Below are positions 1 through 64,000 of a DNA stretch of 64,000 nt, one piece after another. The notes below the pieces were generated by a model. It ran no database searches and was not told the DNA's origin. It saw only the letters and a list, made by a program, of their open reading frames with translations. Every line of letters begins with the position of its first letter. The stretch's first letter is position 1. The stretch covers positions 2,321,501 through 2,385,500 of the forward strand of contig NZ_CP058669.1 of NCBI RefSeq assembly GCF_014323565.1, read 5' to 3'. Origin of the DNA: Hyphobacterium sp. CCMP332. GTDB lineage: Bacteria; Pseudomonadota; Alphaproteobacteria; Caulobacterales; Maricaulaceae. The position numbers were made by a program, and so were the translations under genes.

Positions 1-686
1 GCGCCATGCTCGGCGACGATTATGATGTCGAGAAACACTTTGCGCCCAGCTACAAGCCCTGGGATCAGCGTTTTTGCGCCGCACCTGACGGTGATTTTTT
101 CAAGGCGCTGAGGTCCGGGAAGGCGTCGGTCGAAACCAATCAGATCGAGCGGATCACAAAGACCGGCATTCAGCTCAAATCCGGCACCCATCTTGATGCC
201 GATCTCATCATTCCCGCCACCGGTCTGAATCTGCAATTTGTCGGCGGCATGAGTGTCGAGGTCGATGGAAAGCCGGTGAATATTCCCGATCATGTCGTTT
301 ATCGGGGCATGATGGTCAGCGATATTCCCAATATGGCCATGGCCTTTGGTTACACCAACGCATCCTGGACCCTGAAAATTGACCTCACCTGCGAGCGCTT
401 CTGCCGCAATATCAACTACATCAACAAAATTGATGCGGACTATTTTGTGCCTGTGCCCGATGCCGACATGCCGCGCGAGCCATTGAAATTGCTGGATTCC
501 GGCTATTTCCGCCGGGCGGCTGATATCCTGCCCCAGCAGGGCCCCAAAACCCCCTGGCGAGTCCATAACAATTACTTTGCGGACATGATGGCCATACGCT
601 TCGGGGCGATCGATGATGGCGCGCTTCAGTTCGGCAAGGCGGTGTCAGCGAAACAAGAACATGCCGAGCTGGAGGCGGCTGAATGA
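1..686 (+). CDS. Flavin-containing (Baeyer-Villiger type) monooxygenase, C-terminal part
   Basis: The gene enters from the left edge, and the reading frame is open from base 3, so the N-terminus with the FAD-binding GxGxxG motif is outside the window. The visible ~226 residues contain the motif DLIIPATGLN, typical of the FAD/NADPH-dependent flavoprotein monooxygenases related to EtaA and cyclohexanone monooxygenase. This motif is followed by the usual C-terminal region (NMAMAFGYTNASWTLK). The family inserts oxygen into ketones or hydroxylates organic substrates using NADPH and O2 in the cytoplasm. The stop overlaps the ATG of the downstream dehydrogenase by 4 bp, which suggests translational coupling and a shared catabolic role. 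The substrate cannot be told from sequence. Confidence 0.85.
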   Translation, partial: AMLGDDYDVEKHFAPSYKPWDQRFCAAPDGDFFKALRSGKASVETNQIERITKTGIQLKSGTHLDADLIIPATGLNLQFVGGMSVEVDGKPVNIPDHVVYRGMMVSDIPNMAMAFGYTNASWTLKIDLTCERFCRNINYINKIDADYFVPVPDADMPREPLKLLDSGYFRRAADILPQQGPKTPWRVHNNYFADMMAIRFGAIDDGALQFGKAVSAKQEHAELEAAE

Positions 687-1501
687 ACCGGCTCGATCTT
701 GCTGGTAAGACCGCCATCGTGACCGGTGCCGCCAGTGGCATCGGTGCCGCGCTGGCACGGGCGTTGGCGGATCGCGGCTGCAATCTGGCACTGGCCGATA
801 TCAATGGCGATGGCCTGGAAGAGGTGGCCGCGAGCCTGCGCTCGAATGATCGCGGGGTCACGACTACGGTTCTGGACGTTGGCGATGAGGCGGCCATCAA
901 CGCCTTTGCCGAAGAGGTCCGCAAAACCCATGGCGAAGCCCATCTCTTGTTCAATAATGCCGGTGTCGCGCTGGGTGGGCGTTTCGATCAGGTTACGCCG
1001 GACCAATTTGACTGGTTGATGAACATCAATCTGCATGGCGTTATCCGAATGACCCGGGCCTTCCTGCCTCTGATTCAGGATCAGGAGGAAGGTCACATCA
1101 CGAATATTTCCAGTATTTTCGGCGTGATCGCACCGGCCGGACAAACCGCCTATTCGGCGGCCAAATTCGGGGTTCGCGGATTTACCATGGCGCTGCGGCA
1201 TGAGCTCGCCGGCACCTCTGTGGGCGTGACCACAATCCACCCCGGCGGCGTGGCCACCAACATTGCCAAAAAAGCCCCAAGGGGGGAGGGCGTCACGGAT
1301 GAGGAATACGAGATGGCGATGAAGATGGCGGATCAGTCCCTCGTCATGCCGCCAGCCCGGGCTGCCGAAATCATTTTGCGGGGCGTGGAGAGGCGCAAGC
1401 CGCGTGTTTTTGTGGGTCGGGATGCCCACACCCTTATGTGGATGGAACGTCTGTTGCCGACGCGATACTGGAATACCATCAAACGTCGACTCAACGCCTG
1501 A
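683..1501 (+). CDS. Short-chain dehydrogenase/reductase (SDR)
   Basis: This is a 272-residue classical SDR. The N-terminal Rossmann motif TGAASGIGAAL binds NAD(P), NNAG lies near residue 93, and the catalytic YSAAK (Tyr-xxx-Lys) follows a Ser in NISSIFG. The length is normal for the family. It overlaps the upstream monooxygenase by 4 bp, so the two are very likely co-transcribed. A ketone/alcohol conversion before or after Baeyer-Villiger oxidation is a reasonable inference. The substrate is unknown. Confidence 0.9.
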   Translation: MNRLDLAGKTAIVTGAASGIGAALARALADRGCNLALADINGDGLEEVAASLRSNDRGVTTTVLDVGDEAAINAFAEEVRKTHGEAHLLFNNAGVALGGRFDQVTPDQFDWLMNINLHGVIRMTRAFLPLIQDQEEGHITNISSIFGVIAPAGQTAYSAAKFGVRGFTMALRHELAGTSVGVTTIHPGGVATNIAKKAPRGEGVTDEEYEMAMKMADQSLVMPPARAAEIILRGVERRKPRVFVGRDAHTLMWMERLLPTRYWNTIKRRLNA

Positions 1502-1521
1502 CCCTCTGATACAGGCGGCAG

Positions 1522-3039
1522 ATGTCTTACGAACTCGGATTTGACTGGAACCGCTCTGTGACGACAGGGCAGGATTGCCCGATCTGCCGGACACCCGGCC
1601 CGCACGCCCACAAGGTGACATCCTCTACACCTGCCAGCCCCGTTGGAAGGGCAGATTATTTCGAATGCAGGAACTGCCACGGCGTTTTTGCCGTTCCGTT
1701 TTCCTATCCCGACTATTCAGAAGACTATGATTTTGCAGACTATCTGAGATTCTATCAGGAGGTCGGTGCGGGTCTGGAAGCCATGACCCAGCCTCTGGAT
1801 CTGGCCCTGTCATTGCGGCCAGCGGCTTCGCTGATTGATGTCGGCTGCGGAGTGCCCTTTGTGGTCGACTATGCGCGCCGCGAATACGGCCTTCAGGCGG
1901 AAGGGCTCGATCCATCGAACTATGGCCGCCGGGGCGGCGAAAGCCTGGGCGTCGACGTGATCGGCGAACTCCTCGGGGCGGGTTCCCGGTTTGACGGCCA
2001 GACCTTTGATATTCTCTATTCCAGCGAGGTGATAGAGCACGTCGAGGACCCGGCAGCCTTTCTTGAAACCCTGGTCAGCCATCTGAACCCGGAAGGCATT
2101 CTCATTCTGACCACACCGAATGCCGAAAACCTGGGACCACACAACGACAGCCTGACAAATGTATCCATCGTCTGGCCCGGAATTCATCACGCCCTGTTCA
2201 CGCCCGCCGCCATGGAAAGAGCCCTGAAGTCAGCCGGCCTGTATCACTGCCATATTTCTACAGCGACCGGCCATATCGTGGCGCTGGCCAGCCGGTCGCC
2301 CCTGTCCATTCCCGAACAATCACCACCATCGCGTCTGACACCCTATCTCGAGCGTGATTTTCCTGGCCTGCCACTTCTGGAGGGCGGCAATCTGTTTCGC
2401 TTGCTGCGCCAGGCTGTAGGCTTGGGAAACTGGACGGAAGCCCGCGAAATTCGCGACACATTGAGCGCCCGCATCCACACCGATTATGGCTGGGATGTCT
2501 ATGACATGGACCGCTTTGTCGCGGCGGCCGCAAATGAGCCCGCGCCTGGCCTTTTTGCCGCTTTTCCCTATTTTGCCGGCTGTCTGCCCTTCTATTTCGG
2601 CATGGTTGATTTTCAGTCTTCGCCTCGAAATCTCGATTCGGCGGCGAGTTTTCTGAAGGCGCAGATCGAGATCGGTGAAACGCTCACCGGCGGCGATCCG
2701 CTCTGGTGGGGCGAGATCGCACACATCCATCAACCGGCCGCTTTCAACCTCGGCATGGTCCATCTGATTGGAGGGCAGGTCGAGCCGGCCATCGCCGCAT
2801 TGGAGCAGAGCCTGGTCAGCCCTGCGGCGGGCAGCCTCGCATCATTGGGGCGCCGGAGCCTCGCTCTCGAGACCACGGCGCGCCTGCAACTGGCGCTGGC
2901 ATATGCCAAAGCCGGGCGGTTTGACGACTCGGACCAGACTTTTGCGCAAGCCATGGCCTGCGTCGAGACAGAGCCGGCCTGTGCCTTTCTCGAAACCATG
3001 GCCAACACGCTGCAATCAGCGATCAAGGCGTTGCGCTAG
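1522..3039 (+). CDS. SAM-dependent methyltransferase with C-terminal helical repeat region
   Basis: This 505-residue protein has a class I methyltransferase core. The motif I glycine-rich segment LIDVGCGVPF lies near residue 104, an acidic loop follows at GLDPS, and LYSSEVIEHVEDP matches the Methyltransf_11/23 type. The N-terminus has two CxxC-like pairs (CPICRTPG and CRNCHG) that may bind zinc. The C-terminal third is alpha-helical and repeat-like (QLALAYAKAGRFDDSDQTF), resembling TPR. Combined lengths like this occur in methyltransferases of polysaccharide and secondary-metabolite clusters. It starts 20 bp after the SDR gene, so it may share that transcript. Its 3' end overlaps the convergent gene by 4 bp. 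The substrate is unknown. Confidence 0.75.
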   Translation: MSYELGFDWNRSVTTGQDCPICRTPGPHAHKVTSSTPASPVGRADYFECRNCHGVFAVPFSYPDYSEDYDFADYLRFYQEVGAGLEAMTQPLDLALSLRPAASLIDVGCGVPFVVDYARREYGLQAEGLDPSNYGRRGGESLGVDVIGELLGAGSRFDGQTFDILYSSEVIEHVEDPAAFLETLVSHLNPEGILILTTPNAENLGPHNDSLTNVSIVWPGIHHALFTPAAMERALKSAGLYHCHISTATGHIVALASRSPLSIPEQSPPSRLTPYLERDFPGLPLLEGGNLFRLLRQAVGLGNWTEAREIRDTLSARIHTDYGWDVYDMDRFVAAAANEPAPGLFAAFPYFAGCLPFYFGMVDFQSSPRNLDSAASFLKAQIEIGETLTGGDPLWWGEIAHIHQPAAFNLGMVHLIGGQVEPAIAALEQSLVSPAAGSLASLGRRSLALETTARLQLALAYAKAGRFDDSDQTFAQAMACVETEPACAFLETMANTLQSAIKALR

Positions 3040-4205
3040 ACGGCGTTTGCCGCCTCCAGAGCCTGTTCCAGATCGGCAATCAGATCGCCGGCATCCTCAA
3101 TCCCGCACGACAGACGCACCAGGCCATCATCAATGCCCAGCGCGGCACGCTTGTCCGCGTCAACAGAGGCATGGGTCATGATGGCGGGGTGTTCAACCAG
3201 CGATTCCACGCCGCCAAGGCTCTCCGCAAGCGAGAAAATCTTCAGCGTTTCGAGGAAGCGCCGCGACGCCGGAAGGCCGCCGGTCAGCGTCATCGTGATC
3301 ATGCCGCCAAAGCCCCGCATCTGCCTGGCCGCGATCTTGTGTTGGGGGTGGTTGTCCATGCCCGGATAGATCACACGGCCAATACCATTTTTACCAGACA
3401 GCCAGTCGGCGATCTTCCCGGCATTTTCGCAATGGCGCTGCATGCGGACATGCAGGGTTTTTGTCGAGCGCAGCAGCAGGAAGCAATCCATCGGGGCCGG
3501 CACGGCACCCACGGAATTCTGGATATAGGTGAGCTTTTCCGCCAGCTCTGCATTGGCCGTAATCAGCGCGCCACCGACCAGATCGGAGTGCCCGCCGAGA
3601 TATTTGGTGCAGGAGTGCGAGACGATGTCCGCACCCAGCGCCAGAGGATTCTGCAGATAGGGTGACGCGAACGTATTATCTACGACGCAAATCGCACCGC
3701 CGTCATGGGCAATCTGCGCCACGGCTTCGATATCGATCACTTTCAGTGTCGGATTCGTCGGCGTTTCCAGCCAGACCAACTTGGTCTTGTTCGTCATGGC
3801 CGCGCGTGTCGCGTCAAGGTCCGTCATGTCGACGCGTGAAAACTCGATCCCCAGCTGCGCGAAGACATTATTGAACATGCGGAATGTGCCGCCATAGACG
3901 TCGTCGCACAAAAGAACGTGGTCACCGGATTTCAGAAGGTGAATACAGGCGGCCAGAGAGGCAACGCCCGATGAAAAGGCAATCCCGTGCTTGCCGCCTT
4001 CCAGACTCGCCAGATTGGCTTCCAGCGCCGTGCGCGTCGGATTCGCCGAGCGCGAATAGTCATAATTGCCAATGAATTCGCCCGGGCTGGTCTGCACATA
4101 GGTCGAGGTCTGGTAGATGGGCGTCATGATCGCGCCCGTCGACGGATCCGGCGCCTGCCCGGCATGAATGCACCGCGTCGCAAATTGCTGATTGTCTCCG
4201 CTCAT
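3036..4205 (-). CDS. Cystathionine gamma-lyase / gamma-synthase family PLP enzyme
   Basis: This ~390-residue Cys/Met-metabolism PLP enzyme has the PLP-lysine region SHSCTKYLGGHSD, the cofactor aspartate in VVDNTFASPYL, and the signature YSRSANPTRTALE near the start. It lies directly downstream of cystathionine beta-synthase in the same orientation with ~15 bp between them. Together they form a reverse transsulfuration pair (homocysteine plus serine to cystathionine to cysteine). A gamma-lyase role is therefore favoured over gamma-synthase, although the family is hard to split by sequence. I chose the ATG at 4205 because AAGGA lies 7 nt upstream; an ATG at 4211 would have no room for a ribosome site. 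Confidence 0.88.
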   Translation of the reverse strand: MSGDNQQFATRCIHAGQAPDPSTGAIMTPIYQTSTYVQTSPGEFIGNYDYSRSANPTRTALEANLASLEGGKHGIAFSSGVASLAACIHLLKSGDHVLLCDDVYGGTFRMFNNVFAQLGIEFSRVDMTDLDATRAAMTNKTKLVWLETPTNPTLKVIDIEAVAQIAHDGGAICVVDNTFASPYLQNPLALGADIVSHSCTKYLGGHSDLVGGALITANAELAEKLTYIQNSVGAVPAPMDCFLLLRSTKTLHVRMQRHCENAGKIADWLSGKNGIGRVIYPGMDNHPQHKIAARQMRGFGGMITMTLTGGLPASRRFLETLKIFSLAESLGGVESLVEHPAIMTHASVDADKRAALGIDDGLVRLSCGIEDAGDLIADLEQALEAANAV

Positions 4206-4220
4206 CTTCATATCCTTTGT

Positions 4221-5522
4221 TCAGCCGCCAATGCGGGCATTGTATTCTTTTTCCGTGACGACACCGACGACGCCATCGCGGGTCATCACCAGAGCGGCAT
4301 CACCCTTTGCCAGGATGTGTGGCATTTCCTCGATACGGGCCTCGGCATAGAGAATACCGCCAATCGACAGGCGTTGACCGTCGCGCGTGGCAATGGCGGT
4401 GAATGAGTCACCCTCCTGCAGCGGCAGATAATCCAGATCGCCTTCGGTCATCATGCGCTGGATATCGTCGCCGGAGGCCTCGGACGAGGCGGTCAGGGAC
4501 GAGCGACGGGCGACGAGGTCCTGCACCGGGCCCAGCAATTCGTGCCCGGTAAAGAAGCCCTTGTCTTCCATCCACTTGTCGGACAGGTATTTCGAAATGT
4601 ACCGGGTCCCGCTGTCGCAGAGCGTGACCACAATGGTCTTGCCCGGCCCCATTTCCCTGGCGACCTTGACCGCCGCTGCCACGATGGAGCCCGATGATCC
4701 GCCGCAGAACAGGCCCTCTTCGCGCACCAGCGCGCGGCCCATATGGAAGCTTTCCCAATCGTCGATCTGGACCATGTCGTCGACAACGGAGAAATCCATC
4801 GCCCGGCACTCAATGTCTTCACCAATGCCTTCAACCGAATAGACATAAGCGGCCGGCAGGCGGCCCGTCTTGAACAGGTTGTAATGAACCGAGCCGAGCG
4901 GATCGACGCCGATAATTTTTACATCTGGCGCGTATTCCTTCATGTAGCGGCCGACACCCGAGACGGTTCCGCCCGTCCCCGTGCCACCCATGAAGACGTC
5001 AAACTTGCCGCCATCTGTCTGCTCGAAAATCTCGCGGCCGGTATTGTGGTAGTGTCCGTCTATATTCCAGGGCGCATGATATTGGTCGACATAAAAGGCG
5101 CCCTCCGTCTCTTCCGCGATCCGCTTGGCCGTATTCACATAATGCTCCGGGCTGTCACCGGGTACATCCGTGGGCGTGATCACGACGGTCGCGCCATAAG
5201 CGCGCATCATGTCGATCTTTTCCTGGCTCATCTTGTCCGGCAGGGTGAAAACGCACTTATAGCCCTTGACCGCCGCGGCCATCGCCAGGGACTGGCCGGT
5301 ATTCCCGGACGTATTCTCGACAATCGTGCCGCCGGGCTTCAACAGGCCGGCCTTTTCCGCCTGCTCGATAATATAGGGCCCCATGCGGTCCTTGATGGAG
5401 CCGGTGGGATTGAGGAATTCACACTTGGCCAGAATCGTCGCCGAACCTTCGGGCACAACCTTGTTCAGCTTGACGAGCGGCGTATTGCCGATTGCGGAAA
5501 TAATGTCTGGAAAGTGGGTCAT
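4221..5522 (-). CDS. Cystathionine beta-synthase
   Basis: This 433-residue fold-type II PLP enzyme condenses serine with homocysteine to cystathionine. The N-terminus ISAIGNTPLVKLNKV and the PLP-lysine motif NPTGSIKDR are diagnostic, as are the NTSGNTGQSLA phosphate/substrate loop and GGTGTGGTVSG. After about residue 330 a C-terminal pair of CBS-type regulatory segments follows (QRMMTEGDLDYLPL and LVMTRDGVVGVVTEKEY). It heads a two-gene operon with the gamma-lyase. The open frame extends 92 codons upstream, but homology begins at MTHFPD, so the start is placed at 5522. In bacteria the CBS tail is typically not heme-linked, and no N-terminal heme segment is seen. Confidence 0.93.
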   Translation of the reverse strand: MTHFPDIISAIGNTPLVKLNKVVPEGSATILAKCEFLNPTGSIKDRMGPYIIEQAEKAGLLKPGGTIVENTSGNTGQSLAMAAAVKGYKCVFTLPDKMSQEKIDMMRAYGATVVITPTDVPGDSPEHYVNTAKRIAEETEGAFYVDQYHAPWNIDGHYHNTGREIFEQTDGGKFDVFMGGTGTGGTVSGVGRYMKEYAPDVKIIGVDPLGSVHYNLFKTGRLPAAYVYSVEGIGEDIECRAMDFSVVDDMVQIDDWESFHMGRALVREEGLFCGGSSGSIVAAAVKVAREMGPGKTIVVTLCDSGTRYISKYLSDKWMEDKGFFTGHELLGPVQDLVARRSSLTASSEASGDDIQRMMTEGDLDYLPLQEGDSFTAIATRDGQRLSIGGILYAEARIEEMPHILAKGDAALVMTRDGVVGVVTEKEYNARIGG

Positions 5523-5716
5523 CGGGCAACTCGCTTCTGACGGTCTGGAATCGTGTCCCCTCCTATTGTTCCCGGCGCTGAAAGTCCATCGTCTGGCCGA
5601 CAATCGTGCGCGCAACAAACCGTGAGCGGAGGCGAACTGGAAATCACGCCTTGATGCAGAAAGAGACTTGGCATTGACTGCAATCAGGCCCGTCAGAGGC
5701 ATTGAGGGAGACACCC

Positions 5717-7681
5717 ATGTCGGAAGAACGCTCAGGCTCCGCGCCCGAAATCGTCCCGGTTCCGGATCACTACGAACCCCACAGCCAGACCAGCGCAAGG
5801 CAATACGCGGAACGCTATCGCCGCTCGATCGAGGAGCCGGACGCTTTCTGGATGGAAGAATTGCGGCGACTCGACTGGGTCAAAACCCCCACCGAGATAT
5901 CCGACGTCAATTGGGATCCGGAAAAACTGTCGATCAAATGGTTCGCGGATGGCGTTCTGAATGTCTCGTATAATTGCATCGACCGGCATCTGGAAAAGCG
6001 CGGCAATGACGTCGCCATTATCTGGGAAGGCGATAACCCAGCCTACCACAATTCGGCGACGTACCGGCAATTGCACAATCATGTCTGCCGCATGGCCAAC
6101 GAGCTCAAGGCGATGGGCGTGCAGCGCGGTGACCGCGTGACGCTCTACATGCCGATGATCCCCGAAGCCGTTTATGCGATGTTGGCCTGTACACGGATCG
6201 GCGCCGTCCATTCGGTCGTCTTTGGCGGCTTCTCGCCGGATGCTCTGGCGGGGCGTATTACCGATTGCCAATCGGAATTTGTGATCACGGCCGATGAGGG
6301 CGTGCGCGGTTCCAAACCCATTCCACTTAAGAAAAATGTCGACCGTGCGATCGAGATTGCCGGAGGCGTCAGGGCGGTTCTCTGTGTCCGGCATACGGGT
6401 GCGCCCGTTGGCTGGGTCGAGGGCCGCGATCATTGGCACCATGAATTGGCGCTGAAGGTGGATGCTGATTGCCCGCCCGAACCCATGGAGGCGGAGGATC
6501 CGCTCTTTATCCTTTACACGTCAGGCTCTACAGGAAAACCGAAGGGCGTCATGCACACAACGGGCGGCTACCTGCTCTGGGCGGCGCTGACTTTTGACAC
6601 CGTGTTCGAGGTCAAGCGCGGCGAGGTCTTCTGGTGCACGGCCGATATCGGCTGGGTCACCGGCCATACCTATCTGACCTATGGCCCACTGGTGAATGGT
6701 GTCACCACCCTGATGTTCGAGGGCATTCCGACATGGCCGGCCGCGGACCGCTTCTGGGAGGTGTGCGACAAGCATCAGGTCAATGTGCTCTATACCGCGC
6801 CGACGGCCCTGCGGGCCCTGATGCGCGAAGGCGATGCCCTCGTGGAAAAGCATGATCTGTCCAGCCTGCGCCTTCTGGGATCCGTCGGAGAACCGATCAA
6901 TCCGGAAGCCTGGGCCTGGTATCACCGTGTGGTGGGCAAGGGAAACTGCCCGATTGTCGATACCTGGTGGCAGACCGAGACTGGCGGCGTCATGATCTCC
7001 GCCCTGCCCGGCGCCCATGATCTCAAGCCCGGTGCCGCCTCCATGCCAATGTATGGCATTGAGCCGGCTCTGGTCGATGCGGAGGGTAATTTCATCGAGG
7101 GAGAGGGCGATATCACCGGAAACCTGGTGATCAAGGGAAGCTGGCCTGGCCAGATGCGGACCGTCTATGGCGACCATGAGCGGTTTGCCGAGACCTATTT
7201 CGCCACTTATCGCGGGCTCTATTTCACCGGCGACGGGGCCCGGCGCGACGCGGACGGCTATTGGTGGATCACCGGCCGGGTCGATGACGTCGTCAACGTG
7301 TCCGGCCATCGGCTGGGGACAGCGGAAATCGAAAGTGCGCTCGTTTCGCACCCCAATGTCGCGGAGGCTGCTGTGGTCGGCTATCCGCACGACATCAAGG
7401 GACAGGGCGTCTATTGTTATGTGACGCTGAATGCGGGCCTGGAGCCAACCAGCGACACGGCGATTGAACTGAAAGCCCATGTACGCGAACAGATCGGGCC
7501 GGTTGCAACACCGGACATTATCCAGTTTTCACCCTCCCTTCCCAAGACCCGGTCCGGGAAGATCATGCGGCGGATACTGCGCAAGATTGCCGAAAATGAT
7601 TTCGGCGCGCTGGGGGACACATCGACTCTGGCCGAACCGGGTGTGGTTGACGAGCTGATAGCGAACCGGCCCAGAAGCTGA
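5717..7681 (+). CDS. acs: Acetyl-CoA synthetase
   Basis: This 654-residue AMP-forming ligase converts acetate, ATP and CoA to acetyl-CoA. The ANL adenylation motifs are all present: [12 protein letters not shown] (P-loop-like) and [10 protein letters not shown]. The C-terminal hinge [14 protein letters not shown] and the SKxxSGKIMRR-like end ([14 protein letters not shown]) carry the acetylatable lysine. Length and sequence match the Acs family closely. A strong ribosome site GAGGGAG sits just before the ATG at 5717. The gene is divergent from cystathionine beta-synthase, and the 194 bp between them must hold both promoters. Confidence 0.97.
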
Positions 7682-7787
7682 ACGGAACAACCCCAGCTTT
7701 TGTGTGTGCGCCCGGGCCGCGGGCGTAGCCTCTGGTTATTTCGGGCAGAGTTGCGAAATAAACGGGAAATTCGAACGAGGATTTCCC

Positions 7788-8453
7788 ATGCGCCGTCTTC
7801 CCTATGGCATTGGTCTGTTCATGCTGTCGCCGCTCTTTATCTGGGCGGGACTCTGGCTGGCCTTTCCCGGACCCAAACCGGGTATTACCGATGCCCCTTT
7901 CATCGCTTCCCTCATCGGGATTTCTATCCCGCTGGCCTTTTACCACTACATTGCCGGACTGGCCTTCATCGCCAACTCCATCGAGGGCGGCGCGGGAGAG
8001 GTTCGGCCGCGCTGGGCCCCCGCACGTTGGCTCCAGAAAGCAATGATCCCGCTCACGGCCATTTCCAGCCTTGCGGCCATTATCTGGTTGGTTCAGCTGG
8101 ACATCAGCCCGATTTACGTCGCCGTGCTGGCCCTTTCCGGTGCCTTGCTGACATTCGGCCTGATCAAGGCTGAGGGCGGACAAGGGCCGTTCAACATCCA
8201 TTTGACGCTCGCTTCCGCGGTCAGGGGTTCGGTGCGAATCCTTCAGAGCATTCTGATGAATCTGCCACTGATCGGCGCACTAATGCGCGAAATCAGCCGT
8301 AATCCCCAACGCGCCGCCCCCTACTTGGTCGCAAATGTCGTGCTCGGCGCGATTTTGTATATCTGGCTGTTTGGGTTTGTGGCGCTGGTCATTCCGGCCA
8401 TGCTGCTGGTGCCGGTGGCCTTTTATCTGATGATGACGCTCGCTGCAGACTGA
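7788..8453 (+). CDS. Multi-pass membrane protein of unknown function
   Basis: This 221-residue protein has about five or six hydrophobic segments, beginning with GIGLFMLSPLFIWAGLWLAF and including IGISIPLAFYHYIAGLAFIA, an ISSLAAIIWLVQL helix and a C-terminal pair ending VIPAMLLVPVAFYLMMTLA. I recognise no family motif. The chosen ATG at 7788 lies 9 nt after a GAGG-like ribosome site and gives a natural membrane N-terminus; the frame is open to 7704 but that part has no membrane character. It sits between acs and glutaminase on the same strand and may be an independent inner-membrane protein. Confidence 0.7.
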   Translation: MRRLPYGIGLFMLSPLFIWAGLWLAFPGPKPGITDAPFIASLIGISIPLAFYHYIAGLAFIANSIEGGAGEVRPRWAPARWLQKAMIPLTAISSLAAIIWLVQLDISPIYVAVLALSGALLTFGLIKAEGGQGPFNIHLTLASAVRGSVRILQSILMNLPLIGALMREISRNPQRAAPYLVANVVLGAILYIWLFGFVALVIPAMLLVPVAFYLMMTLAAD

Positions 8454-8512
8454 TTGCCGCGGCGCTTCAAAGAGGGGTTCCAAGTCAAGGCGGGCTGTAT
8501 AGGTTGGCGACC

Positions 8513-9445
8513 ATGTCCCGACCCCTGCCCGACTTTGACACCCTGCTGGACGACATCGCTGCCGAGGCGAGAAAATCAATCGGCCGCGGCAAGGTGGCCG
8601 ATTATATTCCGGCTCTGGCGCGCATTTCGCCGGACAAGTTCGGTATGGCGATTTGCGGTGTGGACGGGTCGGAATATGTCACCGGCGATGCCGATGAACG
8701 CTTTTCTATCCAGAGCATTTCCAAGGTTTTCACTCTTATTCTGGCGCTGCAGACTATTGGATCGAACGCACTCTGGAGACGTGTCGGCCGCGAGCCGTCC
8801 GGCACCGCCTTCAATTCGCTGGTTCAGCTCGAATCCGAACAGGGACTGCCTCGCAACCCCTTCATCAATGCTGGTGCAATCGTAGTTACGGATGCCATAA
8901 CGGCGCATTCGGTCAGCCCCGTATTGCAATTATTGTCACTGGTACGGCGCTTCTCCGGCAAGGAGCAGATCTATATCGACGATGTTGTGGCGCGGTCCGA
9001 GGCCGAACACGGCCACCGCAATGCCGCGATCGCTCATCTTCTGAAAAGCCAGGGCAATCTGAAAGCACGGGTCGAAGACGTCCTGGTGACCTATTACCGG
9101 CAATGCGCCATTGCCATGACCTGCCGCGATCTGGCGCGGGCCTTTGTGCCGCTCGCCAATGGTGGAAAGCAGTGGGAGAGCGGAGAAAAGCTGATGACTC
9201 CGCTCCGGGTCAAACGCATAAACTCACTGCTCCTGACGTGTGGACTTTATGATGGCGTCGGCAATTTTGCCTTCCGCGTTGGCATTCCGGCCAAGAGCGG
9301 TGTCGGCGGCGGAATTGTTGCCATCATACCCGGAAAATTCTCGATCTGCGTCTGGTCGCCCGAGCTTGACGAGCTGGGCAATTCTCTGGCGGGCACGCGG
9401 GCTCTTGAGCTCTTTGCCCGCAAGACAAAGCTCTCAATTTTCTGA
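8513..9445 (+). CDS. glsA: Glutaminase
   Basis: This 310-residue member of the serine-dependent glutaminase family (beta-lactamase/transpeptidase-like fold) hydrolyses L-glutamine to glutamate and ammonia in the cytoplasm. The diagnostic Ser-xx-Lys is in FSIQSISKVFTL, followed by EPSGTAFNS, NPFINAGAI and the C-terminal KSGVGGGI. The length is typical (about 300-310). The start at 8513 gives the family-like N-terminus; an in-frame TTG lies 9 bp upstream. It converges with the symporter gene, with only 36 bp between stops. Confidence 0.95.
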   Translation: MSRPLPDFDTLLDDIAAEARKSIGRGKVADYIPALARISPDKFGMAICGVDGSEYVTGDADERFSIQSISKVFTLILALQTIGSNALWRRVGREPSGTAFNSLVQLESEQGLPRNPFINAGAIVVTDAITAHSVSPVLQLLSLVRRFSGKEQIYIDDVVARSEAEHGHRNAAIAHLLKSQGNLKARVEDVLVTYYRQCAIAMTCRDLARAFVPLANGGKQWESGEKLMTPLRVKRINSLLLTCGLYDGVGNFAFRVGIPAKSGVGGGIVAIIPGKFSICVWSPELDELGNSLAGTRALELFARKTKLSIF

Positions 9446-9481
9446 CACGACAATCAGAACCGGCCCATGCCCGTCCCGCCG

Positions 9482-11044
9482 CTACGCCTTCATGGCGTCT
9501 TCCACGTCCTCGTGAGTCGCCTCGACTGACTTCTTCGGGGCGGGCGTGACAAGGCTCACAACGATGATCGCCAGGAAACAGAAGATGAAGCCCGGAACGA
9601 TGGAATAGAGCCAGCTTCCAAGGGGTACCAGACCGCCATCAACCGGCAGCAATGGCACATAGGTCCAGATCAGGACTGTGGCGGCACCGGTAATCATGCC
9701 GGCCAGAGCGCCCCAGCGCGTCATCCGTTTCCAGAACAGCGACAGGATCACGATTGGTCCGAAAGCCGATCCGAACCCGGCCCAGGCGTTGGAGACCAGA
9801 GTCAGCACATTGCTGTCCGGATTCCAGGCCAGCGCGATGGCCACCAGAGCCACGATGACCACGGCGATCCGCCCGATCATGACCAGCTCTTTCTGGCTGG
9901 CGCTCTTGCGCAGGAAGATTTTGTAGAAATCCTCGGTCAGAGAGCTGGAAGAGACCAGCAATTGCGAGGAAATCGTGCTCATGATGGCCGCCAGAATGGC
10001 GGCGAGCAGGAAGCCGGCAATATACGGATTGAACAGGATCTGCGAGAGGACAATGAAGATCGTTTCACCGTCAAATGCGCCATCAACCAGATAGCCGTCG
10101 GGCGTGCCGTTCTGAAGGATGTAGGCAAGGCCGATCAGCCCTGTCGACAAGGCACCGACAATCGTGACCAGCATCCAGCTCATGCCGATATTCCGGGCCG
10201 CCGGAATATCCTTGACCGAACGGATGGCCATGAAGCGGACAATGATGTGAGGCTGGCCAAAATAGCCCAGCCCCCAGCTCATGGCCGAGATGATGCCGAC
10301 AAGCCCGACACCGCCGAGCAGATTCATCGACCAGTTTTCGGCCAGTCCGAGCTCGGCGATATTCGCAGCGGTCAGCCCGTTCAGCGTGTCGCTCAGGCCG
10401 GAAACGCCGCCAATGCCCGTCAGGGCAACAAGCGGGACCATGACGAGCGCGACAAACATGATGCAGCCCTGCACAAAATCGGTCATCGACACCGCCATGA
10501 ATCCGCCGAGCAGCGTATAAAGCACCACTACGCCTGCGGTGATAAACAGACCCAGCTCATAAGGCAGGCCAAAGGCGGAATCGAACAGCTTTCCGCCCGC
10601 GACAACGCCCGACGACGTATAGAGCGTGAAAAACAGGACAATCACGATGGAGGAGATCACCCGCAGCAGGCGGGTATTGTCCTCGAAACGCTTCTCGAAA
10701 TAGTCGGGAATGGTAATCGCGTCATGCGCGGTCTCCGTATATACGCGCAGGCGCGGGGCCACGATCAGATAATTGGCCAGTGCGCCGATCAGAAGTCCGA
10801 TGGCGATCCAGGATGCCGAAAGCCCTGAAACGAACATGGCGCCGGGCAGGCCCAGCAGCATCCAGCCCGACATGTCGGAGGCTCCGGCGGAAAGGGACGT
10901 CACGGCCGGCCCGAGCTTGCGTCCGCCGAGAAGATAGCCCGAGGAATCGCTGGTAGACTCCCTGAAGCCATAAATGCCTATGCCGATCATGATGATAAAA
11001 TAGGCAGCAAGCGATACGCCGGTACCGAATTCCATGTCGTCCAT
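9482..11044 (-). CDS. putP: Sodium/proline symporter
   Basis: This ~520-residue sodium:solute symporter (SSS family) has about 13 transmembrane helices and imports proline with Na+ across the inner membrane. PutP-like features include the N-terminal YLLGGRKLGPAVTSLSAGASDMSGWMLLG split over helix 2, MAVSMTDFVQG in helix 5, and SSQLLVSSSSLTEDFYK in the later helices. The length is normal for PutP (about 500). The ATGs at 11044 and 11035 are both possible starts. No putA is visible nearby, so the assignment rests on sequence alone. Confidence 0.92.
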   Translation of the reverse strand: MDDMEFGTGVSLAAYFIIMIGIGIYGFRESTSDSSGYLLGGRKLGPAVTSLSAGASDMSGWMLLGLPGAMFVSGLSASWIAIGLLIGALANYLIVAPRLRVYTETAHDAITIPDYFEKRFEDNTRLLRVISSIVIVLFFTLYTSSGVVAGGKLFDSAFGLPYELGLFITAGVVVLYTLLGGFMAVSMTDFVQGCIMFVALVMVPLVALTGIGGVSGLSDTLNGLTAANIAELGLAENWSMNLLGGVGLVGIISAMSWGLGYFGQPHIIVRFMAIRSVKDIPAARNIGMSWMLVTIVGALSTGLIGLAYILQNGTPDGYLVDGAFDGETIFIVLSQILFNPYIAGFLLAAILAAIMSTISSQLLVSSSSLTEDFYKIFLRKSASQKELVMIGRIAVVIVALVAIALAWNPDSNVLTLVSNAWAGFGSAFGPIVILSLFWKRMTRWGALAGMITGAATVLIWTYVPLLPVDGGLVPLGSWLYSIVPGFIFCFLAIIVVSLVTPAPKKSVEATHEDVEDAMKA

Positions 11045-11292
11045 CCAGTTTTGCTTGTCTGCTGACGGAATTTCGCCGCGGGGTGTTGGGCGAGACCGGG
11101 CATGACGCTTTCAGGTCAGGCCGGATTGCAGACATCAGGAAATGTGCCGCTCGTGTGGAACATCTGGGGCGTGGAACGTCAAGGCAAGGACTGAGTCCGG
11201 TCGGGTTTCGTCATCGCCCGGAAAAACAGGAATCGCCCGTCGCCGCGCGGAAGCGGGGCGGATACAGCGTCCGGCTCCTGATCTCCCGACGA

Positions 11293-11544
11293 TCAGGGAT
11301 TTTGCGCGGCGGCTTTCAACAGGGTGTTGATGTCATCTTTCAGAACCATGCGGCGTTTGCGCATCTCCGTCAGATGTTCATCCGAGGTCGGCTCGACATT
11401 GGTTTCGGCCCGGTGGATTTCACGATTCAGCGTGTGATAGGCATCCGCCAGTTTTTGAAAGTGGGCGTCGCTTTCTTTCAACAGGTGCAGCTGTTCGGCA
11501 TATTCCGGAAAATCCGCTGCGAGTTCATGGGGGGTATGGCTCAT
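11293..11544 (-). CDS. YdcH-family (DUF465) small protein
   Basis: This 83-residue, charged, helical protein has the DUF465 pattern: a FPEY..QLHLLKESDAHFQKLADAYHTLN helix followed by LTEMRKRRMVLKDDINTLLK. The family is widespread in proteobacteria as a short coiled-coil hairpin whose role is not settled. The ATG at 11544 follows an in-frame TTG. It is monocistronic and separated by ~250 bp from putP upstream of it on the map. Confidence 0.85.
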   Translation of the reverse strand: MSHTPHELAADFPEYAEQLHLLKESDAHFQKLADAYHTLNREIHRAETNVEPTSDEHLTEMRKRRMVLKDDINTLLKAAAQNP

Positions 11545-11906
11545 CAAATGCGTCCTCTGGTTCGCGAAACCGGTCCCGTTTTGGATATGGCCGCAGGGTC
11601 AATGCGATCTCGATTCAATCCTCAGTATAGACACCCGGTGGCCGTCCAGACTACTGAATTATCCATTCAGGAATTGCAGAGATGTGGGTGTCCACCGCTG
11701 CGGGAAAACAGAATTTTCGCCATACCGTACCGGCACTGGCCCGGCCGCCATTCAGGCAGGACCCTGTCGGGCATCCCGGAGGGCGCCGCGCCAAGCCGCC
11801 CCGTGCTGCTGCCAGACGCCTCCCGCTTTTCGGGAGACCGCGCAGGACAGGCAGCCTGACGAACCCCCTTTCCAGTCCGGCGGACGGGATGCCATAAACT
11901 GATCTC
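11545..11906. other. Intergenic region, no gene seen
   Basis: These 362 bp contain only short overlapping open frames with no recognisable protein. A perfect 6-bp stem (CTGAAT/ATTCAG with a 5-nt loop) lies at 11654-11670. The region presumably holds the divergent promoters of the DUF465 gene and the dioxygenase gene. Confidence 0.5.
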
Positions 11907-13154
11907 ATGACGACACCGCACAAACCTGCGCCCGGCAACGCCCAGCGGGCCTATGACGATTGGCTTGCCGGGAATCATGAGGCTTCGCTTCGCGCATTGG
12001 CCGGCGCGGCCCGGGCCGGTGACCTCGCCAGTGCCAGCTTGCTCCTCACCTTGTCAAACCAGCCCGAAGCTCCGCCACGTGCCTGCGAGGCCGCACGCGA
12101 CGCTCTGGAAGCGGCGCCCGGCGGACCGGTCATCCATCGGCATCTCGCCTATCTCAAGGCGTCCGGCTATGGCGGTCCGGTTGATGCTGCGGCGGCCCTG
12201 CGGTTACGGCTCGCAGACGCGCAGAAGGGCGACACTCAGGCCCTGACCGAGCTGGCGCTTCTGTCTATCTGGGCTGGTGAAACCGGCATCGGGGAAAAGG
12301 CGCTCATAAAGGCGGCGTCCGGCGGGCAGGCTCATGCCATTGCCGCCCTTCTGCGGATCGGTTCAGACAGGGGCCATTTGCGGGCCATCGCCCGCGAACA
12401 GGCCGCGGGCCTGGCCCGTAGTGGCCACCCGCTTGGCGCCAGCCTGGCGTCGGCCACCGCCGGTCTGGAAGTCCGCGAAAGTCCGGACGCTGATACCATT
12501 TCCGGAATGGACAGGTCCGTAACCGGCTCAATCGAGCGCTGGTTTGCAGAGGCTGATCCGGCCATGCAGACGCTGAGCGACGATCCGCCGGTTGCCTATG
12601 TCGCGGGTTTCCTGCCGCATGTCATCTGCGACTATCTGGTCGCCAATGCGGTGCCACATTTGCAGCCCGCAAAGATATTCGATCCCTACACCGGTCAAAA
12701 CCGGGCAGACCCTTATCGGACATCGCTGACCGCCAGCCTTCCCGACGGTATTTTTGATATCGTTCTCTGGGCAATCAAGGATCGCATGGCGCGCCTGGCA
12801 GGTGTGGACCCGGCCCGGGGAGAAGCCCTCAGTGTTCTGGCCTATCGTGCCGGAGACCAATACCGGGCACATTTCGATTTCCTGACGGATGACAACGGAC
12901 CTGCTTCGGCGGATCTTGCCCGCCGTGGCCAGCGTATCGCGACGACGCTGGTTCGGCTCAATGACGGCTTTGAAGGCGGTGCGACCGTTTTTCCACGGCT
13001 CGGCATAAGCTGGAAAGGCGCATCCGGCGAAGCCCTGACCTTCCGCAATGTCAGATCCGATGGCAAAGGCGATGAGCGGAGCCTTCATGCTGGCGAGGAA
13101 GTCACCTCAGGCATGAAATTGATGGCCAGTCTGTGGCTGCGCGAGCGCCAGTAA
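11907..13154 (+). CDS. Repeat-containing 2OG-Fe(II) oxygenase (prolyl 4-hydroxylase-like)
   Basis: This 415-residue protein has two parts. Residues ~1-190 are alpha-helical, Ala-rich, Sel1/TPR-like repeats (GDTQALTELALLSIWAGETGIGEKALIKAA). Residues ~220-415 form a P4Hc-type double-stranded beta-helix. The iron ligands can be read as His and Asp in YRAHFDFL and a distal His in ERSLHAGEEVTSG, with the 2-oxoglutarate-binding Lys in GMKLMASLWLRE. Such enzymes hydroxylate protein side chains using O2 and 2-oxoglutarate. The substrate is unknown; the repeats suggest a protein partner. It is the last host gene before the split tRNA. Confidence 0.85.
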   Translation: MTTPHKPAPGNAQRAYDDWLAGNHEASLRALAGAARAGDLASASLLLTLSNQPEAPPRACEAARDALEAAPGGPVIHRHLAYLKASGYGGPVDAAAALRLRLADAQKGDTQALTELALLSIWAGETGIGEKALIKAASGGQAHAIAALLRIGSDRGHLRAIAREQAAGLARSGHPLGASLASATAGLEVRESPDADTISGMDRSVTGSIERWFAEADPAMQTLSDDPPVAYVAGFLPHVICDYLVANAVPHLQPAKIFDPYTGQNRADPYRTSLTASLPDGIFDIVLWAIKDRMARLAGVDPARGEALSVLAYRAGDQYRAHFDFLTDDNGPASADLARRGQRIATTLVRLNDGFEGGATVFPRLGISWKGASGEALTFRNVRSDGKGDERSLHAGEEVTSGMKLMASLWLRERQ

Positions 13155-13229
13155 TCAGCCAGCGCGGAGCGAGGCCCTGTCTCCGCTCGAACGCCGGATG
13201 ATGATATTCTCTATGGCGAAAGACGGGGA

Positions 13230-13275
13230 TGGTGCCGCATGGGTGACTCGAACACCCGACCTACGCATTACGAAT
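13230..13275 (-). tRNA. 3' part of split tRNA-Thr(CGU), left island junction (attL)
   Basis: On the minus strand this is the 3' portion of a tRNA-Thr, from the anticodon loop through the T arm to an encoded CCA end. It is identical over 46 bp to the same part of the intact tRNA at 44044-44119. Identity stops right after the core ATTACGAAT (13267-13275), where island sequence begins. The other part of the original gene is at 44215-44253. The core contains the anticodon, so the element integrated in the anticodon loop. Confidence 0.93.
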
Positions 13276-13394
13276 TATGGATTAGTTGCCCTGAACGAGT
13301 TCGAAAGAACGCGAATAACAACGAAACCCCCAATGCACTCAGTGAGTTGCACTATGAACGGCTGCGAAGTCGTTAGAAGCCTTTTTAATCCCGC

Positions 13395-13416
13395 GCCCTA
13401 CTAATGCGCTACTAAT
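13395..13416 (+). repeat. Tandem 11-bp repeats, candidate integrase arm sites (left)
   Basis: Two adjacent 11-bp units, GCCCTACTAAT and GCGCTACTAAT, lie about 120 bp inside the left island end. They match the unit GCGCTACTTTT found in tandem near the right end (44135-44156) and once at 43899. Short direct repeats flanking the core are typical arm-type binding sites of tyrosine integrases. Binding is inferred. Confidence 0.6.
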
Positions 13417-13454
13417 CGTCCGGTGGCCCCATGGCGGGGTTATGGGCGACCCTG

Positions 13455-13833
13455 CCAAAAACCGGTGCCGGAAATTTCCCTAAAATTGAGCTCTGAACCC
13501 TAGCGTCCCACTCTCCACTCATGATCGCCATTGGCGATGAGCAGCGTAGCGGCTTCATTTTCGTTTGCGGACAGATCGATCCCGCGCTCGTGGAGCAGGC
13601 CCTCGACGTTTCTCAGAGACAGCGGAAAGCGGACATACATCATCACCGCCAGGCGAATGACCTCAGGCGACGTTTTGAAATAGCGAAATGGGTTTCTCAT
13701 CCGGCGAAAATATCGCCTGACCGGCTAACAGGGCGTTTCTTCTGACGCTGCCAAACCGGCTCTTGGTCATCCGACGCAATTATCGGCTAACCGGCTAACC
13801 GGCTAACACCGAGTTTCCTCTGACAGAGCCCCT
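13455..13833 (-). mobile_element. IS6-family remnants (two nested right ends)
   Basis: The minus strand encodes about 45 codons matching the N-terminus of the island's IS6 transposases (NPFRYFKTSPEVIRLAVMMY through LLHERGIDLS, bases 13566-13700). This then runs into foreign sequence and a stop at 13500. An IS6-type end with TTTCTTCTGACGCTGCC follows at ~13734-13752. A second end, with CTAACACCGAGTTTCCTCTG, follows at 13766-13833. The left ~110 bp are not IS6 but are shared with the remnant at 32918-33215, so the two are copies of one chimeric fragment. No functional transposase remains. Confidence 0.8.
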
Positions 13834-15231
13834 GTAGAATACCAACAATCTGAAAACCGACCACATCACACCGGTTGCTGAGCCAGCGATCAAAGTAATG
13901 ACCAAATCTGGCGCATACAGGTTGAGAGTTGCAAGCGAAACGCCAAAGAGCTGCGGTATGAGGAAGATGAAGCACCACGCCATTGCAAGTGTCGCAAGCA
14001 GGGGAAACCAAAGGCTGAACATCCCGGTCAATCCTGATTTCGCACGCAAACCCCGCCGCAAAATCCAAGCCCCGATCATGCCGCCCAGAAATATAAACGG
14101 CAGAATCACGAGCAACGCAAAAAGGGCCTTTTGTTGCAGGCGATTGCCGCCGCTTTCATAGAGCTGACCGAGACCAAGCGTAGCGATGCCTGTCAGCAGT
14201 TCCTGGTTTTCACCAAACCCAATCCCGCTTCCCGCATTGATTAAAACAACAACGCCCCTTTGTTCGGACAATGAAAGAGCGGCGATTGTCTCAACGCCCG
14301 GGCTGACACCGGTGTGGAAGGCGGCGTAGCCCTCTACATCGATGGACCAACCAAACCCGTAGAAAGGCGAAATTGGGCTGGCCGGTTGAAGCATCATGGC
14401 CTTGTTATCGGCGCTGATGATGTCGTCTTCGCCATTCATCATGAGCGCGAGATATCGGGCGACATCATTGGCGCTTGCGATAATGCCACCGGCGGGTGCG
14501 CCGCCCCGAGCGAAGCTGCGCCCCTCCAGGGAGCGCTTTGTGCCGAACCAGGGAAGGTGGCCGATTGCCATAAAGTCGTATGTGCCACCATCAGAGACAA
14601 AGCTGTCATCCATGCCGGCCGGTTCAAGAATTTCTGTTTCGATATAATTTGTAAAACCCCGGCCGCTGATCTCTTCGATAAGGGCACCCAGAATCAAATA
14701 GTTCGCGTTCGAGTATTGCCATTGGCTATCGGCGGCGTGCGCCGGGACCGTGTGAGCCAGTTCGCGAACATTGTCGGAAAGTCCACGATTCTCATCGTTT
14801 TGTTGCGCTTGGAATAAATTGCCTTGCAGGGTCGAGTATCCGCTTGTGTGGCTGAGCAGCTGGCGGATCGTGACCGTTCCGCCAGCCTGCCCCTGGAAGA
14901 CGTCAAGATATTCAGAGATGGCAGTATCGAGCTCGATACTGCCCGCTTCCATGAGTTGGACCACAGCCAGCGCCGTGAAGCTTTTAGAAATCGAGCCGAG
15001 CTGGAAAGGGGTTTCGGGCGTCACGAGTTGACCGCTCCCGGACAAAACCTCACCGCGCGCTCCGGCGCAAACCACGCCATTGTCGATCACAGCATAGGCG
15101 AGCCCGGGCGCTCCCGAGACGGGCATGGCTTGATCAATAAAATCGTCAATTATTTCGGAGCAATGCCCTTCCTGCGCATAGGCGCTGGCAGACATGCATA
15201 GCAAAATCAACAAAACTGGAAGACGCCACAT
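13795..15231 (-). CDS. Exported beta-lactamase-fold serine hydrolase with C-terminal membrane helices
   Basis: This 478-residue protein has a signal peptide ending SAYAQ (about residue 20) and a class C beta-lactamase/esterase (Pfam Beta-lactamase, COG1680) domain. The nucleophile motif is S80-I-S-K83 and the Tyr motif is Y173-S-N175. After residue ~370 come several hydrophobic helices (ALFALLVILPFIFLGGMIGAW onward), so the catalytic domain is probably periplasmic and membrane-anchored. Such proteins act as esterases, peptidases or D-amino acid amidases; true beta-lactamase activity cannot be assumed. The last ~15 codons are read out of an IS6 end, so the original C-terminus has been cut off. 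It is followed on the same strand by no other gene. Confidence 0.85.
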   Translation of the reverse strand: MWRLPVLLILLCMSASAYAQEGHCSEIIDDFIDQAMPVSGAPGLAYAVIDNGVVCAGARGEVLSGSGQLVTPETPFQLGSISKSFTALAVVQLMEAGSIELDTAISEYLDVFQGQAGGTVTIRQLLSHTSGYSTLQGNLFQAQQNDENRGLSDNVRELAHTVPAHAADSQWQYSNANYLILGALIEEISGRGFTNYIETEILEPAGMDDSFVSDGGTYDFMAIGHLPWFGTKRSLEGRSFARGGAPAGGIIASANDVARYLALMMNGEDDIISADNKAMMLQPASPISPFYGFGWSIDVEGYAAFHTGVSPGVETIAALSLSEQRGVVVLINAGSGIGFGENQELLTGIATLGLGQLYESGGNRLQQKALFALLVILPFIFLGGMIGAWILRRGLRAKSGLTGMFSLWFPLLATLAMAWCFIFLIPQLFGVSLATLNLYAPDLVITLIAGSATGVMWSVFRLLVFYRGSVRGNSVLAG

Positions 15232-15410
15232 CTGAATGTCTTTCTTAGTAGACGAAGGCCTGACAAGGTCCGGTCCTGCGCTCTAAGCCATGTTCCATGG
15301 ACAACACCGTCACGTGAGGCTAGAGAGTCGAGAATTCGGTCGCAATCGATTTTCCTCTGACATCACCAACGCTGCGATTTGGGGGCTCCCAGTTTCGCAT
15401 CAGCCTTTCT

Positions 15411-16721
15411 TCAAACCGCAGCGACGCGGCGGCGTCTCCGCCAGCGACGCCATACCAAGCTTGCGGCAATTGCGATGGTGATGAGGCCGATAAGCACAAT
15501 GCCCGCTAGAATCGTCAGGATCATGTCTCCGGCGTCGCCGGCAAAACTCAACACATCCAGTCGGTGGCTCTGCCAGAACACCCACTCGCCGGCGATGCGG
15601 GTGGCAAGGAAACGGTTGCCGGTTTCCAGTATCACAATACCGTCGCCGGTGGCCGGGTTGTACCGAACAGCCGAATTAATCGCCGGATCATTGCTGCCAT
15701 CGTGTCCTGCAATGAAATCGCCATGACCATTTGGTGCGTAGAGGATATTGCCTAATCCCCAGATTTGCAGCCCAAAATCTGACGCATGTGGCTCGCGCAT
15801 CGAGCCAATGGTTTGGGGTTGCAGAATGCGGGCCCGGGCGGTGTTGCCCGTGCCGTTTTCAAGATTTGACTGGAGAAAACGCACCATATCGGCCGTCGAA
15901 CTGTTGAGCGCAGTCGGTGCCAGCCCGGCAAAGCGGTAGCGGACTGCTTCACTGCCATCGACATCATAGAGGGTGGCCCGATTGCCATTATCGCTGACAG
16001 CATCAAGATAAGTCGAGTTCTCCATACCAAGAGGCTGGAAGACGGTCCGCTGCATGTAGGATTCGAAGTCCTCGCCCATCACGTCTTCGATCAGAAGCTG
16101 CAGCAAGGAATACCCACCGCCGGAGTATTCGAACTGCTCGCCGGGTTCGAGGCCGACGCGGACCCGGCCATCCGCTCCAGGAGAGGCGTCAGAAGCCCGC
16201 GTCAGAGATTCCGTCAGCGGCTGAATCTCGTGCCCCGGCGCAAACCCGCCATAACCCAGACCATCGGTCAGGCCGGCCGTGTGACTGAGAAGCCGGCGGA
16301 TGGTTACGCCATCATTGTCGAACTCGCCGCCAGGCAATTGCCAGCTTTGAAGATAAGTCGAAACCGGCGCGTCTAGGTCCAGCCTTCCATCCTCGACCAG
16401 CGCCATAATGCCGACCGCTGAAATCCATTTGCTCAGCGAAGCGACCTGAAAACCGGTGTCGCGGTCAACGGGCGCGCCAATAGAGACATAATGTTCGCCC
16501 ACGACTTCGCCATTTTCCAGCAGGGCAAATCCAAGATTACCACGATGATCGGCGTCGATCATCTCGATGGCGGCCTGCAGGAAACCATTCACATCGTCAG
16601 GCTCTGCGAGGGCGGTGCGGGTCCAGCCATTCATGGTTCCGGTGAAAACGAGACCTGCCCAGGCCGCCATTGCGACGAGAGCGGACACGGCAATCAGAAG
16701 GTAGCTACGCATAGACATCAT
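15411..16721 (-). CDS. Membrane-anchored beta-lactamase-fold serine hydrolase
   Basis: This 436-residue protein starts with a hydrophobic segment (YLLIAVSALVAMAAWAGLVF) that is a signal peptide or anchor. It continues with a COG1680-type serine hydrolase domain: S95-L-S-K98 is the nucleophile motif and Y199-S-G201 the Tyr motif in EYSGGGYSLLQ. A C-terminal helix (MILTILAGIVLIGLITIAIAA) ends in an arginine-rich tail. It lies 179 bp upstream of the other serine hydrolase on the same strand and may be its operon partner. It is divergent from the LytTR receptor gene, which suggests control by that receptor. The start may be the ATG at 16721 or 16712. Confidence 0.85.
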   Translation of the reverse strand: MMSMRSYLLIAVSALVAMAAWAGLVFTGTMNGWTRTALAEPDDVNGFLQAAIEMIDADHRGNLGFALLENGEVVGEHYVSIGAPVDRDTGFQVASLSKWISAVGIMALVEDGRLDLDAPVSTYLQSWQLPGGEFDNDGVTIRRLLSHTAGLTDGLGYGGFAPGHEIQPLTESLTRASDASPGADGRVRVGLEPGEQFEYSGGGYSLLQLLIEDVMGEDFESYMQRTVFQPLGMENSTYLDAVSDNGNRATLYDVDGSEAVRYRFAGLAPTALNSSTADMVRFLQSNLENGTGNTARARILQPQTIGSMREPHASDFGLQIWGLGNILYAPNGHGDFIAGHDGSNDPAINSAVRYNPATGDGIVILETGNRFLATRIAGEWVFWQSHRLDVLSFAGDAGDMILTILAGIVLIGLITIAIAASLVWRRWRRRRRVAAV

Positions 16722-16878
16722 CCTTGAAGCCCCCCAAGCATACCTGCGATCGGGGGCCTGTCATTAAAGCCCCCAAAATGGCGGCAACTCTTGTTCGGGG
16801 CCGGACGGGCTTCTCGCCTGACGCCAGCCGGATTGTGCGCCTCGAATGCGCGCAACGCCTTGCCAAGGATAGGGAAAA

Positions 16879-16912
16879 ATGACGAACTGCTCGCATGGAT
16901 GACGAACCGCTC
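16879..16912. promoter_or_regulatory. Direct repeat at the receptor start, candidate LytTR site
   Basis: ATGACGAACTGCTC (16879-16892) and ATGACGAACCGCTC (16899-16912) are near-identical direct repeats 20 bp apart, about two helical turns. LytTR regulators commonly bind two direct repeats on one DNA face. The second copy lies inside the first codons of the receptor if the ATG at 16895 is the start; a GTG at 16916 would leave it in the leader. The role is inferred from layout only. Confidence 0.35.
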
Positions 16913-18364
16913 ATTGTGAGACACTTCCATGCGAAGCTGATTGAAGTTTGCATCTGCGTGCTTGTGACGATCGGGGTTCTCACCCTCACCGGACAACCCG
17001 TTATATCGCGCGCCCTTGACGCCGCGAGCATCGTTGAATTCCGCACGACGGCGCCGGCCGATCCAAATTCATCCTGGACAGAGGCTGAAACGCTCGATCT
17101 TTCAGACCTGCCACGTCCGCGAACAGACGCCTGGTTGCGATGGTCACCAACCCTGGAGCTTCCGACCGATCGTCCCTTGGCGATCCAGATGGCCGGCCCT
17201 TTTTCTGCAGATGTCTATTTCAATGGCGAGCTGATCGGTTCGAAAGGTGTGCCGGCGCCCTCGCCGCAGGACGAGCAGGCCGGGGAGATTGACAGCCTGT
17301 TTGCCATTCCTGCCGGACTGATCAGAGATGAGCGCAATTGGGTCATGCTCCACTATTCGAGCCATCACGCCGGGTATCAGCCCGCAATTGTTGTGCATTC
17401 ACTGGTCATTCTACCCTATCGCGACGATGCGCGCCGCCCCCTGCGCTATTATGCGCCCATCATACTGGTCGCGGGCGCATTGGCCGGCCTGATCTTGCTG
17501 GCCGCCTATCAATCGCGAGCCCGAGGATACGCGACAGGCTATTGGCTTATCATGGCATTGACCGGATTGCTGATTGCCGGAGGCGCGGAGGTATCGCGGG
17601 CACTCATCAATTACTCCTATGACTGGCATCAACCGCGACAGGCGGCCCAGCTTGCAGGGTTTCTGGTCTTTGGTGCCGGCATGTTGCGCTATTGTCTGCT
17701 GCGATGGCCTGCCCCGGCGCCGTTTCTGCGCCTTGTTTTCTGGGGCACCATCCTTCTAGCGGTCATTTCAGTGATGGCGTCCAGCGGATACGATGCCCGC
17801 TCTTCCATTGCCATTGGCATTCTGGCCGGAATCGCCGGAATCTGGGCGGCCTGGACAGGCCTTCGCACGAACCGCGCCGCCCTTTTACTGGCGCCCCCGC
17901 TCGTCGCCATCACGATCTACAGCCAGATGGCCCCGGGGGATTTGCTCGATCGGGGGGCGTATTTGCTGGTGACCATCCTGTTTGGTCACGCCATGTTGCG
18001 ACACGATTTTGTGCTGATCCCCGTGCCGGTAGAGACCGCTACGTCCAAAACCCTCGCCGTGACGGAAACCGGGCGGACGCGCTTCCTGCCAATCGGCAAA
18101 ATCCTGTTCCTGAAAGCGGCAGGCAATTACACCGAAATTCACTCGGTTGATGAAACGGTCGTCCTGGACGGGCGTGGCCTCGGCCTGGTCTTGGCTCAAT
18201 TGCCCGATACCTTTCAGCGTGTGCATCGGTCGTGGGCGGTTAAACTGGAAGCGATAGAAGCGCTCCATACTCAAGAAGGTAGCCGTTACACGTTAGTCCT
18301 TACCGGAGGCAGACAAATTCCGGTTGGCCGACAACATGTCGGCGCATTGCGCGCAAAGCTGTAA
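16895..18364 (+). CDS. 7TMR-DISM-like membrane receptor with LytTR DNA-binding domain
   Basis: This 489-residue protein has an N-terminal transmembrane segment (IEVCICVLVTIGVLTLTG). An extracytoplasmic beta-rich domain follows (~40-165, with VYFNGELIGSKG and FAIPAGLI, resembling 7TMR-DISM extracellular domain 2). Next come about seven helices (~185-370, the first being YYAPIILVAGALAGLILLAA) and a C-terminal LytTR domain (~385-489). The LytTR part includes ILFLKAAGNYTEIH, FQRVHRSWAV and RQIPVGRQH. It would sense an outside ligand and bind DNA directly from the membrane, a one-component design. It is divergent from the two membrane serine hydrolases, its likely targets. The start codon is uncertain (ATG 16895 or GTG 16916). 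Confidence 0.8.
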   Translation: MDDEPLIVRHFHAKLIEVCICVLVTIGVLTLTGQPVISRALDAASIVEFRTTAPADPNSSWTEAETLDLSDLPRPRTDAWLRWSPTLELPTDRPLAIQMAGPFSADVYFNGELIGSKGVPAPSPQDEQAGEIDSLFAIPAGLIRDERNWVMLHYSSHHAGYQPAIVVHSLVILPYRDDARRPLRYYAPIILVAGALAGLILLAAYQSRARGYATGYWLIMALTGLLIAGGAEVSRALINYSYDWHQPRQAAQLAGFLVFGAGMLRYCLLRWPAPAPFLRLVFWGTILLAVISVMASSGYDARSSIAIGILAGIAGIWAAWTGLRTNRAALLLAPPLVAITIYSQMAPGDLLDRGAYLLVTILFGHAMLRHDFVLIPVPVETATSKTLAVTETGRTRFLPIGKILFLKAAGNYTEIHSVDETVVLDGRGLGLVLAQLPDTFQRVHRSWAVKLEAIEALHTQEGSRYTLVLTGGRQIPVGRQHVGALRAKL

Positions 18365-18437
18365 ATTGTACGTACGAAATTCGATCTACCGGATCTCATA
18401 TGGAAAATTATGCGCCTTAGCCGGTCGGGGGAGATAG

Positions 18438-18574
18438 CAGGATGTGGACACGTACCATCACCGCGAGACGGATGACCTCAGGTGATGTCTTGAAGTAGCG
18501 AAATGGGTTCTTGCTCATCCGCCAAAATTATCGACCAACCCGCTAACACCGAGTTTCCTCTGACAAAGCCCGCC
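18438..18574 (-). mobile_element. IS6-family right-end fragment
   Basis: This 137-bp stretch matches the transposase start region and terminal repeat of the intact IS6 copies. It includes the segment for TSPEVIRLAV, the leader with CATCCGCCAAAATTATCG, and the end CCGAGTTTCCTCTGACAAAG. The transposase frame is cut at its 15th codon or so. The fragment separates the receptor module from the next gene module. Confidence 0.8.
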
Positions 18575-18607
18575 GAGCCGCCTGGGACGGCCCATCCAGA
18601 ATTTCGC

Positions 18608-19609
18608 TCAGACACAGTCGTCGACCGGGTCGTCATGGGTGATCGCACAGACCATCAAAGCAGCCCGTTCAGCCCCATAAGCAGCAACCAGCATCTCCTG
18701 GAAGGTCGCCCACTTGTCAGCGCTGTCTTCTATGGCAGCCACGACGGCGCGTTCGAAATTGTCACTGATGGCACCGCGCGCTGTCGTTCCTTCTCCAATA
18801 CGCGGATCGATGGTTCCGGTGTCTTTGTTAAGATCAAGATGACGCAGCCGGTGGGTTCCTGCGGCTTCATCCCCGTAAAGACAGCCCGTGTCCTCGCCGG
18901 CGAAGGATGCCATGTCGAAACAGCCGGAAACCAGACCAGCAGGGAAGGCCGGGTTGGCGGCCCGCAAATCCAGCCACGGTGCCCGGCCAGAATTGCCGAG
19001 ACCGGGCGGATTCTCGATTCCGCCGGGACGCGCCGGGTCGGGCTGGTCGACCCAATTTGAGTGTGAATAAAAGTCCTGACTGGCATGCAGGATGCGCCCC
19101 AGGTGGGCCAGCACATTACATTTCGCGCGGCCATGCTCCTGACCTGCATAGACGCAGGAAATATAGGTCGGAATCTGGCTCGATCGTATGTCCCCGTCAT
19201 CGTCCAACAGGTCTGCGGCATCAACAACGGCGTGGCGAATGTTCTCGAGCATGTAATCGCGGCATTCGCTCAACGAATCTTCGGCCTCGGACCGGCTGCG
19301 CGGATAGTCCGGGATGTCGAAATAGTCCCCAGCGCTGCAATGCGCGTACGAGGTGAGCATACCTCGGCCCCGATCCGGCGCGCCAACGGCACCGAAATCA
19401 CCCCGGCTACCGGCCAGCGAATCCAAAGTGTCGGACTGGAAACAGGCAGCGGGCGGCGATGCGGCCTCACATGCCAGTGCGTGACGCGTTATGCGCCCGT
19501 GCTCGGAATTCTGACCACCACTGTTAATGGTCCCGAATCCGGTCGAAATTAATATGGCACCCGCCACAGATAGTAATTTAAGAGCAGACATTTGTTGTTG
19601 GAAAATCAT
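18608..19609 (-). CDS. Exported HET-C / zinc phospholipase C-like protein
   Basis: This 333-residue protein has an N-terminal hydrophobic export signal (LKLLSVAGAILISTGFGT). Its core motif HLGRILHASQDFYSHSNWVD is characteristic of the all-alpha phospholipase C / S1-P1 nuclease / HET-C superfamily, in which these His and Asp residues bind zinc. An upstream HGRITRHALAC fits the first metal site. About nine cysteines suggest disulfides in the periplasm or outside the cell. A lipid- or polymer-hydrolysing role is inferred from the fold; the substrate is unknown. It sits alone between two IS6 fragments with the small secreted gene 19957-20514 divergent from it. Confidence 0.65.
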   Translation of the reverse strand: MIFQQQMSALKLLSVAGAILISTGFGTINSGGQNSEHGRITRHALACEAASPPAACFQSDTLDSLAGSRGDFGAVGAPDRGRGMLTSYAHCSAGDYFDIPDYPRSRSEAEDSLSECRDYMLENIRHAVVDAADLLDDDGDIRSSQIPTYISCVYAGQEHGRAKCNVLAHLGRILHASQDFYSHSNWVDQPDPARPGGIENPPGLGNSGRAPWLDLRAANPAFPAGLVSGCFDMASFAGEDTGCLYGDEAAGTHRLRHLDLNKDTGTIDPRIGEGTTARGAISDNFERAVVAAIEDSADKWATFQEMLVAAYGAERAALMVCAITHDDPVDDCV

Positions 19610-19956
19610 GGCACCCCCTGAACTTGAGGAGCGTAACGAAAAAGTATCCGTGAGGAAAACTATTTAAAATGCTATTTTCGAATTTAGGCTCAGCGACCTG
19701 AATGAATAGCCATATATTCGTAAACGGCTTCTTCCCTAATTTCGAGGCAAGGAGGCTGGTACCAGGAATTTATTCAAAATTGGACACGGATCATTAGCGT
19801 AGCGCGCCCACATGTCTGTTTGCCTCATCTACGATGAGCGTCAGGTTCACACGATAGAGATAGATCAATAAGAGCGGCCTTCCCGGCCACGCGTCGAAGT
19901 CGCAACGCAGAACGTGATTTTATGATAGAGTGCGTCCCAGCATGGGAGACACAAAA
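19610..19956. other. AT-rich divergent intergenic region
   Basis: These 347 bp between two divergent exported-protein genes are notably AT-rich for the window, especially 19650-19800. No protein, RNA or clear operator is recognised. It probably contains both promoters. Confidence 0.4.
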
Positions 19957-20514
19957 ATGAGAATTTCGTTTTATATAGCGACTGCCGGTCTGGCAGTCGC
20001 TTTCGTTGCTTTTTCCGGTTCAGTCGATGCACAGCGACAGGACGCGCGTTCTGTCCAGAATGAGATGCTGCCTCTCTGCCGTGATGCGGAAGCAGGCGAA
20101 CGCTGCCGTACGCGCAATGGCACCGTCCGGGTCCGCCGTGGTCAACGAGCGGGTTCCGGCAATGAGCCAGGGCTCACTAACAATCTAGGCGGTGGAGATC
20201 CCGGCTGGGAGGTGCGCGGTGAAGGCGACACCGAGCCTCGCGGAGAGGCTCCGGGCCAAGTACGCCAGCCAGATGTCCAGAATTTCGGCGGTGCCGATGT
20301 CGGCTTCATTACCGGACGTGGCGGGAACGCCCCCGAGCCTGAAGCGATGGACTGCGAATTGTGCGACGACGACGAGGACACGCCGCAAGGCCCGATAGAC
20401 AATACACCGCGGCCCGACACACGCGCCCCGCAGGGCCCGGACGGCGGCGAGGACGATGATTGCGAGTGGCACAATCCTGCCGGTGGTCCGGATCAGGAAT
20501 TTTGTGACGAGTAG
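19957..20514 (+). CDS. Small secreted low-complexity acidic protein
   Basis: This 185-residue protein has a signal peptide (FYIATAGLAVAFVAFSGSVDA, cleaved about residue 24). A mature part follows that is rich in Gly, Pro, Asp and Glu, with cysteine pairs (MDCELCDDDEDT and DDDCEWHNPAGG). I recognise no family. GGGAG upstream of the ATG at 19957 supports the start over the ATG at 19942. It is likely unstructured and could bind calcium or another cation through the acidic clusters; that is inference. It is divergent from the HET-C-like gene. Confidence 0.6.
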   Translation: MRISFYIATAGLAVAFVAFSGSVDAQRQDARSVQNEMLPLCRDAEAGERCRTRNGTVRVRRGQRAGSGNEPGLTNNLGGGDPGWEVRGEGDTEPRGEAPGQVRQPDVQNFGGADVGFITGRGGNAPEPEAMDCELCDDDEDTPQGPIDNTPRPDTRAPQGPDGGEDDDCEWHNPAGGPDQEFCDE

Positions 20515-20584
20515 TTTTTACAGATCACGTCTTTTAAACTAGCGGTCTCTGTGAATGTGGGCACTAAGGGTAGAAGATCGGCAC

Positions 20585-21082
20585 TGACCTGCGCCCCTTA
20601 GCTCCCTCGTTTATTTCGAGAATCTGTTATTAAGGAGACAGACGATAGGCAAAGAAATCCAGCGTCCGCGACCAGGCGAGCGAGGCAGCGTCAGAGTCGT
20701 ATCGCGGCGTGGAATCATTATGAAAACCGTGATTGGCGCCTTCATAGACAAAGGCATCATAGACGGCATTACTCGTATCGAGCACCGCTTTATAGTCAGG
20801 CCATCCGGCGTTGACACGTTCATCCAGTCCAGCCAGATGAATCTGGAGAGGAACCTCGAGCTGTTCAGCTTCACTCGCCGTTGGCCAGCCGCCGTAGAAG
20901 GGCACGGCGCCTGATAGCCAAGGCTGGCGGACAGCCATCAGATTGGCGACGGCCCCACCGAAACAAAAGCCAACACAGGCCACTTTCCCGGAGCAGGCGT
21001 CGTGCGTGCGCAAGAAATCTGCAGCAGCCTGAAAGTCCTGAACCATCGACTCGCGTTCGCGCTGAGCCTGCAGAGCTCGCCC
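20585..21082. repeat. 498-bp direct repeat, copy 1
   Basis: This segment is nearly identical (about three mismatches seen) to 31858-32355, offset by exactly 11,273 bp and in the same orientation. It covers the 3' two-fifths of a dienelactone hydrolase gene plus its downstream region. Similarity ends abruptly at 21082, where an IS6 element begins. Confidence 0.93.
20630..21082 (-). pseudogene. Dienelactone hydrolase, 5'-truncated copy
   Basis: This is the C-terminal ~150 codons of the dienelactone hydrolase whose complete copy is at 31903-32799. It retains the nucleophile motif CVGFCFGGAVAN and the catalytic His in GANHGFHND but lacks the Tat signal, the N-terminal half of the alpha/beta fold and a promoter. 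The copy is cut at 21082 by the IS6 element. The internal ATG at 21046 would make a 138-residue fragment that is unlikely to fold. Confidence 0.9.
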
Positions 21083-21885
21083 GGGAGCTGTCAGACCAAC
21101 GCGAACCGGTCTCCGAAATCGACCACCGACCTTAACTCAGGCTGCGAGTTCACGCCATTCGGCCAGAGCCGCGGATCGGTTTTGCTTGAATATTTCTCTG
21201 CGGTTTAGGTGACGCTCGTGGCTGAAGTGGTTGTGGACGGATGACTGGGTGGAAACGAATTTCTGCAAGGTCTCGAAGCTGCGGAACTTGCCCATCGCTC
21301 GCTCCTTTCGCCGGAAGGGGAGATGGGAGTTTTCCGCTCGATTGTTGAGCCAGCGCCCGGTCTCCTGGCGGCCGGCATTGCCGATCAGTTTCATCGCGGC
21401 TTTGTATGACTTCAGCCGATCCGTCACTACGACGTTCGGATTGCCGTATCGCTTCATCGTTCTGCGCAAAAATCTCAACGCTGCTTTGCGATCCCGGCGC
21501 CTTGTGACATAGGCCTCTAGAACTTCGCCTTCGTGATCGACGGCCCGCCACAGGTAATGAAGCTCGCCGTTGATCTTCACGAAAACCTCGTCGAGATGCC
21601 ACGCCCATTTCGAGAAGTTATTGTCGGCAACCCGCTTTTTGCGGATCTGTGCCGCGAACATCGGGCCAAAGCGATTCCACCAGAAACGGATCGTTTCATG
21701 CGTGATATCGATCCCGCGCTCGTGGAGCAGGTCCTCGATATTCCGCAAGGACAGCGGAAAGCGAACATACATCATTACCGCCAGGCGAATGACTTCAGGT
21801 GACGTCTTGAAATAGCGAAAAGGATTCTTCATTTGGCGAAATTACCGCCCAAGCCGCTAACACTGAGTTTCCTCTGACAGCGCCC
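21083..21885 (-). mobile_element. Complete IS6-family insertion sequence, copy A
   Basis: This 803-bp element has imperfect 15-bp terminal inverted repeats (GGGAGCTGTCAGACC at the left; 12 of 15 bases match the reversed right end) around one transposase gene. Size and layout fit the IS6/IS26 family. The 8 bp on each side are not identical, so there is no target duplication. This is expected after intramolecular replicative transposition or adjacent deletion. Confidence 0.85.
21137..21832 (-). CDS. IS6-family transposase (copy A)
   Basis: This 231-residue DDE transposase is of normal length for IS6/IS26. The catalytic acids lie in WHLDEVFVKING (first Asp), VVTDRLKSY (second Asp) and NRAENSHLPFRRKERAM (Glu with the following K/R signature). 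The N-terminal helix-turn-helix region PFRYFKTSPEVIRLAVMMYV is complete. Members form cointegrates by replicative transposition. It looks intact and could act on the related IS6 ends in this island. It is clearly diverged from copy B, so the two copies arrived separately or long ago. Confidence 0.93.
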   Translation of the reverse strand: MKNPFRYFKTSPEVIRLAVMMYVRFPLSLRNIEDLLHERGIDITHETIRFWWNRFGPMFAAQIRKKRVADNNFSKWAWHLDEVFVKINGELHYLWRAVDHEGEVLEAYVTRRRDRKAALRFLRRTMKRYGNPNVVVTDRLKSYKAAMKLIGNAGRQETGRWLNNRAENSHLPFRRKERAMGKFRSFETLQKFVSTQSSVHNHFSHERHLNRREIFKQNRSAALAEWRELAA

Positions 21886-22052
21886 CGCTACCCAGAAACC
21901 GCCGGACTAACAATACCGGTGGACCACTCCTAAGGGGCAGGCCAAGATGTATTCATGTCACTGACCTATGGCAAAGGTAGCGCGGCCTGAGATGACTCGA
22001 CGGATCAGCGTGATCAAAGACGTATAACCTCATGATCATAAGGGGTGATGGC

Positions 22053-23897
22053 ATGCGAATTCTGATCACGGCTATTCTGATCAGCCTGATTGCGGGCGAG
22101 GCTTGGGCACAGACCCGCCTGCGCTCGGCTGTCCTGCCTGCCACTCGGGTTGTGGAAACCGGAACACCGGCTACCGTCTTTGCCACCCTTATCAACGCCG
22201 GCGCTTCGGCCGTCAGCCATTGCCGTATCACGCTGGATGCGGGGTTTAGCGGCCCAGTGCCCGTGAACCTCAGCTTTCAGACCGTCAATGCCGTCAATCA
22301 GCTGACGGGTAGCGCCAACACGCCGGTCGACATTCCGGCAGCCGCGGCGCAGGGTTTTCTGATCACGCTGACCCCAACCGGTGAAATCGCAGCGCGGGAT
22401 ATCGGTTTTGATTTTGTCTGCGACGAAGGGCGCGCAACAGTAACCGAGGGGGTCAACACGCTTCGCCTGACAGCCAGCGACACGTTCCTTCCGGATATTA
22501 TTGCCATTGGCGCCACCCTGTCGGGTGATGGCGTCCTCCGCATTGAAAGCGCTGGGGGTCGTCAGGCCATGGCTGCGGCTGCGCTCAATATAGGCGACAC
22601 GGCCACTGTCACCGTTCGTCCGGTGACGGGGCGCTACGCCTGGCCGATTGATCTGGAGGTTTGCGAAACGGGTCCTGACGGACGCTGCCTCTCCCCACCG
22701 GTCGCCAGCCTGCCGATCAATTTTGCCTCGGGCGAAACACGCACCTTTACCGTCTTTGCGCGCGGCGATAGTCGGCTCGGTATTCCGCTCATGCCTGATA
22801 TCGCGCGTGTCTTCCTTAATTTCGAAGCCGAAGATGGCAGCGCGCTTGGTGCGACATCCGCGGCTCTTTTCAGCCCGCAGCCGGTGCGCGACTATGCGCC
22901 GCTGAACCTGCAAGCGGCCCGCGACCAGGCCTTTGTATCCGGCGCACGCGCAGTCCTCATTATGCGCGATGGTGAGGTTCTGTTGGAAGATTATCGCGGT
23001 ATTGGCGCTGCGGATCGTGCCGAAATTCTTAATTCAGGAACCAAAAGCTTTTCCTGCCTTCTGGCTGGCGTGGCGCGTGATGATGGTTTGTTTAATCCCG
23101 ATGACTATGCCTTTGTCGGTATTTCCGCTTGGGCCCCAGATGGGACCGACCCCTGGTCACCGGTCAAGCAGGATATTCGCGGGCGCGATCTGATTGCCCT
23201 ATCCCATGGGCTCAGCCCCGGCCCCAGCGCAGGCGATATCTCCGGCTTTGACAGCTATGAAGAGGCGATCAATATCGCATCCATTTACCGTCCCGATCGT
23301 AATGCGATCTATGGGCGTAGCGGGTTTCAGGCCTTTTCTGCGCTGTTTGAATTGCGAACCGGTGGCGAAATCGACACTGATAGTGTTATTCAAGGCGGGC
23401 GCGACCCGGCTACGTATCTGGATGACAGGCTTCTGTCAGTGATCGATGCCGTTCCAGCATGGAATCGCGACATCAATGGTAACCCTAATTTTTCTGCTGG
23501 AGCGGCGCTAACGGCGCGAAACTGGGCGAATTTCGGACGGTTTGTGCTGGATGATGGCATGTGGGACAGCCAGCGCCTTTTGACCCGGTCCTCGATACGG
23601 CGCTGCCTGCATTATGCCAGTCCTGCTTATCTGGGTTATGGCCTTGGCTTTTGGCTCAACCGCGATGTCGGTGACAGCTATGATGCGCAACGCGACGCCC
23701 TGCCGCCTGAGACACGAGTCCATATGCCAACAATGGGGCGCATTTTTCCCGCCGCACCTGATGATATGGTATCGGCTTGGGGTGCATTTAATATGCAGAT
23801 GCATTTGATCCGTTCGGAAAACCTGGTGATCGTCAAATTTGGGGGATCCGGTGATCAGAATGTATTTTTCGAAACCTTGTTTGCGACGTCACCATAA
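22053..23897 (+). CDS. Exported serine hydrolase with N-terminal tandem beta module
   Basis: This 614-residue protein has a signal peptide (RILITAILISLIAGEAWAQ). Residues ~20-280 form a module with RSAVLPATRVVETGTPATVF and NTPVDI, which is also found at the C-terminus of the metalloprotease at 33331-35526. Residues ~290-614 form a beta-lactamase-like/COG1680 hydrolase domain: nucleophile motif S328-G-T-K331 in ILNSGTKSF, an Ile-Tyr-Gly-Arg-Ser segment as the Tyr motif, and a late GSGDQN turn. Such enzymes act as esterases or amidases (6-aminohexanoate-dimer hydrolase relatives). AAGGGGTGA just upstream supports the ATG at 22053 over 22032. It stands alone between IS A and the AlkB module. Confidence 0.82.
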   Translation: MRILITAILISLIAGEAWAQTRLRSAVLPATRVVETGTPATVFATLINAGASAVSHCRITLDAGFSGPVPVNLSFQTVNAVNQLTGSANTPVDIPAAAAQGFLITLTPTGEIAARDIGFDFVCDEGRATVTEGVNTLRLTASDTFLPDIIAIGATLSGDGVLRIESAGGRQAMAAAALNIGDTATVTVRPVTGRYAWPIDLEVCETGPDGRCLSPPVASLPINFASGETRTFTVFARGDSRLGIPLMPDIARVFLNFEAEDGSALGATSAALFSPQPVRDYAPLNLQAARDQAFVSGARAVLIMRDGEVLLEDYRGIGAADRAEILNSGTKSFSCLLAGVARDDGLFNPDDYAFVGISAWAPDGTDPWSPVKQDIRGRDLIALSHGLSPGPSAGDISGFDSYEEAINIASIYRPDRNAIYGRSGFQAFSALFELRTGGEIDTDSVIQGGRDPATYLDDRLLSVIDAVPAWNRDINGNPNFSAGAALTARNWANFGRFVLDDGMWDSQRLLTRSSIRRCLHYASPAYLGYGLGFWLNRDVGDSYDAQRDALPPETRVHMPTMGRIFPAAPDDMVSAWGAFNMQMHLIRSENLVIVKFGGSGDQNVFFETLFATSP

Positions 23898-23936
23898 ATT
23901 GCCCCTTTTTCGCCGCGAGTCCGTGTCAGCTTGAGT

Positions 23937-23995
23937 ATTCTGACAGGGGCCGTCCACACATGACAGCACCTAACTATTCGAACCAACGAACCGTT
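23937..23995. repeat. Dispersed repeat block, copy 1
   Basis: This stretch contains a ~20-bp unit (CCGTCCACACATGACAG) followed directly by a ~31-bp unit (starting AGCACCTAACTATTCG). Both units recur at 35645-35708 in the opposite order. The first also recurs inverted at 37991-38010. The units sit at module boundaries next to IS6 ends, so they are probably remnants of another inserted element. The family is not recognised. Confidence 0.7.
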
Positions 23996-24013
23996 GTAGA
24001 CCATATGCGACGG

Positions 24014-25150
24014 TCAATGGTCGAGCGTGTTGATCTTGCTGAGGTCACCGCCCGCCCAATCAAGAACTCTAGGATTCATCACCTTGAACCAAAGTTGGGG
24101 GATAGCTGCCAGCACGAGACAACCGGGGTAGCCGGATGGAAGACTTGGCACTTCGTCATAGTCTCTTAATGCCTGATACGGGCGCATCGGATAGGCGTGA
24201 TGGTCAGAGTGGCGTTGCAGATGCAGTGTCAACAGATTCGAAATCCTGTGGTTCGAATTCCAGGAATGGCGCGGCTGACACTTTTCGTATTTGCCATTCG
24301 GACGCTTCTCTCTGAGCAGGCCGTAGTGCTCAATGTAGTTGACTTGCGTCAGTGCGTACCAGGAGAAAAAATGATGGGCGAGAATAAACGGAAGAACGAT
24401 CCAGCCCAATGCCGCCACAAGTCCAATCGTTATAATTGTTGTTAGCACGTAGACTTGGAGAATTTCGTTTCTCCAATGGAGCGCAGGCAACCCCTTTTTT
24501 TCTAGCCTTTTAATTTCTTGGCTCCATCCGCCAAAGAATGCGCCTGGCAATTCGCGGAGGGCAAACTGATAGACCGACTCACCGAATTTGGATGAGGCGC
24601 AGTCTTCTGGTGTCGCAACATAGACATGGTGGCCGCGATTGTGCTCGGGCGTGAAGTGTCCGTAGCCGGAGAGGCTGAGCGCCAATTTAGCGAATGCGCG
24701 ATTTCGTTTGTCTGTCTTATGGCCAAGCTCGTGGGCAATGTTGATCAAGCTGCCGTTGATTGAGCCGACACCGACAGCCAGCAAACCGACCGCCCAAACC
24801 GGCAAACCCTGCGTGCCAACCATCCAGACACTCGCCAGGAACAGAAAAAAATGCGCCGGAATCATCAAGTAAGCGACAGTTTCGTAGAAAGTGTCCTTAC
24901 TCATGGCAGGCACCACAACCTCCGGCGGATTCTGAGGATCGCCGCCGATAATGGCGTCCAGCGCCGGAATGAACCCAAAAAAATAAAGAAGCGGCAATAC
25001 CATAAGAAACGGATTTTCGCCCGCTGCAAAATAGAGCGCATAGGCGCTTAAGGGCACAATTGGCAGCGCGAGGCTGCCGAGCCACAGCCAGCGCTTTTTG
25101 TCGACAAATCGGATCACCTCGCCCTGTTCGCCTTTAGCAACAAATTCCAT
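24014..25150 (-). CDS. alkB: Alkane 1-monooxygenase
   Basis: This 378-residue integral-membrane non-heme diiron hydroxylase oxidises n-alkanes to 1-alkanols. All AlkB histidine boxes are present: HELGHK, EHNRGHH and LQRHSDHH, plus the AlkB-specific NYIEHYGL between boxes two and three. About six transmembrane helices are seen (such as LWLGSLALPIVPLSAYALYFAA). It needs rubredoxin and rubredoxin reductase, and neither is in this window. It is divergent from a TetR gene with a palindrome between them and is flanked by IS-type debris. Codon use is more AT-rich than the host flanks, in keeping with transfer. Confidence 0.93.
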   Translation of the reverse strand: MEFVAKGEQGEVIRFVDKKRWLWLGSLALPIVPLSAYALYFAAGENPFLMVLPLLYFFGFIPALDAIIGGDPQNPPEVVVPAMSKDTFYETVAYLMIPAHFFLFLASVWMVGTQGLPVWAVGLLAVGVGSINGSLINIAHELGHKTDKRNRAFAKLALSLSGYGHFTPEHNRGHHVYVATPEDCASSKFGESVYQFALRELPGAFFGGWSQEIKRLEKKGLPALHWRNEILQVYVLTTIITIGLVAALGWIVLPFILAHHFFSWYALTQVNYIEHYGLLREKRPNGKYEKCQPRHSWNSNHRISNLLTLHLQRHSDHHAYPMRPYQALRDYDEVPSLPSGYPGCLVLAAIPQLWFKVMNPRVLDWAGGDLSKINTLDH

Positions 25151-25186
25151 CTTGCCTGCTCCATTGTTGTCCTTGACGTAGCGCTG

Positions 25187-25207
25187 GATGTTGACAATGT
25201 CAACATC
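25187..25207. promoter_or_regulatory. Palindromic operator between alkB and tetR-type gene
   Basis: This 21-bp palindrome has perfect 9-bp arms, GATGTTGAC and GTCAACATC, around a 3-bp spacer. It lies 36 bp before the alkB start and 64 bp before the regulator start. Position and symmetry are what a TetR-family dimer would bind, repressing both divergent promoters. TTGACA-like bases within it may be a -35 element. Confidence 0.75.
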
Positions 25208-25271
25208 TAAGATGAAACCAGAAACGATTGCGGCATTCGAATAGCGCCAGAACCGGCCAGGGGATTGAAAT

Positions 25272-25874
25272 ATGTCAACTTATCATCACGGAAATCTCCA
25301 GGCGGCGCTTCTCGAACGCGCGATCGAGGTTATTGGCCATGAGGGTGTCGAAGGGCTGTCGCTCAGAAAAGTCGCGAAGGACCTCGGCGTTTCCCATGCA
25401 GCCCCAAAGCGCCATTTTAGGAACAAGGCAGACCTATTGGCGGCGATTGTTCGAGAGGCCTACCAAGAATTGACGAAAACAGTTCTTGCGGACGTCGAGG
25501 GCGTCGATGCCAATGACGCCCTAAGACGCTTGAATTTAATGGCGCGAAGCACGATCCGATGGGCCGTCGAGAATAAAGCAAAATTCAGCGTCATGACGAA
25601 CCCCGATGTAAGCCGGTTTGCCGATGACGAGTTGAAGGTCGCCCTCGCTGATTTCACCAAGCTGCTTTCGCATGCATTAAATGACGCAAAATCTCAGGGG
25701 TTTCGTGAGAGCGCGTCTATGCAAACGCTACTTGTCTACTCGGTCGGCGCAGCCCTCGGGGTTGCAACTATTCTCACCGACGAATTGATGCGTTCGGTTC
25801 TAGGCGCAACCGAGAACGAGCGCGCGATAGCTGCAATGGCCGATCAGATTGTTCCGATCGAGAGCTCACGATGA
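25272..25874 (+). CDS. TetR-family regulator
   Basis: This 200-residue regulator has the TetR helix-turn-helix at residues ~10-55 (VIGHEGVEGLSLRKVAKDLGVSHAAPKRHF, in parts). Its C-terminal ligand domain is of the TetR_C/WHG-like type that binds small hydrophobic effectors. It is divergent from alkB, with a 21-bp palindrome between them. It most likely represses alkB and itself until an alkane, alkanol or fatty-acid signal appears; that effector is inference. AGGGGATT precedes the ATG at 25272. Confidence 0.88.
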   Translation: MSTYHHGNLQAALLERAIEVIGHEGVEGLSLRKVAKDLGVSHAAPKRHFRNKADLLAAIVREAYQELTKTVLADVEGVDANDALRRLNLMARSTIRWAVENKAKFSVMTNPDVSRFADDELKVALADFTKLLSHALNDAKSQGFRESASMQTLLVYSVGAALGVATILTDELMRSVLGATENERAIAAMADQIVPIESSR

Positions 25875-25983
25875 GAATCAAACGCCATTGGGCTGGGCGG
25901 TGGTGTCAGACCTTGGGCGCTTTACGAGCGAAGGTCAGCCGAGGCTGGGTTGGTGGGAACATAAAATCGATCTAGCCTTGCAG

Positions 25984-26788
25984 GCGTGTTGTCAGACCAA
26001 AGCGAACGGGTCTCAGTTCAGCAGGTTTTCGCCGGTTTAGGCCGCAAGCTGCCGCCATTCGGCCAGCGCGATTTCGCGGTTCTCCTTGAACCAGTTTCGG
26101 TCGTTGATATGGCGTTCGAGATTGAAGTGATTGTGGACAGAGGAATGGACGGTGGCGAACTTCTGAAGACTTCGCATTCGCCTGAATCTGAGCATCGCCC
26201 GCTCGCGTCTTCGTAAGGGCTGATGTGAGTTTTCGGCCCTGTTGTTGAGCCACCTCCCCACATCCTGTTTGTCCTCGTTTCCGATGACTTTCATGGCGGC
26301 TTTATAGGACCGTAACCGGTCGGTGACGATAACTTGCGGGCTGCCATATCGCTTCATCGCCTTGCGCAGAAACTTCAATGCAGCATGACGATCCCGACGC
26401 TTTGTGACATAGGCTTCCAGCACCTCTCCCTCGTGATCGACCGCGCGCCAGAGATAGTGAGTGACGCCGTTTATCTTGACGAACACCTCGTCCAAATGCC
26501 ATTGCCATTGGGGCCAAGCACGAAGACGGTCAGCGCGCCGCTTTCTGATCTCAGAGGCGAACATCGGGCCGAAACGGTTCCACCAGAACCGCACCGTCTC
26601 GTGACTCAAATCGATGCCACGCTCGTGGAGCAGATCCTCTACATTCCGAAGCGACAGTGGAAACCGGACGTACATCATCACCGCAAGGCGGATCACTTCC
26701 GGTGATGTCTTGAAATAACGAAATGGGTTTTTCATCCGACGAAATTATCGGCCAACCCACTAACGCCGAGTTCCCTCTGACAAAGCCC
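25984..26788 (-). mobile_element. Complete IS6-family insertion sequence, copy B
   Basis: This ~805-bp element has imperfect terminal repeats sharing TTGTCAGA (left GCGTGTTGTCAGACC; right CCTCTGACAAAGCCC read inward) and one transposase gene. It resembles copy A in layout but differs throughout. A further IS6-type end lies directly at its right (26789-26845), so elements have inserted into or beside each other. Confidence 0.82.
26037..26735 (-). CDS. IS6-family transposase (copy B)
   Basis: This 232-residue DDE transposase has an intact N-terminus (PFRYFKTSPEVIRLAVMMYV). The acidic residues are in WHLDEVFVKINGV, VIVTDRLRSYKAAM and NRAENSHQPLRRRERAM. It differs from copy A at many positions (for example RRADRLRAWPQWQWHLDEV against KRVADNNFSKWAWHLDEV) and is one residue longer. 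It appears functional by sequence. Confidence 0.93.
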   Translation of the reverse strand: MKNPFRYFKTSPEVIRLAVMMYVRFPLSLRNVEDLLHERGIDLSHETVRFWWNRFGPMFASEIRKRRADRLRAWPQWQWHLDEVFVKINGVTHYLWRAVDHEGEVLEAYVTKRRDRHAALKFLRKAMKRYGSPQVIVTDRLRSYKAAMKVIGNEDKQDVGRWLNNRAENSHQPLRRRERAMLRFRRMRSLQKFATVHSSVHNHFNLERHINDRNWFKENREIALAEWRQLAA

Positions 26789-26845
26789 ACCAAAATCATC
26801 GGCTAACCCGCTAACGCCGCGATTCCTCTGAAACTGCCCCGTCAG
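26789..26845 (-). mobile_element. Isolated IS6-type right end
   Basis: Directly after IS copy B lies a second IS6-type leader and end, with ATCATCGGCTAACCCGCTAA and TTCCTCTGAAACTGCCCC. It borders the stop of the S41-like gene at 26842. It is a leftover of an older insertion. Confidence 0.65.
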
Positions 26846-28140
26846 GGCCTGTTGTCGGCCAATGCGGCTTCGAGCACCACATCGTGGCCCGCCAGCCAGT
26901 CGTCAAACATTACCGGAACAACGACATTTGGCGTAACTGTTCGACGCGTATCGGTTGGAAGCGATCCCTGCCAGTAAAGAGTCGAATGGATAACTGGCAG
27001 GCCCGTCATTGTCAGATTGACAAAGTTTGCGTCGCCGAAATGGTTGGGTGCCCCCCCGGTCGGCTCACCGATGAGTACCGCATCCAGATGGCGCTCCGCC
27101 TCGGTTACAAAATTCATGGCAGCTGAAAATGTTTGGCGGCCAACCAATACGATAGTGCCTTCTGAATGATCGAGACCTGCGCGGATAGTGTCGCGAATGA
27201 TGGCTTCATTCAGGAAATTGTTGCCGCCACGGTTGCGCCGCACATCAAAAATCACGCGGGTCGTGCCAAGACGAGTAGCGGTTTCCTGGATGCGCGCCGA
27301 AACATCTGCAATCGTTTCATTGTCATTATCCTCAACAGCATTGAACGCGACATAAATTGTCTGTCCGCCGTCAATGACTGCAAAATCGATATTTCTCTCA
27401 GGATCTGCAGGAGGCCGTGCGCGGTTTATTGCGGTGCTCGACCGAGCGTCGACCAACTCCCCAGTCGGTATGCCTGGCTCAAGGCGAACCTGGCGGCGCA
27501 TGCCGTCGTTGTCCTGAACTGTGAGAACGATTGCGCCGTCGATTTCCATCGCGCCAATCGCTTCAAGATACACAGGGTTTGACAGCAAGGTGGGCATCCA
27601 GTTTCGACCCCATTGATCATTCTCCCGGCCTATCATGGAAATCAAATGCGTCCGCACATCTTCAATCGGCATATCGTTGATGGACACTATCTGTTGGGCC
27701 AACAGGCTTTCATTTCCTGGCTCGGCCTGGATAACGAACACACCGTCATCAAAATCAAATACACGAATCGGTAATTGCTTTTCAAAACCTAAGCTTTGGA
27801 CGAAGAACGGGACGACGTTGGAGTGACCGTCTTCAAGGCTGGCCACCAGGTGGCTCAAAGCCGCCAGTCGCTCAGTTGCCGACTGTGTTGGCAGCGCGAC
27901 GCGGATCTGCTCGACAGAATCGTTCCACATGTCCCGGGTTTCTGAGAATCTCAGCGCGGGGTGTTGGTCTCGAATGGCGGTGTCGAGTTGCACGAGATCG
28001 GCTTGCCAGTCTTCCAGGGAGGCATCCCGGAAGTTTACCTCCGGCTGCTCGGCGTTGTTCAATTGCAGTCCCTCCGCGGAGTTCACCAAGAGTCCGAATA
28101 GAATTGCGAATAGGGAAATGCGTTTGATAACGGGATTCAT
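26842..28140 (-). CDS. Exported S41-family (tail-specific protease-like) peptidase
   Basis: This 432-residue protein has an N-terminal export signal (IKRISLFAILFGLLVNSAEG). The S41 catalytic core includes LVASLEDGHSNVV (the conserved D-x-H region), FDVRRNRGGNN (the substrate-binding strand) and the nucleophile Ser in VGRQTFSAAMNF followed by GEPTGG. No PDZ domain is obvious. Non-CTP S41 proteins of this kind are periplasmic or secreted peptidases of poorly known substrate. It is the last gene of a three-peptidase run (31143 to 26842, all minus strand) and its stop abuts an IS6 end, though the C-terminus looks natural. Confidence 0.82.
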   Translation of the reverse strand: MNPVIKRISLFAILFGLLVNSAEGLQLNNAEQPEVNFRDASLEDWQADLVQLDTAIRDQHPALRFSETRDMWNDSVEQIRVALPTQSATERLAALSHLVASLEDGHSNVVPFFVQSLGFEKQLPIRVFDFDDGVFVIQAEPGNESLLAQQIVSINDMPIEDVRTHLISMIGRENDQWGRNWMPTLLSNPVYLEAIGAMEIDGAIVLTVQDNDGMRRQVRLEPGIPTGELVDARSSTAINRARPPADPERNIDFAVIDGGQTIYVAFNAVEDNDNETIADVSARIQETATRLGTTRVIFDVRRNRGGNNFLNEAIIRDTIRAGLDHSEGTIVLVGRQTFSAAMNFVTEAERHLDAVLIGEPTGGAPNHFGDANFVNLTMTGLPVIHSTLYWQGSLPTDTRRTVTPNVVVPVMFDDWLAGHDVVLEAALADNRP

Positions 28141-28213
28141 GTCCGTTCCTCGTTTAAGTAATCGCGGCTTACGACAGGGTCTATTTTCCCTAGCGCAAGA
28201 CAGAGAAAGACGT

Positions 28214-29680
28214 CTAGCGTTGAAGGAAATCCGGCATACAGGCTGGCTCACGCGATCCGCTGCATCCGTTGGCGGCAAATCGCACCATGATCTCATCTGG
28301 ACCGAAAGCAGATGTCGCCAGACCAGCCTCATCCATGCGAGCGAGCACATCAAACGGGTTGAACGGCCCGTTAAGCCAAGCGTGAATTTCACTGGCAGCG
28401 CCATCTGACACAACGTCCAATTCAGCAAGCAGGCGGGCTTCAGAATAATGGGTGTCGTCCGCCTGGTAGAGACCGCGCAGCGCAGCCTCATAGGCACCAG
28501 GGCCAGATTGCGCGGTCATTTCCGCATCGAGCAGAAAGTTGAAAAGCGCGCCGGAACCATAGACGAGTTGACGGTTCTGCTGCTTGTTTTCACCTGCCTC
28601 CGCCAACGAGATTGGCCCGCTGGATATGCGACCTAGAAAATAGCGGCGAATTTGACCCTCGATCATGAAAATCACGTCATCGGCGTCCACAAGGCCAGCC
28701 CGGTAGAGCGTCTTCATCGTCAGGTAGTCCGTGCCGCCTTCTGTAAACCATTGCAGCTCGGAATAGGGATCAGCTTCGATCGCATGCCCGATCCATGCAT
28801 GGAGTGTCTCGTGGGCCAATGCACGCGCCCACATCAAGGTCTCATGCGCGCGAAACGGTGCCGGTAATCGCTGCCCGAAACTTTGGGCAAAAGCGCCACC
28901 ATCGTTCATTTCATCCGCCCCAAAGGCGACTAAATAGCGGTCCATCGGCATATCGCCAAATATCTGGCCGTAACGAGCCAGGCTTTCGACGAGGACGTTA
29001 CGAAACTCCTGGCGCGCCGACGAGAAGGCCTCTTCGGTAACAATTACGACGTCGAGGCCACCAATGCGGATCATTTCGGGGTCGAGGCCTGGCCCAACCA
29101 CAATGAGATTGCGCAGCAGATCGTTGAGGCTCGCGACCGCGAAATGGTTTTCCGCTTCTTCATTCCAAGGCGTCAAAGCCTGCCAGTCGTCTGGAATATC
29201 AAAACGCACATCAAAATGGCAGTCTGTCCACGCATAGTTGACCGCGAGGACAGAATGCATAACGAAATAGAACGCATCGTCGAAGCGGTAGGCGACCTCT
29301 TCCTTGCCGACATCCCACCTCGCCGCATCATGGCCCGCCGTCAACGTGTAGCGATAACCATCCCAACGCGTTTCCGCATCGCCAGGCACGGTCCAGCTGC
29401 CCTGGCCGAGATACGTCGCCTCGACCGACCGGCCATCGGCCAAGTTGAAAACCACGTCTGAGAGAAAATCGGCAGTACCGTCCACCGTGCCTTGCGCTGG
29501 GCCCCAACTGATATCGATTGCACCGGAGGCACCGACCGCAGAGACCCCGATTTCGAAGCGGTCCGTACCTGCTGGTGTAATAGAGATTCCGATTGGGTCA
29601 GCCGGACAGGATGACTGCGCCTGTGCTGCGCTTGAGAGGCTCAAGGCCGCCAAAAGTGTGGTGGTAAGCAGGAATTTCAT
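28214..29680 (-). CDS. Exported M61-like gluzincin metallopeptidase
   Basis: This 488-residue protein has a signal peptide (LLTTTLLAALSLSSAAQA). The zinc motif is H290-E-T-L-H294 with a downstream Glu (E314 in WFTEGGTDYL), a spacing typical of peptidase clan MA, and the EGGTDY signature is close to M61 (glycyl aminopeptidase) and M1 enzymes. The N-terminal half is beta-rich as in M61. It lies 73 bp upstream of the S41 gene and 170 bp after another S41 gene on the same strand. The product would act outside the cytoplasm on peptides; specificity is unknown. The start at 29680 is chosen for the signal peptide. Confidence 0.8.
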   Translation of the reverse strand: MKFLLTTTLLAALSLSSAAQAQSSCPADPIGISITPAGTDRFEIGVSAVGASGAIDISWGPAQGTVDGTADFLSDVVFNLADGRSVEATYLGQGSWTVPGDAETRWDGYRYTLTAGHDAARWDVGKEEVAYRFDDAFYFVMHSVLAVNYAWTDCHFDVRFDIPDDWQALTPWNEEAENHFAVASLNDLLRNLIVVGPGLDPEMIRIGGLDVVIVTEEAFSSARQEFRNVLVESLARYGQIFGDMPMDRYLVAFGADEMNDGGAFAQSFGQRLPAPFRAHETLMWARALAHETLHAWIGHAIEADPYSELQWFTEGGTDYLTMKTLYRAGLVDADDVIFMIEGQIRRYFLGRISSGPISLAEAGENKQQNRQLVYGSGALFNFLLDAEMTAQSGPGAYEAALRGLYQADDTHYSEARLLAELDVVSDGAASEIHAWLNGPFNPFDVLARMDEAGLATSAFGPDEIMVRFAANGCSGSREPACMPDFLQR

Positions 29681-29850
29681 GAAAGCGTCCTTTTCGGTTG
29701 CACATGTGATGCGTGGCACACTTGAAGCAGATGCGGCTAAAGCCAGCCGTGAGGGCACCGGTTGAGATCAGTTGAGGGAAATTAGTGATCCCATAATTAT
29801 TCAGATTCGACGCCCGGCCGAATATTTCAATTTGAGTTGCTCTTGTTGTG

Positions 29851-31143
29851 TTATTCGAGGGCCGCGATTATTTCTTCCACAGTCAATGATGAAACATGCT
29901 CAACTATTTGATCTGGCATTACACCGTGCGTGCCAACCTCGCCTGACGCTCTTGTAAAAAGATAAAGGGGCGCCCTAACCTCGAGCCCCGTATTAGGAAG
30001 CGTGAAGCTTTGAACTTGGCCGGTTTGATTTGCTCGCCCGTCAGTTTCCTCGCCGATTATCCTACCGATGTCGAAATCTTGTATGATGGTCGCAAAAACT
30101 ATGGCCTGTGAGTAGGTCTCTGGTCCGACAATAATGTAGACTTCACCCTCAAATCGATTTTCTGAATCGGCAGGGGGTTGCACCCACTGGGCGAAAGGAA
30201 GCGTTACAATCGACCCCATTTCAGCACCCGGGATAAGACTAATGTTTTCTTCAGTAATCCGCGCCCGAACGGCTGAAATTGGTGTGTAACGTTCCGAGGT
30301 CAGGTAATTAAGCAGCCTATCCGACAGCTGCCGAGCTCCACCACCGTTCGCTCGCAGGTCGATAAAAAGGCGGTCAGATCCAGACTCGTTAATTTGAGCA
30401 AATGCATTCTGAAGGAAGCTCTCAAATCGATCTTCATATTCTCGTTCAAAACTTGTGATGGTCAGAATCGCATTGGCCCCTTCCAATTCGACATGAAATG
30501 TCTCGGACAAACCTGGGTCACCAGAGAAGTCACTATCCGAAAGCGCCATTGAACGTCCTAGTGGGGTGAGAATCATAACGTCCGATCGTGTGAACTCGCC
30601 GACGTGCAATTCAATCAAGTCGTTCAGACGCAACTCCAGAATGCGTCGGCGCAACGCATCAGATTCGCCTCGTATATTGGGCATGGTTTCGGCGACCATT
30701 GCGGCAACAGATTGGTTCTTGACTGAGACGAGTTCGGCTGTCTCCCCGCTTCCAGCCAACGTTATGAATACGCGATGCCCTTCAATGGAAACAGGATGTT
30801 CGATGATTGAGCGCTGGGCTCTTGGAAGCGCAATGCCGGTATGTGCATCGTTAAACATCGAATTGAGTCGTCCAAATACATGCCACGCCGATTGTCGGCT
30901 CATCCCATCTGAGAGACCTGATTCAACCTCGCTCAATAGGGATTCGAGCGCCCTGACGTCGATCAACGCCTCAATTGCTGGGTGTGTATTTCTGGCCCAA
31001 GCCTGCCAAGTTTGGAGATCATCGAGTAATTCTGCGCGCGAAAACATTCGCTCGTTCTCGCGAGGCGTAGCCCAAGCGAGGCCAAATGAAAGAGAGAGCA
31101 CACCGACAATCAGAGTGCGCAAAAAAAAGGAAGACACAGCCAT
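29851..31143 (-). CDS. Exported S41-family peptidase, second copy
   Basis: This 430-residue S41-like peptidase has a signal peptide (SSFFLRTLIVGVLSLSFGLAWA). Core motifs are FNDAHTGIALP (conserved D-x-H), LFIDLRANGGGARQLSD, and the nucleophile Ser in VGPETYSQAIVFA, followed by GEETDG. It is distantly related to the other S41 protein of the cluster but not a recent duplicate. It is the first gene of the peptidase run and is divergent from a MarR-type gene, with palindromes in the 46-bp gap. Codon use is AT-richer than the host flanks. Confidence 0.82.
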   Translation of the reverse strand: MAVSSFFLRTLIVGVLSLSFGLAWATPRENERMFSRAELLDDLQTWQAWARNTHPAIEALIDVRALESLLSEVESGLSDGMSRQSAWHVFGRLNSMFNDAHTGIALPRAQRSIIEHPVSIEGHRVFITLAGSGETAELVSVKNQSVAAMVAETMPNIRGESDALRRRILELRLNDLIELHVGEFTRSDVMILTPLGRSMALSDSDFSGDPGLSETFHVELEGANAILTITSFEREYEDRFESFLQNAFAQINESGSDRLFIDLRANGGGARQLSDRLLNYLTSERYTPISAVRARITEENISLIPGAEMGSIVTLPFAQWVQPPADSENRFEGEVYIIVGPETYSQAIVFATIIQDFDIGRIIGEETDGRANQTGQVQSFTLPNTGLEVRAPLYLFTRASGEVGTHGVMPDQIVEHVSSLTVEEIIAALE

Positions 31144-31161
31144 AAAACTCCGCCATAGTGC

Positions 31162-31185
31162 GTTATCGGTAACGTAACTGGTTAC
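31162..31185. promoter_or_regulatory. Two adjacent small palindromes, candidate MarR operator
   Basis: GTTA-TCGG-TAAC (31162-31173) is directly followed by GTAAC-TG-GTTAC (31174-31185). Both lie in the 46-bp gap between the divergent S41 peptidase and MarR-type genes, 5-28 bp before the regulator ATG. A winged-helix dimer could block both promoters here. The function is inferred from symmetry and position. Confidence 0.65.
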
Positions 31186-31189
31186 ATGT

Positions 31190-31723
31190 ATGACCCTTCC
31201 CACATACTCGTCAAGCGTATTTCGTCGCCGTGAACTTCTGCGGGACTTGTACGGGCCGGCCTTTCTTGGTCAGTTGATGGTGCGGATTACGGAATTTCTT
31301 ATCGCCAGCGGTGCGCCCGTTGCGGCAGAATTTGGCATAACCGCGCCTGTTCGGACATTTTCCATTCTGGTCCTCCTGCGCACCGAAGCGGCGTCAAGTT
31401 CCGAGCTGGCCTCGGCCCTCGGCGTGACTCACGTAGCTATTGTCAAGAATGTCCGCGCTCTCCTGGTACTTGGCCTCGTCGAGAAGAGTGATGACCCCGG
31501 TGATGCCCGCCGCAAGCCGATCAGTCTGACTGATAGTGGGACAATCGAGGCCCAAAAGGTTCATATGTTTATGGAGTTGTCGCGGTCTGTTTTTGAAGAA
31601 CTTTTTGAGGATGTCGGTCACGACGTATTCTCAGCCCTCCACGATATAGAAGACGCTTTTAAACGAGAGGGATTAGGCGAGCGGATTCGATCTAAAATTA
31701 AATCCAGAGGCACGGGCAGTTGA
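31190..31723 (+). CDS. MarR-family winged-helix regulator
   Basis: This 177-residue regulator has a MarR-type winged helix at residues ~60-130 (SSSELASALGVTHVAIVKNVRALLVLGLVEKSDD, in parts, then the wing DPGDARRKPISLTDSG). The longer N-terminal helix region (RDLYGPAFLGQLMVRITEFL) would form the dimer arm. It is divergent from the three-peptidase run and probably controls it through the palindromes at 31162-31185. Its ligand is unknown. Confidence 0.85.
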   Translation: MTLPTYSSSVFRRRELLRDLYGPAFLGQLMVRITEFLIASGAPVAAEFGITAPVRTFSILVLLRTEAASSSELASALGVTHVAIVKNVRALLVLGLVEKSDDPGDARRKPISLTDSGTIEAQKVHMFMELSRSVFEELFEDVGHDVFSALHDIEDAFKREGLGERIRSKIKSRGTGS

Positions 31724-31857
31724 ATGACACGTGGCCAGGCCCCACGAGGAGGTGCCGTGCGCGCATTCGCTGGCAGTCGTCAAAGCAAGGATACGACCTG
31801 TTTTCACACAAAGTTGAGTTGCTCCATCGGGCCGCAGGCAACAAACGAAATTCAGAT

Positions 31858-32355
31858 TGACCTGCGCCCCTTGGCTCCCTCGTTTATTTCGAGAATCTTT
31901 TATTAAGGAGACAGACGATAGGCAAAGAAATCCAGCGTCCGCGACCAGGCGAGCGAGGCAGCGTCAGAGTCGTATCGCGGCGTGGAATCATTATGAAAAC
32001 CGTGATTGGCGCCTTCATAGACAAAGGCATCATAGACGGCATTACTCGTATCGAGCACCGCTTTATAGTCAGGCCATCCGGCGTTGACACGTTCATCCAG
32101 TCCAGCCAGATGAATCTGGAGAGGAACCTCGAGCTGTTCAGCTTCACTCGCCGTTGGCCAGCCGCCGTAGAAGGGCACGGCGCCTGATAGCCAAGGCTGG
32201 CGGACAGCCATCAGATTGGCGACGGCCCCACCGAAACAAAAGCCAACACAGGCCACTTTCCCGGAGCAGGCGTCGTGCGTGCGCAAGAAATCTGCAGCAG
32301 CCTGAAAATCCTGAACCATCGACTCGCGTTCGCGCTGAGCCTGCAGAGCTCGCCC
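31858..32355. repeat. 498-bp direct repeat, copy 2
   Basis: This is the partner of 20585-21082, in the same orientation with about three mismatches. Here it is part of the complete dienelactone hydrolase gene, so this is the source copy. Recombination between the two would delete 11.3 kb including IS A, the serine hydrolase, alkB, IS B and the peptidase cluster. Confidence 0.93.
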
Positions 32356-32799
32356 ATCATCATCATTGCCGGGATAGCCGCCCAAGGGGTGCAGCGCATC
32401 GGGCGCAAAGACGGCATATCCCTCCAATGCAGCGCGGCGGGCCACGTCGCGGATATATGGGTTCAAACCACGGTTTTCATGAATGACCACGATGCCGCCC
32501 AGTGGCGATGAGGCGCCCGCAGGCCGAGCGAAATACCCTGCCATATCACCTGCCCCGCTCGGCGAATCATAGTCCAGCATCGCAGTTTCGAGGCGCGGGT
32601 CATCTGCCGCCGTTTGCTCGGCAGCGGCGTAATCAGGCATAATTAGGCTGGCGAGTGCGGTCACCGTTAAGCCGCCAACAGCATAGCGTGTTAGCCCGTC
32701 AAGAAAGGCTCGCCGCGACAAATGACCGTGCGCATACGCATCATAAAGGCTTAATGCGCCTTGAGCAATCTTGGGCTTTGTGTCGTCAGTCATGGGCAT
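31903..32799 (-). CDS. Tat-exported dienelactone hydrolase family protein
   Basis: This ~298-residue alpha/beta hydrolase has a twin-arginine type signal (LSRRAFLDGL followed by a hydrophobic VGGLTVTALASLIMP stretch), so it probably folds in the cytoplasm and is exported. The DLH nucleophile elbow is GFCFGG with Cys as nucleophile, and the catalytic His lies in GANHGFHND. An Asp in the HLAGLDERV region completes the triad. The oxyanion part is HENRGLNPYIRDVARR. It resembles the YghX/dienelactone hydrolase group, whose natural substrates are mostly unknown. A 5'-truncated copy lies at 20630-21082. The ATGs at 32799 and 32793 are both possible. Confidence 0.88.
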   Translation of the reverse strand: MPMTDDTKPKIAQGALSLYDAYAHGHLSRRAFLDGLTRYAVGGLTVTALASLIMPDYAAAEQTAADDPRLETAMLDYDSPSGAGDMAGYFARPAGASSPLGGIVVIHENRGLNPYIRDVARRAALEGYAVFAPDALHPLGGYPGNDDDGRALQAQRERESMVQDFQAAADFLRTHDACSGKVACVGFCFGGAVANLMAVRQPWLSGAVPFYGGWPTASEAEQLEVPLQIHLAGLDERVNAGWPDYKAVLDTSNAVYDAFVYEGANHGFHNDSTPRYDSDAASLAWSRTLDFFAYRLSP

Positions 32800-32917
32800 G
32801 GCTTTCGTTGGGGCAGCATACAGCAGCAACTCGGAAGAAACTGAAGCCCAGGTTGGCCGAGTCAAGACAGCGGTGTCGTTTCTTCGCCCGATGTCGGGAT
32901 AATGAGCTACCCCGTCG

Positions 32918-33215
32918 AAGGCCGGTACCCGAAAGTTCCCCAAAATCGAGATCTGAAACCCACCGTTCCACCCGCCAACCGTGTGAGCCATTCACGATCA
33001 GTAGCGTAGCGGCTTCACGTTCTTGCGGACGTATCGCTACCGCGCTCGTGCAGCAGATCTTCCACGTTTCGAAGCGACAGCGGAAAGCGGATATACATCA
33101 TCACGGCGAGACGAATGACTTCAGGAAACGTTTTGAAATAGATAAACGGGTTTTTCATGCGCTCAAATTATCGGTCAACCCGCTAACGCCGGCTTGCTTC
33201 TGAAAACGCCATTAG
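32918..33215 (-). mobile_element. Chimeric IS6-family remnant
   Basis: The right part (33040-33210) matches the IS6 transposase start and terminal region (segment for FRYFKTF.EVIRLAVMMY, then CTAACGCCGGCTTGCTTCTG). The left ~110 bp match the left part of the remnant at 13455 but not the complete IS6 copies. The two fragments thus descend from one rearranged element that moved as a unit. The frame is broken and not functional. Confidence 0.75.
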
Positions 33216-33330
33216 GTTCGTTCTGGCCGCGGTTTTATTGGACAAATCTCAGATAATGGTTCCCTATATAGTTAATGTGGGCGGTACACATCGTCTGCCC
33301 GCTTAGCGCACCAAGCGATAGGAGGCGGTC

Positions 33331-35526
33331 ATGTTTCGAAGTTTTCTAACCTCTACAGCGTTCCTGCTATTCGGCTGTTCAGGTGCATTGGCGGACGACC
33401 TGATCGATTTCGGGTCGAATACCGATATAGCGTTTGAAGCCGGTCCAGGTTCGGCGGGGCCTGTGCGCCGGGAAATCCGTGGGCTTGACCCGGCCGTCAT
33501 GTCGATGACGCCTGGTGAACGTGTCGCGCTCAACTTCGGGGCGGGCGGCAATGCCGTCCTCGATCGGATCGAGAGGAACGGGACCGGCACCTGGATTTGG
33601 GCCGGACACATCGAGGGTGAACCGCTGAACCGGGTGCTTCTTACCCGGACTGGTGAGCATGTATTTGGACGCGTCCTAGCCGGCGACGGAATCTGGCTGA
33701 TCATTCCGGAGCTGAATGGCGGCCATACGCTGTTCCGCCATGCTGACAATGCGCGTCCGGGCGGCTTCGATGGCGATAGCCTTGTTCCCACCGTCGACGA
33801 TATGCTGCGCCTTCGGATGCCGCCGGGTAGCGGAGACGCGCCTGTGACGGAAGCAGCGGTCGCGGTCGGCTCGCTCGGAACGGTCGATATCCTCGTTTAT
33901 TATAGCGAAAGCTTCCGAACGACATGGGGCCCCGCGGCGGGCGGGCGCATCCAGTATCTGATGGCGCTGCTTGATCAGGCCCTGGTCAATTCCGACACGG
34001 GTCTGCGCGCGCGTCTTGTAGGTACGGAATCCATTTCGACCAACGATGATCGCGGCAACGCCGCCACCGTCGTCGATATGCGCTCCGGTGCCGGACTTGG
34101 AGAAGCAGGGCCGAACGGACAGGATTACAGCGCGATGTTGGCGCGGCGGAACGCCCTGGGCGCAGACCTTGTGGCCATAGTCCGCAACATGCGTTTACCC
34201 AACATGGCCAATTGTGGCACCGCCTATGTGATTGGAGCGACAAGCGACACCATCGGAACCGGAAGCGATATTGTCGGAGTCGCCGCGATCAGCGACTGGA
34301 TCGACGACACCGATTCAGACCTCAGCAATGGCTACACCTACTGCACCGATCTGACTTTCGCGCACGAAATCGGCCACAATCTCGGCATAGACCATGACCT
34401 AGCAAACTCGGACGCCAATCGCGGCGTCCGTGATTATGCGCTCGGATACGTCAATCAATGCGGATACCGGACGATCATGGCGTATGACTCGTCATTGCGC
34501 TCAACTACCTGCCTAGTGGATACGGCACCGGGTTCGAACCATGAACTCGAAATGCCTTACTTTTCCAACCCTGACGTCGGCCGGTGCGGACCGACCATCG
34601 GTTCCAGCTCGACCAGTCAGCCTTGTGGAACGGCCGACGCGGACGCAGCGCGCGCCATGCGCGAGGAAGGCCGCAACGTCACCGAATTTCGTAGCGAGGC
34701 GGGTTTTCTGCGGTCTGCTGTTCTGCCGCTGACCAGGGCAGTCCCCACGGGCACGACGGCCACCGCATTCGCCACTGTAATCAATCCTGCAGCAAGCGGA
34801 GATACCGCGACTGGCTGCGGGCTCCGCCTTCCCGGAGCGAGTACAAACCAGTTCAGCTATCAGACGACCGACGCCCTGAACGCGCCAACCGGAACAATCA
34901 ACACGCCGGTCGACATCCTTTCTGGCGGTGCGCAGAGCTTTGTCTTCACGGTCCGGACGAACAACCAGTTTATCGACAACTCCCGGACTGAGATCGACTC
35001 CGGCAATGTCGAGTCCGACCTTTTCATTGAAGCCTTCTGCTCGAACCGGCGTTCTGCCGAATACATCGAAGGCGTGAACTCCTTCTCCTTCCGGTCGGAA
35101 ACACTCCCCGGACCGGATGTTATCGCCGTCGCCGGAACGCCGACGATCCCGGGCACCGTCCTGATTCCGACGACGGGCAACATGGTCGGCTTTTTCGTCG
35201 TTGCCGTGACAAATGTCGGCACAGCCGGCGTCGTCGTCGCGCGCCCGTCAATCGGACCGGACGCCGAAGCCGGAATTTCCTCTGTGGAGATCTGCCAGAC
35301 CGATCCCGGCACCGGTGCGTGCACAAGCGCGCGCGCGGGATCGGCGACGATCAGTCTGGCGACCAACGGGACGGCGACGTTCGCGATCTTCGTTCGGGGA
35401 ACAGGGGCTGCGGTGTCAAACCTCCCGGCGACGAACCGTGTTTTTGTCCGCTTCACCTCGACAGGGACGGTCCTCGTCAGCGGCGGTGAACGCGGCGCGA
35501 CCTCGGTCTCCGTGCGAACGAACTGA
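33331..35526 (+). CDS. Secreted metzincin metalloprotease with C-terminal tandem beta module
   Basis: This 731-residue protein has a signal peptide (FLTSTAFLLFGCSGALA) and a propeptide-like region to ~175. The metzincin catalytic domain carries H345-E-I-G-H-N-L-G-I-D-H355 and the Met-turn IMAYD (Met ~383), placing it with M12-type (reprolysin-like) zinc proteases. Residues ~458-731 form a two-part beta module (RSAVLPLTRAVPTGTTATAF, NTPVDI, then SVEICQTDPGTGACTSA). The same module sits at the N-terminus of the serine hydrolase at 22053-23897. AGGAGG lies 6 nt before the ATG. It is the only gene of its IS-bounded module. It likely degrades extracellular proteins. Confidence 0.87.
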   Translation: MFRSFLTSTAFLLFGCSGALADDLIDFGSNTDIAFEAGPGSAGPVRREIRGLDPAVMSMTPGERVALNFGAGGNAVLDRIERNGTGTWIWAGHIEGEPLNRVLLTRTGEHVFGRVLAGDGIWLIIPELNGGHTLFRHADNARPGGFDGDSLVPTVDDMLRLRMPPGSGDAPVTEAAVAVGSLGTVDILVYYSESFRTTWGPAAGGRIQYLMALLDQALVNSDTGLRARLVGTESISTNDDRGNAATVVDMRSGAGLGEAGPNGQDYSAMLARRNALGADLVAIVRNMRLPNMANCGTAYVIGATSDTIGTGSDIVGVAAISDWIDDTDSDLSNGYTYCTDLTFAHEIGHNLGIDHDLANSDANRGVRDYALGYVNQCGYRTIMAYDSSLRSTTCLVDTAPGSNHELEMPYFSNPDVGRCGPTIGSSSTSQPCGTADADAARAMREEGRNVTEFRSEAGFLRSAVLPLTRAVPTGTTATAFATVINPAASGDTATGCGLRLPGASTNQFSYQTTDALNAPTGTINTPVDILSGGAQSFVFTVRTNNQFIDNSRTEIDSGNVESDLFIEAFCSNRRSAEYIEGVNSFSFRSETLPGPDVIAVAGTPTIPGTVLIPTTGNMVGFFVVAVTNVGTAGVVVARPSIGPDAEAGISSVEICQTDPGTGACTSARAGSATISLATNGTATFAIFVRGTGAAVSNLPATNRVFVRFTSTGTVLVSGGERGATSVSVRTN

Positions 35527-35862
35527 TGTCTCCTTGCTTTCGGGCCTCGGTCCCTCGCGATAAACGAGGGAGCCAAGGGGTGCACACTCGCCGCCCAAAT
35601 CCTAGTTTCCCGGGAAGAGCGAGACCACTTCGCTTTAGTCTGACAGCACCTAACTATTCGAACCAACGAACCGTTCCTTGCTAAACGGGGGCCGTCCACA
35701 CATGACAGTGCCCACGTCTGTGCCAAATGTTCTGACGACGGACAGTCTTGAATTATTTGAACGGATTGCGCATCCGGTGAGGCTAGGGAACTACCTTCCC
35801 GCGCTCAAGGCGAAGTTCCTCTGACACGACCCAAACGACGCAAGGAATGGTCCGCCCCGTGT
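35527..35862. mobile_element. IS6 ends and dispersed repeats between modules
   Basis: No gene is seen here. The stretch holds, in order: a hairpin TCCCTCG/CGAGGGA after the protease stop (35551-35571), a reversed IS6-type left end (about 35586-35644, reading inward GCTGTCAGACTAAAGCG), the dispersed repeat block copy 2 (35645-35708), and another IS6-type right end with GCGAAGTTCCTCTGACACG (about 35768-35832). It marks several past insertions and deletions. Confidence 0.65.
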
Positions 35863-37881
35863 TCACCTTCCGCCTTGAGGGCAGTGGTGATTTGAGACCT
35901 GGCCATCAGGGGCAACGGTTTCACAAAAGACCGTGCCGTCAAAACGTTGGAATATTCCTGTATCGAACTGCGACTGCAGCATGGTGGCGCGGGTCAGATC
36001 CGCGCCGGCGAAGCGAGCACCGTTCAGGTTTGCCCGGGATATATCGGCGCTTGTCAGATTGGCGTTCTCCAAATTGGCATTGGTCAGGTTCGCGCCCTGG
36101 AAATTGGCTCCGGTCAAATTGCTGCCGGAAAAGTTCACGCCCTGAAGATTTCGATTGGTGAAATCATATCCGGTCAGATCCCAGCCGCTATAATTGCGAT
36201 TGGATTGATCAGCATCGCGGAACTGCGTCGGCGTGATGCAGTTATAGCTTATCACCTCGCCGTTATAGCCGGTTGTGTTGCATAGCACGGTCTCTTCATT
36301 GATGTTAAAATAAGCGATGTTCTGAACATTGGTGAGGTTGGCACCTGTCAGATCAGCGCCTTCCAACCGAGTTTCCCGCATGTCGGCGCCGGTGAAAGTC
36401 GCATTGCGAAGAATCGCACGATTGAGATTGGTGTTGGTGAGATTTGCGCCTTGGAAATTGGCCCCGGTCAAATTGCTGCCGGAAAAGTTCACGCCCTGAA
36501 GATTTCGATTGGTGAAATCATATCCGGTCAGATCCCGGCCGCTATAATTGCGATTGGATTGATCAGCATCGCGGAACTGCGTCGGCGTGATGCAGTTATA
36601 GCTTATCACCTCGCCGTTATAGCCGGTTGTGTTGCATAGCACGGTCTCTTCATTGATGTTAAAATAAGCGATGTTCTGAACATTGGTGAGGTTGGCACCT
36701 GTCAGATCAGCGCCCTCCAGCCGGGTTTCGCGCATGTCAGCACCGGTGAAAGTCGCATTGTAAAGAATCGCACGATTGAGATTGGTGTTGGTGAGGTTTG
36801 CGCCAGTGAGGTTCGCGCGACTTAGATTCGCACCCTGGAGGTCTGTTCCGGACAGATCGACTCCGGAGAGATCCGCGCCGACAAAATTGGTGCCGGTCAG
36901 GCGCGCACCCGATAAGTTGGACCCTGCGAGGACTGCGCCTTCAAAATTGAATCTTTCAAGATTGGTGCCTGTGAAGTTGGCCCGCACGGTCGTCCCAGCA
37001 AAGATATCCCTGTTCAGCTCCGCTGGAGGGCGGCAGAACACGATGTCACCAAACGCCATGTTTTCGCGCGGAGCCGCGACATAAAAACTGGCGTTGGCCG
37101 CCTCGCATCTCGCGTCGTGAATACGATTATTTTCCGCAGTTTCCGCAAACCAATTGAAAAATTCTCTGCTGATGTTTAGCTGAGCCTGGCAAGTGATCCC
37201 TTCGATGTCGTTTCTGCATTCGCCAGGGCGTCGCAGGGTGACGCGCTCAGGCGGACCAATAAAAACAGGCCCCCTAAACACATCCGTTAAGATCCCTAGT
37301 CTATTGGTGTCTCTTTCTTGGCCCCTCCCTTCTGTTGGAACGAGCGATATGCCGGAGGGTTGCGCTTCGACACCAAGCATTATGCCGGTGCGTTCCAATT
37401 CGAGACTGCGCTCATCCGCCCAGTAGCCATTGTAATAACCTGATACGTAAAGACCGTGATAGAGACAGTTTGTGAGCTCTTGTCGACTGTAGATGCGAGT
37501 CGTTCCATCCCACTCATAGATGCCGCCACCCCAGACCTCTACAGTGAAACGATATCGTGGCGGATACCCCGAAAATCCATTTGGGTTTAAAGAGCCGGGA
37601 AACCGTACGCTGTATTGGATATTGTTCAAACCTGAAAGGGCGGTAACGACGATCGTGGTCAGCCCGGTTGGCCTGATATTGCCGAGTACGTTGTTTTGCC
37701 CGTCGACAAGCTCGAATGCCTGGTCGAGCCGGTTATCAAACACCAACCTGCACTGATGGTTGGCCCAACTTGGGGCCGTTACGGTTAGCGCGACAAAAAT
37801 AGCTGTCAGAACGCAAAATACCCCCCCAAACGCTCCTAACGGCTTCCGGCGTGTTTCCTCTTGGAACAACTTGTCTCGCAT
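35863..37881 (-). CDS. Exported pentapeptide-repeat protein with internal tandem duplication
   Basis: This 672-residue protein has an N-terminal signal or anchor (FGGVFCVLTAIFVALTVTAPSWA) and a unique region to ~290 with several Cys. Pentapeptide repeats then run to the end, with the A(D/N)LXX pattern as in ANLTGANLTNTNLNRAILYN. The repeat runs are interrupted twice by an identical non-repeat insert (FNINEETVLCNTTGYNGEV and on). Pentapeptide repeats form a right-handed quadrilateral beta-helix; known members bind DNA gyrase or act as effectors. An exported one with Cys-containing inserts has no assigned role. It is bounded by IS6 ends on both sides. Confidence 0.85.
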   Translation of the reverse strand: MRDKLFQEETRRKPLGAFGGVFCVLTAIFVALTVTAPSWANHQCRLVFDNRLDQAFELVDGQNNVLGNIRPTGLTTIVVTALSGLNNIQYSVRFPGSLNPNGFSGYPPRYRFTVEVWGGGIYEWDGTTRIYSRQELTNCLYHGLYVSGYYNGYWADERSLELERTGIMLGVEAQPSGISLVPTEGRGQERDTNRLGILTDVFRGPVFIGPPERVTLRRPGECRNDIEGITCQAQLNISREFFNWFAETAENNRIHDARCEAANASFYVAAPRENMAFGDIVFCRPPAELNRDIFAGTTVRANFTGTNLERFNFEGAVLAGSNLSGARLTGTNFVGADLSGVDLSGTDLQGANLSRANLTGANLTNTNLNRAILYNATFTGADMRETRLEGADLTGANLTNVQNIAYFNINEETVLCNTTGYNGEVISYNCITPTQFRDADQSNRNYSGRDLTGYDFTNRNLQGVNFSGSNLTGANFQGANLTNTNLNRAILRNATFTGADMRETRLEGADLTGANLTNVQNIAYFNINEETVLCNTTGYNGEVISYNCITPTQFRDADQSNRNYSGWDLTGYDFTNRNLQGVNFSGSNLTGANFQGANLTNANLENANLTSADISRANLNGARFAGADLTRATMLQSQFDTGIFQRFDGTVFCETVAPDGQVSNHHCPQGGR
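36073..36799 (-). repeat. 354-bp tandem duplication inside the pentapeptide gene
   Basis: Two almost identical 354-bp units (118 codons) follow each other; for example GCTGCCGGAAAAGTTCACGC occurs at 36121 and again at 36475. Only a few base differences are visible (CCCAGCC against CCCGGCC at ~36182/36536). The frame is kept, so the protein gained one repeat block plus insert. The high identity implies a recent event. Confidence 0.92.
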
Positions 37882-38289
37882 GGTCTGCCCCCCGGCGGAT
37901 TGGCGCCTTGCTCGGGCGCAAGACCTGTTTCAGGTGTCAGGTTAGCGAGAACTCCGAGGTTTTGCCAGCTAGATGCAAATGTCGGGTGTTGTCATGTGTG
38001 GACGGCCCCCGGTGCTGTCAAACGAAAGCGAAGTCGTCTCAGTTTTCAAGGGAAACCGGAGTTCAGGCGGCAAGTTGTCGCCACTCAGCGAGCGCCGTCT
38101 GCCGCTCCCTAAGTGTTTTGGCGGTTCCCTCGCTCTAAAATGCGCACCTTGCGAGGCTAACTGACCCAAAGAGGGTTCGAAAGACTTGGAAGCTCTTGGA
38201 GGGTTTTCGAAGCCTTCTCCCAGGCTGTTGATTTATTTTATTTATTCCTGATTTCTGGCTGTCTTGAAAAGCCAAGAAAGGCATTGAAC
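37882..38289. mobile_element. IS6 left-end fragment and boundary of the mobile core
   Basis: There is no gene in this 408-bp stretch. At 37991-38010 lies the inverted dispersed unit also seen at 23945 and 35690. At 38028-38115 is an IS6-type left end, GCTGTCAAACGAAAGCG followed by sequence matching the transposase C-terminus (the codons for AEWRQLAA and stop). Beyond 38160 the sequence turns AT-rich and leads into the integrase region, where IS debris ends. Confidence 0.7.
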
Positions 38290-38526
38290 ATGAGAACTAT
38301 TCGTCAAAACCTGCACGAAATTTTTAACTACCTTAACGACCATCCCGGCGACGAAGATCAATTGCTTGGTTTCGCCGTCCAAGCCACTCACGCAGGCCTA
38401 AAAGATTGGGAGAAGGCACTCGATGTTGTCGGTAATCTCACCTCCTTTCTTCGCTGCTATCACAGTGGCGATATTGAATGCATTGCTGGCTTTTTTCAGG
38501 ACATCAGAGATGAGCAGTACTTCTAG
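38290..38526 (+). CDS. Small acidic protein of unknown function
   Basis: This 78-residue, probably all-helical protein begins MRTIRQNLHEIFNYL and ends IAGFFQDIRDEQYF. I recognise no family. AAGAAAGG lies 8 nt before the ATG at 38290. It is followed by a strong hairpin at 38541, so it is probably its own transcript. It sits just upstream of the integrase and may be a regulator or recombination helper of the element, by position only. Confidence 0.6.
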   Translation: MRTIRQNLHEIFNYLNDHPGDEDQLLGFAVQATHAGLKDWEKALDVVGNLTSFLRCYHSGDIECIAGFFQDIRDEQYF

Positions 38527-38540
38527 CTGGGATCCGACTT

Positions 38541-38568
38541 AGCGGACCGGTTTTCCTGCCGGTCCGCT
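38541..38568 (+). terminator. Hairpin terminator after the 78-residue gene
   Basis: A perfect 10-bp stem, AGCGGACCGG paired with CCGGTCCGCT, encloses an 8-nt loop, 15 bp after the stop. Only a short T-containing tail follows (TATCATTGTGATTTC), so termination may be incomplete. Confidence 0.65.
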
Positions 38569-38623
38569 TATCATTGTGATTTCAATCCCTTCAGTTAACC
38601 TGGAGGGGCATGGAGGATGAACC

Positions 38624-39793
38624 ATGCCACAGATCAAACTTACCCGTAGAAACATTGACCGGATCGAGCTGCCCCCGAGCGGTCAGCTCATATATCGCGA
38701 TACCGAACTGCCCGGCTTTGGGTTGCGCGTTGGCAAGAAATCGAGAAGCTTCTTTGTCGAGCGCCAGATCGGCCGCAAGACGATGCGCCGCACGATTGGT
38801 AACTTCCCTATCGTGACGCCGGAGCTGGCCCGTGAGGAAGCACTGGTGGTGCTTCGCCGGCTCAATGCCGGTGACGACCCGCTTGAGGAAAAGCGCAAGG
38901 AACGCACCGAGACGATCACGCTGGACGAAGCGGCTGAGGCCTTCTTCGAGGGTCGCTCACAGCTGAAGCCATTCACCGTGGACACCTATCGCCGGTCCAT
39001 CGACCTGCATTTGTCCGACTGGCGCGATCTTCCCATGCGAGAGATCACCCGTCAGATGGTCATGGAGCGCCATCAGCGGATTACGCGTCAGGTCAGCGGC
39101 GTCAGTGCCAACAATGTCATGCGGCACCTGCGGTCCATTTATAACTACACAGCGGCCGCACACGACGGGCTGGGGGCCAACCCGTGCCAAGTGTTAACCC
39201 AAGCCCGCGCCTGGGCGCGCGAGCAGCGTAGGCAATCGGTAATACCGGCCAAGCACCTGCCCGCCTGGTGGCGGGCTGTGTGGATGGAGGACGACCAGCC
39301 GCGTGACTTTATGCTGGTGGCCATCTTCACTGGCATGCGGTCCAGCGAGATCAAGCGTCTGCGCTGGGAGGACGTGGACCCCGTGGCAGAAACACTCACA
39401 GTTCCTCAAACTAAGAATGGCGACCCGCTTGTCTTGCCGCTATCGACGCAGCTTGCAGGGCTGTTCAAGGACCGCCGAGCGCGGGTTCAGGGCAGCCCGT
39501 GGGTATTCCCCGGCAAGGGCCAGAACAAGACTGGCCATATCAAGGAGGTGAAGTCCATTGTTCGCCGGGTCCGCAAGACGTCAGGCGTTCACTACTCGAT
39601 GCATGACCTTCGCCGGACCTTCATCACCATTGCGGAAGGCTTGGATATTCCCGCGTTTGCGCTCAAACGCCTTCTCAATCATCGTATCGATACCGATGTT
39701 ACGGGCGGCTACATCGTCATGGACGCTGAGCGTCTGCGCGAACCCGCACAGCGCGTTGCAGATAGAATCATGGAGTTGGTCAGTGACAGATGA
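38624..39793 (+). CDS. Tyrosine recombinase / integrase
   Basis: This 389-residue integrase is of the P4/DUF4102 type. An N-terminal arm-binding domain (RDTELPGFGLRVGKKSRSFF) is followed by a core-binding SAM-like domain (~100-185). The catalytic domain has a full active set: R239 in TGMRSSEIKRL, K264 in TKNG, H327 and R330 in HDLRRTF, H353 in LLNHR and Tyr363 in GGYIVMD. It should catalyse integration and excision at the tRNA-Thr core ATTACGAAT. GGAGG-type sequence lies upstream of the ATG. The downstream gene overlaps its end. It is 5.6 kb from the right attachment site, with replication genes between. Confidence 0.95.
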   Translation: MPQIKLTRRNIDRIELPPSGQLIYRDTELPGFGLRVGKKSRSFFVERQIGRKTMRRTIGNFPIVTPELAREEALVVLRRLNAGDDPLEEKRKERTETITLDEAAEAFFEGRSQLKPFTVDTYRRSIDLHLSDWRDLPMREITRQMVMERHQRITRQVSGVSANNVMRHLRSIYNYTAAAHDGLGANPCQVLTQARAWAREQRRQSVIPAKHLPAWWRAVWMEDDQPRDFMLVAIFTGMRSSEIKRLRWEDVDPVAETLTVPQTKNGDPLVLPLSTQLAGLFKDRRARVQGSPWVFPGKGQNKTGHIKEVKSIVRRVRKTSGVHYSMHDLRRTFITIAEGLDIPAFALKRLLNHRIDTDVTGGYIVMDAERLREPAQRVADRIMELVSDR

Positions 39794-40427
39794 TGAACCG
39801 ATCGGCGAATATCTTCCGCCGCTAACAGAGCTTCAGCATTTAGGCTTTGTGCTGGGCACCGCATTCAGGTGCCTTTCAAAAGAGGCAACCAATTCCGTCA
39901 AAGCTAATGAGGCAAAAAAGCTCCGCAGTGAAGCCAATAAATTCTATCGCATTAGAACGACACGCAAAGAGAAACCCCTCGCTCTTGTCACAAACTCTCG
40001 TCAACGCACGGCACTCAAGACCGCTATGGCAACCATGTGGCAGAATACGAACACTGATACCGAGCGAATGATGGCCTTGAAGGGTGTCGAGCGACGCCTC
40101 GGGTTCGAAGCGATAGCTAAACGCGTCTTGCCGCCGCGCTCAGAGCATCAGGAGCGCCCTTTTCAACGTGAAGGCGACGAAGGACGAAAGCTGAAGAACA
40201 ATGAAAGGGCATGGGCGGCGATATGGTTGAGCGTGAACGCGTCAGCAGACTACACCGATTTTGACCATAAGTTTGAAGCCCTACAGTCTATGGCAAAGCA
40301 GTGTTGGTCTGACGGAGTCTATTTTCTCAACCCACTGGGGGTTGATCTGTTCATCACGCCTGGAGGCCTGAAAAATCTGGCAAAAGAAGCTGTTCACGAT
40401 CTAGATGCCGCTTGCTCTTCTAAATAA
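39783..40427 (+). CDS. Unknown protein co-translated with the integrase
   Basis: This 214-residue protein has no recognisable motif; it is basic in the middle and helical (EAKKLRSEANKFYRIRTTRK, then LKGVERRLGFEAIAKRVL). The GTG at 39783 is proposed as start; it overlaps the integrase stop by 11 bp and lies after a GGAG. The frame is open further upstream inside the integrase gene, but that part does not look like protein. Genes in this place in satellite-like elements often regulate excision or copy number; that is a guess. Confidence 0.6.
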   Translation: MTDDEPIGEYLPPLTELQHLGFVLGTAFRCLSKEATNSVKANEAKKLRSEANKFYRIRTTRKEKPLALVTNSRQRTALKTAMATMWQNTNTDTERMMALKGVERRLGFEAIAKRVLPPRSEHQERPFQREGDEGRKLKNNERAWAAIWLSVNASADYTDFDHKFEALQSMAKQCWSDGVYFLNPLGVDLFITPGGLKNLAKEAVHDLDAACSSK

Positions 40428-40507
40428 GAGCCCAGTTTTTCCTATCAAGACCGCCCGGATTCATGTGCATAAAAGGATGTCTTCATTAGTTGTTTATGGA
40501 GACGCCG

Positions 40508-40723
40508 ATGCGCGAAAATACAAATATTCCTGAAACCTACGTCCCAACCCGCGATGCGGCGAAGTTTCTAGGCCTGTCCGATTCTTGCCTCGAGCGATTA
40601 CGTTGGAAGGGCGGCGGGCCACGCCACTACAAGCTGGGTAAGAACGGCCGCATCCGATACAAGTATTCCGATCTAATTGAGTGGGCAGAAGATAATAATT
40701 TCGCATACGGGAGGTCAGCCTAA
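40508..40723 (+). CDS. AlpA/MerR-like helix-turn-helix regulator
   Basis: This 71-residue protein has a MerR-like winged helix: YVPTRDAAKFLGLSDSCLERLRWKGGGPRHYKLGKNGRIRY. This is the AlpA/excisionase pattern (HTH_17) found beside integrases. GGAG lies 8 nt before the ATG at 40508. Its stop overlaps the primase ATG (TAATG), so the two are translationally coupled. It probably controls integrase expression or acts as an excision factor and may switch on replication. Confidence 0.83.
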   Translation: MRENTNIPETYVPTRDAAKFLGLSDSCLERLRWKGGGPRHYKLGKNGRIRYKYSDLIEWAEDNNFAYGRSA

Positions 40724-43032
40724 TGACTCTCCCGATCGAAGGTGGCCGGGTAACACCGGCTGCCGCCCAATTCATGCTGAGCTTGGCGAAGATGTCACGG
40801 CTCGACGCCTTCAATTTTTATACCGGCAAAGCAAAGTCCAAGTACCGAAAGATTGACGCCGAGCTATCGGAATCCACGGTCGCGGATCACCTATCCAATG
40901 CTAAACCGATCAGTGTCTTTCCGGTCATTACAGACCAGACCCGATATGCAGTGTTGGACTTTGATGACCACGACGGGACAACTGAATGGTCGGACATGGC
41001 GTCGGCGGCGAATGCCGTCGTCGAAAAGCTCACCGAAGGCGGAGTGAAGTGCTTCGCGGTTCGATCCGGTGGGGGCCGAGGCATCCATATCTGGATACCA
41101 TTCCGGAACCCACAATCGGCGCGCACTGTTCGCCGGTTCCTGACGCGAACACTCAAAGACTGTGGATTCACGGTCGGCGACCGACCCGTCAGCGATGGCC
41201 AAGTACAAGTCTTCCCGAAGTCCGATTCTCAAGGCAAGGGCGGATATGGCGGCGGTGCAATAGCACTCCCATTTGCGCGCGCAAGCGTTCCGCTCGACGC
41301 CGACTTCAATCCGTTGAACTTGGAAAGTTATGAGCCGCCCGCACTAGAATCCTTGCTCAACGATGATGTGGATGAGCCGGAAACAGTATCGCTGCCCGAT
41401 GAAGCTTCGGCTGAAACGGCACCCATGGCGCTGGGTGACGATTTGGACGAGATGCTAGATCATATTCCTGCAGATGACCGTGACGTCTGGATTCGCGTCG
41501 GTATGGCCCTGAAAGCGACCTATGGTGATCAAGCCCTTGAGACATGGGACCGTTGGTCTGCAAAGTCCGATGCATATGAGGGGGCGGAAGATTGCGAGAC
41601 AGCGTGGCGCGGACTTACGCCGACAGGATCAATCGGGTTCGGTTCCCTGGTCTACCTCGCGAAAGCTAACGGTTACGCCCCGTCAGGCGATTTGCGCTTG
41701 CTGGCAATTAACGAACGCTACGCCCGTCTGACAGTTGGCCAGACTCCAGTCGTGATTGATTTGGAGCCGGATGGCGCATCGCATGATGTTATCAACACGC
41801 TCAATGAACGCACCTTTGTGCGGCGTATGTCGGCAGAGCTCAAGTTGATGGTTTCTGAGGGCGGCAAGCCAAAACTGGTGAATATCGGTCGATATTGGCT
41901 CGATTGGCCTCAAGCTCGCCACTACACCCACGTCATCTTCGATCCATCTCGACCGCCAGGGCACAATGGAAGTGGATACAACGTCTGGCAGGGTTTTACC
42001 GTCGATCCCGCGCCGGGCGATTGTAGTCTTCTGCTTGCCCACATTCGCGACAATGTCTGTAATGGCGATGACGAAGCCTACAAGTGGGTGATGAACTGGC
42101 TAGCGCTGGCTGTGCAACGCCCCGCCGAGCCACCCGGAACCGCGCTGGTACTCAAGGGCAAGCCAGGCACGGGAAAAGGTTTCCTCGCGAACATGTTCGG
42201 ACGCCTATGGGGTATCCACTTCAAGACGGTGACGCATAAACAACACTTCACTGGTCGGTTCAATTTTCACCTATATGGGCGACGATTTATCTTCGTCGAT
42301 GAGGGTGTCTATGGCGGCGATCCACGCGAAGCTGACGTCGTCAAGGTCATGATCACCGAATCCGTGATCATCTGGGAAGAAAAATTTCGTACGCCATTTT
42401 CCGACTTCAACCGAATGGCCTTTATCATTGCCTCTAATCGCGATTCGGCAGCGCCCGTAATGGACAATGATCGCCGGTTCACCGTGTTAGAGGTCTCGGA
42501 TAGCCGGGCTAATGACCGTGCGTATTTCAGTCGCATAGCCAAACAGATGAATGACGGCGGTGACGCTGCGTTTCTCGACCTCTTGCTCAGTCGCGATATT
42601 AACGATGGGCCGAATCCGCGGCAAAATCTGCGGCGAGCAGCAGCGTTTGAGGATTACCTTGAACACGCACCGCCGGAGATTAAGGCGATACATCGCGCAT
42701 TGGATGAAGGCTGCCTACCCGGAAGCATTGAGAACCTGGAGAATACGGCCAACAGCTTCGAATTCTTTGACCAGATGCAAGCCTTCGGTGGCTACGGCGC
42801 TCGCAACACCGCCCTGACCCGTCTCGGCAAAGCCATCAAACGGTATTTGCCGTCCGTTGCGAGCAAGCAGGGGTCGGTGATGAGCGACGATCATGACAAA
42901 AGCCGGGGGCGGCCTCGGATTTATACCTTCCCGCCATTGCAAGAGGCGCGCGCCGAGTTCGCAACCAATATCGGCCACGTCATCGAGTGGCAAAACGACG
43001 CCGCGGCGTGGGAAGCAGAGCATCTTTGCTAG
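40723..43032 (+). CDS. Primase-helicase (AEP primase, PriCT-2, DUF5906-type ATPase)
   Basis: This 769-residue replication protein has three parts. Residues ~35-195 resemble archaeo-eukaryotic primase domains (LDFDDHD metal site, VRSGGGRGIHIWIPF, then VQVFPKS and GGYGGGAIALPF). Residues ~245-330 fit PriCT-2 (DEMLDHIPADDRDVWIRVGMALK). Residues ~450-640 are a superfamily 3-type/DUF5906 ATPase with Walker A GKPGTGKG (~478-485), Walker B FIFVDEG and a later ASNRD sensor. It is the kind of single replicase used by satellite phages and integrative plasmids to copy themselves from a nearby origin. A 16-bp inverted repeat directly downstream is a candidate origin. Confidence 0.88.
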   Translation: MTLPIEGGRVTPAAAQFMLSLAKMSRLDAFNFYTGKAKSKYRKIDAELSESTVADHLSNAKPISVFPVITDQTRYAVLDFDDHDGTTEWSDMASAANAVVEKLTEGGVKCFAVRSGGGRGIHIWIPFRNPQSARTVRRFLTRTLKDCGFTVGDRPVSDGQVQVFPKSDSQGKGGYGGGAIALPFARASVPLDADFNPLNLESYEPPALESLLNDDVDEPETVSLPDEASAETAPMALGDDLDEMLDHIPADDRDVWIRVGMALKATYGDQALETWDRWSAKSDAYEGAEDCETAWRGLTPTGSIGFGSLVYLAKANGYAPSGDLRLLAINERYARLTVGQTPVVIDLEPDGASHDVINTLNERTFVRRMSAELKLMVSEGGKPKLVNIGRYWLDWPQARHYTHVIFDPSRPPGHNGSGYNVWQGFTVDPAPGDCSLLLAHIRDNVCNGDDEAYKWVMNWLALAVQRPAEPPGTALVLKGKPGTGKGFLANMFGRLWGIHFKTVTHKQHFTGRFNFHLYGRRFIFVDEGVYGGDPREADVVKVMITESVIIWEEKFRTPFSDFNRMAFIIASNRDSAAPVMDNDRRFTVLEVSDSRANDRAYFSRIAKQMNDGGDAAFLDLLLSRDINDGPNPRQNLRRAAAFEDYLEHAPPEIKAIHRALDEGCLPGSIENLENTANSFEFFDQMQAFGGYGARNTALTRLGKAIKRYLPSVASKQGSVMSDDHDKSRGRPRIYTFPPLQEARAEFATNIGHVIEWQNDAAAWEAEHLC

Positions 43033-43039
43033 CAGCCCT

Positions 43040-43162
43040 ATGCACGGGTGCACGGTAAAACCACTAAATTTAATAGGGAGAACAGGTATTGTACTGCAAC
43101 ACCAATCAGTTCGGTGCCATTCCACCATTCCATATTGGCGGCCCTGCCGTGCACCCGTGCAT
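43040..43162. repeat. 16-bp inverted repeat pair, candidate replication origin
   Basis: ATGCACGGGTGCACGG (43040-43055) is a perfect inverted match of CCGTGCACCCGTGCAT (43147-43162), 91 bp apart. Each arm holds two copies of TGCACGG-like units, reminiscent of iterons. It starts 8 bp after the primase-helicase stop, where P4-like elements often keep an origin. No gene is seen between 43033 and 43372. Confidence 0.55.
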
Positions 43163-43178
43163 GGCAGGGCTTTTGTTT
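43141..43178 (+). terminator. Rho-independent terminator after the primase-helicase
   Basis: The stem GCCCTGCC pairs with GGCAGGGC, and an inner TGCAC pairs with GTGCA. A T-rich tail TTTTGTTT follows. It overlaps the right arm of the 16-bp inverted repeat, so the same sequence may serve both purposes. Confidence 0.75.
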
Positions 43179-43372
43179 GACCAAATCGTTCAGGCCGCGT
43201 CGTTTATATCACTCCTAGTTCGGGCGCAGCTGTCCGCGCCCGCGCACCTACGGCCTTCTGAGGGGGCTGAGCCGCAGATTCAGTCCCGCGGTCGTGAACG
43301 GTCCGAAAATTTCACATTAACAACTTATCGATCAGGCTTGCCTGCCCCGCCGAACCGGTCGACCCTCGGACC

Positions 43373-43891
43373 ATGTTATCGCTTCTGCTGGCAGCATTGG
43401 TTTCAACAGACCCGCCGTTCGATGTGCACCGCGTTGCGGAATCCGCGGTCTGTGTACCGGTGTCATCAACTTCCGTCGCGCCGGGCGGCGCTCTGGATCA
43501 ATTCGCCTTCTCTTTGCAATGGACCACCAGGGCCGAGGCGCTGGCCTTTCCCGATTATCCGGATGAACTGGCAGCGGTTTATCAGGAGCGCGTATTCGCA
43601 GCCTTCGGCGAATCGCCATTGTTCCGGGGCCTGGTGCTTGTGACCGGTGAGATTCCGCACCAGTGGCCGCTACAACGCCATATAGACGCCAGCGCTGGTC
43701 GCCGGTTCTCCCTTGCAGGGCACCAGCTTGCAAACGGTGCCACACTGACGGTCTATCCCGATGAAGGCGAGTTTCTGCTGACTGCGCCGCAGGATGCTCG
43801 CGACGAACCCGAGATCGGCGTTCTGATAGTCCGCGGGACCTGCGAGTTCTTCTGGTCAGAAGGCTATGGGACAGCCAGCGCCGAGCGCTGA
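43373..43891 (+). CDS. Exported protein of unknown function
   Basis: This 172-residue protein begins with a short hydrophobic leader (LSLLLAALVSTDPP), likely a signal peptide. The mature part has no motif I recognise; it has two Cys (in AVCVPV and RGTCEFF) that could pair, and a beta-rich C-terminal half. GC content and codon use are more host-like than in most island cargo. It lies between the replication region and the replacement tRNA. An island-encoded function is unknown. Confidence 0.6.
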   Translation: MLSLLLAALVSTDPPFDVHRVAESAVCVPVSSTSVAPGGALDQFAFSLQWTTRAEALAFPDYPDELAAVYQERVFAAFGESPLFRGLVLVTGEIPHQWPLQRHIDASAGRRFSLAGHQLANGATLTVYPDEGEFLLTAPQDARDEPEIGVLIVRGTCEFFWSEGYGTASAER

Positions 43892-43898
43892 TTCACGG

Positions 43899-43909
43899 GC
43901 GCTACTTTT
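43899..43909 (+). repeat. Single arm-type repeat
   Basis: This is one GCGCTACTTTT unit, the same 11 bp that occurs in tandem at 44135-44156. It lies 8 bp after the stop of the exported protein gene and 316 bp from the right core. It is a further candidate integrase arm site. Confidence 0.45.
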
Positions 43910-44043
43910 GAATTCCCCGGATGTCGTTTGTCTATGCGGCTGGACGGCCGATTTGTGCTTCATGCGCCCTACTAGACCGTACACGCACAATCTTCGGAGG
44001 GGTATGATCGCGCTGTTTTTTATGTTGAAAATCAGTGATTTGA

Positions 44044-44119
<76 letters not shown>

Positions 44120-44134
44120 CTAAACCAATCATGC

Positions 44135-44156
44135 GCGCTACTTTTGCGCTACTTTT
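44135..44156 (+). repeat. Tandem 11-bp repeats, candidate integrase arm sites (right)
   Basis: Two perfect adjacent copies of GCGCTACTTTT lie 59 bp inside the right core. They mirror the tandem GCSCTACTAAT units near the left end. They are likely bound by the N-terminal domain of the integrase. Confidence 0.65.
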
Positions 44157-44214
44157 CTTACCTCTGGCAACCTAACTCACTGCTTTGCTTCGTGTTCCGC
44201 AATTAGGGCACCTA

Positions 44215-44253
44215 ATTACGAATGCGTTGCTCTACCAGCTGAGCTAATGCGGC
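44215..44253 (-). tRNA. 5' part of split tRNA-Thr(CGU), right island junction (attR)
   Basis: On the minus strand this is the 5' half of tRNA-Thr (acceptor, D arm, anticodon stem and loop), identical to the matching part of 44044-44119. Identity begins at the core ATTACGAAT (44215-44223). The sequence on the island side (AGGGCACCTAATT) is unrelated to tRNA and forms an inverted match with 13281-13292 at the other end. Together with 13230-13275 it would rebuild one complete tRNA gene. Confidence 0.93.
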
Positions 44254-44361
44254 CCTTGAAATAAGGCGCCGGAACGTAACCGCGAACGCGCCAATCCGCA
44301 ATATCCCAAATGCGCTCTGTTTCAGCGCGTTTTCCGGTCAGAAAATCCCGCGGTGGGTCGT

Positions 44362-45021
44362 CTAGCTTCGCGCCGCCAGCATTTCCTTGATCCGGGCGGC
44401 CGCCGGTGTAGCCAGGCGATCAAAGGACGGCGATAGCGCTTCAAGTTCCGGGCTGGCGGCGGCCGCATCATTGGTCACGACGAGGTCGGCTTCATTTTTT
44501 CCCGGTTCCGTATGCGCCAGGTGCATGGGTCGCACGGTGCGCAGATACTGGGTCACCACAGATTCAACGCTTCGCCCCCGTTCGCGGACATCGCGTAACA
44601 AACGCCGGGCCAGACGGATATCAGCCGGCGCATCCACAAAGATCGAAAAATCATAGAGGTCGCGCAAAATGGGGTCGGCCAGAACGTGAATGCCCTCGAC
44701 AATAATCACATCTGCAGGCTTCACTTCCCGGGTCTGTGTCAGCCGCTTGTGGGTCAGAAAATCATAAAGCGGGGCATGAATGGTCTTGCCGGCTTTCAGC
44801 TTTCGCAACTGTTCGCTCATCAAGGCATGATCATGGGCGGCGACGTCGTCAAAATTGAAGCGCTGGGGGTCAAAGCCCGGCTCGTCGGCATGGTTGCCAT
44901 AATACTCGTCTTCGCCAATCAGGCGCACGTCATTGGGGGTGAGTTGGCGGCGGAGCGCATCTGCAAACGTCGACTTGCCTGACGCCGAACCGCCTGTCAC
45001 CGCGACAATCAAGGGTGTCAT
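44362..45021 (-). CDS. udk: Uridine kinase
   Basis: This 219-residue P-loop kinase is of the uridine kinase/phosphoribulokinase family. Walker A is GGSASGKST near residue 10, the acidic substrate loop is GEDEYYG, the base-contact region is HAPLYDFLTHKR, and IVEGIHVLADP is Walker B-like. It phosphorylates uridine or cytidine to the monophosphate in pyrimidine salvage. It overlaps the upstream hemY by 4 bp and so ends the hemC-hemD-Mic60-hemY run. It is the first host gene to the right of the island. Confidence 0.85.
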   Translation of the reverse strand: MTPLIVAVTGGSASGKSTFADALRRQLTPNDVRLIGEDEYYGNHADEPGFDPQRFNFDDVAAHDHALMSEQLRKLKAGKTIHAPLYDFLTHKRLTQTREVKPADVIIVEGIHVLADPILRDLYDFSIFVDAPADIRLARRLLRDVRERGRSVESVVTQYLRTVRPMHLAHTEPGKNEADLVVTNDAAAASPELEALSPSFDRLATPAAARIKEMLAARS

Positions 45022-46457
45022 GCGTCAACCTCATCGATACCCGGATCATCCGGCGGACGCGGGGCATCGTAGAATTCGGGTGCAGACCCGGCCTTCCTGA
45101 CCGGCCTCGGGGCTTCCAGAAGTGCATTTTCCGGAACGGCACCGGCGGCAATCTCGAAGCGCTCATAGCGCGGATGGGTCATGCGGCCCTCATCGCCATA
45201 GGCATAGACCATGCGCTTCCAGTCATCCGGGGAGTAGGAAAAAGCCCGGCCCTCACCGTCTATGTCTGACCAGTCGGCCTCACCGGGTGCATGCGAAGCG
45301 CGTGTCATCCAGCGGCGCGCGGCGGCATCATCATCTTCCTGACGGGCCAGACGGGAGGCCAGAGCGCAAAGCCGCGCCGTTGGCGTACCCATATTCAAAA
45401 GCGGATCCAGAACCGCTCTCGCGGCTTCGGCCTGCGAGGCATCAAGGGCGGCTTCCGCCAGCAGCAATTTTGACTCGCGGTGCTCCGGCCGCGTCGCGGC
45501 CAGCATGCGCAAGCGTTCAGCTCTTTTGGCTCTTGTGTCCGACTTTCGCAAATCACCCAGCGCCCGGGCCAGCGCCGGATGAGGCTCGGCCGCCCAGGCG
45601 GTTTTGATCAGCTCTTCGGCACGTTTATGTTTCCGGCTCGCCGCTAGAAGGCGGGCGGCGAGCACCACGGCAGGGGCAAATCCCGGTGCCGAGGCGGCCG
45701 CACGTTCAGCCAGGGGCCGCGCAGTATCAGGCTCCGCATTTTCGCACTCCAGCGCTCTGGCCGTCAGCAGAACAGCCCGCCGCCGCCGGGCACGGTCGAG
45801 CGGAATACGGCGGCGCTTTTCGCCTTCGCTCAGCGTTTCAAGTGCGGCCGTCCAATCGCCTTGCGCGACCTGGGCATCGAACAGGGCGTCAAACGTCCAG
45901 CTCGCCGATCTGGACTGATCGAATGCGGCCTTCGCGTAGCTCGCAGCCTCGGCATGCGCGCCGCGTTCCCGAGCGATCTGGGCCAGGCCACGCTGGGCGA
46001 CCAGCTTCGATTTTGGATCTTCCAGCATGGCTTCGTAATGGGCTTCGGCGCCCGGAAGATTGCCGGCAGACTCTGCGGCCCGGGCGGCCAGAAGGCGGGA
46101 CAGCGCCGGCCGGTCGAGCAGAGCGTCGGCCCGAGCCGCCTGGCGGACTGCCACTTCGCCTTCTCCGGCTGCTGCGGCGATGAGGGCGTTCTCGAGCGCG
46201 TCGAAGCCCTTCTCCTTGCGTCGGCGGCGGCTGAATTCCCGGAATTTGTCCGGCGCGGTCCACAGGATGAAAATCGCCCAGATCGCGACGAAAAGCAGAA
46301 AGGTGCAAACCAGCAAAAGCGCCATGGCCAAGGCAAACGGCATCTGGCCTTCCATACCCAGAAACTCGAAACTGACGGATCCGGGGTTGAGGGTCAGGAA
46401 GACGCTCAGTGCGCAGGCGACAATGATCGCGATGACAACAAGGATGAGGCGGATCAT
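45018..46457 (-). CDS. hemY: HemY-like membrane TPR protein
   Basis: This 479-residue protein has two N-terminal transmembrane helices (LILVVIAIIVACALSVFLTL and FALAMALLLVCTFLLFVAIW) separated by a short loop, the HemY_N pattern. A long alpha-helical TPR region facing outward follows. This is the proteobacterial heme-cluster HemY, not the Gram-positive oxidase of the same name. Its exact role in heme metabolism is unsettled. It overlaps both neighbours by 4 bp. Confidence 0.87.
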   Translation of the reverse strand: MIRLILVVIAIIVACALSVFLTLNPGSVSFEFLGMEGQMPFALAMALLLVCTFLLFVAIWAIFILWTAPDKFREFSRRRRKEKGFDALENALIAAAAGEGEVAVRQAARADALLDRPALSRLLAARAAESAGNLPGAEAHYEAMLEDPKSKLVAQRGLAQIARERGAHAEAASYAKAAFDQSRSASWTFDALFDAQVAQGDWTAALETLSEGEKRRRIPLDRARRRRAVLLTARALECENAEPDTARPLAERAAASAPGFAPAVVLAARLLAASRKHKRAEELIKTAWAAEPHPALARALGDLRKSDTRAKRAERLRMLAATRPEHRESKLLLAEAALDASQAEAARAVLDPLLNMGTPTARLCALASRLARQEDDDAAARRWMTRASHAPGEADWSDIDGEGRAFSYSPDDWKRMVYAYGDEGRMTHPRYERFEIAAGAVPENALLEAPRPVRKAGSAPEFYDAPRPPDDPGIDEVDA

Positions 46458-47740
46458 AACGGGTCAGCTCCGGTCTCGGCAGCCGCCTCTGTCAGCGCGG
46501 ACCGCAATTCATCCAGCGCCGTATTGATGGCAAGCCGTGCGCGGGCCTGAACCAGCCAGCTTTGTGCCGCCTCCAGAGGCGCGCCTTCCAGTTGTTCGGT
46601 CAGAAGCACGGCCCCGGCGAGATCATTTCGATCCAGCCGCTCATGCGCCAGAACAACCCGCGCCAACGGGCTGGCTTCGCTTCCCGATGACGGACGAAGC
46701 TCGATCAGGCCGAAGAAAACACGATTGGTACCGATGGCGTCTTCGATCTCTTGCCGGGGATAGGCATTCACCAGCATTTCGACATCCGGCACGCCGGACC
46801 GGGCATGCGCGGATAACAGGTTGAGTTGTGGCTGGTTCCGCCAAAGCCGGGCCAGGGCTGCGCGTTCAGCCTCAAATGGCTGTCCGCTGCGGGCGGATTC
46901 GATCAGGGCCACCAGAGCCAGCGAGCGGGCGGCCAGTTGCCGGCCGGATATATCACCAGCGACGCTCTGGCTTTGTTGCTCCGATTGGCGGGCCTCCAGC
47001 ACGTCGATGCGCTCGCGCAGTGCGCTCAGGTCAACCGGCGCCGCTGTCTCGAGCGCATCAAGTCGGGATACCAAAGGCTCCGCATCGAAGGGTTCAGCAG
47101 GCATTGCGGATTCAAGAGCGGACAAACGTGATTCGATCGCCGACAGATCAACAGGCGCAGATCCTGCGGGCTCGGCGTTTTCAAGAGCGGTCAGCCGCGT
47201 CTCCAGCGCCGTGAGCACGGCCGGATCAAGGCCCCCACTACTCTCTCCGAGTTGATCGAGCGCCTGATTGGCCAGCGCGGAATTTTGCGCAACTGCGCTT
47301 TCCAGCGCATCAAACCGCCGGGCGATGTCCGGGTCTCCGGAATTGGCCGGCGTCACAGCTTCCAGCGCCTCCAGCCGGGTCTCGACGCCTGACAGATCCA
47401 CCGGTTCCGGCTCGGGTGGCGGAACCGATTCCAGAGCAGTCAGTCGCGCTTCAAGCTCCGCCGGATCAAAAGCGACGGCATCCGGGGAAGACTCAATATC
47501 CGCAAGGCGGCTGCGCAATTCACTCAGCACGGTCTGATCCGAACCCCGTTCGTCAAGCGTCCATGCGATCCACCCGCCCAGACCCGCCCCCACGATGGCG
47601 GCGAACAGGAAGGTCAGAAAATAGCCGCCGATACCGCCGGATTTTCGCGGTTTTTGAGAGCGTGCAGCGTCTTCGGCCGGTTCAAACTCGGCATCGACGG
47701 GTTCGGGTTCAGTCGGATCACTCATATCTATCCAGCCCAT
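46454..47740 (-). CDS. Alphaproteobacterial Mic60/mitofilin homologue
   Basis: This ~428-residue protein has a short acidic cytoplasmic N-terminus and one transmembrane helix (GGYFLTFLFAAIVGAGLGGWIA). A long coiled-coil region follows, with Leu-rich heptads (repeated LEARLTALESVPP-type units). The C-terminal helical domain (~300-428) matches the mitofilin signature region. Alphaproteobacterial Mic60 is known to bend the inner membrane and is typically encoded beside heme genes, as here between hemD and hemY. Starts at 47740 or 47725 are both possible. Confidence 0.85.
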   Translation of the reverse strand: MGWIDMSDPTEPEPVDAEFEPAEDAARSQKPRKSGGIGGYFLTFLFAAIVGAGLGGWIAWTLDERGSDQTVLSELRSRLADIESSPDAVAFDPAELEARLTALESVPPPEPEPVDLSGVETRLEALEAVTPANSGDPDIARRFDALESAVAQNSALANQALDQLGESSGGLDPAVLTALETRLTALENAEPAGSAPVDLSAIESRLSALESAMPAEPFDAEPLVSRLDALETAAPVDLSALRERIDVLEARQSEQQSQSVAGDISGRQLAARSLALVALIESARSGQPFEAERAALARLWRNQPQLNLLSAHARSGVPDVEMLVNAYPRQEIEDAIGTNRVFFGLIELRPSSGSEASPLARVVLAHERLDRNDLAGAVLLTEQLEGAPLEAAQSWLVQARARLAINTALDELRSALTEAAAETGADPL

Positions 47741-47781
47741 GGCTGATTCGCCTTAACGAAACCATGCTGACGACTGTCATG

Positions 47782-48492
47782 CTAGAGGTCAAAACCAATC
47801 CGGCCCAGCATGTCATTCTCATTGGGTGTTTCCGCCACTTTTACGGCGGCCCAGTCAGACCGCACCAGCCCGTTTGCGGCCGCCTGACTGATCGCGACCG
47901 CGATCACCGTATTGAGATGGTCTGACAGGTCTGCATCCTCGACCAGCGCGGTAAAGGCGACCGCGGCGCGTTGGGAATGGAACAAGGCGACGGCCAATTC
48001 CCGTTGCCGGATGAGTTGCGCCGCCTTCTTTGGAAGCTGGTTTTTGGCCACGGCTTCGTAAATCACCGCCTCATCAACCTCGTAACCGCGCGCCTGCAGG
48101 GCTCCGGCGATATCATGCGCCGTGTGTGCGCCGCGCAAATGCAAAAGCCGATGCCGCCCCGGAACCAGCCGCGCCTCGCAAAGCGCGATCAGGTCGTTGG
48201 CATCCCCGCCCGCGGACCGGACTTTTGAAAACCCGGCTTCCAGAGCGGCAGCTGCCGTGGCATCACCGACGCAAAATGCCGGAAGATCGGTTTCGCTTCG
48301 GCCCGAAAGCCAGGCGCGCACGCCGTTGGGACTTGTAAACAAGAGTGCGCTGATCCGGCTCAGGCCGACCTCGATTTCGTCGGCAAACTGCACCTGCAAC
48401 ATGGGCGCGATAACCGGCTCAGCCCCGCGCCGGCTCAGCTGTTCGGCGGTTTTCGAGGCACCGGGCTCGGATCGTGTGATCAATACCTTCAT
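47782..48492 (-). CDS. hemD: Uroporphyrinogen-III synthase
   Basis: This 236-residue protein converts hydroxymethylbilane to uroporphyrinogen III. The family is weakly conserved; the N-terminus VLITRSEPGASKTAEQL, ALLFTSPNGVRAW in the first domain, and the C-terminal AVAISQAAANGLVRSDW in the second fit HemD. It overlaps hemC by 4 bp, which settles the assignment. Confidence 0.9.
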   Translation of the reverse strand: MKVLITRSEPGASKTAEQLSRRGAEPVIAPMLQVQFADEIEVGLSRISALLFTSPNGVRAWLSGRSETDLPAFCVGDATAAAALEAGFSKVRSAGGDANDLIALCEARLVPGRHRLLHLRGAHTAHDIAGALQARGYEVDEAVIYEAVAKNQLPKKAAQLIRQRELAVALFHSQRAAVAFTALVEDADLSDHLNTVIAVAISQAAANGLVRSDWAAVKVAETPNENDMLGRIGFDL

Positions 48493-49430
48493 GAGGCCTC
48501 GATCACCTTTGCCAGGCGTGCGCCGCCGGCCCGCTTGATGGCTTCGCCGAGGTCGCGGCCAAGCGCTTCCGCGTCCGCAAAAGTGCCGGAGCGTTGCGCC
48601 TGCCAGCGCGCACTGCCGTCCGGAAGCAGGGCCTCGCCGCGGATCGAGAGCGTGTCGCCATCCAGGGTGGCGTGGGTGGCGAGCGGTGTCCGGCAGGAGC
48701 CATCCAGCGCCGCCAGAAAGGCCCGCTCCGCCGTTATGGCGAAAGCGCTGGGCAGATGATTGAGCGTCAGAACAGCACGCGCCGCATCGGCATCATCCGC
48801 GCGAATGACCAGACCGATGGCCGCCTGGCCGGCGGCGGGAAGCATCGTGTCCATATCACAGGGCGGGAAGGTGCCTTGTTCACGCCCGAGGCGCTTCAGC
48901 CCGGCGAGCGCCAGGAAGGTGGCATGCACCTCGCCACTTCTCAGCTTGCCCAGCCGGGTATCGACATTGCCGCGCAGGGTAACGATTTCCAGATCCGGGC
49001 GGAGCGCGAGTGCTTGCGCCTGGCGCCGCAAGCTGGCTGTGCCCAGCCGTGCGCCGCGCGGCAGGTCGGCAAGCTGCGCGCTACCATGAGCGGTGAGCAG
49101 CACATCCCGCGGATCCTCACGCTCCAGAATGGCGGCCAGCACCAGCCCGGCGGGTAATTGTGTCGGCACATCCTTCATCGAATGCACTGCGATGGCGGCG
49201 GCACCTGTCAGCAAGGCGTCGTCTATTTCCTTTGTAAACAGGCCCTTACCGCCCGCATCGATCAGCTTTCGATCGGTCAGCTTGTCGCCGGTCGAGACCA
49301 GAGCGTGAATTGGAAAATCATCCGCTGTAGCGCCAAATGCAGAGACGAGCCCGTCCTGAACCAGATGGGCCTGAGCCAGCGCCAGAGGAGATTTTCGCGT
49401 CGCAAGCGAGAGTGGGAAGCGCAAAGGCAC
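48489..49430 (-). CDS. hemC: Porphobilinogen deaminase (hydroxymethylbilane synthase)
   Basis: This 313-residue enzyme polymerises four porphobilinogens. Typical motifs are ATRKSPLALAQA at the N-terminus, HSMKDVPTQLPAGL in the active site (with the catalytic Asp), GTASLRRQAQALALRPDLEIVTLRGNVDTRL split across domains, and the cofactor-attachment Cys in DGSCRTPLATHA. It begins with GTG at 49430. It is first in the heme/Mic60 run and divergent from tsaD, with 38 bp between starts. Confidence 0.96.
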   Translation of the reverse strand: MPLRFPLSLATRKSPLALAQAHLVQDGLVSAFGATADDFPIHALVSTGDKLTDRKLIDAGGKGLFTKEIDDALLTGAAAIAVHSMKDVPTQLPAGLVLAAILEREDPRDVLLTAHGSAQLADLPRGARLGTASLRRQAQALALRPDLEIVTLRGNVDTRLGKLRSGEVHATFLALAGLKRLGREQGTFPPCDMDTMLPAAGQAAIGLVIRADDADAARAVLTLNHLPSAFAITAERAFLAALDGSCRTPLATHATLDGDTLSIRGEALLPDGSARWQAQRSGTFADAEALGRDLGEAIKRAGGARLAKVIEAS

Positions 49431-49468
49431 GTTGCTTTATCCTGTTCAGGCAGAGTATCGAACTTGTC

Positions 49469-50599
49469 ATGGACTTAGACTCCTCACCACCCGTCGCGCA
49501 AGACAAAGCCTTCACCGTTCTCGGGCTGGAATCCAGCTGTGATGAAACGGCAGCCGCCATTGTGCGGTTGGGCCCTGATGGTTGCGTGCAGGTCCTGGCT
49601 GAAAAAGTGCGCGGCCAGAACGAGGCGCACGCGCCCTATGGCGGTGTCGTGCCCGAGATTGCCGCCCGGGCTCATGCAGAAGTCATGGACGTTCTGGTCA
49701 GACAGGTTCTGGATAAAGCCGGTATCTCGCTGGACTCGCTGGATGGCATTGCCGCTACATCAGGTCCCGGCCTGATTGGCGGGGTGATGGCGGCCCTGAT
49801 GACGGCAAAGGGATTGGCCCTAGGTGCCGGCAAGCCGCTGATCGCCGTGAATCATCTTGAGGGCCACGCCCTGTCGCCGCGCCTGTCTGAGCCTCTGGCG
49901 TTTCCGTATTTGTTGCTTCTGGTGTCGGGTGGGCACACACAATTGCTCATTGCGGAAGATGTCGGTCGCTATCATCGCTTGGGCTCGACCATGGACGATG
50001 CGGCCGGTGAGGCTTTCGACAAAACCGCAAAAGTGATGGGGCTCGGATTTCCGGGAGGGCCGGCGTTGGAAAAAATCGCAAGATCCGGAAATCCGGATCG
50101 CTTTGAATTGCCGACCCCGCTGGGTAATCGCCCGGGGCATGACTTTTCCTTTGCCGGGTTGAAGACCGCTGCGCGTCAGATCTGGGACGGCCTGTCCGTA
50201 CCGACAAGTGTTGACAGGGCTGACTTGGCGGCGTCCATGCAGCGGCAGATTGCCCGGTCACTCGCCAATCGCTCTTCTAATGCCATGAAATATTTCATGG
50301 AGACATATACTGACATAAGCGATTATGTGTTTGTCGTCGCTGGCGGTGTGGCGGCGAATCAGACCGTGCGGCAGGCTTTGCAGGAAACGGCTACTTCGCG
50401 CGGGTTTCGCTTGATGGCGCCGCCCATGAAGTGGTGCACGGACAATGCGGCCATGATTGCACTGGCCGGTGCCGAGCATCTGCGCCGGGGCGAGGTCGAT
50501 GATTTGTCGGCGCCCGCCCGGGCCCGCTGGCCTTTGGACGCGGCATCGGCCAAGCTGGATCCAGCGATTGGTTCAGGTCGGAAAGGGCCCAAGGCATGA
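49469..50599 (+). CDS. tsaD: tRNA t6A threonylcarbamoyltransferase TsaD
   Basis: This 376-residue ASKHA-fold enzyme transfers the threonylcarbamoyl group to A37 of ANN-reading tRNAs together with TsaB and TsaE. The N-terminal [14 protein letters not shown] and the metal-binding NHLEGHA (HxExH) are clear, as are SGGHTQL and [13 protein letters not shown]. The length is slightly above the bacterial average. The first ATG not overlapping hemC is at 49469. It overlaps gpsA by 4 bp. Confidence 0.96.
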
Positions 50600-51597
50600 G
50601 CGATTATCAATCGATTGGCGTGATTGGAGCGGGTGCCTGGGGCACGGCTCTGGCCCAGACCGCGGCGATTGCCGGGCGGGACGTCACGATCTGGGCTCAC
50701 GAAGAGAGCGTCGCGGAGAGCATAAATCGGGAGCGGACCAACCCGGCCTATCTGCCGAATGTCGAACTCCACGCCAATATCCGCGCGTCAGGCGATCTGT
50801 CGGAGCTTTCCGCCTGTGGGGCCGTTCTGGCAGTGGCACCGGCGCAGCATATGCGGGGCGTGCTCGGACAGTTTGCGCCGCATGCGACCGAAGCACTGCC
50901 AGTCCTCCTCTGCTCGAAGGGCATCGAGCAATCTTCGCTGAAACTGATGACGGACGTGCTGGCCGAGGAAATTCCGGCCGCCATTCCTGCGGTTCTGTCC
51001 GGACCCAGCTTTGCGATAGACGTCGCGAACGGCCTACCCACCGCCGTGACACTGGCGACCGGCTATAAATCGCTGGGCCATGCCCTGATGGAGGCCATCG
51101 GGACGCCGCGTTTCCGGCCTTACTGGTCTGGCGATCTGATCGGGGCTGAAGTGGGGGGGGCCGTGAAAAACGTCCTCGCGATTGCCTGCGGCATCGTTGA
51201 AGGCCGCGAATTGGGCAAATCAGCCCATGCCGCCCTGATTTCCCGCGGTTTTGCCGAGATGACGCGTCTGGCCGTCGCCATGGGCGCCGAGCGGGAAACA
51301 CTCTCTGGCCTTTGTGGACTGGGCGATCTCGTTCTGACCTGCTCCTCGCCGCAATCGCGCAACATGTCCTGCGGCATGGCGCTGGGGCGCGGCGAAACAC
51401 TCGACAGTGTTCTGTCGGCGCGAAAAGCGGTGACCGAGGGCGTCTCATCGGCTCCCGCAATTGCAGCGCTGGCAGACAAACATGATGTCGATATGCCGAT
51501 CTGCGCTGCGATGAATGCCATTTTATCGGGCAAGGTGACCGTAGACCAAGCCATGGAGGAGCTGTTATCCCGCCCCTTCACGGTGGAAGGCACATAA
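50596..51597 (+). CDS. gpsA: Glycerol-3-phosphate dehydrogenase [NAD(P)+]
   Basis: This 333-residue soluble enzyme makes sn-glycerol-3-phosphate from DHAP for phospholipid synthesis. NAD-binding [11 protein letters not shown] lies at the start, followed by [19 protein letters not shown], the catalytic Lys in [14 protein letters not shown] and [14 protein letters not shown]. It sits between tsaD and the YciI gene with overlapping start and stop codons on both sides, so it is part of one operon. Confidence 0.97.
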
Positions 51598-51887
51598 TGG
51601 CGTTTGTCGTCAGGGCAACAGACCGGGCCGGCGCACTGGAAATCCGCAAGGCCAACCGGGAAGCGCATCTCGAATTCCTGAAGGCGGCAGGTGATCGGCT
51701 CTTGCTGGCCGGGCCGTTACTGACCGGGGCGGGCGAGATGGCGGGCAGCCTGCTGATTGTTGATTTTGACACCGCCGCAGCCGTCACCGAATGGCTCGCG
51801 GCCGACCCCTATTCCAACGCCGGCCTGTTCGAAAGCGTCGAGATTACCGGCTTCAAGCCGGTGCTCGCAAACTTTCCGGCTCAATGA
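51597..51887 (+). CDS. YciI-family protein
   Basis: This 96-residue ferredoxin-like alpha/beta protein has the YciI pattern with a conserved His in REAHLEFLKAAGDRLLLAGP and an Asp in IVDFDTAAAVTEWLAADPY. Family members form dimers with a putative His-Asp active site; the function is not established. The ATG overlaps the gpsA stop (TAATG), and its own stop overlaps the Rieske gene. Confidence 0.9.
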   Translation: MAFVVRATDRAGALEIRKANREAHLEFLKAAGDRLLLAGPLLTGAGEMAGSLLIVDFDTAAAVTEWLAADPYSNAGLFESVEITGFKPVLANFPAQ

Positions 51888-52216
51888 TGGAATTGCCGCC
51901 GTCCGGAACCCTTCTCGGCCGCATCAGTGACTTGCCGGATTCCGGCGGGCTGGAAGCGGACTGGGACGCAGCACCGCTCTTTCTCGTACGCAAGGGCGCA
52001 GACATTCGCTGTTTCGTGAATATCTGCCCCCATGCCGGCCGCGCCCTCTCTCTCCCGGACGGACGGGTCTTTCTGCACAAGGGCGAACATATTCTCTGCC
52101 CGGTTCACGGCGCGACATTCGAGGTATTGTCCGGCAAATGCACGGGCGGGCCTGCAGGCGAACCCCTGAAATCTGTCCCGATCCGGCTGGACGGCGACAC
52201 GATCCGCGCCGCCTAG
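51884..52216 (+). CDS. Rieske [2Fe-2S] ferredoxin-like protein
   Basis: This 110-residue single-domain Rieske protein has its cluster ligands in CPHAGRAL (Cys-x-His) and CPVHGATF (Cys-x-x-His). It lacks an oxygenase domain and a membrane anchor, so it is a small electron carrier or a redox-sensing subunit in the cytoplasm. It is last in the tsaD-gpsA-YciI-Rieske run with a 4-bp overlap. The partner is unknown. Confidence 0.92.
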   Translation: MMELPPSGTLLGRISDLPDSGGLEADWDAAPLFLVRKGADIRCFVNICPHAGRALSLPDGRVFLHKGEHILCPVHGATFEVLSGKCTGGPAGEPLKSVPIRLDGDTIRAA

Positions 52217-52297
52217 CCCGTCCGCATAAACCGGACCTCGTCCATACCTGTCTGGCCATGGGTCATGTCACCCAACGTCACAAAGCCGCGGGTATGG

Positions 52298-53041
52298 CTA
52301 GTCATTGGAGCGGAAGAACGCGGTCGCCTCGGAAACCAGCGAATCCCGCGCCGCCAGCGTGATGGTTTCGCCCTTCTCCGGGGTGGCCTGGGATGGATCC
52401 GAGCCGATCCGGCCATCGGGAAAGGTTTTCCGGTAATCATCGGCATCGGCAAAGTCGCCGTCCGGGGCGATCTTTGGCGTCATCTCGACCCGCTTCACGG
52501 AGTCCGGATAGCCGTAATACGTCACCGCCACCTCGGAGGCTGTGGCATGAGAGCCGTCTCCGACCGGGAATATCTCCCGGCAAACCTTCATGACACCGGG
52601 CAGGTCCCACCAGTTCCGGCTTTGTAGACGGTAGGGGCAGGGCTCTCCCGCCAGCGACCAGTTCGAATAGCTTTCGGCGATCGCCGCCTGAATGGTCGGC
52701 ACATTGCCGCCATGACCGTTCAGGAAGTAGATCCGCTCGAACCCATGACGGACCAGGCTGTCTATCCAGTCCTGCAGGGCGGCAATCATGGTCGAGGGCC
52801 GGAGCGTGATGGTTCCGGAAAACCCGAGATGATGCTGGGCGATGCCGACATTGAAGGTCGGGGCGATCAGAAGGTCCGAGGCTTTGCTGGCTTCGTGAGC
52901 GATGATCTCCGGGCACAGCGCATCCGTCCCCAGCAGCCCGTTGGGGCCGTGCTGTTCGGTCGAGCCGATCGGAATGATGATCCCTCTGGAGTGTTCCAGA
53001 TAGGTGTCGATTTCCTGCCAGGAGGATTGATGCAGCAGCAT
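52298..53041 (-). CDS. Creatininase-family amidohydrolase
   Basis: This 247-residue protein has the creatininase metal-binding motifs: IIPIGSTEQHGPNGLLGTD (Glu, His and Asp ligands), GIAQHHLGFSGT, and FLNGHGGN with its His. An acidic ligand follows in GDGSHATASEVA. The family includes creatinine amidohydrolase and MftE-like peptidases, and substrates vary. No creatine pathway genes are nearby, so a specific substrate is not assigned. It stands alone. Confidence 0.88.
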   Translation of the reverse strand: MLLHQSSWQEIDTYLEHSRGIIIPIGSTEQHGPNGLLGTDALCPEIIAHEASKASDLLIAPTFNVGIAQHHLGFSGTITLRPSTMIAALQDWIDSLVRHGFERIYFLNGHGGNVPTIQAAIAESYSNWSLAGEPCPYRLQSRNWWDLPGVMKVCREIFPVGDGSHATASEVAVTYYGYPDSVKRVEMTPKIAPDGDFADADDYRKTFPDGRIGSDPSQATPEKGETITLAARDSLVSEATAFFRSND

Positions 53042-53232
53042 GTCGTGACCTCTTTTAGTGTCTGGCAGAAGGGCTACGCGTCACGCTGGCCTATGGCAAG
53101 TCATTCAATTCAGCCCGGCTCAAGCGGACCAAAATTGGCGGCAAACTGTGTTCACGAAACTGTGCACGCAACGCCGCTTGTCTTGACGCGATAATCGGCG
53201 AGGATGCCGCCAAACCAATACGGGGGAAACTT

Positions 53233-53991
53233 ATGAGACTGGCAATTTCAATTCTGGCACTGGCTGTCTTGTCGGCCTGCTCTGCAAACTCGACGGATCA
53301 TATCACCCTGGCGGTGAACGATTCAGGCCGCCCGGAAGCCGACATGCAACGGGATGCCGGACGGCACCCGGCGGAAATGCTGACCTTTGCCGGCGTTCAA
53401 CCCGGCTGGCGTGTGGCCGATCTGGGTGCTGGCAGTGGCTATTATTCGCGCATCCTGTCCGGCGCTGTCGGCATGGACGGCGAAGTCATTTCCGAGAATA
53501 TGGACTGGATCGTCGAACGCTTTCCAAATGCGGACGCCGCCATTGCCGCACTCGAAGCAGAACGCGACAACGTCACGCGCCTTGTTTCACCCGTCCCGTC
53601 CATTCTGGATGATTATGAGAACGAGCTGGATGCGGCCTTCATGATGCTGATCTATCATGATCAGGCATGGGCACAGGAGGGCTTCGAGGCGCCGACCCGC
53701 GAAGACCGGATTGCCATGAACCAGTCCATTTTCAATGCCTTGCGTCCTGGCGGCGTTTATCTTGTTGTCGACCATCGCGCCGAAGATGGAACCGGTGATA
53801 GCGTCATTGGCGACTATCACCGCATCGACGAGGCCTTCGTTCGCGAAGAGATCGAGGCCGTAGGCTTCGAGCTGGCCGACGAATCCGACATTCTCTCCAA
53901 TCCGGACGATACGCGGACGATTTCCGTCTTCGACCCGTCCATTCGCGGCAATACGGATCGCTTTGTGCTTCTGTATCGCAAACCGCTTTGA
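53233..53991 (+). CDS. Predicted lipoprotein with methyltransferase fold
   Basis: This 252-residue protein has a clear lipoprotein signal (ILALAVLSAC, Cys ~16) followed by a class I methyltransferase-like domain with the motif WRVADLGAGSGYYSRIL and a later LRPGGVYLVVDHRA. It belongs to the exported COG4798-type group. SAM is not known to be present in the periplasm, so whether it is an enzyme there is open. GGGGGAAACTT precedes the ATG. It converges with the DUF3800 gene over a hairpin. Confidence 0.82.
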   Translation: MRLAISILALAVLSACSANSTDHITLAVNDSGRPEADMQRDAGRHPAEMLTFAGVQPGWRVADLGAGSGYYSRILSGAVGMDGEVISENMDWIVERFPNADAAIAALEAERDNVTRLVSPVPSILDDYENELDAAFMMLIYHDQAWAQEGFEAPTREDRIAMNQSIFNALRPGGVYLVVDHRAEDGTGDSVIGDYHRIDEAFVREEIEAVGFELADESDILSNPDDTRTISVFDPSIRGNTDRFVLLYRKPL

Positions 53992-54066
53992 TTGAGCCAT
54001 TGATTATGGTAAATTGGGTGTGCGAGCTGAGTTAGGCTGAAAGGTCAGACACGGTTAGGCAATGAT

Positions 54067-54100
54067 CGGGCGGCGCGTCGCTATGCGGATGTGCCGCCCG
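54067..54100. terminator. Bidirectional hairpin between convergent genes
   Basis: An 8-bp stem, CGGGCGGC paired with GCCGCCCG around an 18-nt loop, is followed by TTCTGT. It lies between the stops of the convergent lipoprotein and DUF3800 genes. Confidence 0.55.
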
Positions 54101-54125
54101 TTCTGTATGTGGGCCCCATTTACGA

Positions 54126-54896
54126 TCACACATTCTCGACAACAAACACACCATCCGCATTGACGCCCGGAGCCTTGACGATGGCCGGTTGCAGCGCTTT
54201 CAAGAAGCGCTCATCGCCCTTGTTGGCCTTGACCGCCATTGACGGTTTTTCTTTCTGGAAGACCGCATAGGCGCACAAATCGGCCGCCTGAATCAACAGG
54301 CTCCGCTTTGAATCCTGATGCTGGGGCAATTCAATAACGTGTTTGAGCGGCTTGTTGTGGATGCGTGTCTTTCTGCGCCACCAGCCATAGGTCTCCGTCA
54401 CGGGCCGTTCACGCCGCAAGGCCCGCACCAGCTTGTCGAGCTGCGCACTCTGGGTCCGGTCCGCAACGACAAAGCCCTGCGATCCCGCATTCCGCCCTCT
54501 TCCGCCGGCATTGGCCAGAAATCCGTCAAACTGACCCAGTTGGGCCGACCATCCGGCCCGGAACACATCGGTTTCCGGCGGCAGATTCTTCTTCCGGACC
54601 GCGCACAGGATAACGCGGACCGACTTGATATCGGCGATGCCTTTTAGCGCTGATTCGATCAACGCCACGCGCCGGGCCGAATCTCCGGGCCCTTTGCGCA
54701 TGATCGTCGAGCCGCGCAGCTCCTCACTGGCTTTCAGGCCATATTGCGCGCCGAGAGACTGGCGCAGTTCAATCATCGCCTGCTCGATCTCGGACCATTT
54801 TCCCGAGGGCGCAATCAGTCCGGCCAGCACGAAAGCCGGGCTTGATCCCGGTTCCCGGCCGGTATCCCCGGACTCATCGACATACATCAAATACAT
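54126..54896 (-). CDS. DUF3800 domain protein
   Basis: This 256-residue protein has the DUF3800 N-terminus YVDESGDTG and a later QAADLCAYAVFQKEK. These acidic residues resemble RNase H-like nuclease positions, and a nuclease role has been proposed for the family. DUF3800 genes are often near mobile or defence genes, though here the neighbours are ordinary host genes. The ATG at 54896 follows AGGGG; an upstream ATG at 54941 is less likely. Confidence 0.82.
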   Translation of the reverse strand: MYLMYVDESGDTGREPGSSPAFVLAGLIAPSGKWSEIEQAMIELRQSLGAQYGLKASEELRGSTIMRKGPGDSARRVALIESALKGIADIKSVRVILCAVRKKNLPPETDVFRAGWSAQLGQFDGFLANAGGRGRNAGSQGFVVADRTQSAQLDKLVRALRRERPVTETYGWWRRKTRIHNKPLKHVIELPQHQDSKRSLLIQAADLCAYAVFQKEKPSMAVKANKGDERFLKALQPAIVKAPGVNADGVFVVENV

Positions 54897-54991
54897 GTAG
54901 CGCCACCCCTCAGGCCACAGGTTATAGTTAACACGACTCAACGTGATGACGAAAGCTGGCTCGCCTCTCGCGGGAAGGTTAAGGTGGGATC

Positions 54992-56662
54992 ATGACAATC
55001 TGGACCTCTTTCAGGAACGGCACACGTCCGGCCCGCGCCTGGCTGAAGCGCCGCTGGGCACCGACAGCGGCGGTTGCTGCCGTCGTGGCCACAACGCTGG
55101 GCGTGATCACGGACATGGAAAGCCTTCTGAATGGCGGCGTCGCGCTTTCGCAAGCGGAAGCGGCGTCCCTGGCCCTGAGTGTGGCGTCACATCTGGAGGC
55201 CGCCTCCGTGGCCAGCGGCGGTGAAATCGATGGCAATACCGATCTGGAACGCACACTCAATACGCTCGCACGGTCCGGCGACCGCAATGTCGAGCGCGCT
55301 CTGACGGATTTGGACAACGGAAATACGGACGCCGCTTTTTCAGTGCTGGAAGACAGCGCACGCCAGCTGGAGCGGCGTCAGCCGCAGGTAGCCGCCGAGC
55401 GGTGGTTTGCGGTTGGCGTTCTGGCCGAGGCTGTCGTCCCCGAACGGGCAATGGCGGCCTATCAATCCTCCCTGACACTCGCCCCGGACAGCCCGAGGAC
55501 GCTGGACCGGCTGGGCGGTCTCTATCTGGACCAGGGGGATGACGAACAGGCCGAAGCCCTGCATCGCCGCGCCCTTGAAGCCGCGATTGAAGCAGATGAT
55601 GAGCCTGAACAGGCCCGGATACACTCCAGTCTCGGGTCTCTGGCCTGGATGCGCGGCGATTTTGACGACGCGGAAGAGTTTTACGACCGCGCGCTCGAGC
55701 TCGCCGACCTGAATGGCGACGTATTCCTGTCGGCGCGGCAATTGGGCAATCTCGGCCTGATTGCCATGGCGCGCGGTGAAACGGAAACGGCCGAAGCCTA
55801 TTATGACCGGGCCTACAATCTTATGGAGCAGAGCGGCGACACGACAGGCATGGCGCTGGCCCGCAATAATCTCGCCAATATCTATCGCCAGCGGGGTGAG
55901 CTGGACCGGGCGGAAGACATGTACCGGCTGACGCTGTCGGAACTCGAGACCGCCGGCCAACCGCCACTCGCTGCCATGACCATTGCCAGCCTCGGAATGG
56001 TCGCGGAATCACGCGGGGACTATCAGTCCGCCCGCCGCTTCTATGAACGCAGTCTCGAACGCGCCCGGGAGTATCAATATATCCGCGCCATAGAGCGGGC
56101 GGCGCGTAGCGCGGGCTGGATGGCCATGCAGCACGGTGATCTGGGTCAGGCCCGGCAATATGCCGATGAGGCGTTGGCGGCGGCCGAACGCATTCCGGAT
56201 CCCGCCAATCTGGCAGATGTCTTGATTCTCTCTGTGGGAATTGCAGCCTCGGCTGAGGACGATGCCTTGGCCCGCGCCCACGCGGCCCGCGTCTTCGAGA
56301 TCATTGATGCGCGCGGCGCGCCGCCGGACACCCGGGCCTTTATTCATGATGCTCTGGCGCTGTCGGCTTTTTTTGCCGAGGACTATACGCGCGCCGAGCA
56401 GCATGTCTCCGAAGCCAGGCGCTATTATCAGGAGGCGGGCGAAATCCCGGCAGTCGCGGAACAGGAATTGCGGCTGGCTACATTGGCGTTTCGGCGCGCC
56501 GAACGTGAAGAGGGCTGCAACTGGCTGGAGGCCGCCGAGGTCAATTACGGCCGCTCCGGGGTCATCTCCGAGGCCAATCGCATGCTGGACCGCCGCGAGG
56601 AAGAAGGGTGCCCGCCGCGGGAAATTGGCGGAAATGGCAATGTCGCCGACGCGCCTGGCTAG
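54992..56662 (+). CDS. Membrane-anchored TPR protein
   Basis: This 556-residue protein has a basic N-terminus, a weak transmembrane segment (AAVAAVVATTLGVITDM) and then about ten tetratricopeptide repeats from ~130 to ~480 (such as AMAAYQSSLTLAPDSPRTLDRLGGLYLDQGD). No catalytic domain is seen. It would be a scaffold for protein complexes, probably on the periplasmic face. The 3' end overlaps the convergent extensin-like gene by 4 bp. Confidence 0.82.
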   Translation: MTIWTSFRNGTRPARAWLKRRWAPTAAVAAVVATTLGVITDMESLLNGGVALSQAEAASLALSVASHLEAASVASGGEIDGNTDLERTLNTLARSGDRNVERALTDLDNGNTDAAFSVLEDSARQLERRQPQVAAERWFAVGVLAEAVVPERAMAAYQSSLTLAPDSPRTLDRLGGLYLDQGDDEQAEALHRRALEAAIEADDEPEQARIHSSLGSLAWMRGDFDDAEEFYDRALELADLNGDVFLSARQLGNLGLIAMARGETETAEAYYDRAYNLMEQSGDTTGMALARNNLANIYRQRGELDRAEDMYRLTLSELETAGQPPLAAMTIASLGMVAESRGDYQSARRFYERSLERAREYQYIRAIERAARSAGWMAMQHGDLGQARQYADEALAAAERIPDPANLADVLILSVGIAASAEDDALARAHAARVFEIIDARGAPPDTRAFIHDALALSAFFAEDYTRAEQHVSEARRYYQEAGEIPAVAEQELRLATLAFRRAEREEGCNWLEAAEVNYGRSGVISEANRMLDRREEEGCPPREIGGNGNVADAPG

Positions 56663-57438
56663 GAGCAAATCTCCCACGGTCCCATATCCATGTGGAAATG
56701 ATCCGCATGGGCGTCATTGTACTCCGGACCCAGCACGCCGGTGAAAATCTCGCAGGAACGGTCACGGACTTCCGTCAGAAAAGCGGCGTCCTCGCCGCCA
56801 TTATCCCAGCGATGCACGCCGATAACGCGGCCATCCGACAGGCGGAAACCGGAAATATCAATGGCATTGGCATTGGCATGCTGGGACCAGCGGCCCGCTT
56901 GCGCCGAGTTTTCCCGGCGGCAATTATACGTTCCGTAATGCAGGATTTCCGCGACCTCCGCATCAAGATGGCGCGCTGCTGCAGGTGCGACAATCTCGCG
57001 CTCCCAGATGTAGAGCGCCGCCGCCAGCGCGCAGGAAGCCACCGGCGGCTCCGGATTCGCATAGTCCAGATTTGAGGTGGAAATCTGGACACCGGCCTGC
57101 CAGCGGCATTCCGGCGTTGGAGAGCTCGGCTCGACTTCGGCATAGCTCATATTCGATCCATCCAGCGCGGCGATACAGGCTTGCGGGTCGTCGCGAAGGG
57201 CGCGGATTTGCTCAGAGGTAAACAGCCGGATGGGCTCTTCCAGATCGGCTTCACCCCAGGCGCTGGCACCATTCGGCATTTGTTCAATATAGAAAAACAC
57301 GCCCAGAATGCCCAGCAGCGCAAAGATCAGGATGAAGCCGCGCAGCGCGATCTGGACCGGCAGGCTGCTGCCGCCCCAGATGTCGGTCTTGCGCGGCGTT
57401 GTGGTCCGCCGCGAGGGAGTTTTCGGGTCATTAGACAT
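56659..57438 (-). CDS. Extensin-like C-terminal domain protein
   Basis: This 259-residue protein has one transmembrane helix (GFILIFALLGILGVFFYI) and an outer domain of the bacterial 'extensin-like' family (COG3921), related to M15/LAS peptidases. Motifs include the Cys-rich C-A-L-A-A-A-L-Y-I-W-E region, GTYNCRRE, SQHANANAIDISGF and HADHFHMDMG, with the His and Asp residues expected to bind zinc. It is a likely cell-wall peptide hydrolase. It is 11 bp upstream of the next gene's stop on the same strand. Confidence 0.87.
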   Translation of the reverse strand: MSNDPKTPSRRTTTPRKTDIWGGSSLPVQIALRGFILIFALLGILGVFFYIEQMPNGASAWGEADLEEPIRLFTSEQIRALRDDPQACIAALDGSNMSYAEVEPSSPTPECRWQAGVQISTSNLDYANPEPPVASCALAAALYIWEREIVAPAAARHLDAEVAEILHYGTYNCRRENSAQAGRWSQHANANAIDISGFRLSDGRVIGVHRWDNGGEDAAFLTEVRDRSCEIFTGVLGPEYNDAHADHFHMDMGPWEICS

Positions 57439-57449
57439 GTCAGCTACGT

Positions 57450-58307
57450 CTAAAGCGGAACTTTTGGGCCATTTTCAGGCACGACAATCGCGTAAATCAG
57501 GCTGTCGCGCACGCCGATATGGGTCGACCAATTGCCCTTGAGCCGGCCTTCATAGCTCAGACCCAGCCGCTCGATCAGCTTTATGGAGGCCTGATTGTCG
57601 GGATCCACATCCGCCCACACGCGCTGGAAACGGCGAACTGTCAGGGCGTGTTCCAGCATCTTCGAGGCCGCCTCAAAGGCGATGCCCTGCCCCTGCGCAT
57701 CCGACCGGAACATGAAGCCGATCTCGGCCTGATTATTGTCCTTGTCCATCAAAATGACCCAGCCAACGGCCTTGCCGGGTTCGGTTTTTCGTTCCACCGC
57801 CCAGCACTGGCACCCATCCCCATGGGCATTCCAGGCAAGGTAATCATAGACTTCAGCAACCGTCTGCATCGGCCCGCGCGACCAGTAGCGCATATTGGCC
57901 TCGTCCGAGACCGCCGGGAAAAGCGCTTCGGCATCGTCCTGACGGATGCCACGCAATACCAGCCGTTCGGTTTCATAGACGGGGACAGGATGGCCTGCTT
58001 CTCGTTCGGAGAGCTCGTCCGCGGTCAGCGTCAGAACCACTTCCGGAAAGCGCTCTTCGATGCAGTCCCGCATGGTTCCGAAACAGGGAAGGTCACCGAG
58101 GCCTTCATTTTCCCAGCACTTCTGCCGCAGTTCTTCTGACGGCCAGCGCGCATAGGACCAGAACAGCCCGTCAGCGCCTTCATGCAGACGCGCGCCATAG
58201 GAAGCACAGGTCTTGTGAATGGCTCTCGTCGCTTCCGTCCAGGCCTTGCGGAATGTGTCTTCCGTGCCCGGCGTCAGCTTCCAACGATAGAGAACAGCGG
58301 ACGACAT
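57450..58307 (-). CDS. Fusion of an ABM-like domain and a GNAT acetyltransferase
   Basis: This 285-residue protein has two parts. Residues ~1-100 resemble antibiotic-biosynthesis-monooxygenase-type ferredoxin-like domains (VLYRWKLTPGTEDTFRKAW, and GADGLFWSYARWPSEE). Residues ~110-285 form a RimJ/RimL-type GNAT domain (ETERLVLRGIRQDDAEALF, the acetyl-CoA loop at FMFRSDAQGQGIAFEA, then DPDNQASIKLIERLGLSYEG). The ATG overlaps the rlmN stop by one base (TGATG), so it is translated after rlmN. The substrate is unknown. Confidence 0.87.
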   Translation of the reverse strand: MSSAVLYRWKLTPGTEDTFRKAWTEATRAIHKTCASYGARLHEGADGLFWSYARWPSEELRQKCWENEGLGDLPCFGTMRDCIEERFPEVVLTLTADELSEREAGHPVPVYETERLVLRGIRQDDAEALFPAVSDEANMRYWSRGPMQTVAEVYDYLAWNAHGDGCQCWAVERKTEPGKAVGWVILMDKDNNQAEIGFMFRSDAQGQGIAFEAASKMLEHALTVRRFQRVWADVDPDNQASIKLIERLGLSYEGRLKGNWSTHIGVRDSLIYAIVVPENGPKVPL

Positions 58308-59464
58308 CAGCCTTTCCGCGCACTCGCACGCAGGCGCTCGCTTTCCGATTTCAGCTGCCCGCAAGCGGCAAAAATATCGCGGCCGCGCGGCGTGCGGATC
58401 GGCGAGGCATAGCCCGCCCGGTTCACGATCTCGGCAAAGGTCTCGATGGTTTCCCAGTTCGAGCACTCATACGGGCTGTCCGGCCAGGGGTTGAACGGGA
58501 TCAGATTGATCTTGGACGGCACGCCCTTCAGCAGATTGACCAGCGCCCGGGCCTCGGCGGGGCTGTCGTTCACGCCCTTCAGCATGACGTATTCAAACGT
58601 CACGCGATTGGAATTATTGAGTCCCGGATAGGCCTTGATGGCGTCCATCAGCTCGGCAATCGGGTATTTCTTGTTCAGCGGCACCAGTACGTCGCGCAAA
58701 TCGTCATTTGTCGCGTGCAGCGATATGGCCAGCATGGCGCGAGTGCGTGTCCCGAGCTCGGTAATTTTTGGCACGACACCGGAAGTGGAAACCGTCATCC
58801 GCCGCCGGCCAATGGCCATGCCGTCGCCATCGGACAGGATGTCGATGGAATCCGAAACTGCATCCAGATTATACAGCGGCTCGCCCATGCCCATGAAGAC
58901 GATATTGGTGATCTTGCGGTTTTCCGCCGAGGTCGGCCATTCTTCCAGGTCATCGCGGGCGATAATCACCTGTGCCGCAATCTCCTGGGCTGTCAGATTG
59001 CGGACCAGTTTCTGGGTACCGGTATGACAGAAGGTGCAATTGAGCGTGCAGCCCACCTGGCTGGAAACGCAGAGCGCGCCGGATTTGCCGACATCGGGAA
59101 TATAGACGGTTTCACACTCCACGCCCGGTGCGAGGCGGATCAGATATTTGCGTGTGCCATCGACCGAGACCAGCCGTTCAACAATTTCAGGCCGCGACAG
59201 CACATATTTTTCCGCCAGAACTGCACGTTGCTCCTTCGCAATATTGGTCATCGCCTCGAAATCGGTGACGCCGTGATGATGCACCCAGCGCCAGACCTGC
59301 TCGGCGCGCATTTTCGCCTTGCGATCCTCCACGCCCGCCGCCTTCATCGCCTCCAGCATCTGGGGACGCGTCAGCCCGGCGAGGGAGCGTGGACCTGCCA
59401 CCGGTTTCGCGGAGGGGTCGTATATGTTGAGTGCAGCCGCCATGGGAGCGCGGACATAATGCAT
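58307..59464 (-). CDS. rlmN: 23S rRNA/tRNA adenine-C2 methyltransferase RlmN
   Basis: This 385-residue radical-SAM enzyme methylates C2 of A2503 in 23S rRNA and A37 in some tRNAs. The cluster motif is [11 protein letters not shown] (CxxxCxxC). [10 protein letters not shown] is present, with the methyl-carrying Cys near the C-terminus (FAACGQL). The N-terminal accessory helix region [20 protein letters not shown] is typical. The start may be 59464 or 59443; neither has a clear ribosome site. Confidence 0.96.
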
Positions 59465-59530
59465 ATTTGACGCAAAGGCGAGGGGGTGACCGATTGAAGC
59501 CTGCGGGCGTAGCGGTTATCGAATGGGGCC

Positions 59531-60280
59531 ATGAAACTGACGCTTTATCCGCTGTCGAAAGAAATGCCACAGGTGCGCCCGGCAGATCCGCGCCGGCAAT
59601 GGATGGACGACACGCCTGAAAGCTTTGCCTATCGCTGCCTGCCCTTGGCGCTGGCCAATCAGCATGGCTGGGAGGTGACAACACCGGCCGGATTTACCGC
59701 GACCTGGAATGGCGGAAACCTGCCATCCGATGTCTCGATCACATTTGATACGCCTCAAACAAAAAGCCTGTCGGGCGCGCCGCTTGCCAATTTCGGCTCC
59801 GGCGTTCTGACCTTCGAGCTTCACTTCCTTTTACGCACCCCGCCGGGCTGGAATATCTTCGTGACGGGCCCGATGAATGGCATCAAGCACGGTATTGCGC
59901 CCCTTTCGGGTGTGATCGAGACGGACTGGAGCCCTATTACTTTTACCATGAACTGGCGCTTCACCGCGCCCGACTGCCCCGTGCGGTTCGAGGCGGGCGA
60001 GGCTGTGGCGCACTTCTTCCCTGTAAGGCGGGATCTGTTCGAGAAGTTCGAGCCGGCGCTCGATCACCTCAATCGTGACCCGAAAACCTATGAGCAATTC
60101 ATGCGATGGCGTGACAGCCGGCAGGACTTTGCTAAACGCCTCGTTGAACTGGAGGCGAATGCGGTCGAGGAAAAATGGCAGAAAACCTATTATCGCGGCC
60201 TGCGGCCTGACGGTTCGGCCGGTGCAAAGGATCACAAGATCAAGCTGCGGGTGAAGCCCTTCAAAAAGCCATCCCGCTGA
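59531..60280 (+). CDS. DUF6065-like protein
   Basis: This 249-residue protein has FELHFLLRTPPGWNIFVTGP, GVIETDWSPITFTMNWRF and a C-terminal basic tail. The pattern fits a conserved alphaproteobacterial family (I believe DUF6065) of unknown function, possibly linked to 2OG/cupin-like beta folds. It has no signal peptide. Its stop abuts the convergent IalB-like gene with no gap. Confidence 0.7.
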   Translation: MKLTLYPLSKEMPQVRPADPRRQWMDDTPESFAYRCLPLALANQHGWEVTTPAGFTATWNGGNLPSDVSITFDTPQTKSLSGAPLANFGSGVLTFELHFLLRTPPGWNIFVTGPMNGIKHGIAPLSGVIETDWSPITFTMNWRFTAPDCPVRFEAGEAVAHFFPVRRDLFEKFEPALDHLNRDPKTYEQFMRWRDSRQDFAKRLVELEANAVEEKWQKTYYRGLRPDGSAGAKDHKIKLRVKPFKKPSR

Positions 60281-60778
60281 TCAGCAAAGCGCATCAACCC
60301 TTTGCAGGGCGGCCGTTACCCCGGTGAGCGAGAAGAGATAGGCGGTCGCCGTGCCGCGCTGGCTTGTGGCCTCGATGCGCATCTCCGCGCCGCGCCGCAT
60401 TTCGCGGATCAGATCGCCTTCATCATCGAGGTCCTCGAGAAATCCGTCTTGTCCGGCGGCAAACATCTGATACCGGCTGGAGCCGACACGCGCTCGCGGT
60501 GGCGTTTCCGGACGCAAGGTATAGCCGGAAACAAAGCGTGGCTGGTCTTCGGCGGCCCCATTGGCCCATGTCGATATCACAAAAAACACTTCGCCATGAT
60601 CGACATTGGTCGGTGTCATTTCAATGGGCCGGCTGGCGGCATAGCAGACCTGGCCGTTATCGGTATCAATGGTGAAAACAAGCCAGTCGCCATAGGCTCC
60701 GCGATTCTGCGCCTCCTGGGCCAGGCCAGGGCCCGTAAAAGCGGCGAACAGGGCAATCATCAGAAATCGAAAACGCAT
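60281..60778 (-). CDS. Invasion-associated locus B (IalB)-like exported protein
   Basis: This 165-residue protein has a signal peptide (FLMIALFAAFTGPGLA) and a single IalB-like domain starting with YGDWLVF, with two Cys (VCYAA and the terminal DALC) that may form a disulfide. The family was named from Bartonella but is common in free-living alphaproteobacteria, so no link to virulence is implied. It is divergent from the ECF sigma gene. Confidence 0.8.
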   Translation of the reverse strand: MRFRFLMIALFAAFTGPGLAQEAQNRGAYGDWLVFTIDTDNGQVCYAASRPIEMTPTNVDHGEVFFVISTWANGAAEDQPRFVSGYTLRPETPPRARVGSSRYQMFAAGQDGFLEDLDDEGDLIREMRRGAEMRIEATSQRGTATAYLFSLTGVTAALQRVDALC

Positions 60779-60912
60779 GGTGAAATTTGGCTCCGTTGTC
60801 GCAGACCGTCATACCATCCCTGCAATGCGGCGCTTTATGGGCAGTTAATGGCGAAACCACTTCCCGCTTCAGGTGCATATCTGTTAGGCAATTATGGCGC
60901 TGAGCAAAAGCG

Positions 60913-61512
60913 GTGAATGAAGGATTTCGCGTGCCAGACTCATCTAGACAGGATGCAAGCCTGCCCGGCCGGGATCAGCTGGACGCCTGGGTGGAGGCTT
61001 GCGCGAAATCAGATCGTTCGGCTTTTGCGGCCCTGTTCGAATTTTATGCGCCGCGCGTGAAGGGCTATCTGAAACGTCTGGCGACCGATGACGCCACGGC
61101 CGAGGAGCTCGCGCAGGAAGTGATGCTGACGGTCTGGCGCAAAGCGGGACAGTTTGATTCCCGGCAGGCCTCTGCGTCGACCTGGATTTTCCGGATCGCC
61201 CGGAACCGGCGGATTGATATGGCCCGAAAGGCAGCGCGGCCCGACCTTGATCAGGACGAGCCCTTGCTGCAGCCCGTTGCCGAGGAGCTGCCGGATAATG
61301 CCGCTCATGCGCGTGATCGCGAGGGGCGTGTGCGTGAGGCCTTGAAATTGCTTCCTGAAGACCAGGTTCGTCTTTTGCGTCTGGCATTTTTTGAGGGATT
61401 GTCGCATTCGGAAATCGCTGAACGCGAAGACGTCCCGCTCGGCACTGTGAAGTCCCGGATAAGGTTGGCATTTGACAAATTGCGAAGCCAGCTGAACCCG
61501 GGGGATATTTAA
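60913..61512 (+). CDS. ECF RNA polymerase sigma factor (RpoE/ChrR type)
   Basis: This 199-residue ECF sigma factor has region 2 (FAALFEFYAPRVKGYLKRL then ELAQEVMLTVWRKAGQFD) and region 4 (LLPEDQVRLLRLAFFEGLSHSEIAEREDVPLGTVKSRIRLAFDKLR). It sits 74 bp upstream of a ChrR-like gene, as in the RpoE-ChrR singlet-oxygen response. A GTG at 60931 with AAGGA 6 nt upstream is a good alternative start. The promoter it controls is not visible here. Confidence 0.95.
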   Translation: MNEGFRVPDSSRQDASLPGRDQLDAWVEACAKSDRSAFAALFEFYAPRVKGYLKRLATDDATAEELAQEVMLTVWRKAGQFDSRQASASTWIFRIARNRRIDMARKAARPDLDQDEPLLQPVAEELPDNAAHARDREGRVREALKLLPEDQVRLLRLAFFEGLSHSEIAEREDVPLGTVKSRIRLAFDKLRSQLNPGDI

Positions 61513-61586
61513 ATGCGTGTTTGCCCTTGACCCCCAGGTCAAGCGAGACATATCGAGAAATCCGAGACCGGATATAAAAGAAACCT

Positions 61587-62270
61587 ATGACGCTGATTTC
61601 TTTAGATGACGAATTGATCGCGGCGCGCGCGTCCGGGACGCTGAGCGCGCCCATGCGTTTGCTCGTCGATACCCATGCGGTTCTGAAAAATGATGTGGCC
61701 GAAGCCGCGTTCATGTCCGATGTGATGTCAGCGGCCTTCCTGGAAAGCCTGCCGGCCGAGTCGATGGCGGATAATGCGCTCGATATCGCACTTGCCGCGA
61801 TTGATGCGATCGAGGCTGGCGCGGGCGAGGCCGCCGGCACGCAATCCATTAGCCGCAAGGCCGCAGCGGAAGCAGCGGACTCCACATTCTTCGAATTGTT
61901 GAACCTGCCGGAACCTGTTCGCCAGCGCGCACTGGAAGCGGGCGCTCAATGGCGGTTCGCTGCGCCGGGCGTGCGCCGCATCGAGTTGATGCGTGAAGGC
62001 AATGCGACCGCAGAATTATTGCGGATCGAGCCGGGTCACGGCTCGCCGAGCCATACGCACGATGGCAAGGAATTCACGCTAGTCTTGGCCGGCGCTTTTG
62101 CCGATGGCATTGGCCGCTATGAAAAAGGCGATCTTTGCGCGGTGGGCGAGGAAACCACCCACCGGCCCATCGCGGAACAAGGCGAGATCTGTTTTGCGCT
62201 GGCCGTGACGGACGGATCTCTCAAATTCACAGGTGCGCTGGGCGCTGTGCAGCGCTTTCTGGGGCATTAG
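61587..62270 (+). CDS. ChrR-like cupin anti-sigma factor with altered zinc site
   Basis: This 227-residue protein has an N-terminal anti-sigma-like domain and a C-terminal cupin (HGSPSHTHDGKEFTLVLAGAFADG, then HRPIAEQGE), the ChrR arrangement. In classical ChrR the N-terminal zinc is held by two His and a Cys pair. Here the region reads VDTHAVLKNDVAEAA: one His remains, but both Cys and the early His are missing. It probably still binds the sigma factor of the preceding gene, but zinc use there is doubtful. It converges with the TrmH gene with a 4-bp overlap. Confidence 0.88.
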   Translation: MTLISLDDELIAARASGTLSAPMRLLVDTHAVLKNDVAEAAFMSDVMSAAFLESLPAESMADNALDIALAAIDAIEAGAGEAAGTQSISRKAAAEAADSTFFELLNLPEPVRQRALEAGAQWRFAAPGVRRIELMREGNATAELLRIEPGHGSPSHTHDGKEFTLVLAGAFADGIGRYEKGDLCAVGEETTHRPIAEQGEICFALAVTDGSLKFTGALGAVQRFLGH

Positions 62271-62803
62271 TGCTTTTTCGCATCCCAGTCTGAAATCGCA
62301 TCCAGTCCCGGCCCGCCGGGCATGACGGGGCGTTCGGGATAGCCGCCCATACACAGTGTGCGATCGTAAAGCGTGATCGCCGCCGCGACCGAGACATTGA
62401 CGCAAAACCGGGTCGGAATACGCACGATGTGATCGCACCTTGCCTGCATTTCCGCAGAAAGCGAGCCGCGTTCGCGACCCAGCACATAGGCCGCGGCGCG
62501 CGGATGCCGGAAGCTGGGCAGTTCAACAGCCTCATCGGTCAACTCGATCCCGACCAGCGAACAGCCTTTTGGCAACAGCATGTCATTCAGCGTGTCCCAG
62601 CCGTAATAGGGAACGTTTTTCAGGCTCCGCGACGTGTCGGAATCAAAGACTTTTTGTGCCTTGTGATGTGCGTTGACCGTAAAGGCGAAGCTGGCACCAA
62701 AGGCATGGGCGGTTCGCAATATGGCCCCGAGATTCATCGGCTTGGAGATTTCCTCGGCACCGATACCGAAATACCCCCTCAACGGCCGAACAGGCTTGAT
62801 CAT
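62267..62803 (-). CDS. TrmH/SpoU-family RNA methyltransferase
   Basis: This 178-residue SPOUT enzyme has the three knot motifs: NLGAILRTAHAFGA (motif 1), AAYVLGRERGSLSAEMQARCDHIVRIP (motif 2) and FCVNVSVAAAITLYD (motif 3). It methylates ribose 2'-O in tRNA or rRNA; the exact site is not deducible. The ATG overlaps the isoaspartyl peptidase stop by 4 bp (ATGA), so both are one operon. Confidence 0.9.
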   Translation of the reverse strand: MIKPVRPLRGYFGIGAEEISKPMNLGAILRTAHAFGASFAFTVNAHHKAQKVFDSDTSRSLKNVPYYGWDTLNDMLLPKGCSLVGIELTDEAVELPSFRHPRAAAYVLGRERGSLSAEMQARCDHIVRIPTRFCVNVSVAAAITLYDRTLCMGGYPERPVMPGGPGLDAISDWDAKKH

Positions 62804-63675
62804 GACAAATCCTGCACGCCGGCGGTAATCCGGCCGTCCGCGTGCAGCACCGCACACTTCATGCCTTGCGAATTATACGGCGCGGCGATCCGGCCATCGC
62901 GCCCGACGGCAATAATCCCGCCATCGCCGCCTAGGCGCTTGACGTCTTTCAGGGCCCAGCGCGCGGCCTCGTCAGGGCTTTCATGCAGGTAGCGGATGCG
63001 CGCGGCGACCGTTCCGGCGGCCAGAGCGCGAATGAAGAATTCACCCTGGCCCGTACAGGAAATCGCCACGTCCTGATCGGCCCAGGTTCCGGCCCCGATC
63101 AACGGGCAATCGCCGACCCGGCCCGGTGTTTTCTTCAGCGTGCCGCCGGTCGAGGTCGCGGCGGCCAGGCGGCCCTCGCAGTCAAGCGCCACGCAGCCGA
63201 CCGTGCCGGTGGCATAGGCCCGGCCATCCGGCACGGCTGCGGGCGTATAATAGCTGTCCGGATCATCGACAGCCTCAAGGCCCTCGCGTTCGGCCAGCCG
63301 ATTGGCGCCCCAGCCCGCCAGCATCACATGCGGCGTCGATTCCATGACCTTGCGCGCGGCATGTATCGGCGAGATGAATCCTTCCATTGCCGCAACCGCA
63401 CCGGCATTGCGGGTGTCTCCATCCATGATGGCCGCATCCAGCTCGTAGCGGTTATCGGTATTGGGTGAAGAGCCCTTGCCAGCCACATAATGGCCGCTGA
63501 TTTCCAGCTCGTAGACGATGGCTTCAACCACATCTAGAGCCGTCGCGCCCTCATTGAGCATGGCTTTTCCGCGTTCGGCGAGGCTGCGCATATGATCAAT
63601 CTCGCGATCATAGGACTTCTTGGCGAGCACGCCGGCTCCGCCGTGTAATACCATCGCTACGGGTCGGGTTGTCAT
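62800..63675 (-). CDS. iaaA: Isoaspartyl peptidase / L-asparaginase (Ntn hydrolase)
   Basis: This 291-residue plant-type asparaginase precursor is cleaved before a Thr that becomes the nucleophile; here ATGTVGCVALDCEGRLAAATSTGG carries both the cleavage Thr and the STGG loop. GRVGDCPLIGAGTWAD follows, with Arg and Asp substrate contacts. It removes isoaspartyl dipeptides or hydrolyses asparagine in the cytoplasm. It is upstream of and overlapping the TrmH gene. Confidence 0.93.
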   Translation of the reverse strand: MTTRPVAMVLHGGAGVLAKKSYDREIDHMRSLAERGKAMLNEGATALDVVEAIVYELEISGHYVAGKGSSPNTDNRYELDAAIMDGDTRNAGAVAAMEGFISPIHAARKVMESTPHVMLAGWGANRLAEREGLEAVDDPDSYYTPAAVPDGRAYATGTVGCVALDCEGRLAAATSTGGTLKKTPGRVGDCPLIGAGTWADQDVAISCTGQGEFFIRALAAGTVAARIRYLHESPDEAARWALKDVKRLGGDGGIIAVGRDGRIAAPYNSQGMKCAVLHADGRITAGVQDLS

Positions 63676-63813
63676 GGATCGAATTCCTGTTTCTGGACGT
63701 CGCGTTCATCTAGCACCGGAATTCGTCACATCAAAACGACTGAACACCGTTCACTTGACGGCGATGGCGCGCTATGTCCGGTGCAGGATAAAAATTGCTT
63801 CAAGGGGAGTTCC

Positions 63814-64000
63814 ATGAAAATTACCAAGGACACAGCCGCTATCGTCACAGGTGGCGCATCGGGTCTCGGCGAAGGCACGGCGCGCCGCCTCGCGGCGGAA
63901 GGCGCCAAAGTCGCCCTCTTCGACCTTAATGCCGATCGGGGCGAGGCTGTTGCGGCCGAGCTCGGCGGCGTCTTCTGCCACGTCAATGTGGCGGATGTCG
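63814..64000 (+). CDS. Short-chain dehydrogenase, N-terminal part
   Basis: The gene runs off the right edge. The first 62 codons have the Rossmann motif VTGGASGLGEGTARRLAAEG and ALFDLNADRGEAVA, typical of the SDR group close to 3-hydroxyacyl-CoA dehydrogenase type 2. AAGGGGAG lies 7 nt before the ATG. The remainder and its catalytic Tyr are outside the window. Confidence 0.9.
   Translation, partial: MKITKDTAAIVTGGASGLGEGTARRLAAEGAKVALFDLNADRGEAVAAELGGVFCHVNVADV

Follow-up and report, generated by a model that had tools for sequence, protein, structure and literature searches.

The anticodon loop is a well-known subsite for insertion into tRNA genes. The gene sets of the P4 satellite and of PICIs serve as the reference for comparison of the replication genes described below. 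Some tycheposons are satellite-like, and the hallmark of that group is a deep-branching, large tyrosine recombinase, unlike the phage-type integrase with an Arm-DNA-bind_3 domain that is present here. Conventional tRNA islands have a tRNA gene plus one 3' fragment as their boundaries (Islander, PMC4383910). Archaeal recombinases replace the 3' half or, rarely, the 5' half of the target, with an intact gene being reconstituted (review, PMC8371274); for elements replacing the 5' half the source is Zhao and Williams 2002, as cited in PMC6563490.

The island described here resembles conventional tRNA islands (PMC4383910) in having a tyrosine integrase, in interrupting a tRNA gene and in the displaced piece of tRNA at its far end. 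It shares with the tycheposons of Prochlorococcus (PMC10872708) the form of a tRNA-bounded cargo island with a tyrosine recombinase, and with 5'-half replacers (pTN3-type archaeal integrases) a 5' fragment beyond the island and an island-end tRNA with a non-original upstream promoter flank. Conventional islands hold a tRNA fragment in their attP, whereas the ends of this island have only about 9 bp in common with the tRNA, the host gene has had its two halves displaced and the element brings a complete copy; unlike 5'-half replacers, which join an element half to a host half (PMC8371274), it uses neither host half. The literature searched contained no description of an element bearing the whole of its target tRNA gene; the search did not extend to Zhao and Williams 2002 or the founding tycheposon paper, and a precedent is possible.

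Locus and comparison set

The window, i.e., the whole stretch of DNA that was analysed, comprises 64,000 nt of Hyphobacterium sp. CCMP332 (NZ_CP058669.1, positions 2,321,501-2,385,500, forward strand); all coordinates are those of the window. An island of 30,948 bp (13268-44222) interrupts the host gene for tRNA-Thr(CGT) within its anticodon loop (Table 1). Its core is very probably the integration and replication engine of this 30.9-kb island, which would belong to a family that targets the tRNA-Thr(CGT) anticodon loop and carries a spare complete tRNA. The first-pass annotation had been confined to 38290-43178, which holds the core only, and did not recognise the ends of the island; it had overlooked both the splitting of the host tRNA gene and the spare, complete tRNA, the most unusual features of the locus, whereas the integrase-AlpA-replicase core that it described is genuine.

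An alignment of two integrase sequences served as the query for a scan of GTDB contigs, which yielded the relatives. The family comprises nine members, the window island and eight relatives (L121 to L128), which in listed order are from Xaviernesmea, Robiginitomaculum, Devosia, Shinella, Pelagibacterium, a Rhodobiaceae MAG, Aquimixticola and Mesorhizobium sp. Root554. The nine are not independent, with six Rhizobiales integrases being 95-98% identical to one another. Genomes G003, G005, G006 and G007 are from the window's own genus.

Table 1. Features of the island and its insertion site (window coordinates)
Feature	Position	Strand	Remarks
3' half of split host tRNA-Thr(CGT)	13228..13275	-	left island end begins at TTACGAA core 13268-13274
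Left tandem 11-bp arm-like repeats, GCCCTACTAAT GCGCTACTAAT	13395..13416	+	CCTACTA-type repeats similarly placed in relatives' left ends
Left cargo	13569..33158		hydrolases, peptidases and regulators among IS6-family copies and fragments
M12B-like metallopeptidase	33331-35526	+	cargo block 33331..37881
Pentapeptide-repeat protein	35863-37881	-	cargo block 33331..37881
Small ORF, 78 aa	38290..38526	+	upstream of int; no family match
Tyrosine integrase (int)	38624..39793	+	Arm-DNA-bind_3 and Phage_integrase domains
Orphan ORF P0002	39783..40427	+	GTG start; 11-nt overlap with int
AlpA-type HTH_17 protein	40496..40723	+	likely ATG 40496 or 40508
Primase-helicase, AEP-PriCT_2-DUF5906	40723..43032	+	1-nt overlap with AlpA stop
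Candidate origin	43040..43171		16-bp inverted repeat and terminator hairpin
Complete tRNA-Thr(CGT) carried by island	44044..44119	-	near right end; same position in 9/9 members
Spacer with arm-like repeats	44120..44214		about 94-97 bp; missing from congeners' uninterrupted locus
Right tandem 11-bp arm-like repeats, GCGCTACTTTT x2	44135-44156		inside spacer
5' half of split host tRNA-Thr(CGT)	44215..44254	-	right core TTACGAA 44216-44222

Integration and replication core

Domain searches and ORF analysis confirmed all four core genes of the first-pass annotation, namely an integrase, an unknown gene overlapping it, AlpA and a primase-helicase. The catalytic residues of the integrase are complete (R239, K264, H327, R330, H353 and Y363). 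The four genes had been described as overlapping or nearly touching, which holds for int and the orphan ORF (11 nt) and for the AlpA and primase-helicase genes (1 nt), but not for the orphan ORF and the AlpA gene, which make no contact and are about 70-80 nt apart. P0002 had no match in phages, plasmids or 384 other genomes of the class, nor in a short-peptide scan of GTDB contigs, and its AlphaFold model reached a mean pLDDT of only 37. Its place is taken in the relatives by an ORF of ~170-200 aa that overlaps int and looks unrelated; homology of this ORF to P0002 was not detectable, and its model (pLDDT 69.5) gave no fold match. The AlpA-type protein is likely a regulator/excisionase. The domains of the primase-helicase were detected with E-values of 8.7e-19 (PriCT_2), 1e-18 (DUF5906) and 1.6e-16 (AEP-TOTE). 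The replicase is of the VapE type in five relatives (L121-L124 and L127); L125 has a further Prim-Pol protein instead, as does L126 to judge from position and length; the Mesorhizobium member has a replicase of the window's primase type, 36-38% identical over its full length.

The inverted repeat behind the core genes (arms 43040-43055 and 43147-43162) matches at 16 of 16 positions across a gap of 91 nt, a score that was not reached in 500 dinucleotide shuffles. Because the second arm is part of the 14-bp terminator hairpin (43140-43171), the repeat cannot be counted separately from the terminator; the perfect 16-bp inverted repeat and the terminator reported earlier are both present, though sharing one arm. 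Directly behind the replicase gene, an inverted repeat was significant by the shuffle test in four of the nine members (the window, L122, L124 and L128) but in none of the other five, and its sequence varies between members with different replicases. Such post-replicase repeats support, but do not prove, a replication origin at this position. Slightly more probably than not, the primase-helicase would replicate the excised circle from these repeats.

Mode of transfer

As in PICIs, the replication module adjoins the integrase and AlpA genes. With both P4-like satellites and PICIs the island shares an integrase, an AlpA-type protein, a primase-helicase, repeats near the replicase gene and the absence of structural genes from the scanned ORFs. 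In line with what had been stated from the first reading, family searches of the main ORFs of the island (small ORFs scanned in part) found no structural-phage, packaging or conjugation family. No relaxase family was found in the island, nor was a relaxase or transfer family found in the scanned conserved genes of the relatives, for which transfer genes of their own had been considered.

Reliance on a helper, as in satellites, is the best guess for transfer, albeit a tentative one. The excised circle would be replicated by the primase-helicase and packaged by a helper phage, which is consistent with the combination of integrase, AlpA and phage-type primase-helicase lacking transfer genes in the scanned ORFs, with the presence of primase relatives in many phages and with the VapE replicases of the relatives. 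This reading has to contend with the scanned ORFs, which yielded no Pfam or PHROGs family of the P4 packaging and capsid-sizing genes (psu, sid, delta, ash) and no PICI-type small terminase or other packaging-redirection gene, and with the viral contigs, in which no integrase relative was found. One distant primase match (25%) was recorded in viral contigs. The P4-like character proposed earlier is retained for the layout lacking transfer genes of its own, whereas a P4 packaging or capsid-sizing gene was not found; the large cargo side and the complete target tRNA are further differences from P4-like satellites and PICIs. Mobilization of the excised circle by a conjugative plasmid or ICE, via an unrecognised oriT, is unlikely: DUF5906 proteins distantly similar to P0004 do occur on small plasmids, but the absence of relaxase and transfer families noted above speaks against it.

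Island ends and split tRNA gene

Two repeats mark the ends, one of 48 bp corresponding to the tRNA-Thr 3' half (13228-13275 and 44042-44089) and one of 40 bp corresponding to the 5' half (44081-44120 and 44215-44254). The complete gene lies inside the island, about 97 bp from its right end, with the arm-repeat spacer between tRNA and core, and is the sole full-length tRNA-Thr(CGT) in the 2.69-Mb genome. In the congeners G005 and G006 the tRNA-Thr(CGT) gene is single and uninterrupted and the right flank aligns with the window from 44215 on; in G006 the left flank of the window is joined to the intact tRNA. The host gene has thus been split in its anticodon loop, at TTACGAA. Considered alone, the window would also allow a duplication, because there the carried tRNA does not differ from the host halves. 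The left-end motif TTACGAATTGTTTTTC gave one match in genomes of the class, with surroundings unlike the left end, which was taken as chance.

Relatives and origin of the carried tRNA

In each of the eight closest integrase relatives (54-56% identical, from several alphaproteobacterial families), a single complete tRNA-Thr(CGT) lies downstream, about 5.5-7 kb from where the integrase gene starts. In all eight this tRNA is followed by a spacer of near-constant length with paired CCTACTA-type repeats and then by a second 5' half, and the 3' half lies at the opposite end of the island; the islands measure about 10.2-18.9 kb as calculated from coordinates. A related integrase, a split host tRNA, a complete tRNA, spacer repeats and a replicase between int and tRNA were found in 9/9 members. 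The comparison with other islands of this core that had been suggested at the outset has yielded eight integrase relatives, all with the same layout. A pattern search of the relatives' genomes found no other gene with a TTACGAA anticodon loop; extra matches in two genomes were without the loop. More distant loci, on a Legionella fallonii plasmid and in Obscuribacterales/Melainabacteria (integrases about 38-40% identical), carry no tRNA. The former, plasmid III (NZ_LN614829.1, L160), is circular, 14.6 kb in size and encodes a DUF927 protein and an integrase with 40% identity to P0006; it is possibly a free form of a related element type.

Between the carried tRNA and the rejoined host tRNA the numbers of differences, for the window and then L121 to L128, are 0, 2, 0, 10, 2, 4, 0, 13 and 3, i.e., the carried tRNA is unlike the split host gene in six of nine members (2-13 of 76 positions) and is thus element cargo that replaces the host gene. 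In the Mesorhizobium member the three differences stem from the nearest 5' half, an earlier footprint, and the outermost 5' half matches. A half-swap would produce chimeras with broken acceptor-stem pairs: 2/7 in Devosia, 1/7 in Pelagibacterium and 2-3/7 in Aquimixticola. None is broken in the host and carried genes of these three. We infer that carriage of the whole gene frees the element from matching the tRNA of its host.

A conventional island of 30.8 kb, with a 3' tRNA half in its attP, ending in the complete tRNA (44042-44089), with the 134 bp of spacer and second 5' half beyond it as debris from another element, would present the usual signature of a tRNA and one 3' fragment as boundaries (PMC4383910) and would fit the right end in G003, where the tRNA joins the chromosome directly without a spacer, but it is very improbable given the arm-type tandem repeats within the spacer, the near-constant length of spacer plus second 5' half in 8/8 relatives and the difference of the carried tRNA from at least one host half in 6/9 members, where a half-swap would not explain both halves. 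Such an island plus remnant was rejected on the conserved layout (9/9) and the differences between host and element tRNAs.

The preferred reading, an element that carries a complete replacement tRNA, suggests the following course. The integrase would cross over in the anticodon loop, using core and arm sites, and AlpA would act as regulator/excisionase. Integration would inactivate the host tRNA gene, with the carried gene then supplying tRNA-Thr(CGT), so that the cell would never depend on a chimera of two halves; excision would restore the host gene and remove the spare. The predicted attP reads spacer-CTAATTACGAA-left end, with the complete tRNA inside the circle. For the integrase clade as a whole, it is probable that attP retains only the anticodon-loop core and that a complete replacement tRNA adjoins it, which would decouple target choice from tRNA repair. 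The match required would be confined to the loop and its stem rather than extend over an entire half, so that hosts with a diverged tRNA-Thr could be entered, and stacking would be possible since each carried tRNA is a new landing site, as the Mesorhizobium footprint suggests.

Mobility, relics and possible stacking

The island backbone evidently moves between families: the Devosia and Shinella members have in common a 7.0 kb backbone that is 94.7% identical while their chromosomal flanks are unalignable, and the high identity of the Rhizobiales integrases likewise extends across families. The family is rare, with no further member found in a 385-genome sample of the class. A relic in G003 matches 13376-13702 at its left end and, at 89%, 43703-44120 at its right end, with the spacer gone. 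In the draft genome of G007, where no close integrase was found, a family-type left end is joined to the tRNA 3' half (G007:C22:13413-13827; L074, L161) and a complete tRNA is joined directly to the chromosome (G007:C3:1-143; L073).

At positions 16936-17281 of L128, three 5' halves of tRNA-Thr follow one another, accompanied by two different spacers; judged from this arrangement, an earlier member at this site left the extra 5' half and spacer as its footprint. In the window, the split tRNA has a 2OG-Fe(II) oxygenase-like gene (11907-13154) as its immediate left neighbour. In G003, G005 and G007, similarity to the left flank ends near 11.06-11.19 kb, so this gene may be a separate insertion at the same hotspot.

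Cargo

The left cargo encodes two beta-lactamase-family hydrolases, a LytTR protein, a DLH hydrolase and a DLH fragment, a fatty acid desaturase, TetR, S41 and M61 peptidases and MarR. Copies of IS6/IS240-family transposases are located at 13569-13700, 18432-18512, 21140-21832, 26040-26735, 32973-33158 and 38065-38095; two are full-length (231 and 232 aa, 76% identical), the rest are fragments, and a single orientation is kept throughout the cargo. The fragment near the left end is also present in the G003 relic. These copies look like seams along which the cargo was assembled; they and the fragments separate the cargo genes, so IS6 activity may have enlarged the window member. A 300-bp direct repeat (20585-20884 and 31858-32157; 99% identical), pointing to a recent internal duplication, consists of the DLH-hydrolase fragment and a copy within the full DLH-family gene (31903-32991). 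Two further 300-bp repeats (36073-36372 and 36427-36726; 96% identical, 354 bp apart) lie within the pentapeptide-repeat gene. The sampled cargo of the relatives is mostly restriction-modification, with GmrSD or Schlafen/AlbA in addition, and the view that a hydrolase cargo is unusual on such a core holds within the family.

Implications

Island finders presume that tRNA-targeting elements bear a fragment of their target, whereas the family described here carries the whole gene. Standard tools would detect the island but misplace its right end at the intact tRNA, about 134 bp short. The layout suggests a route into hosts with a diverged tRNA, and in this strain the cell's only intact tRNA-Thr(CGT) gene comes from a mobile element.
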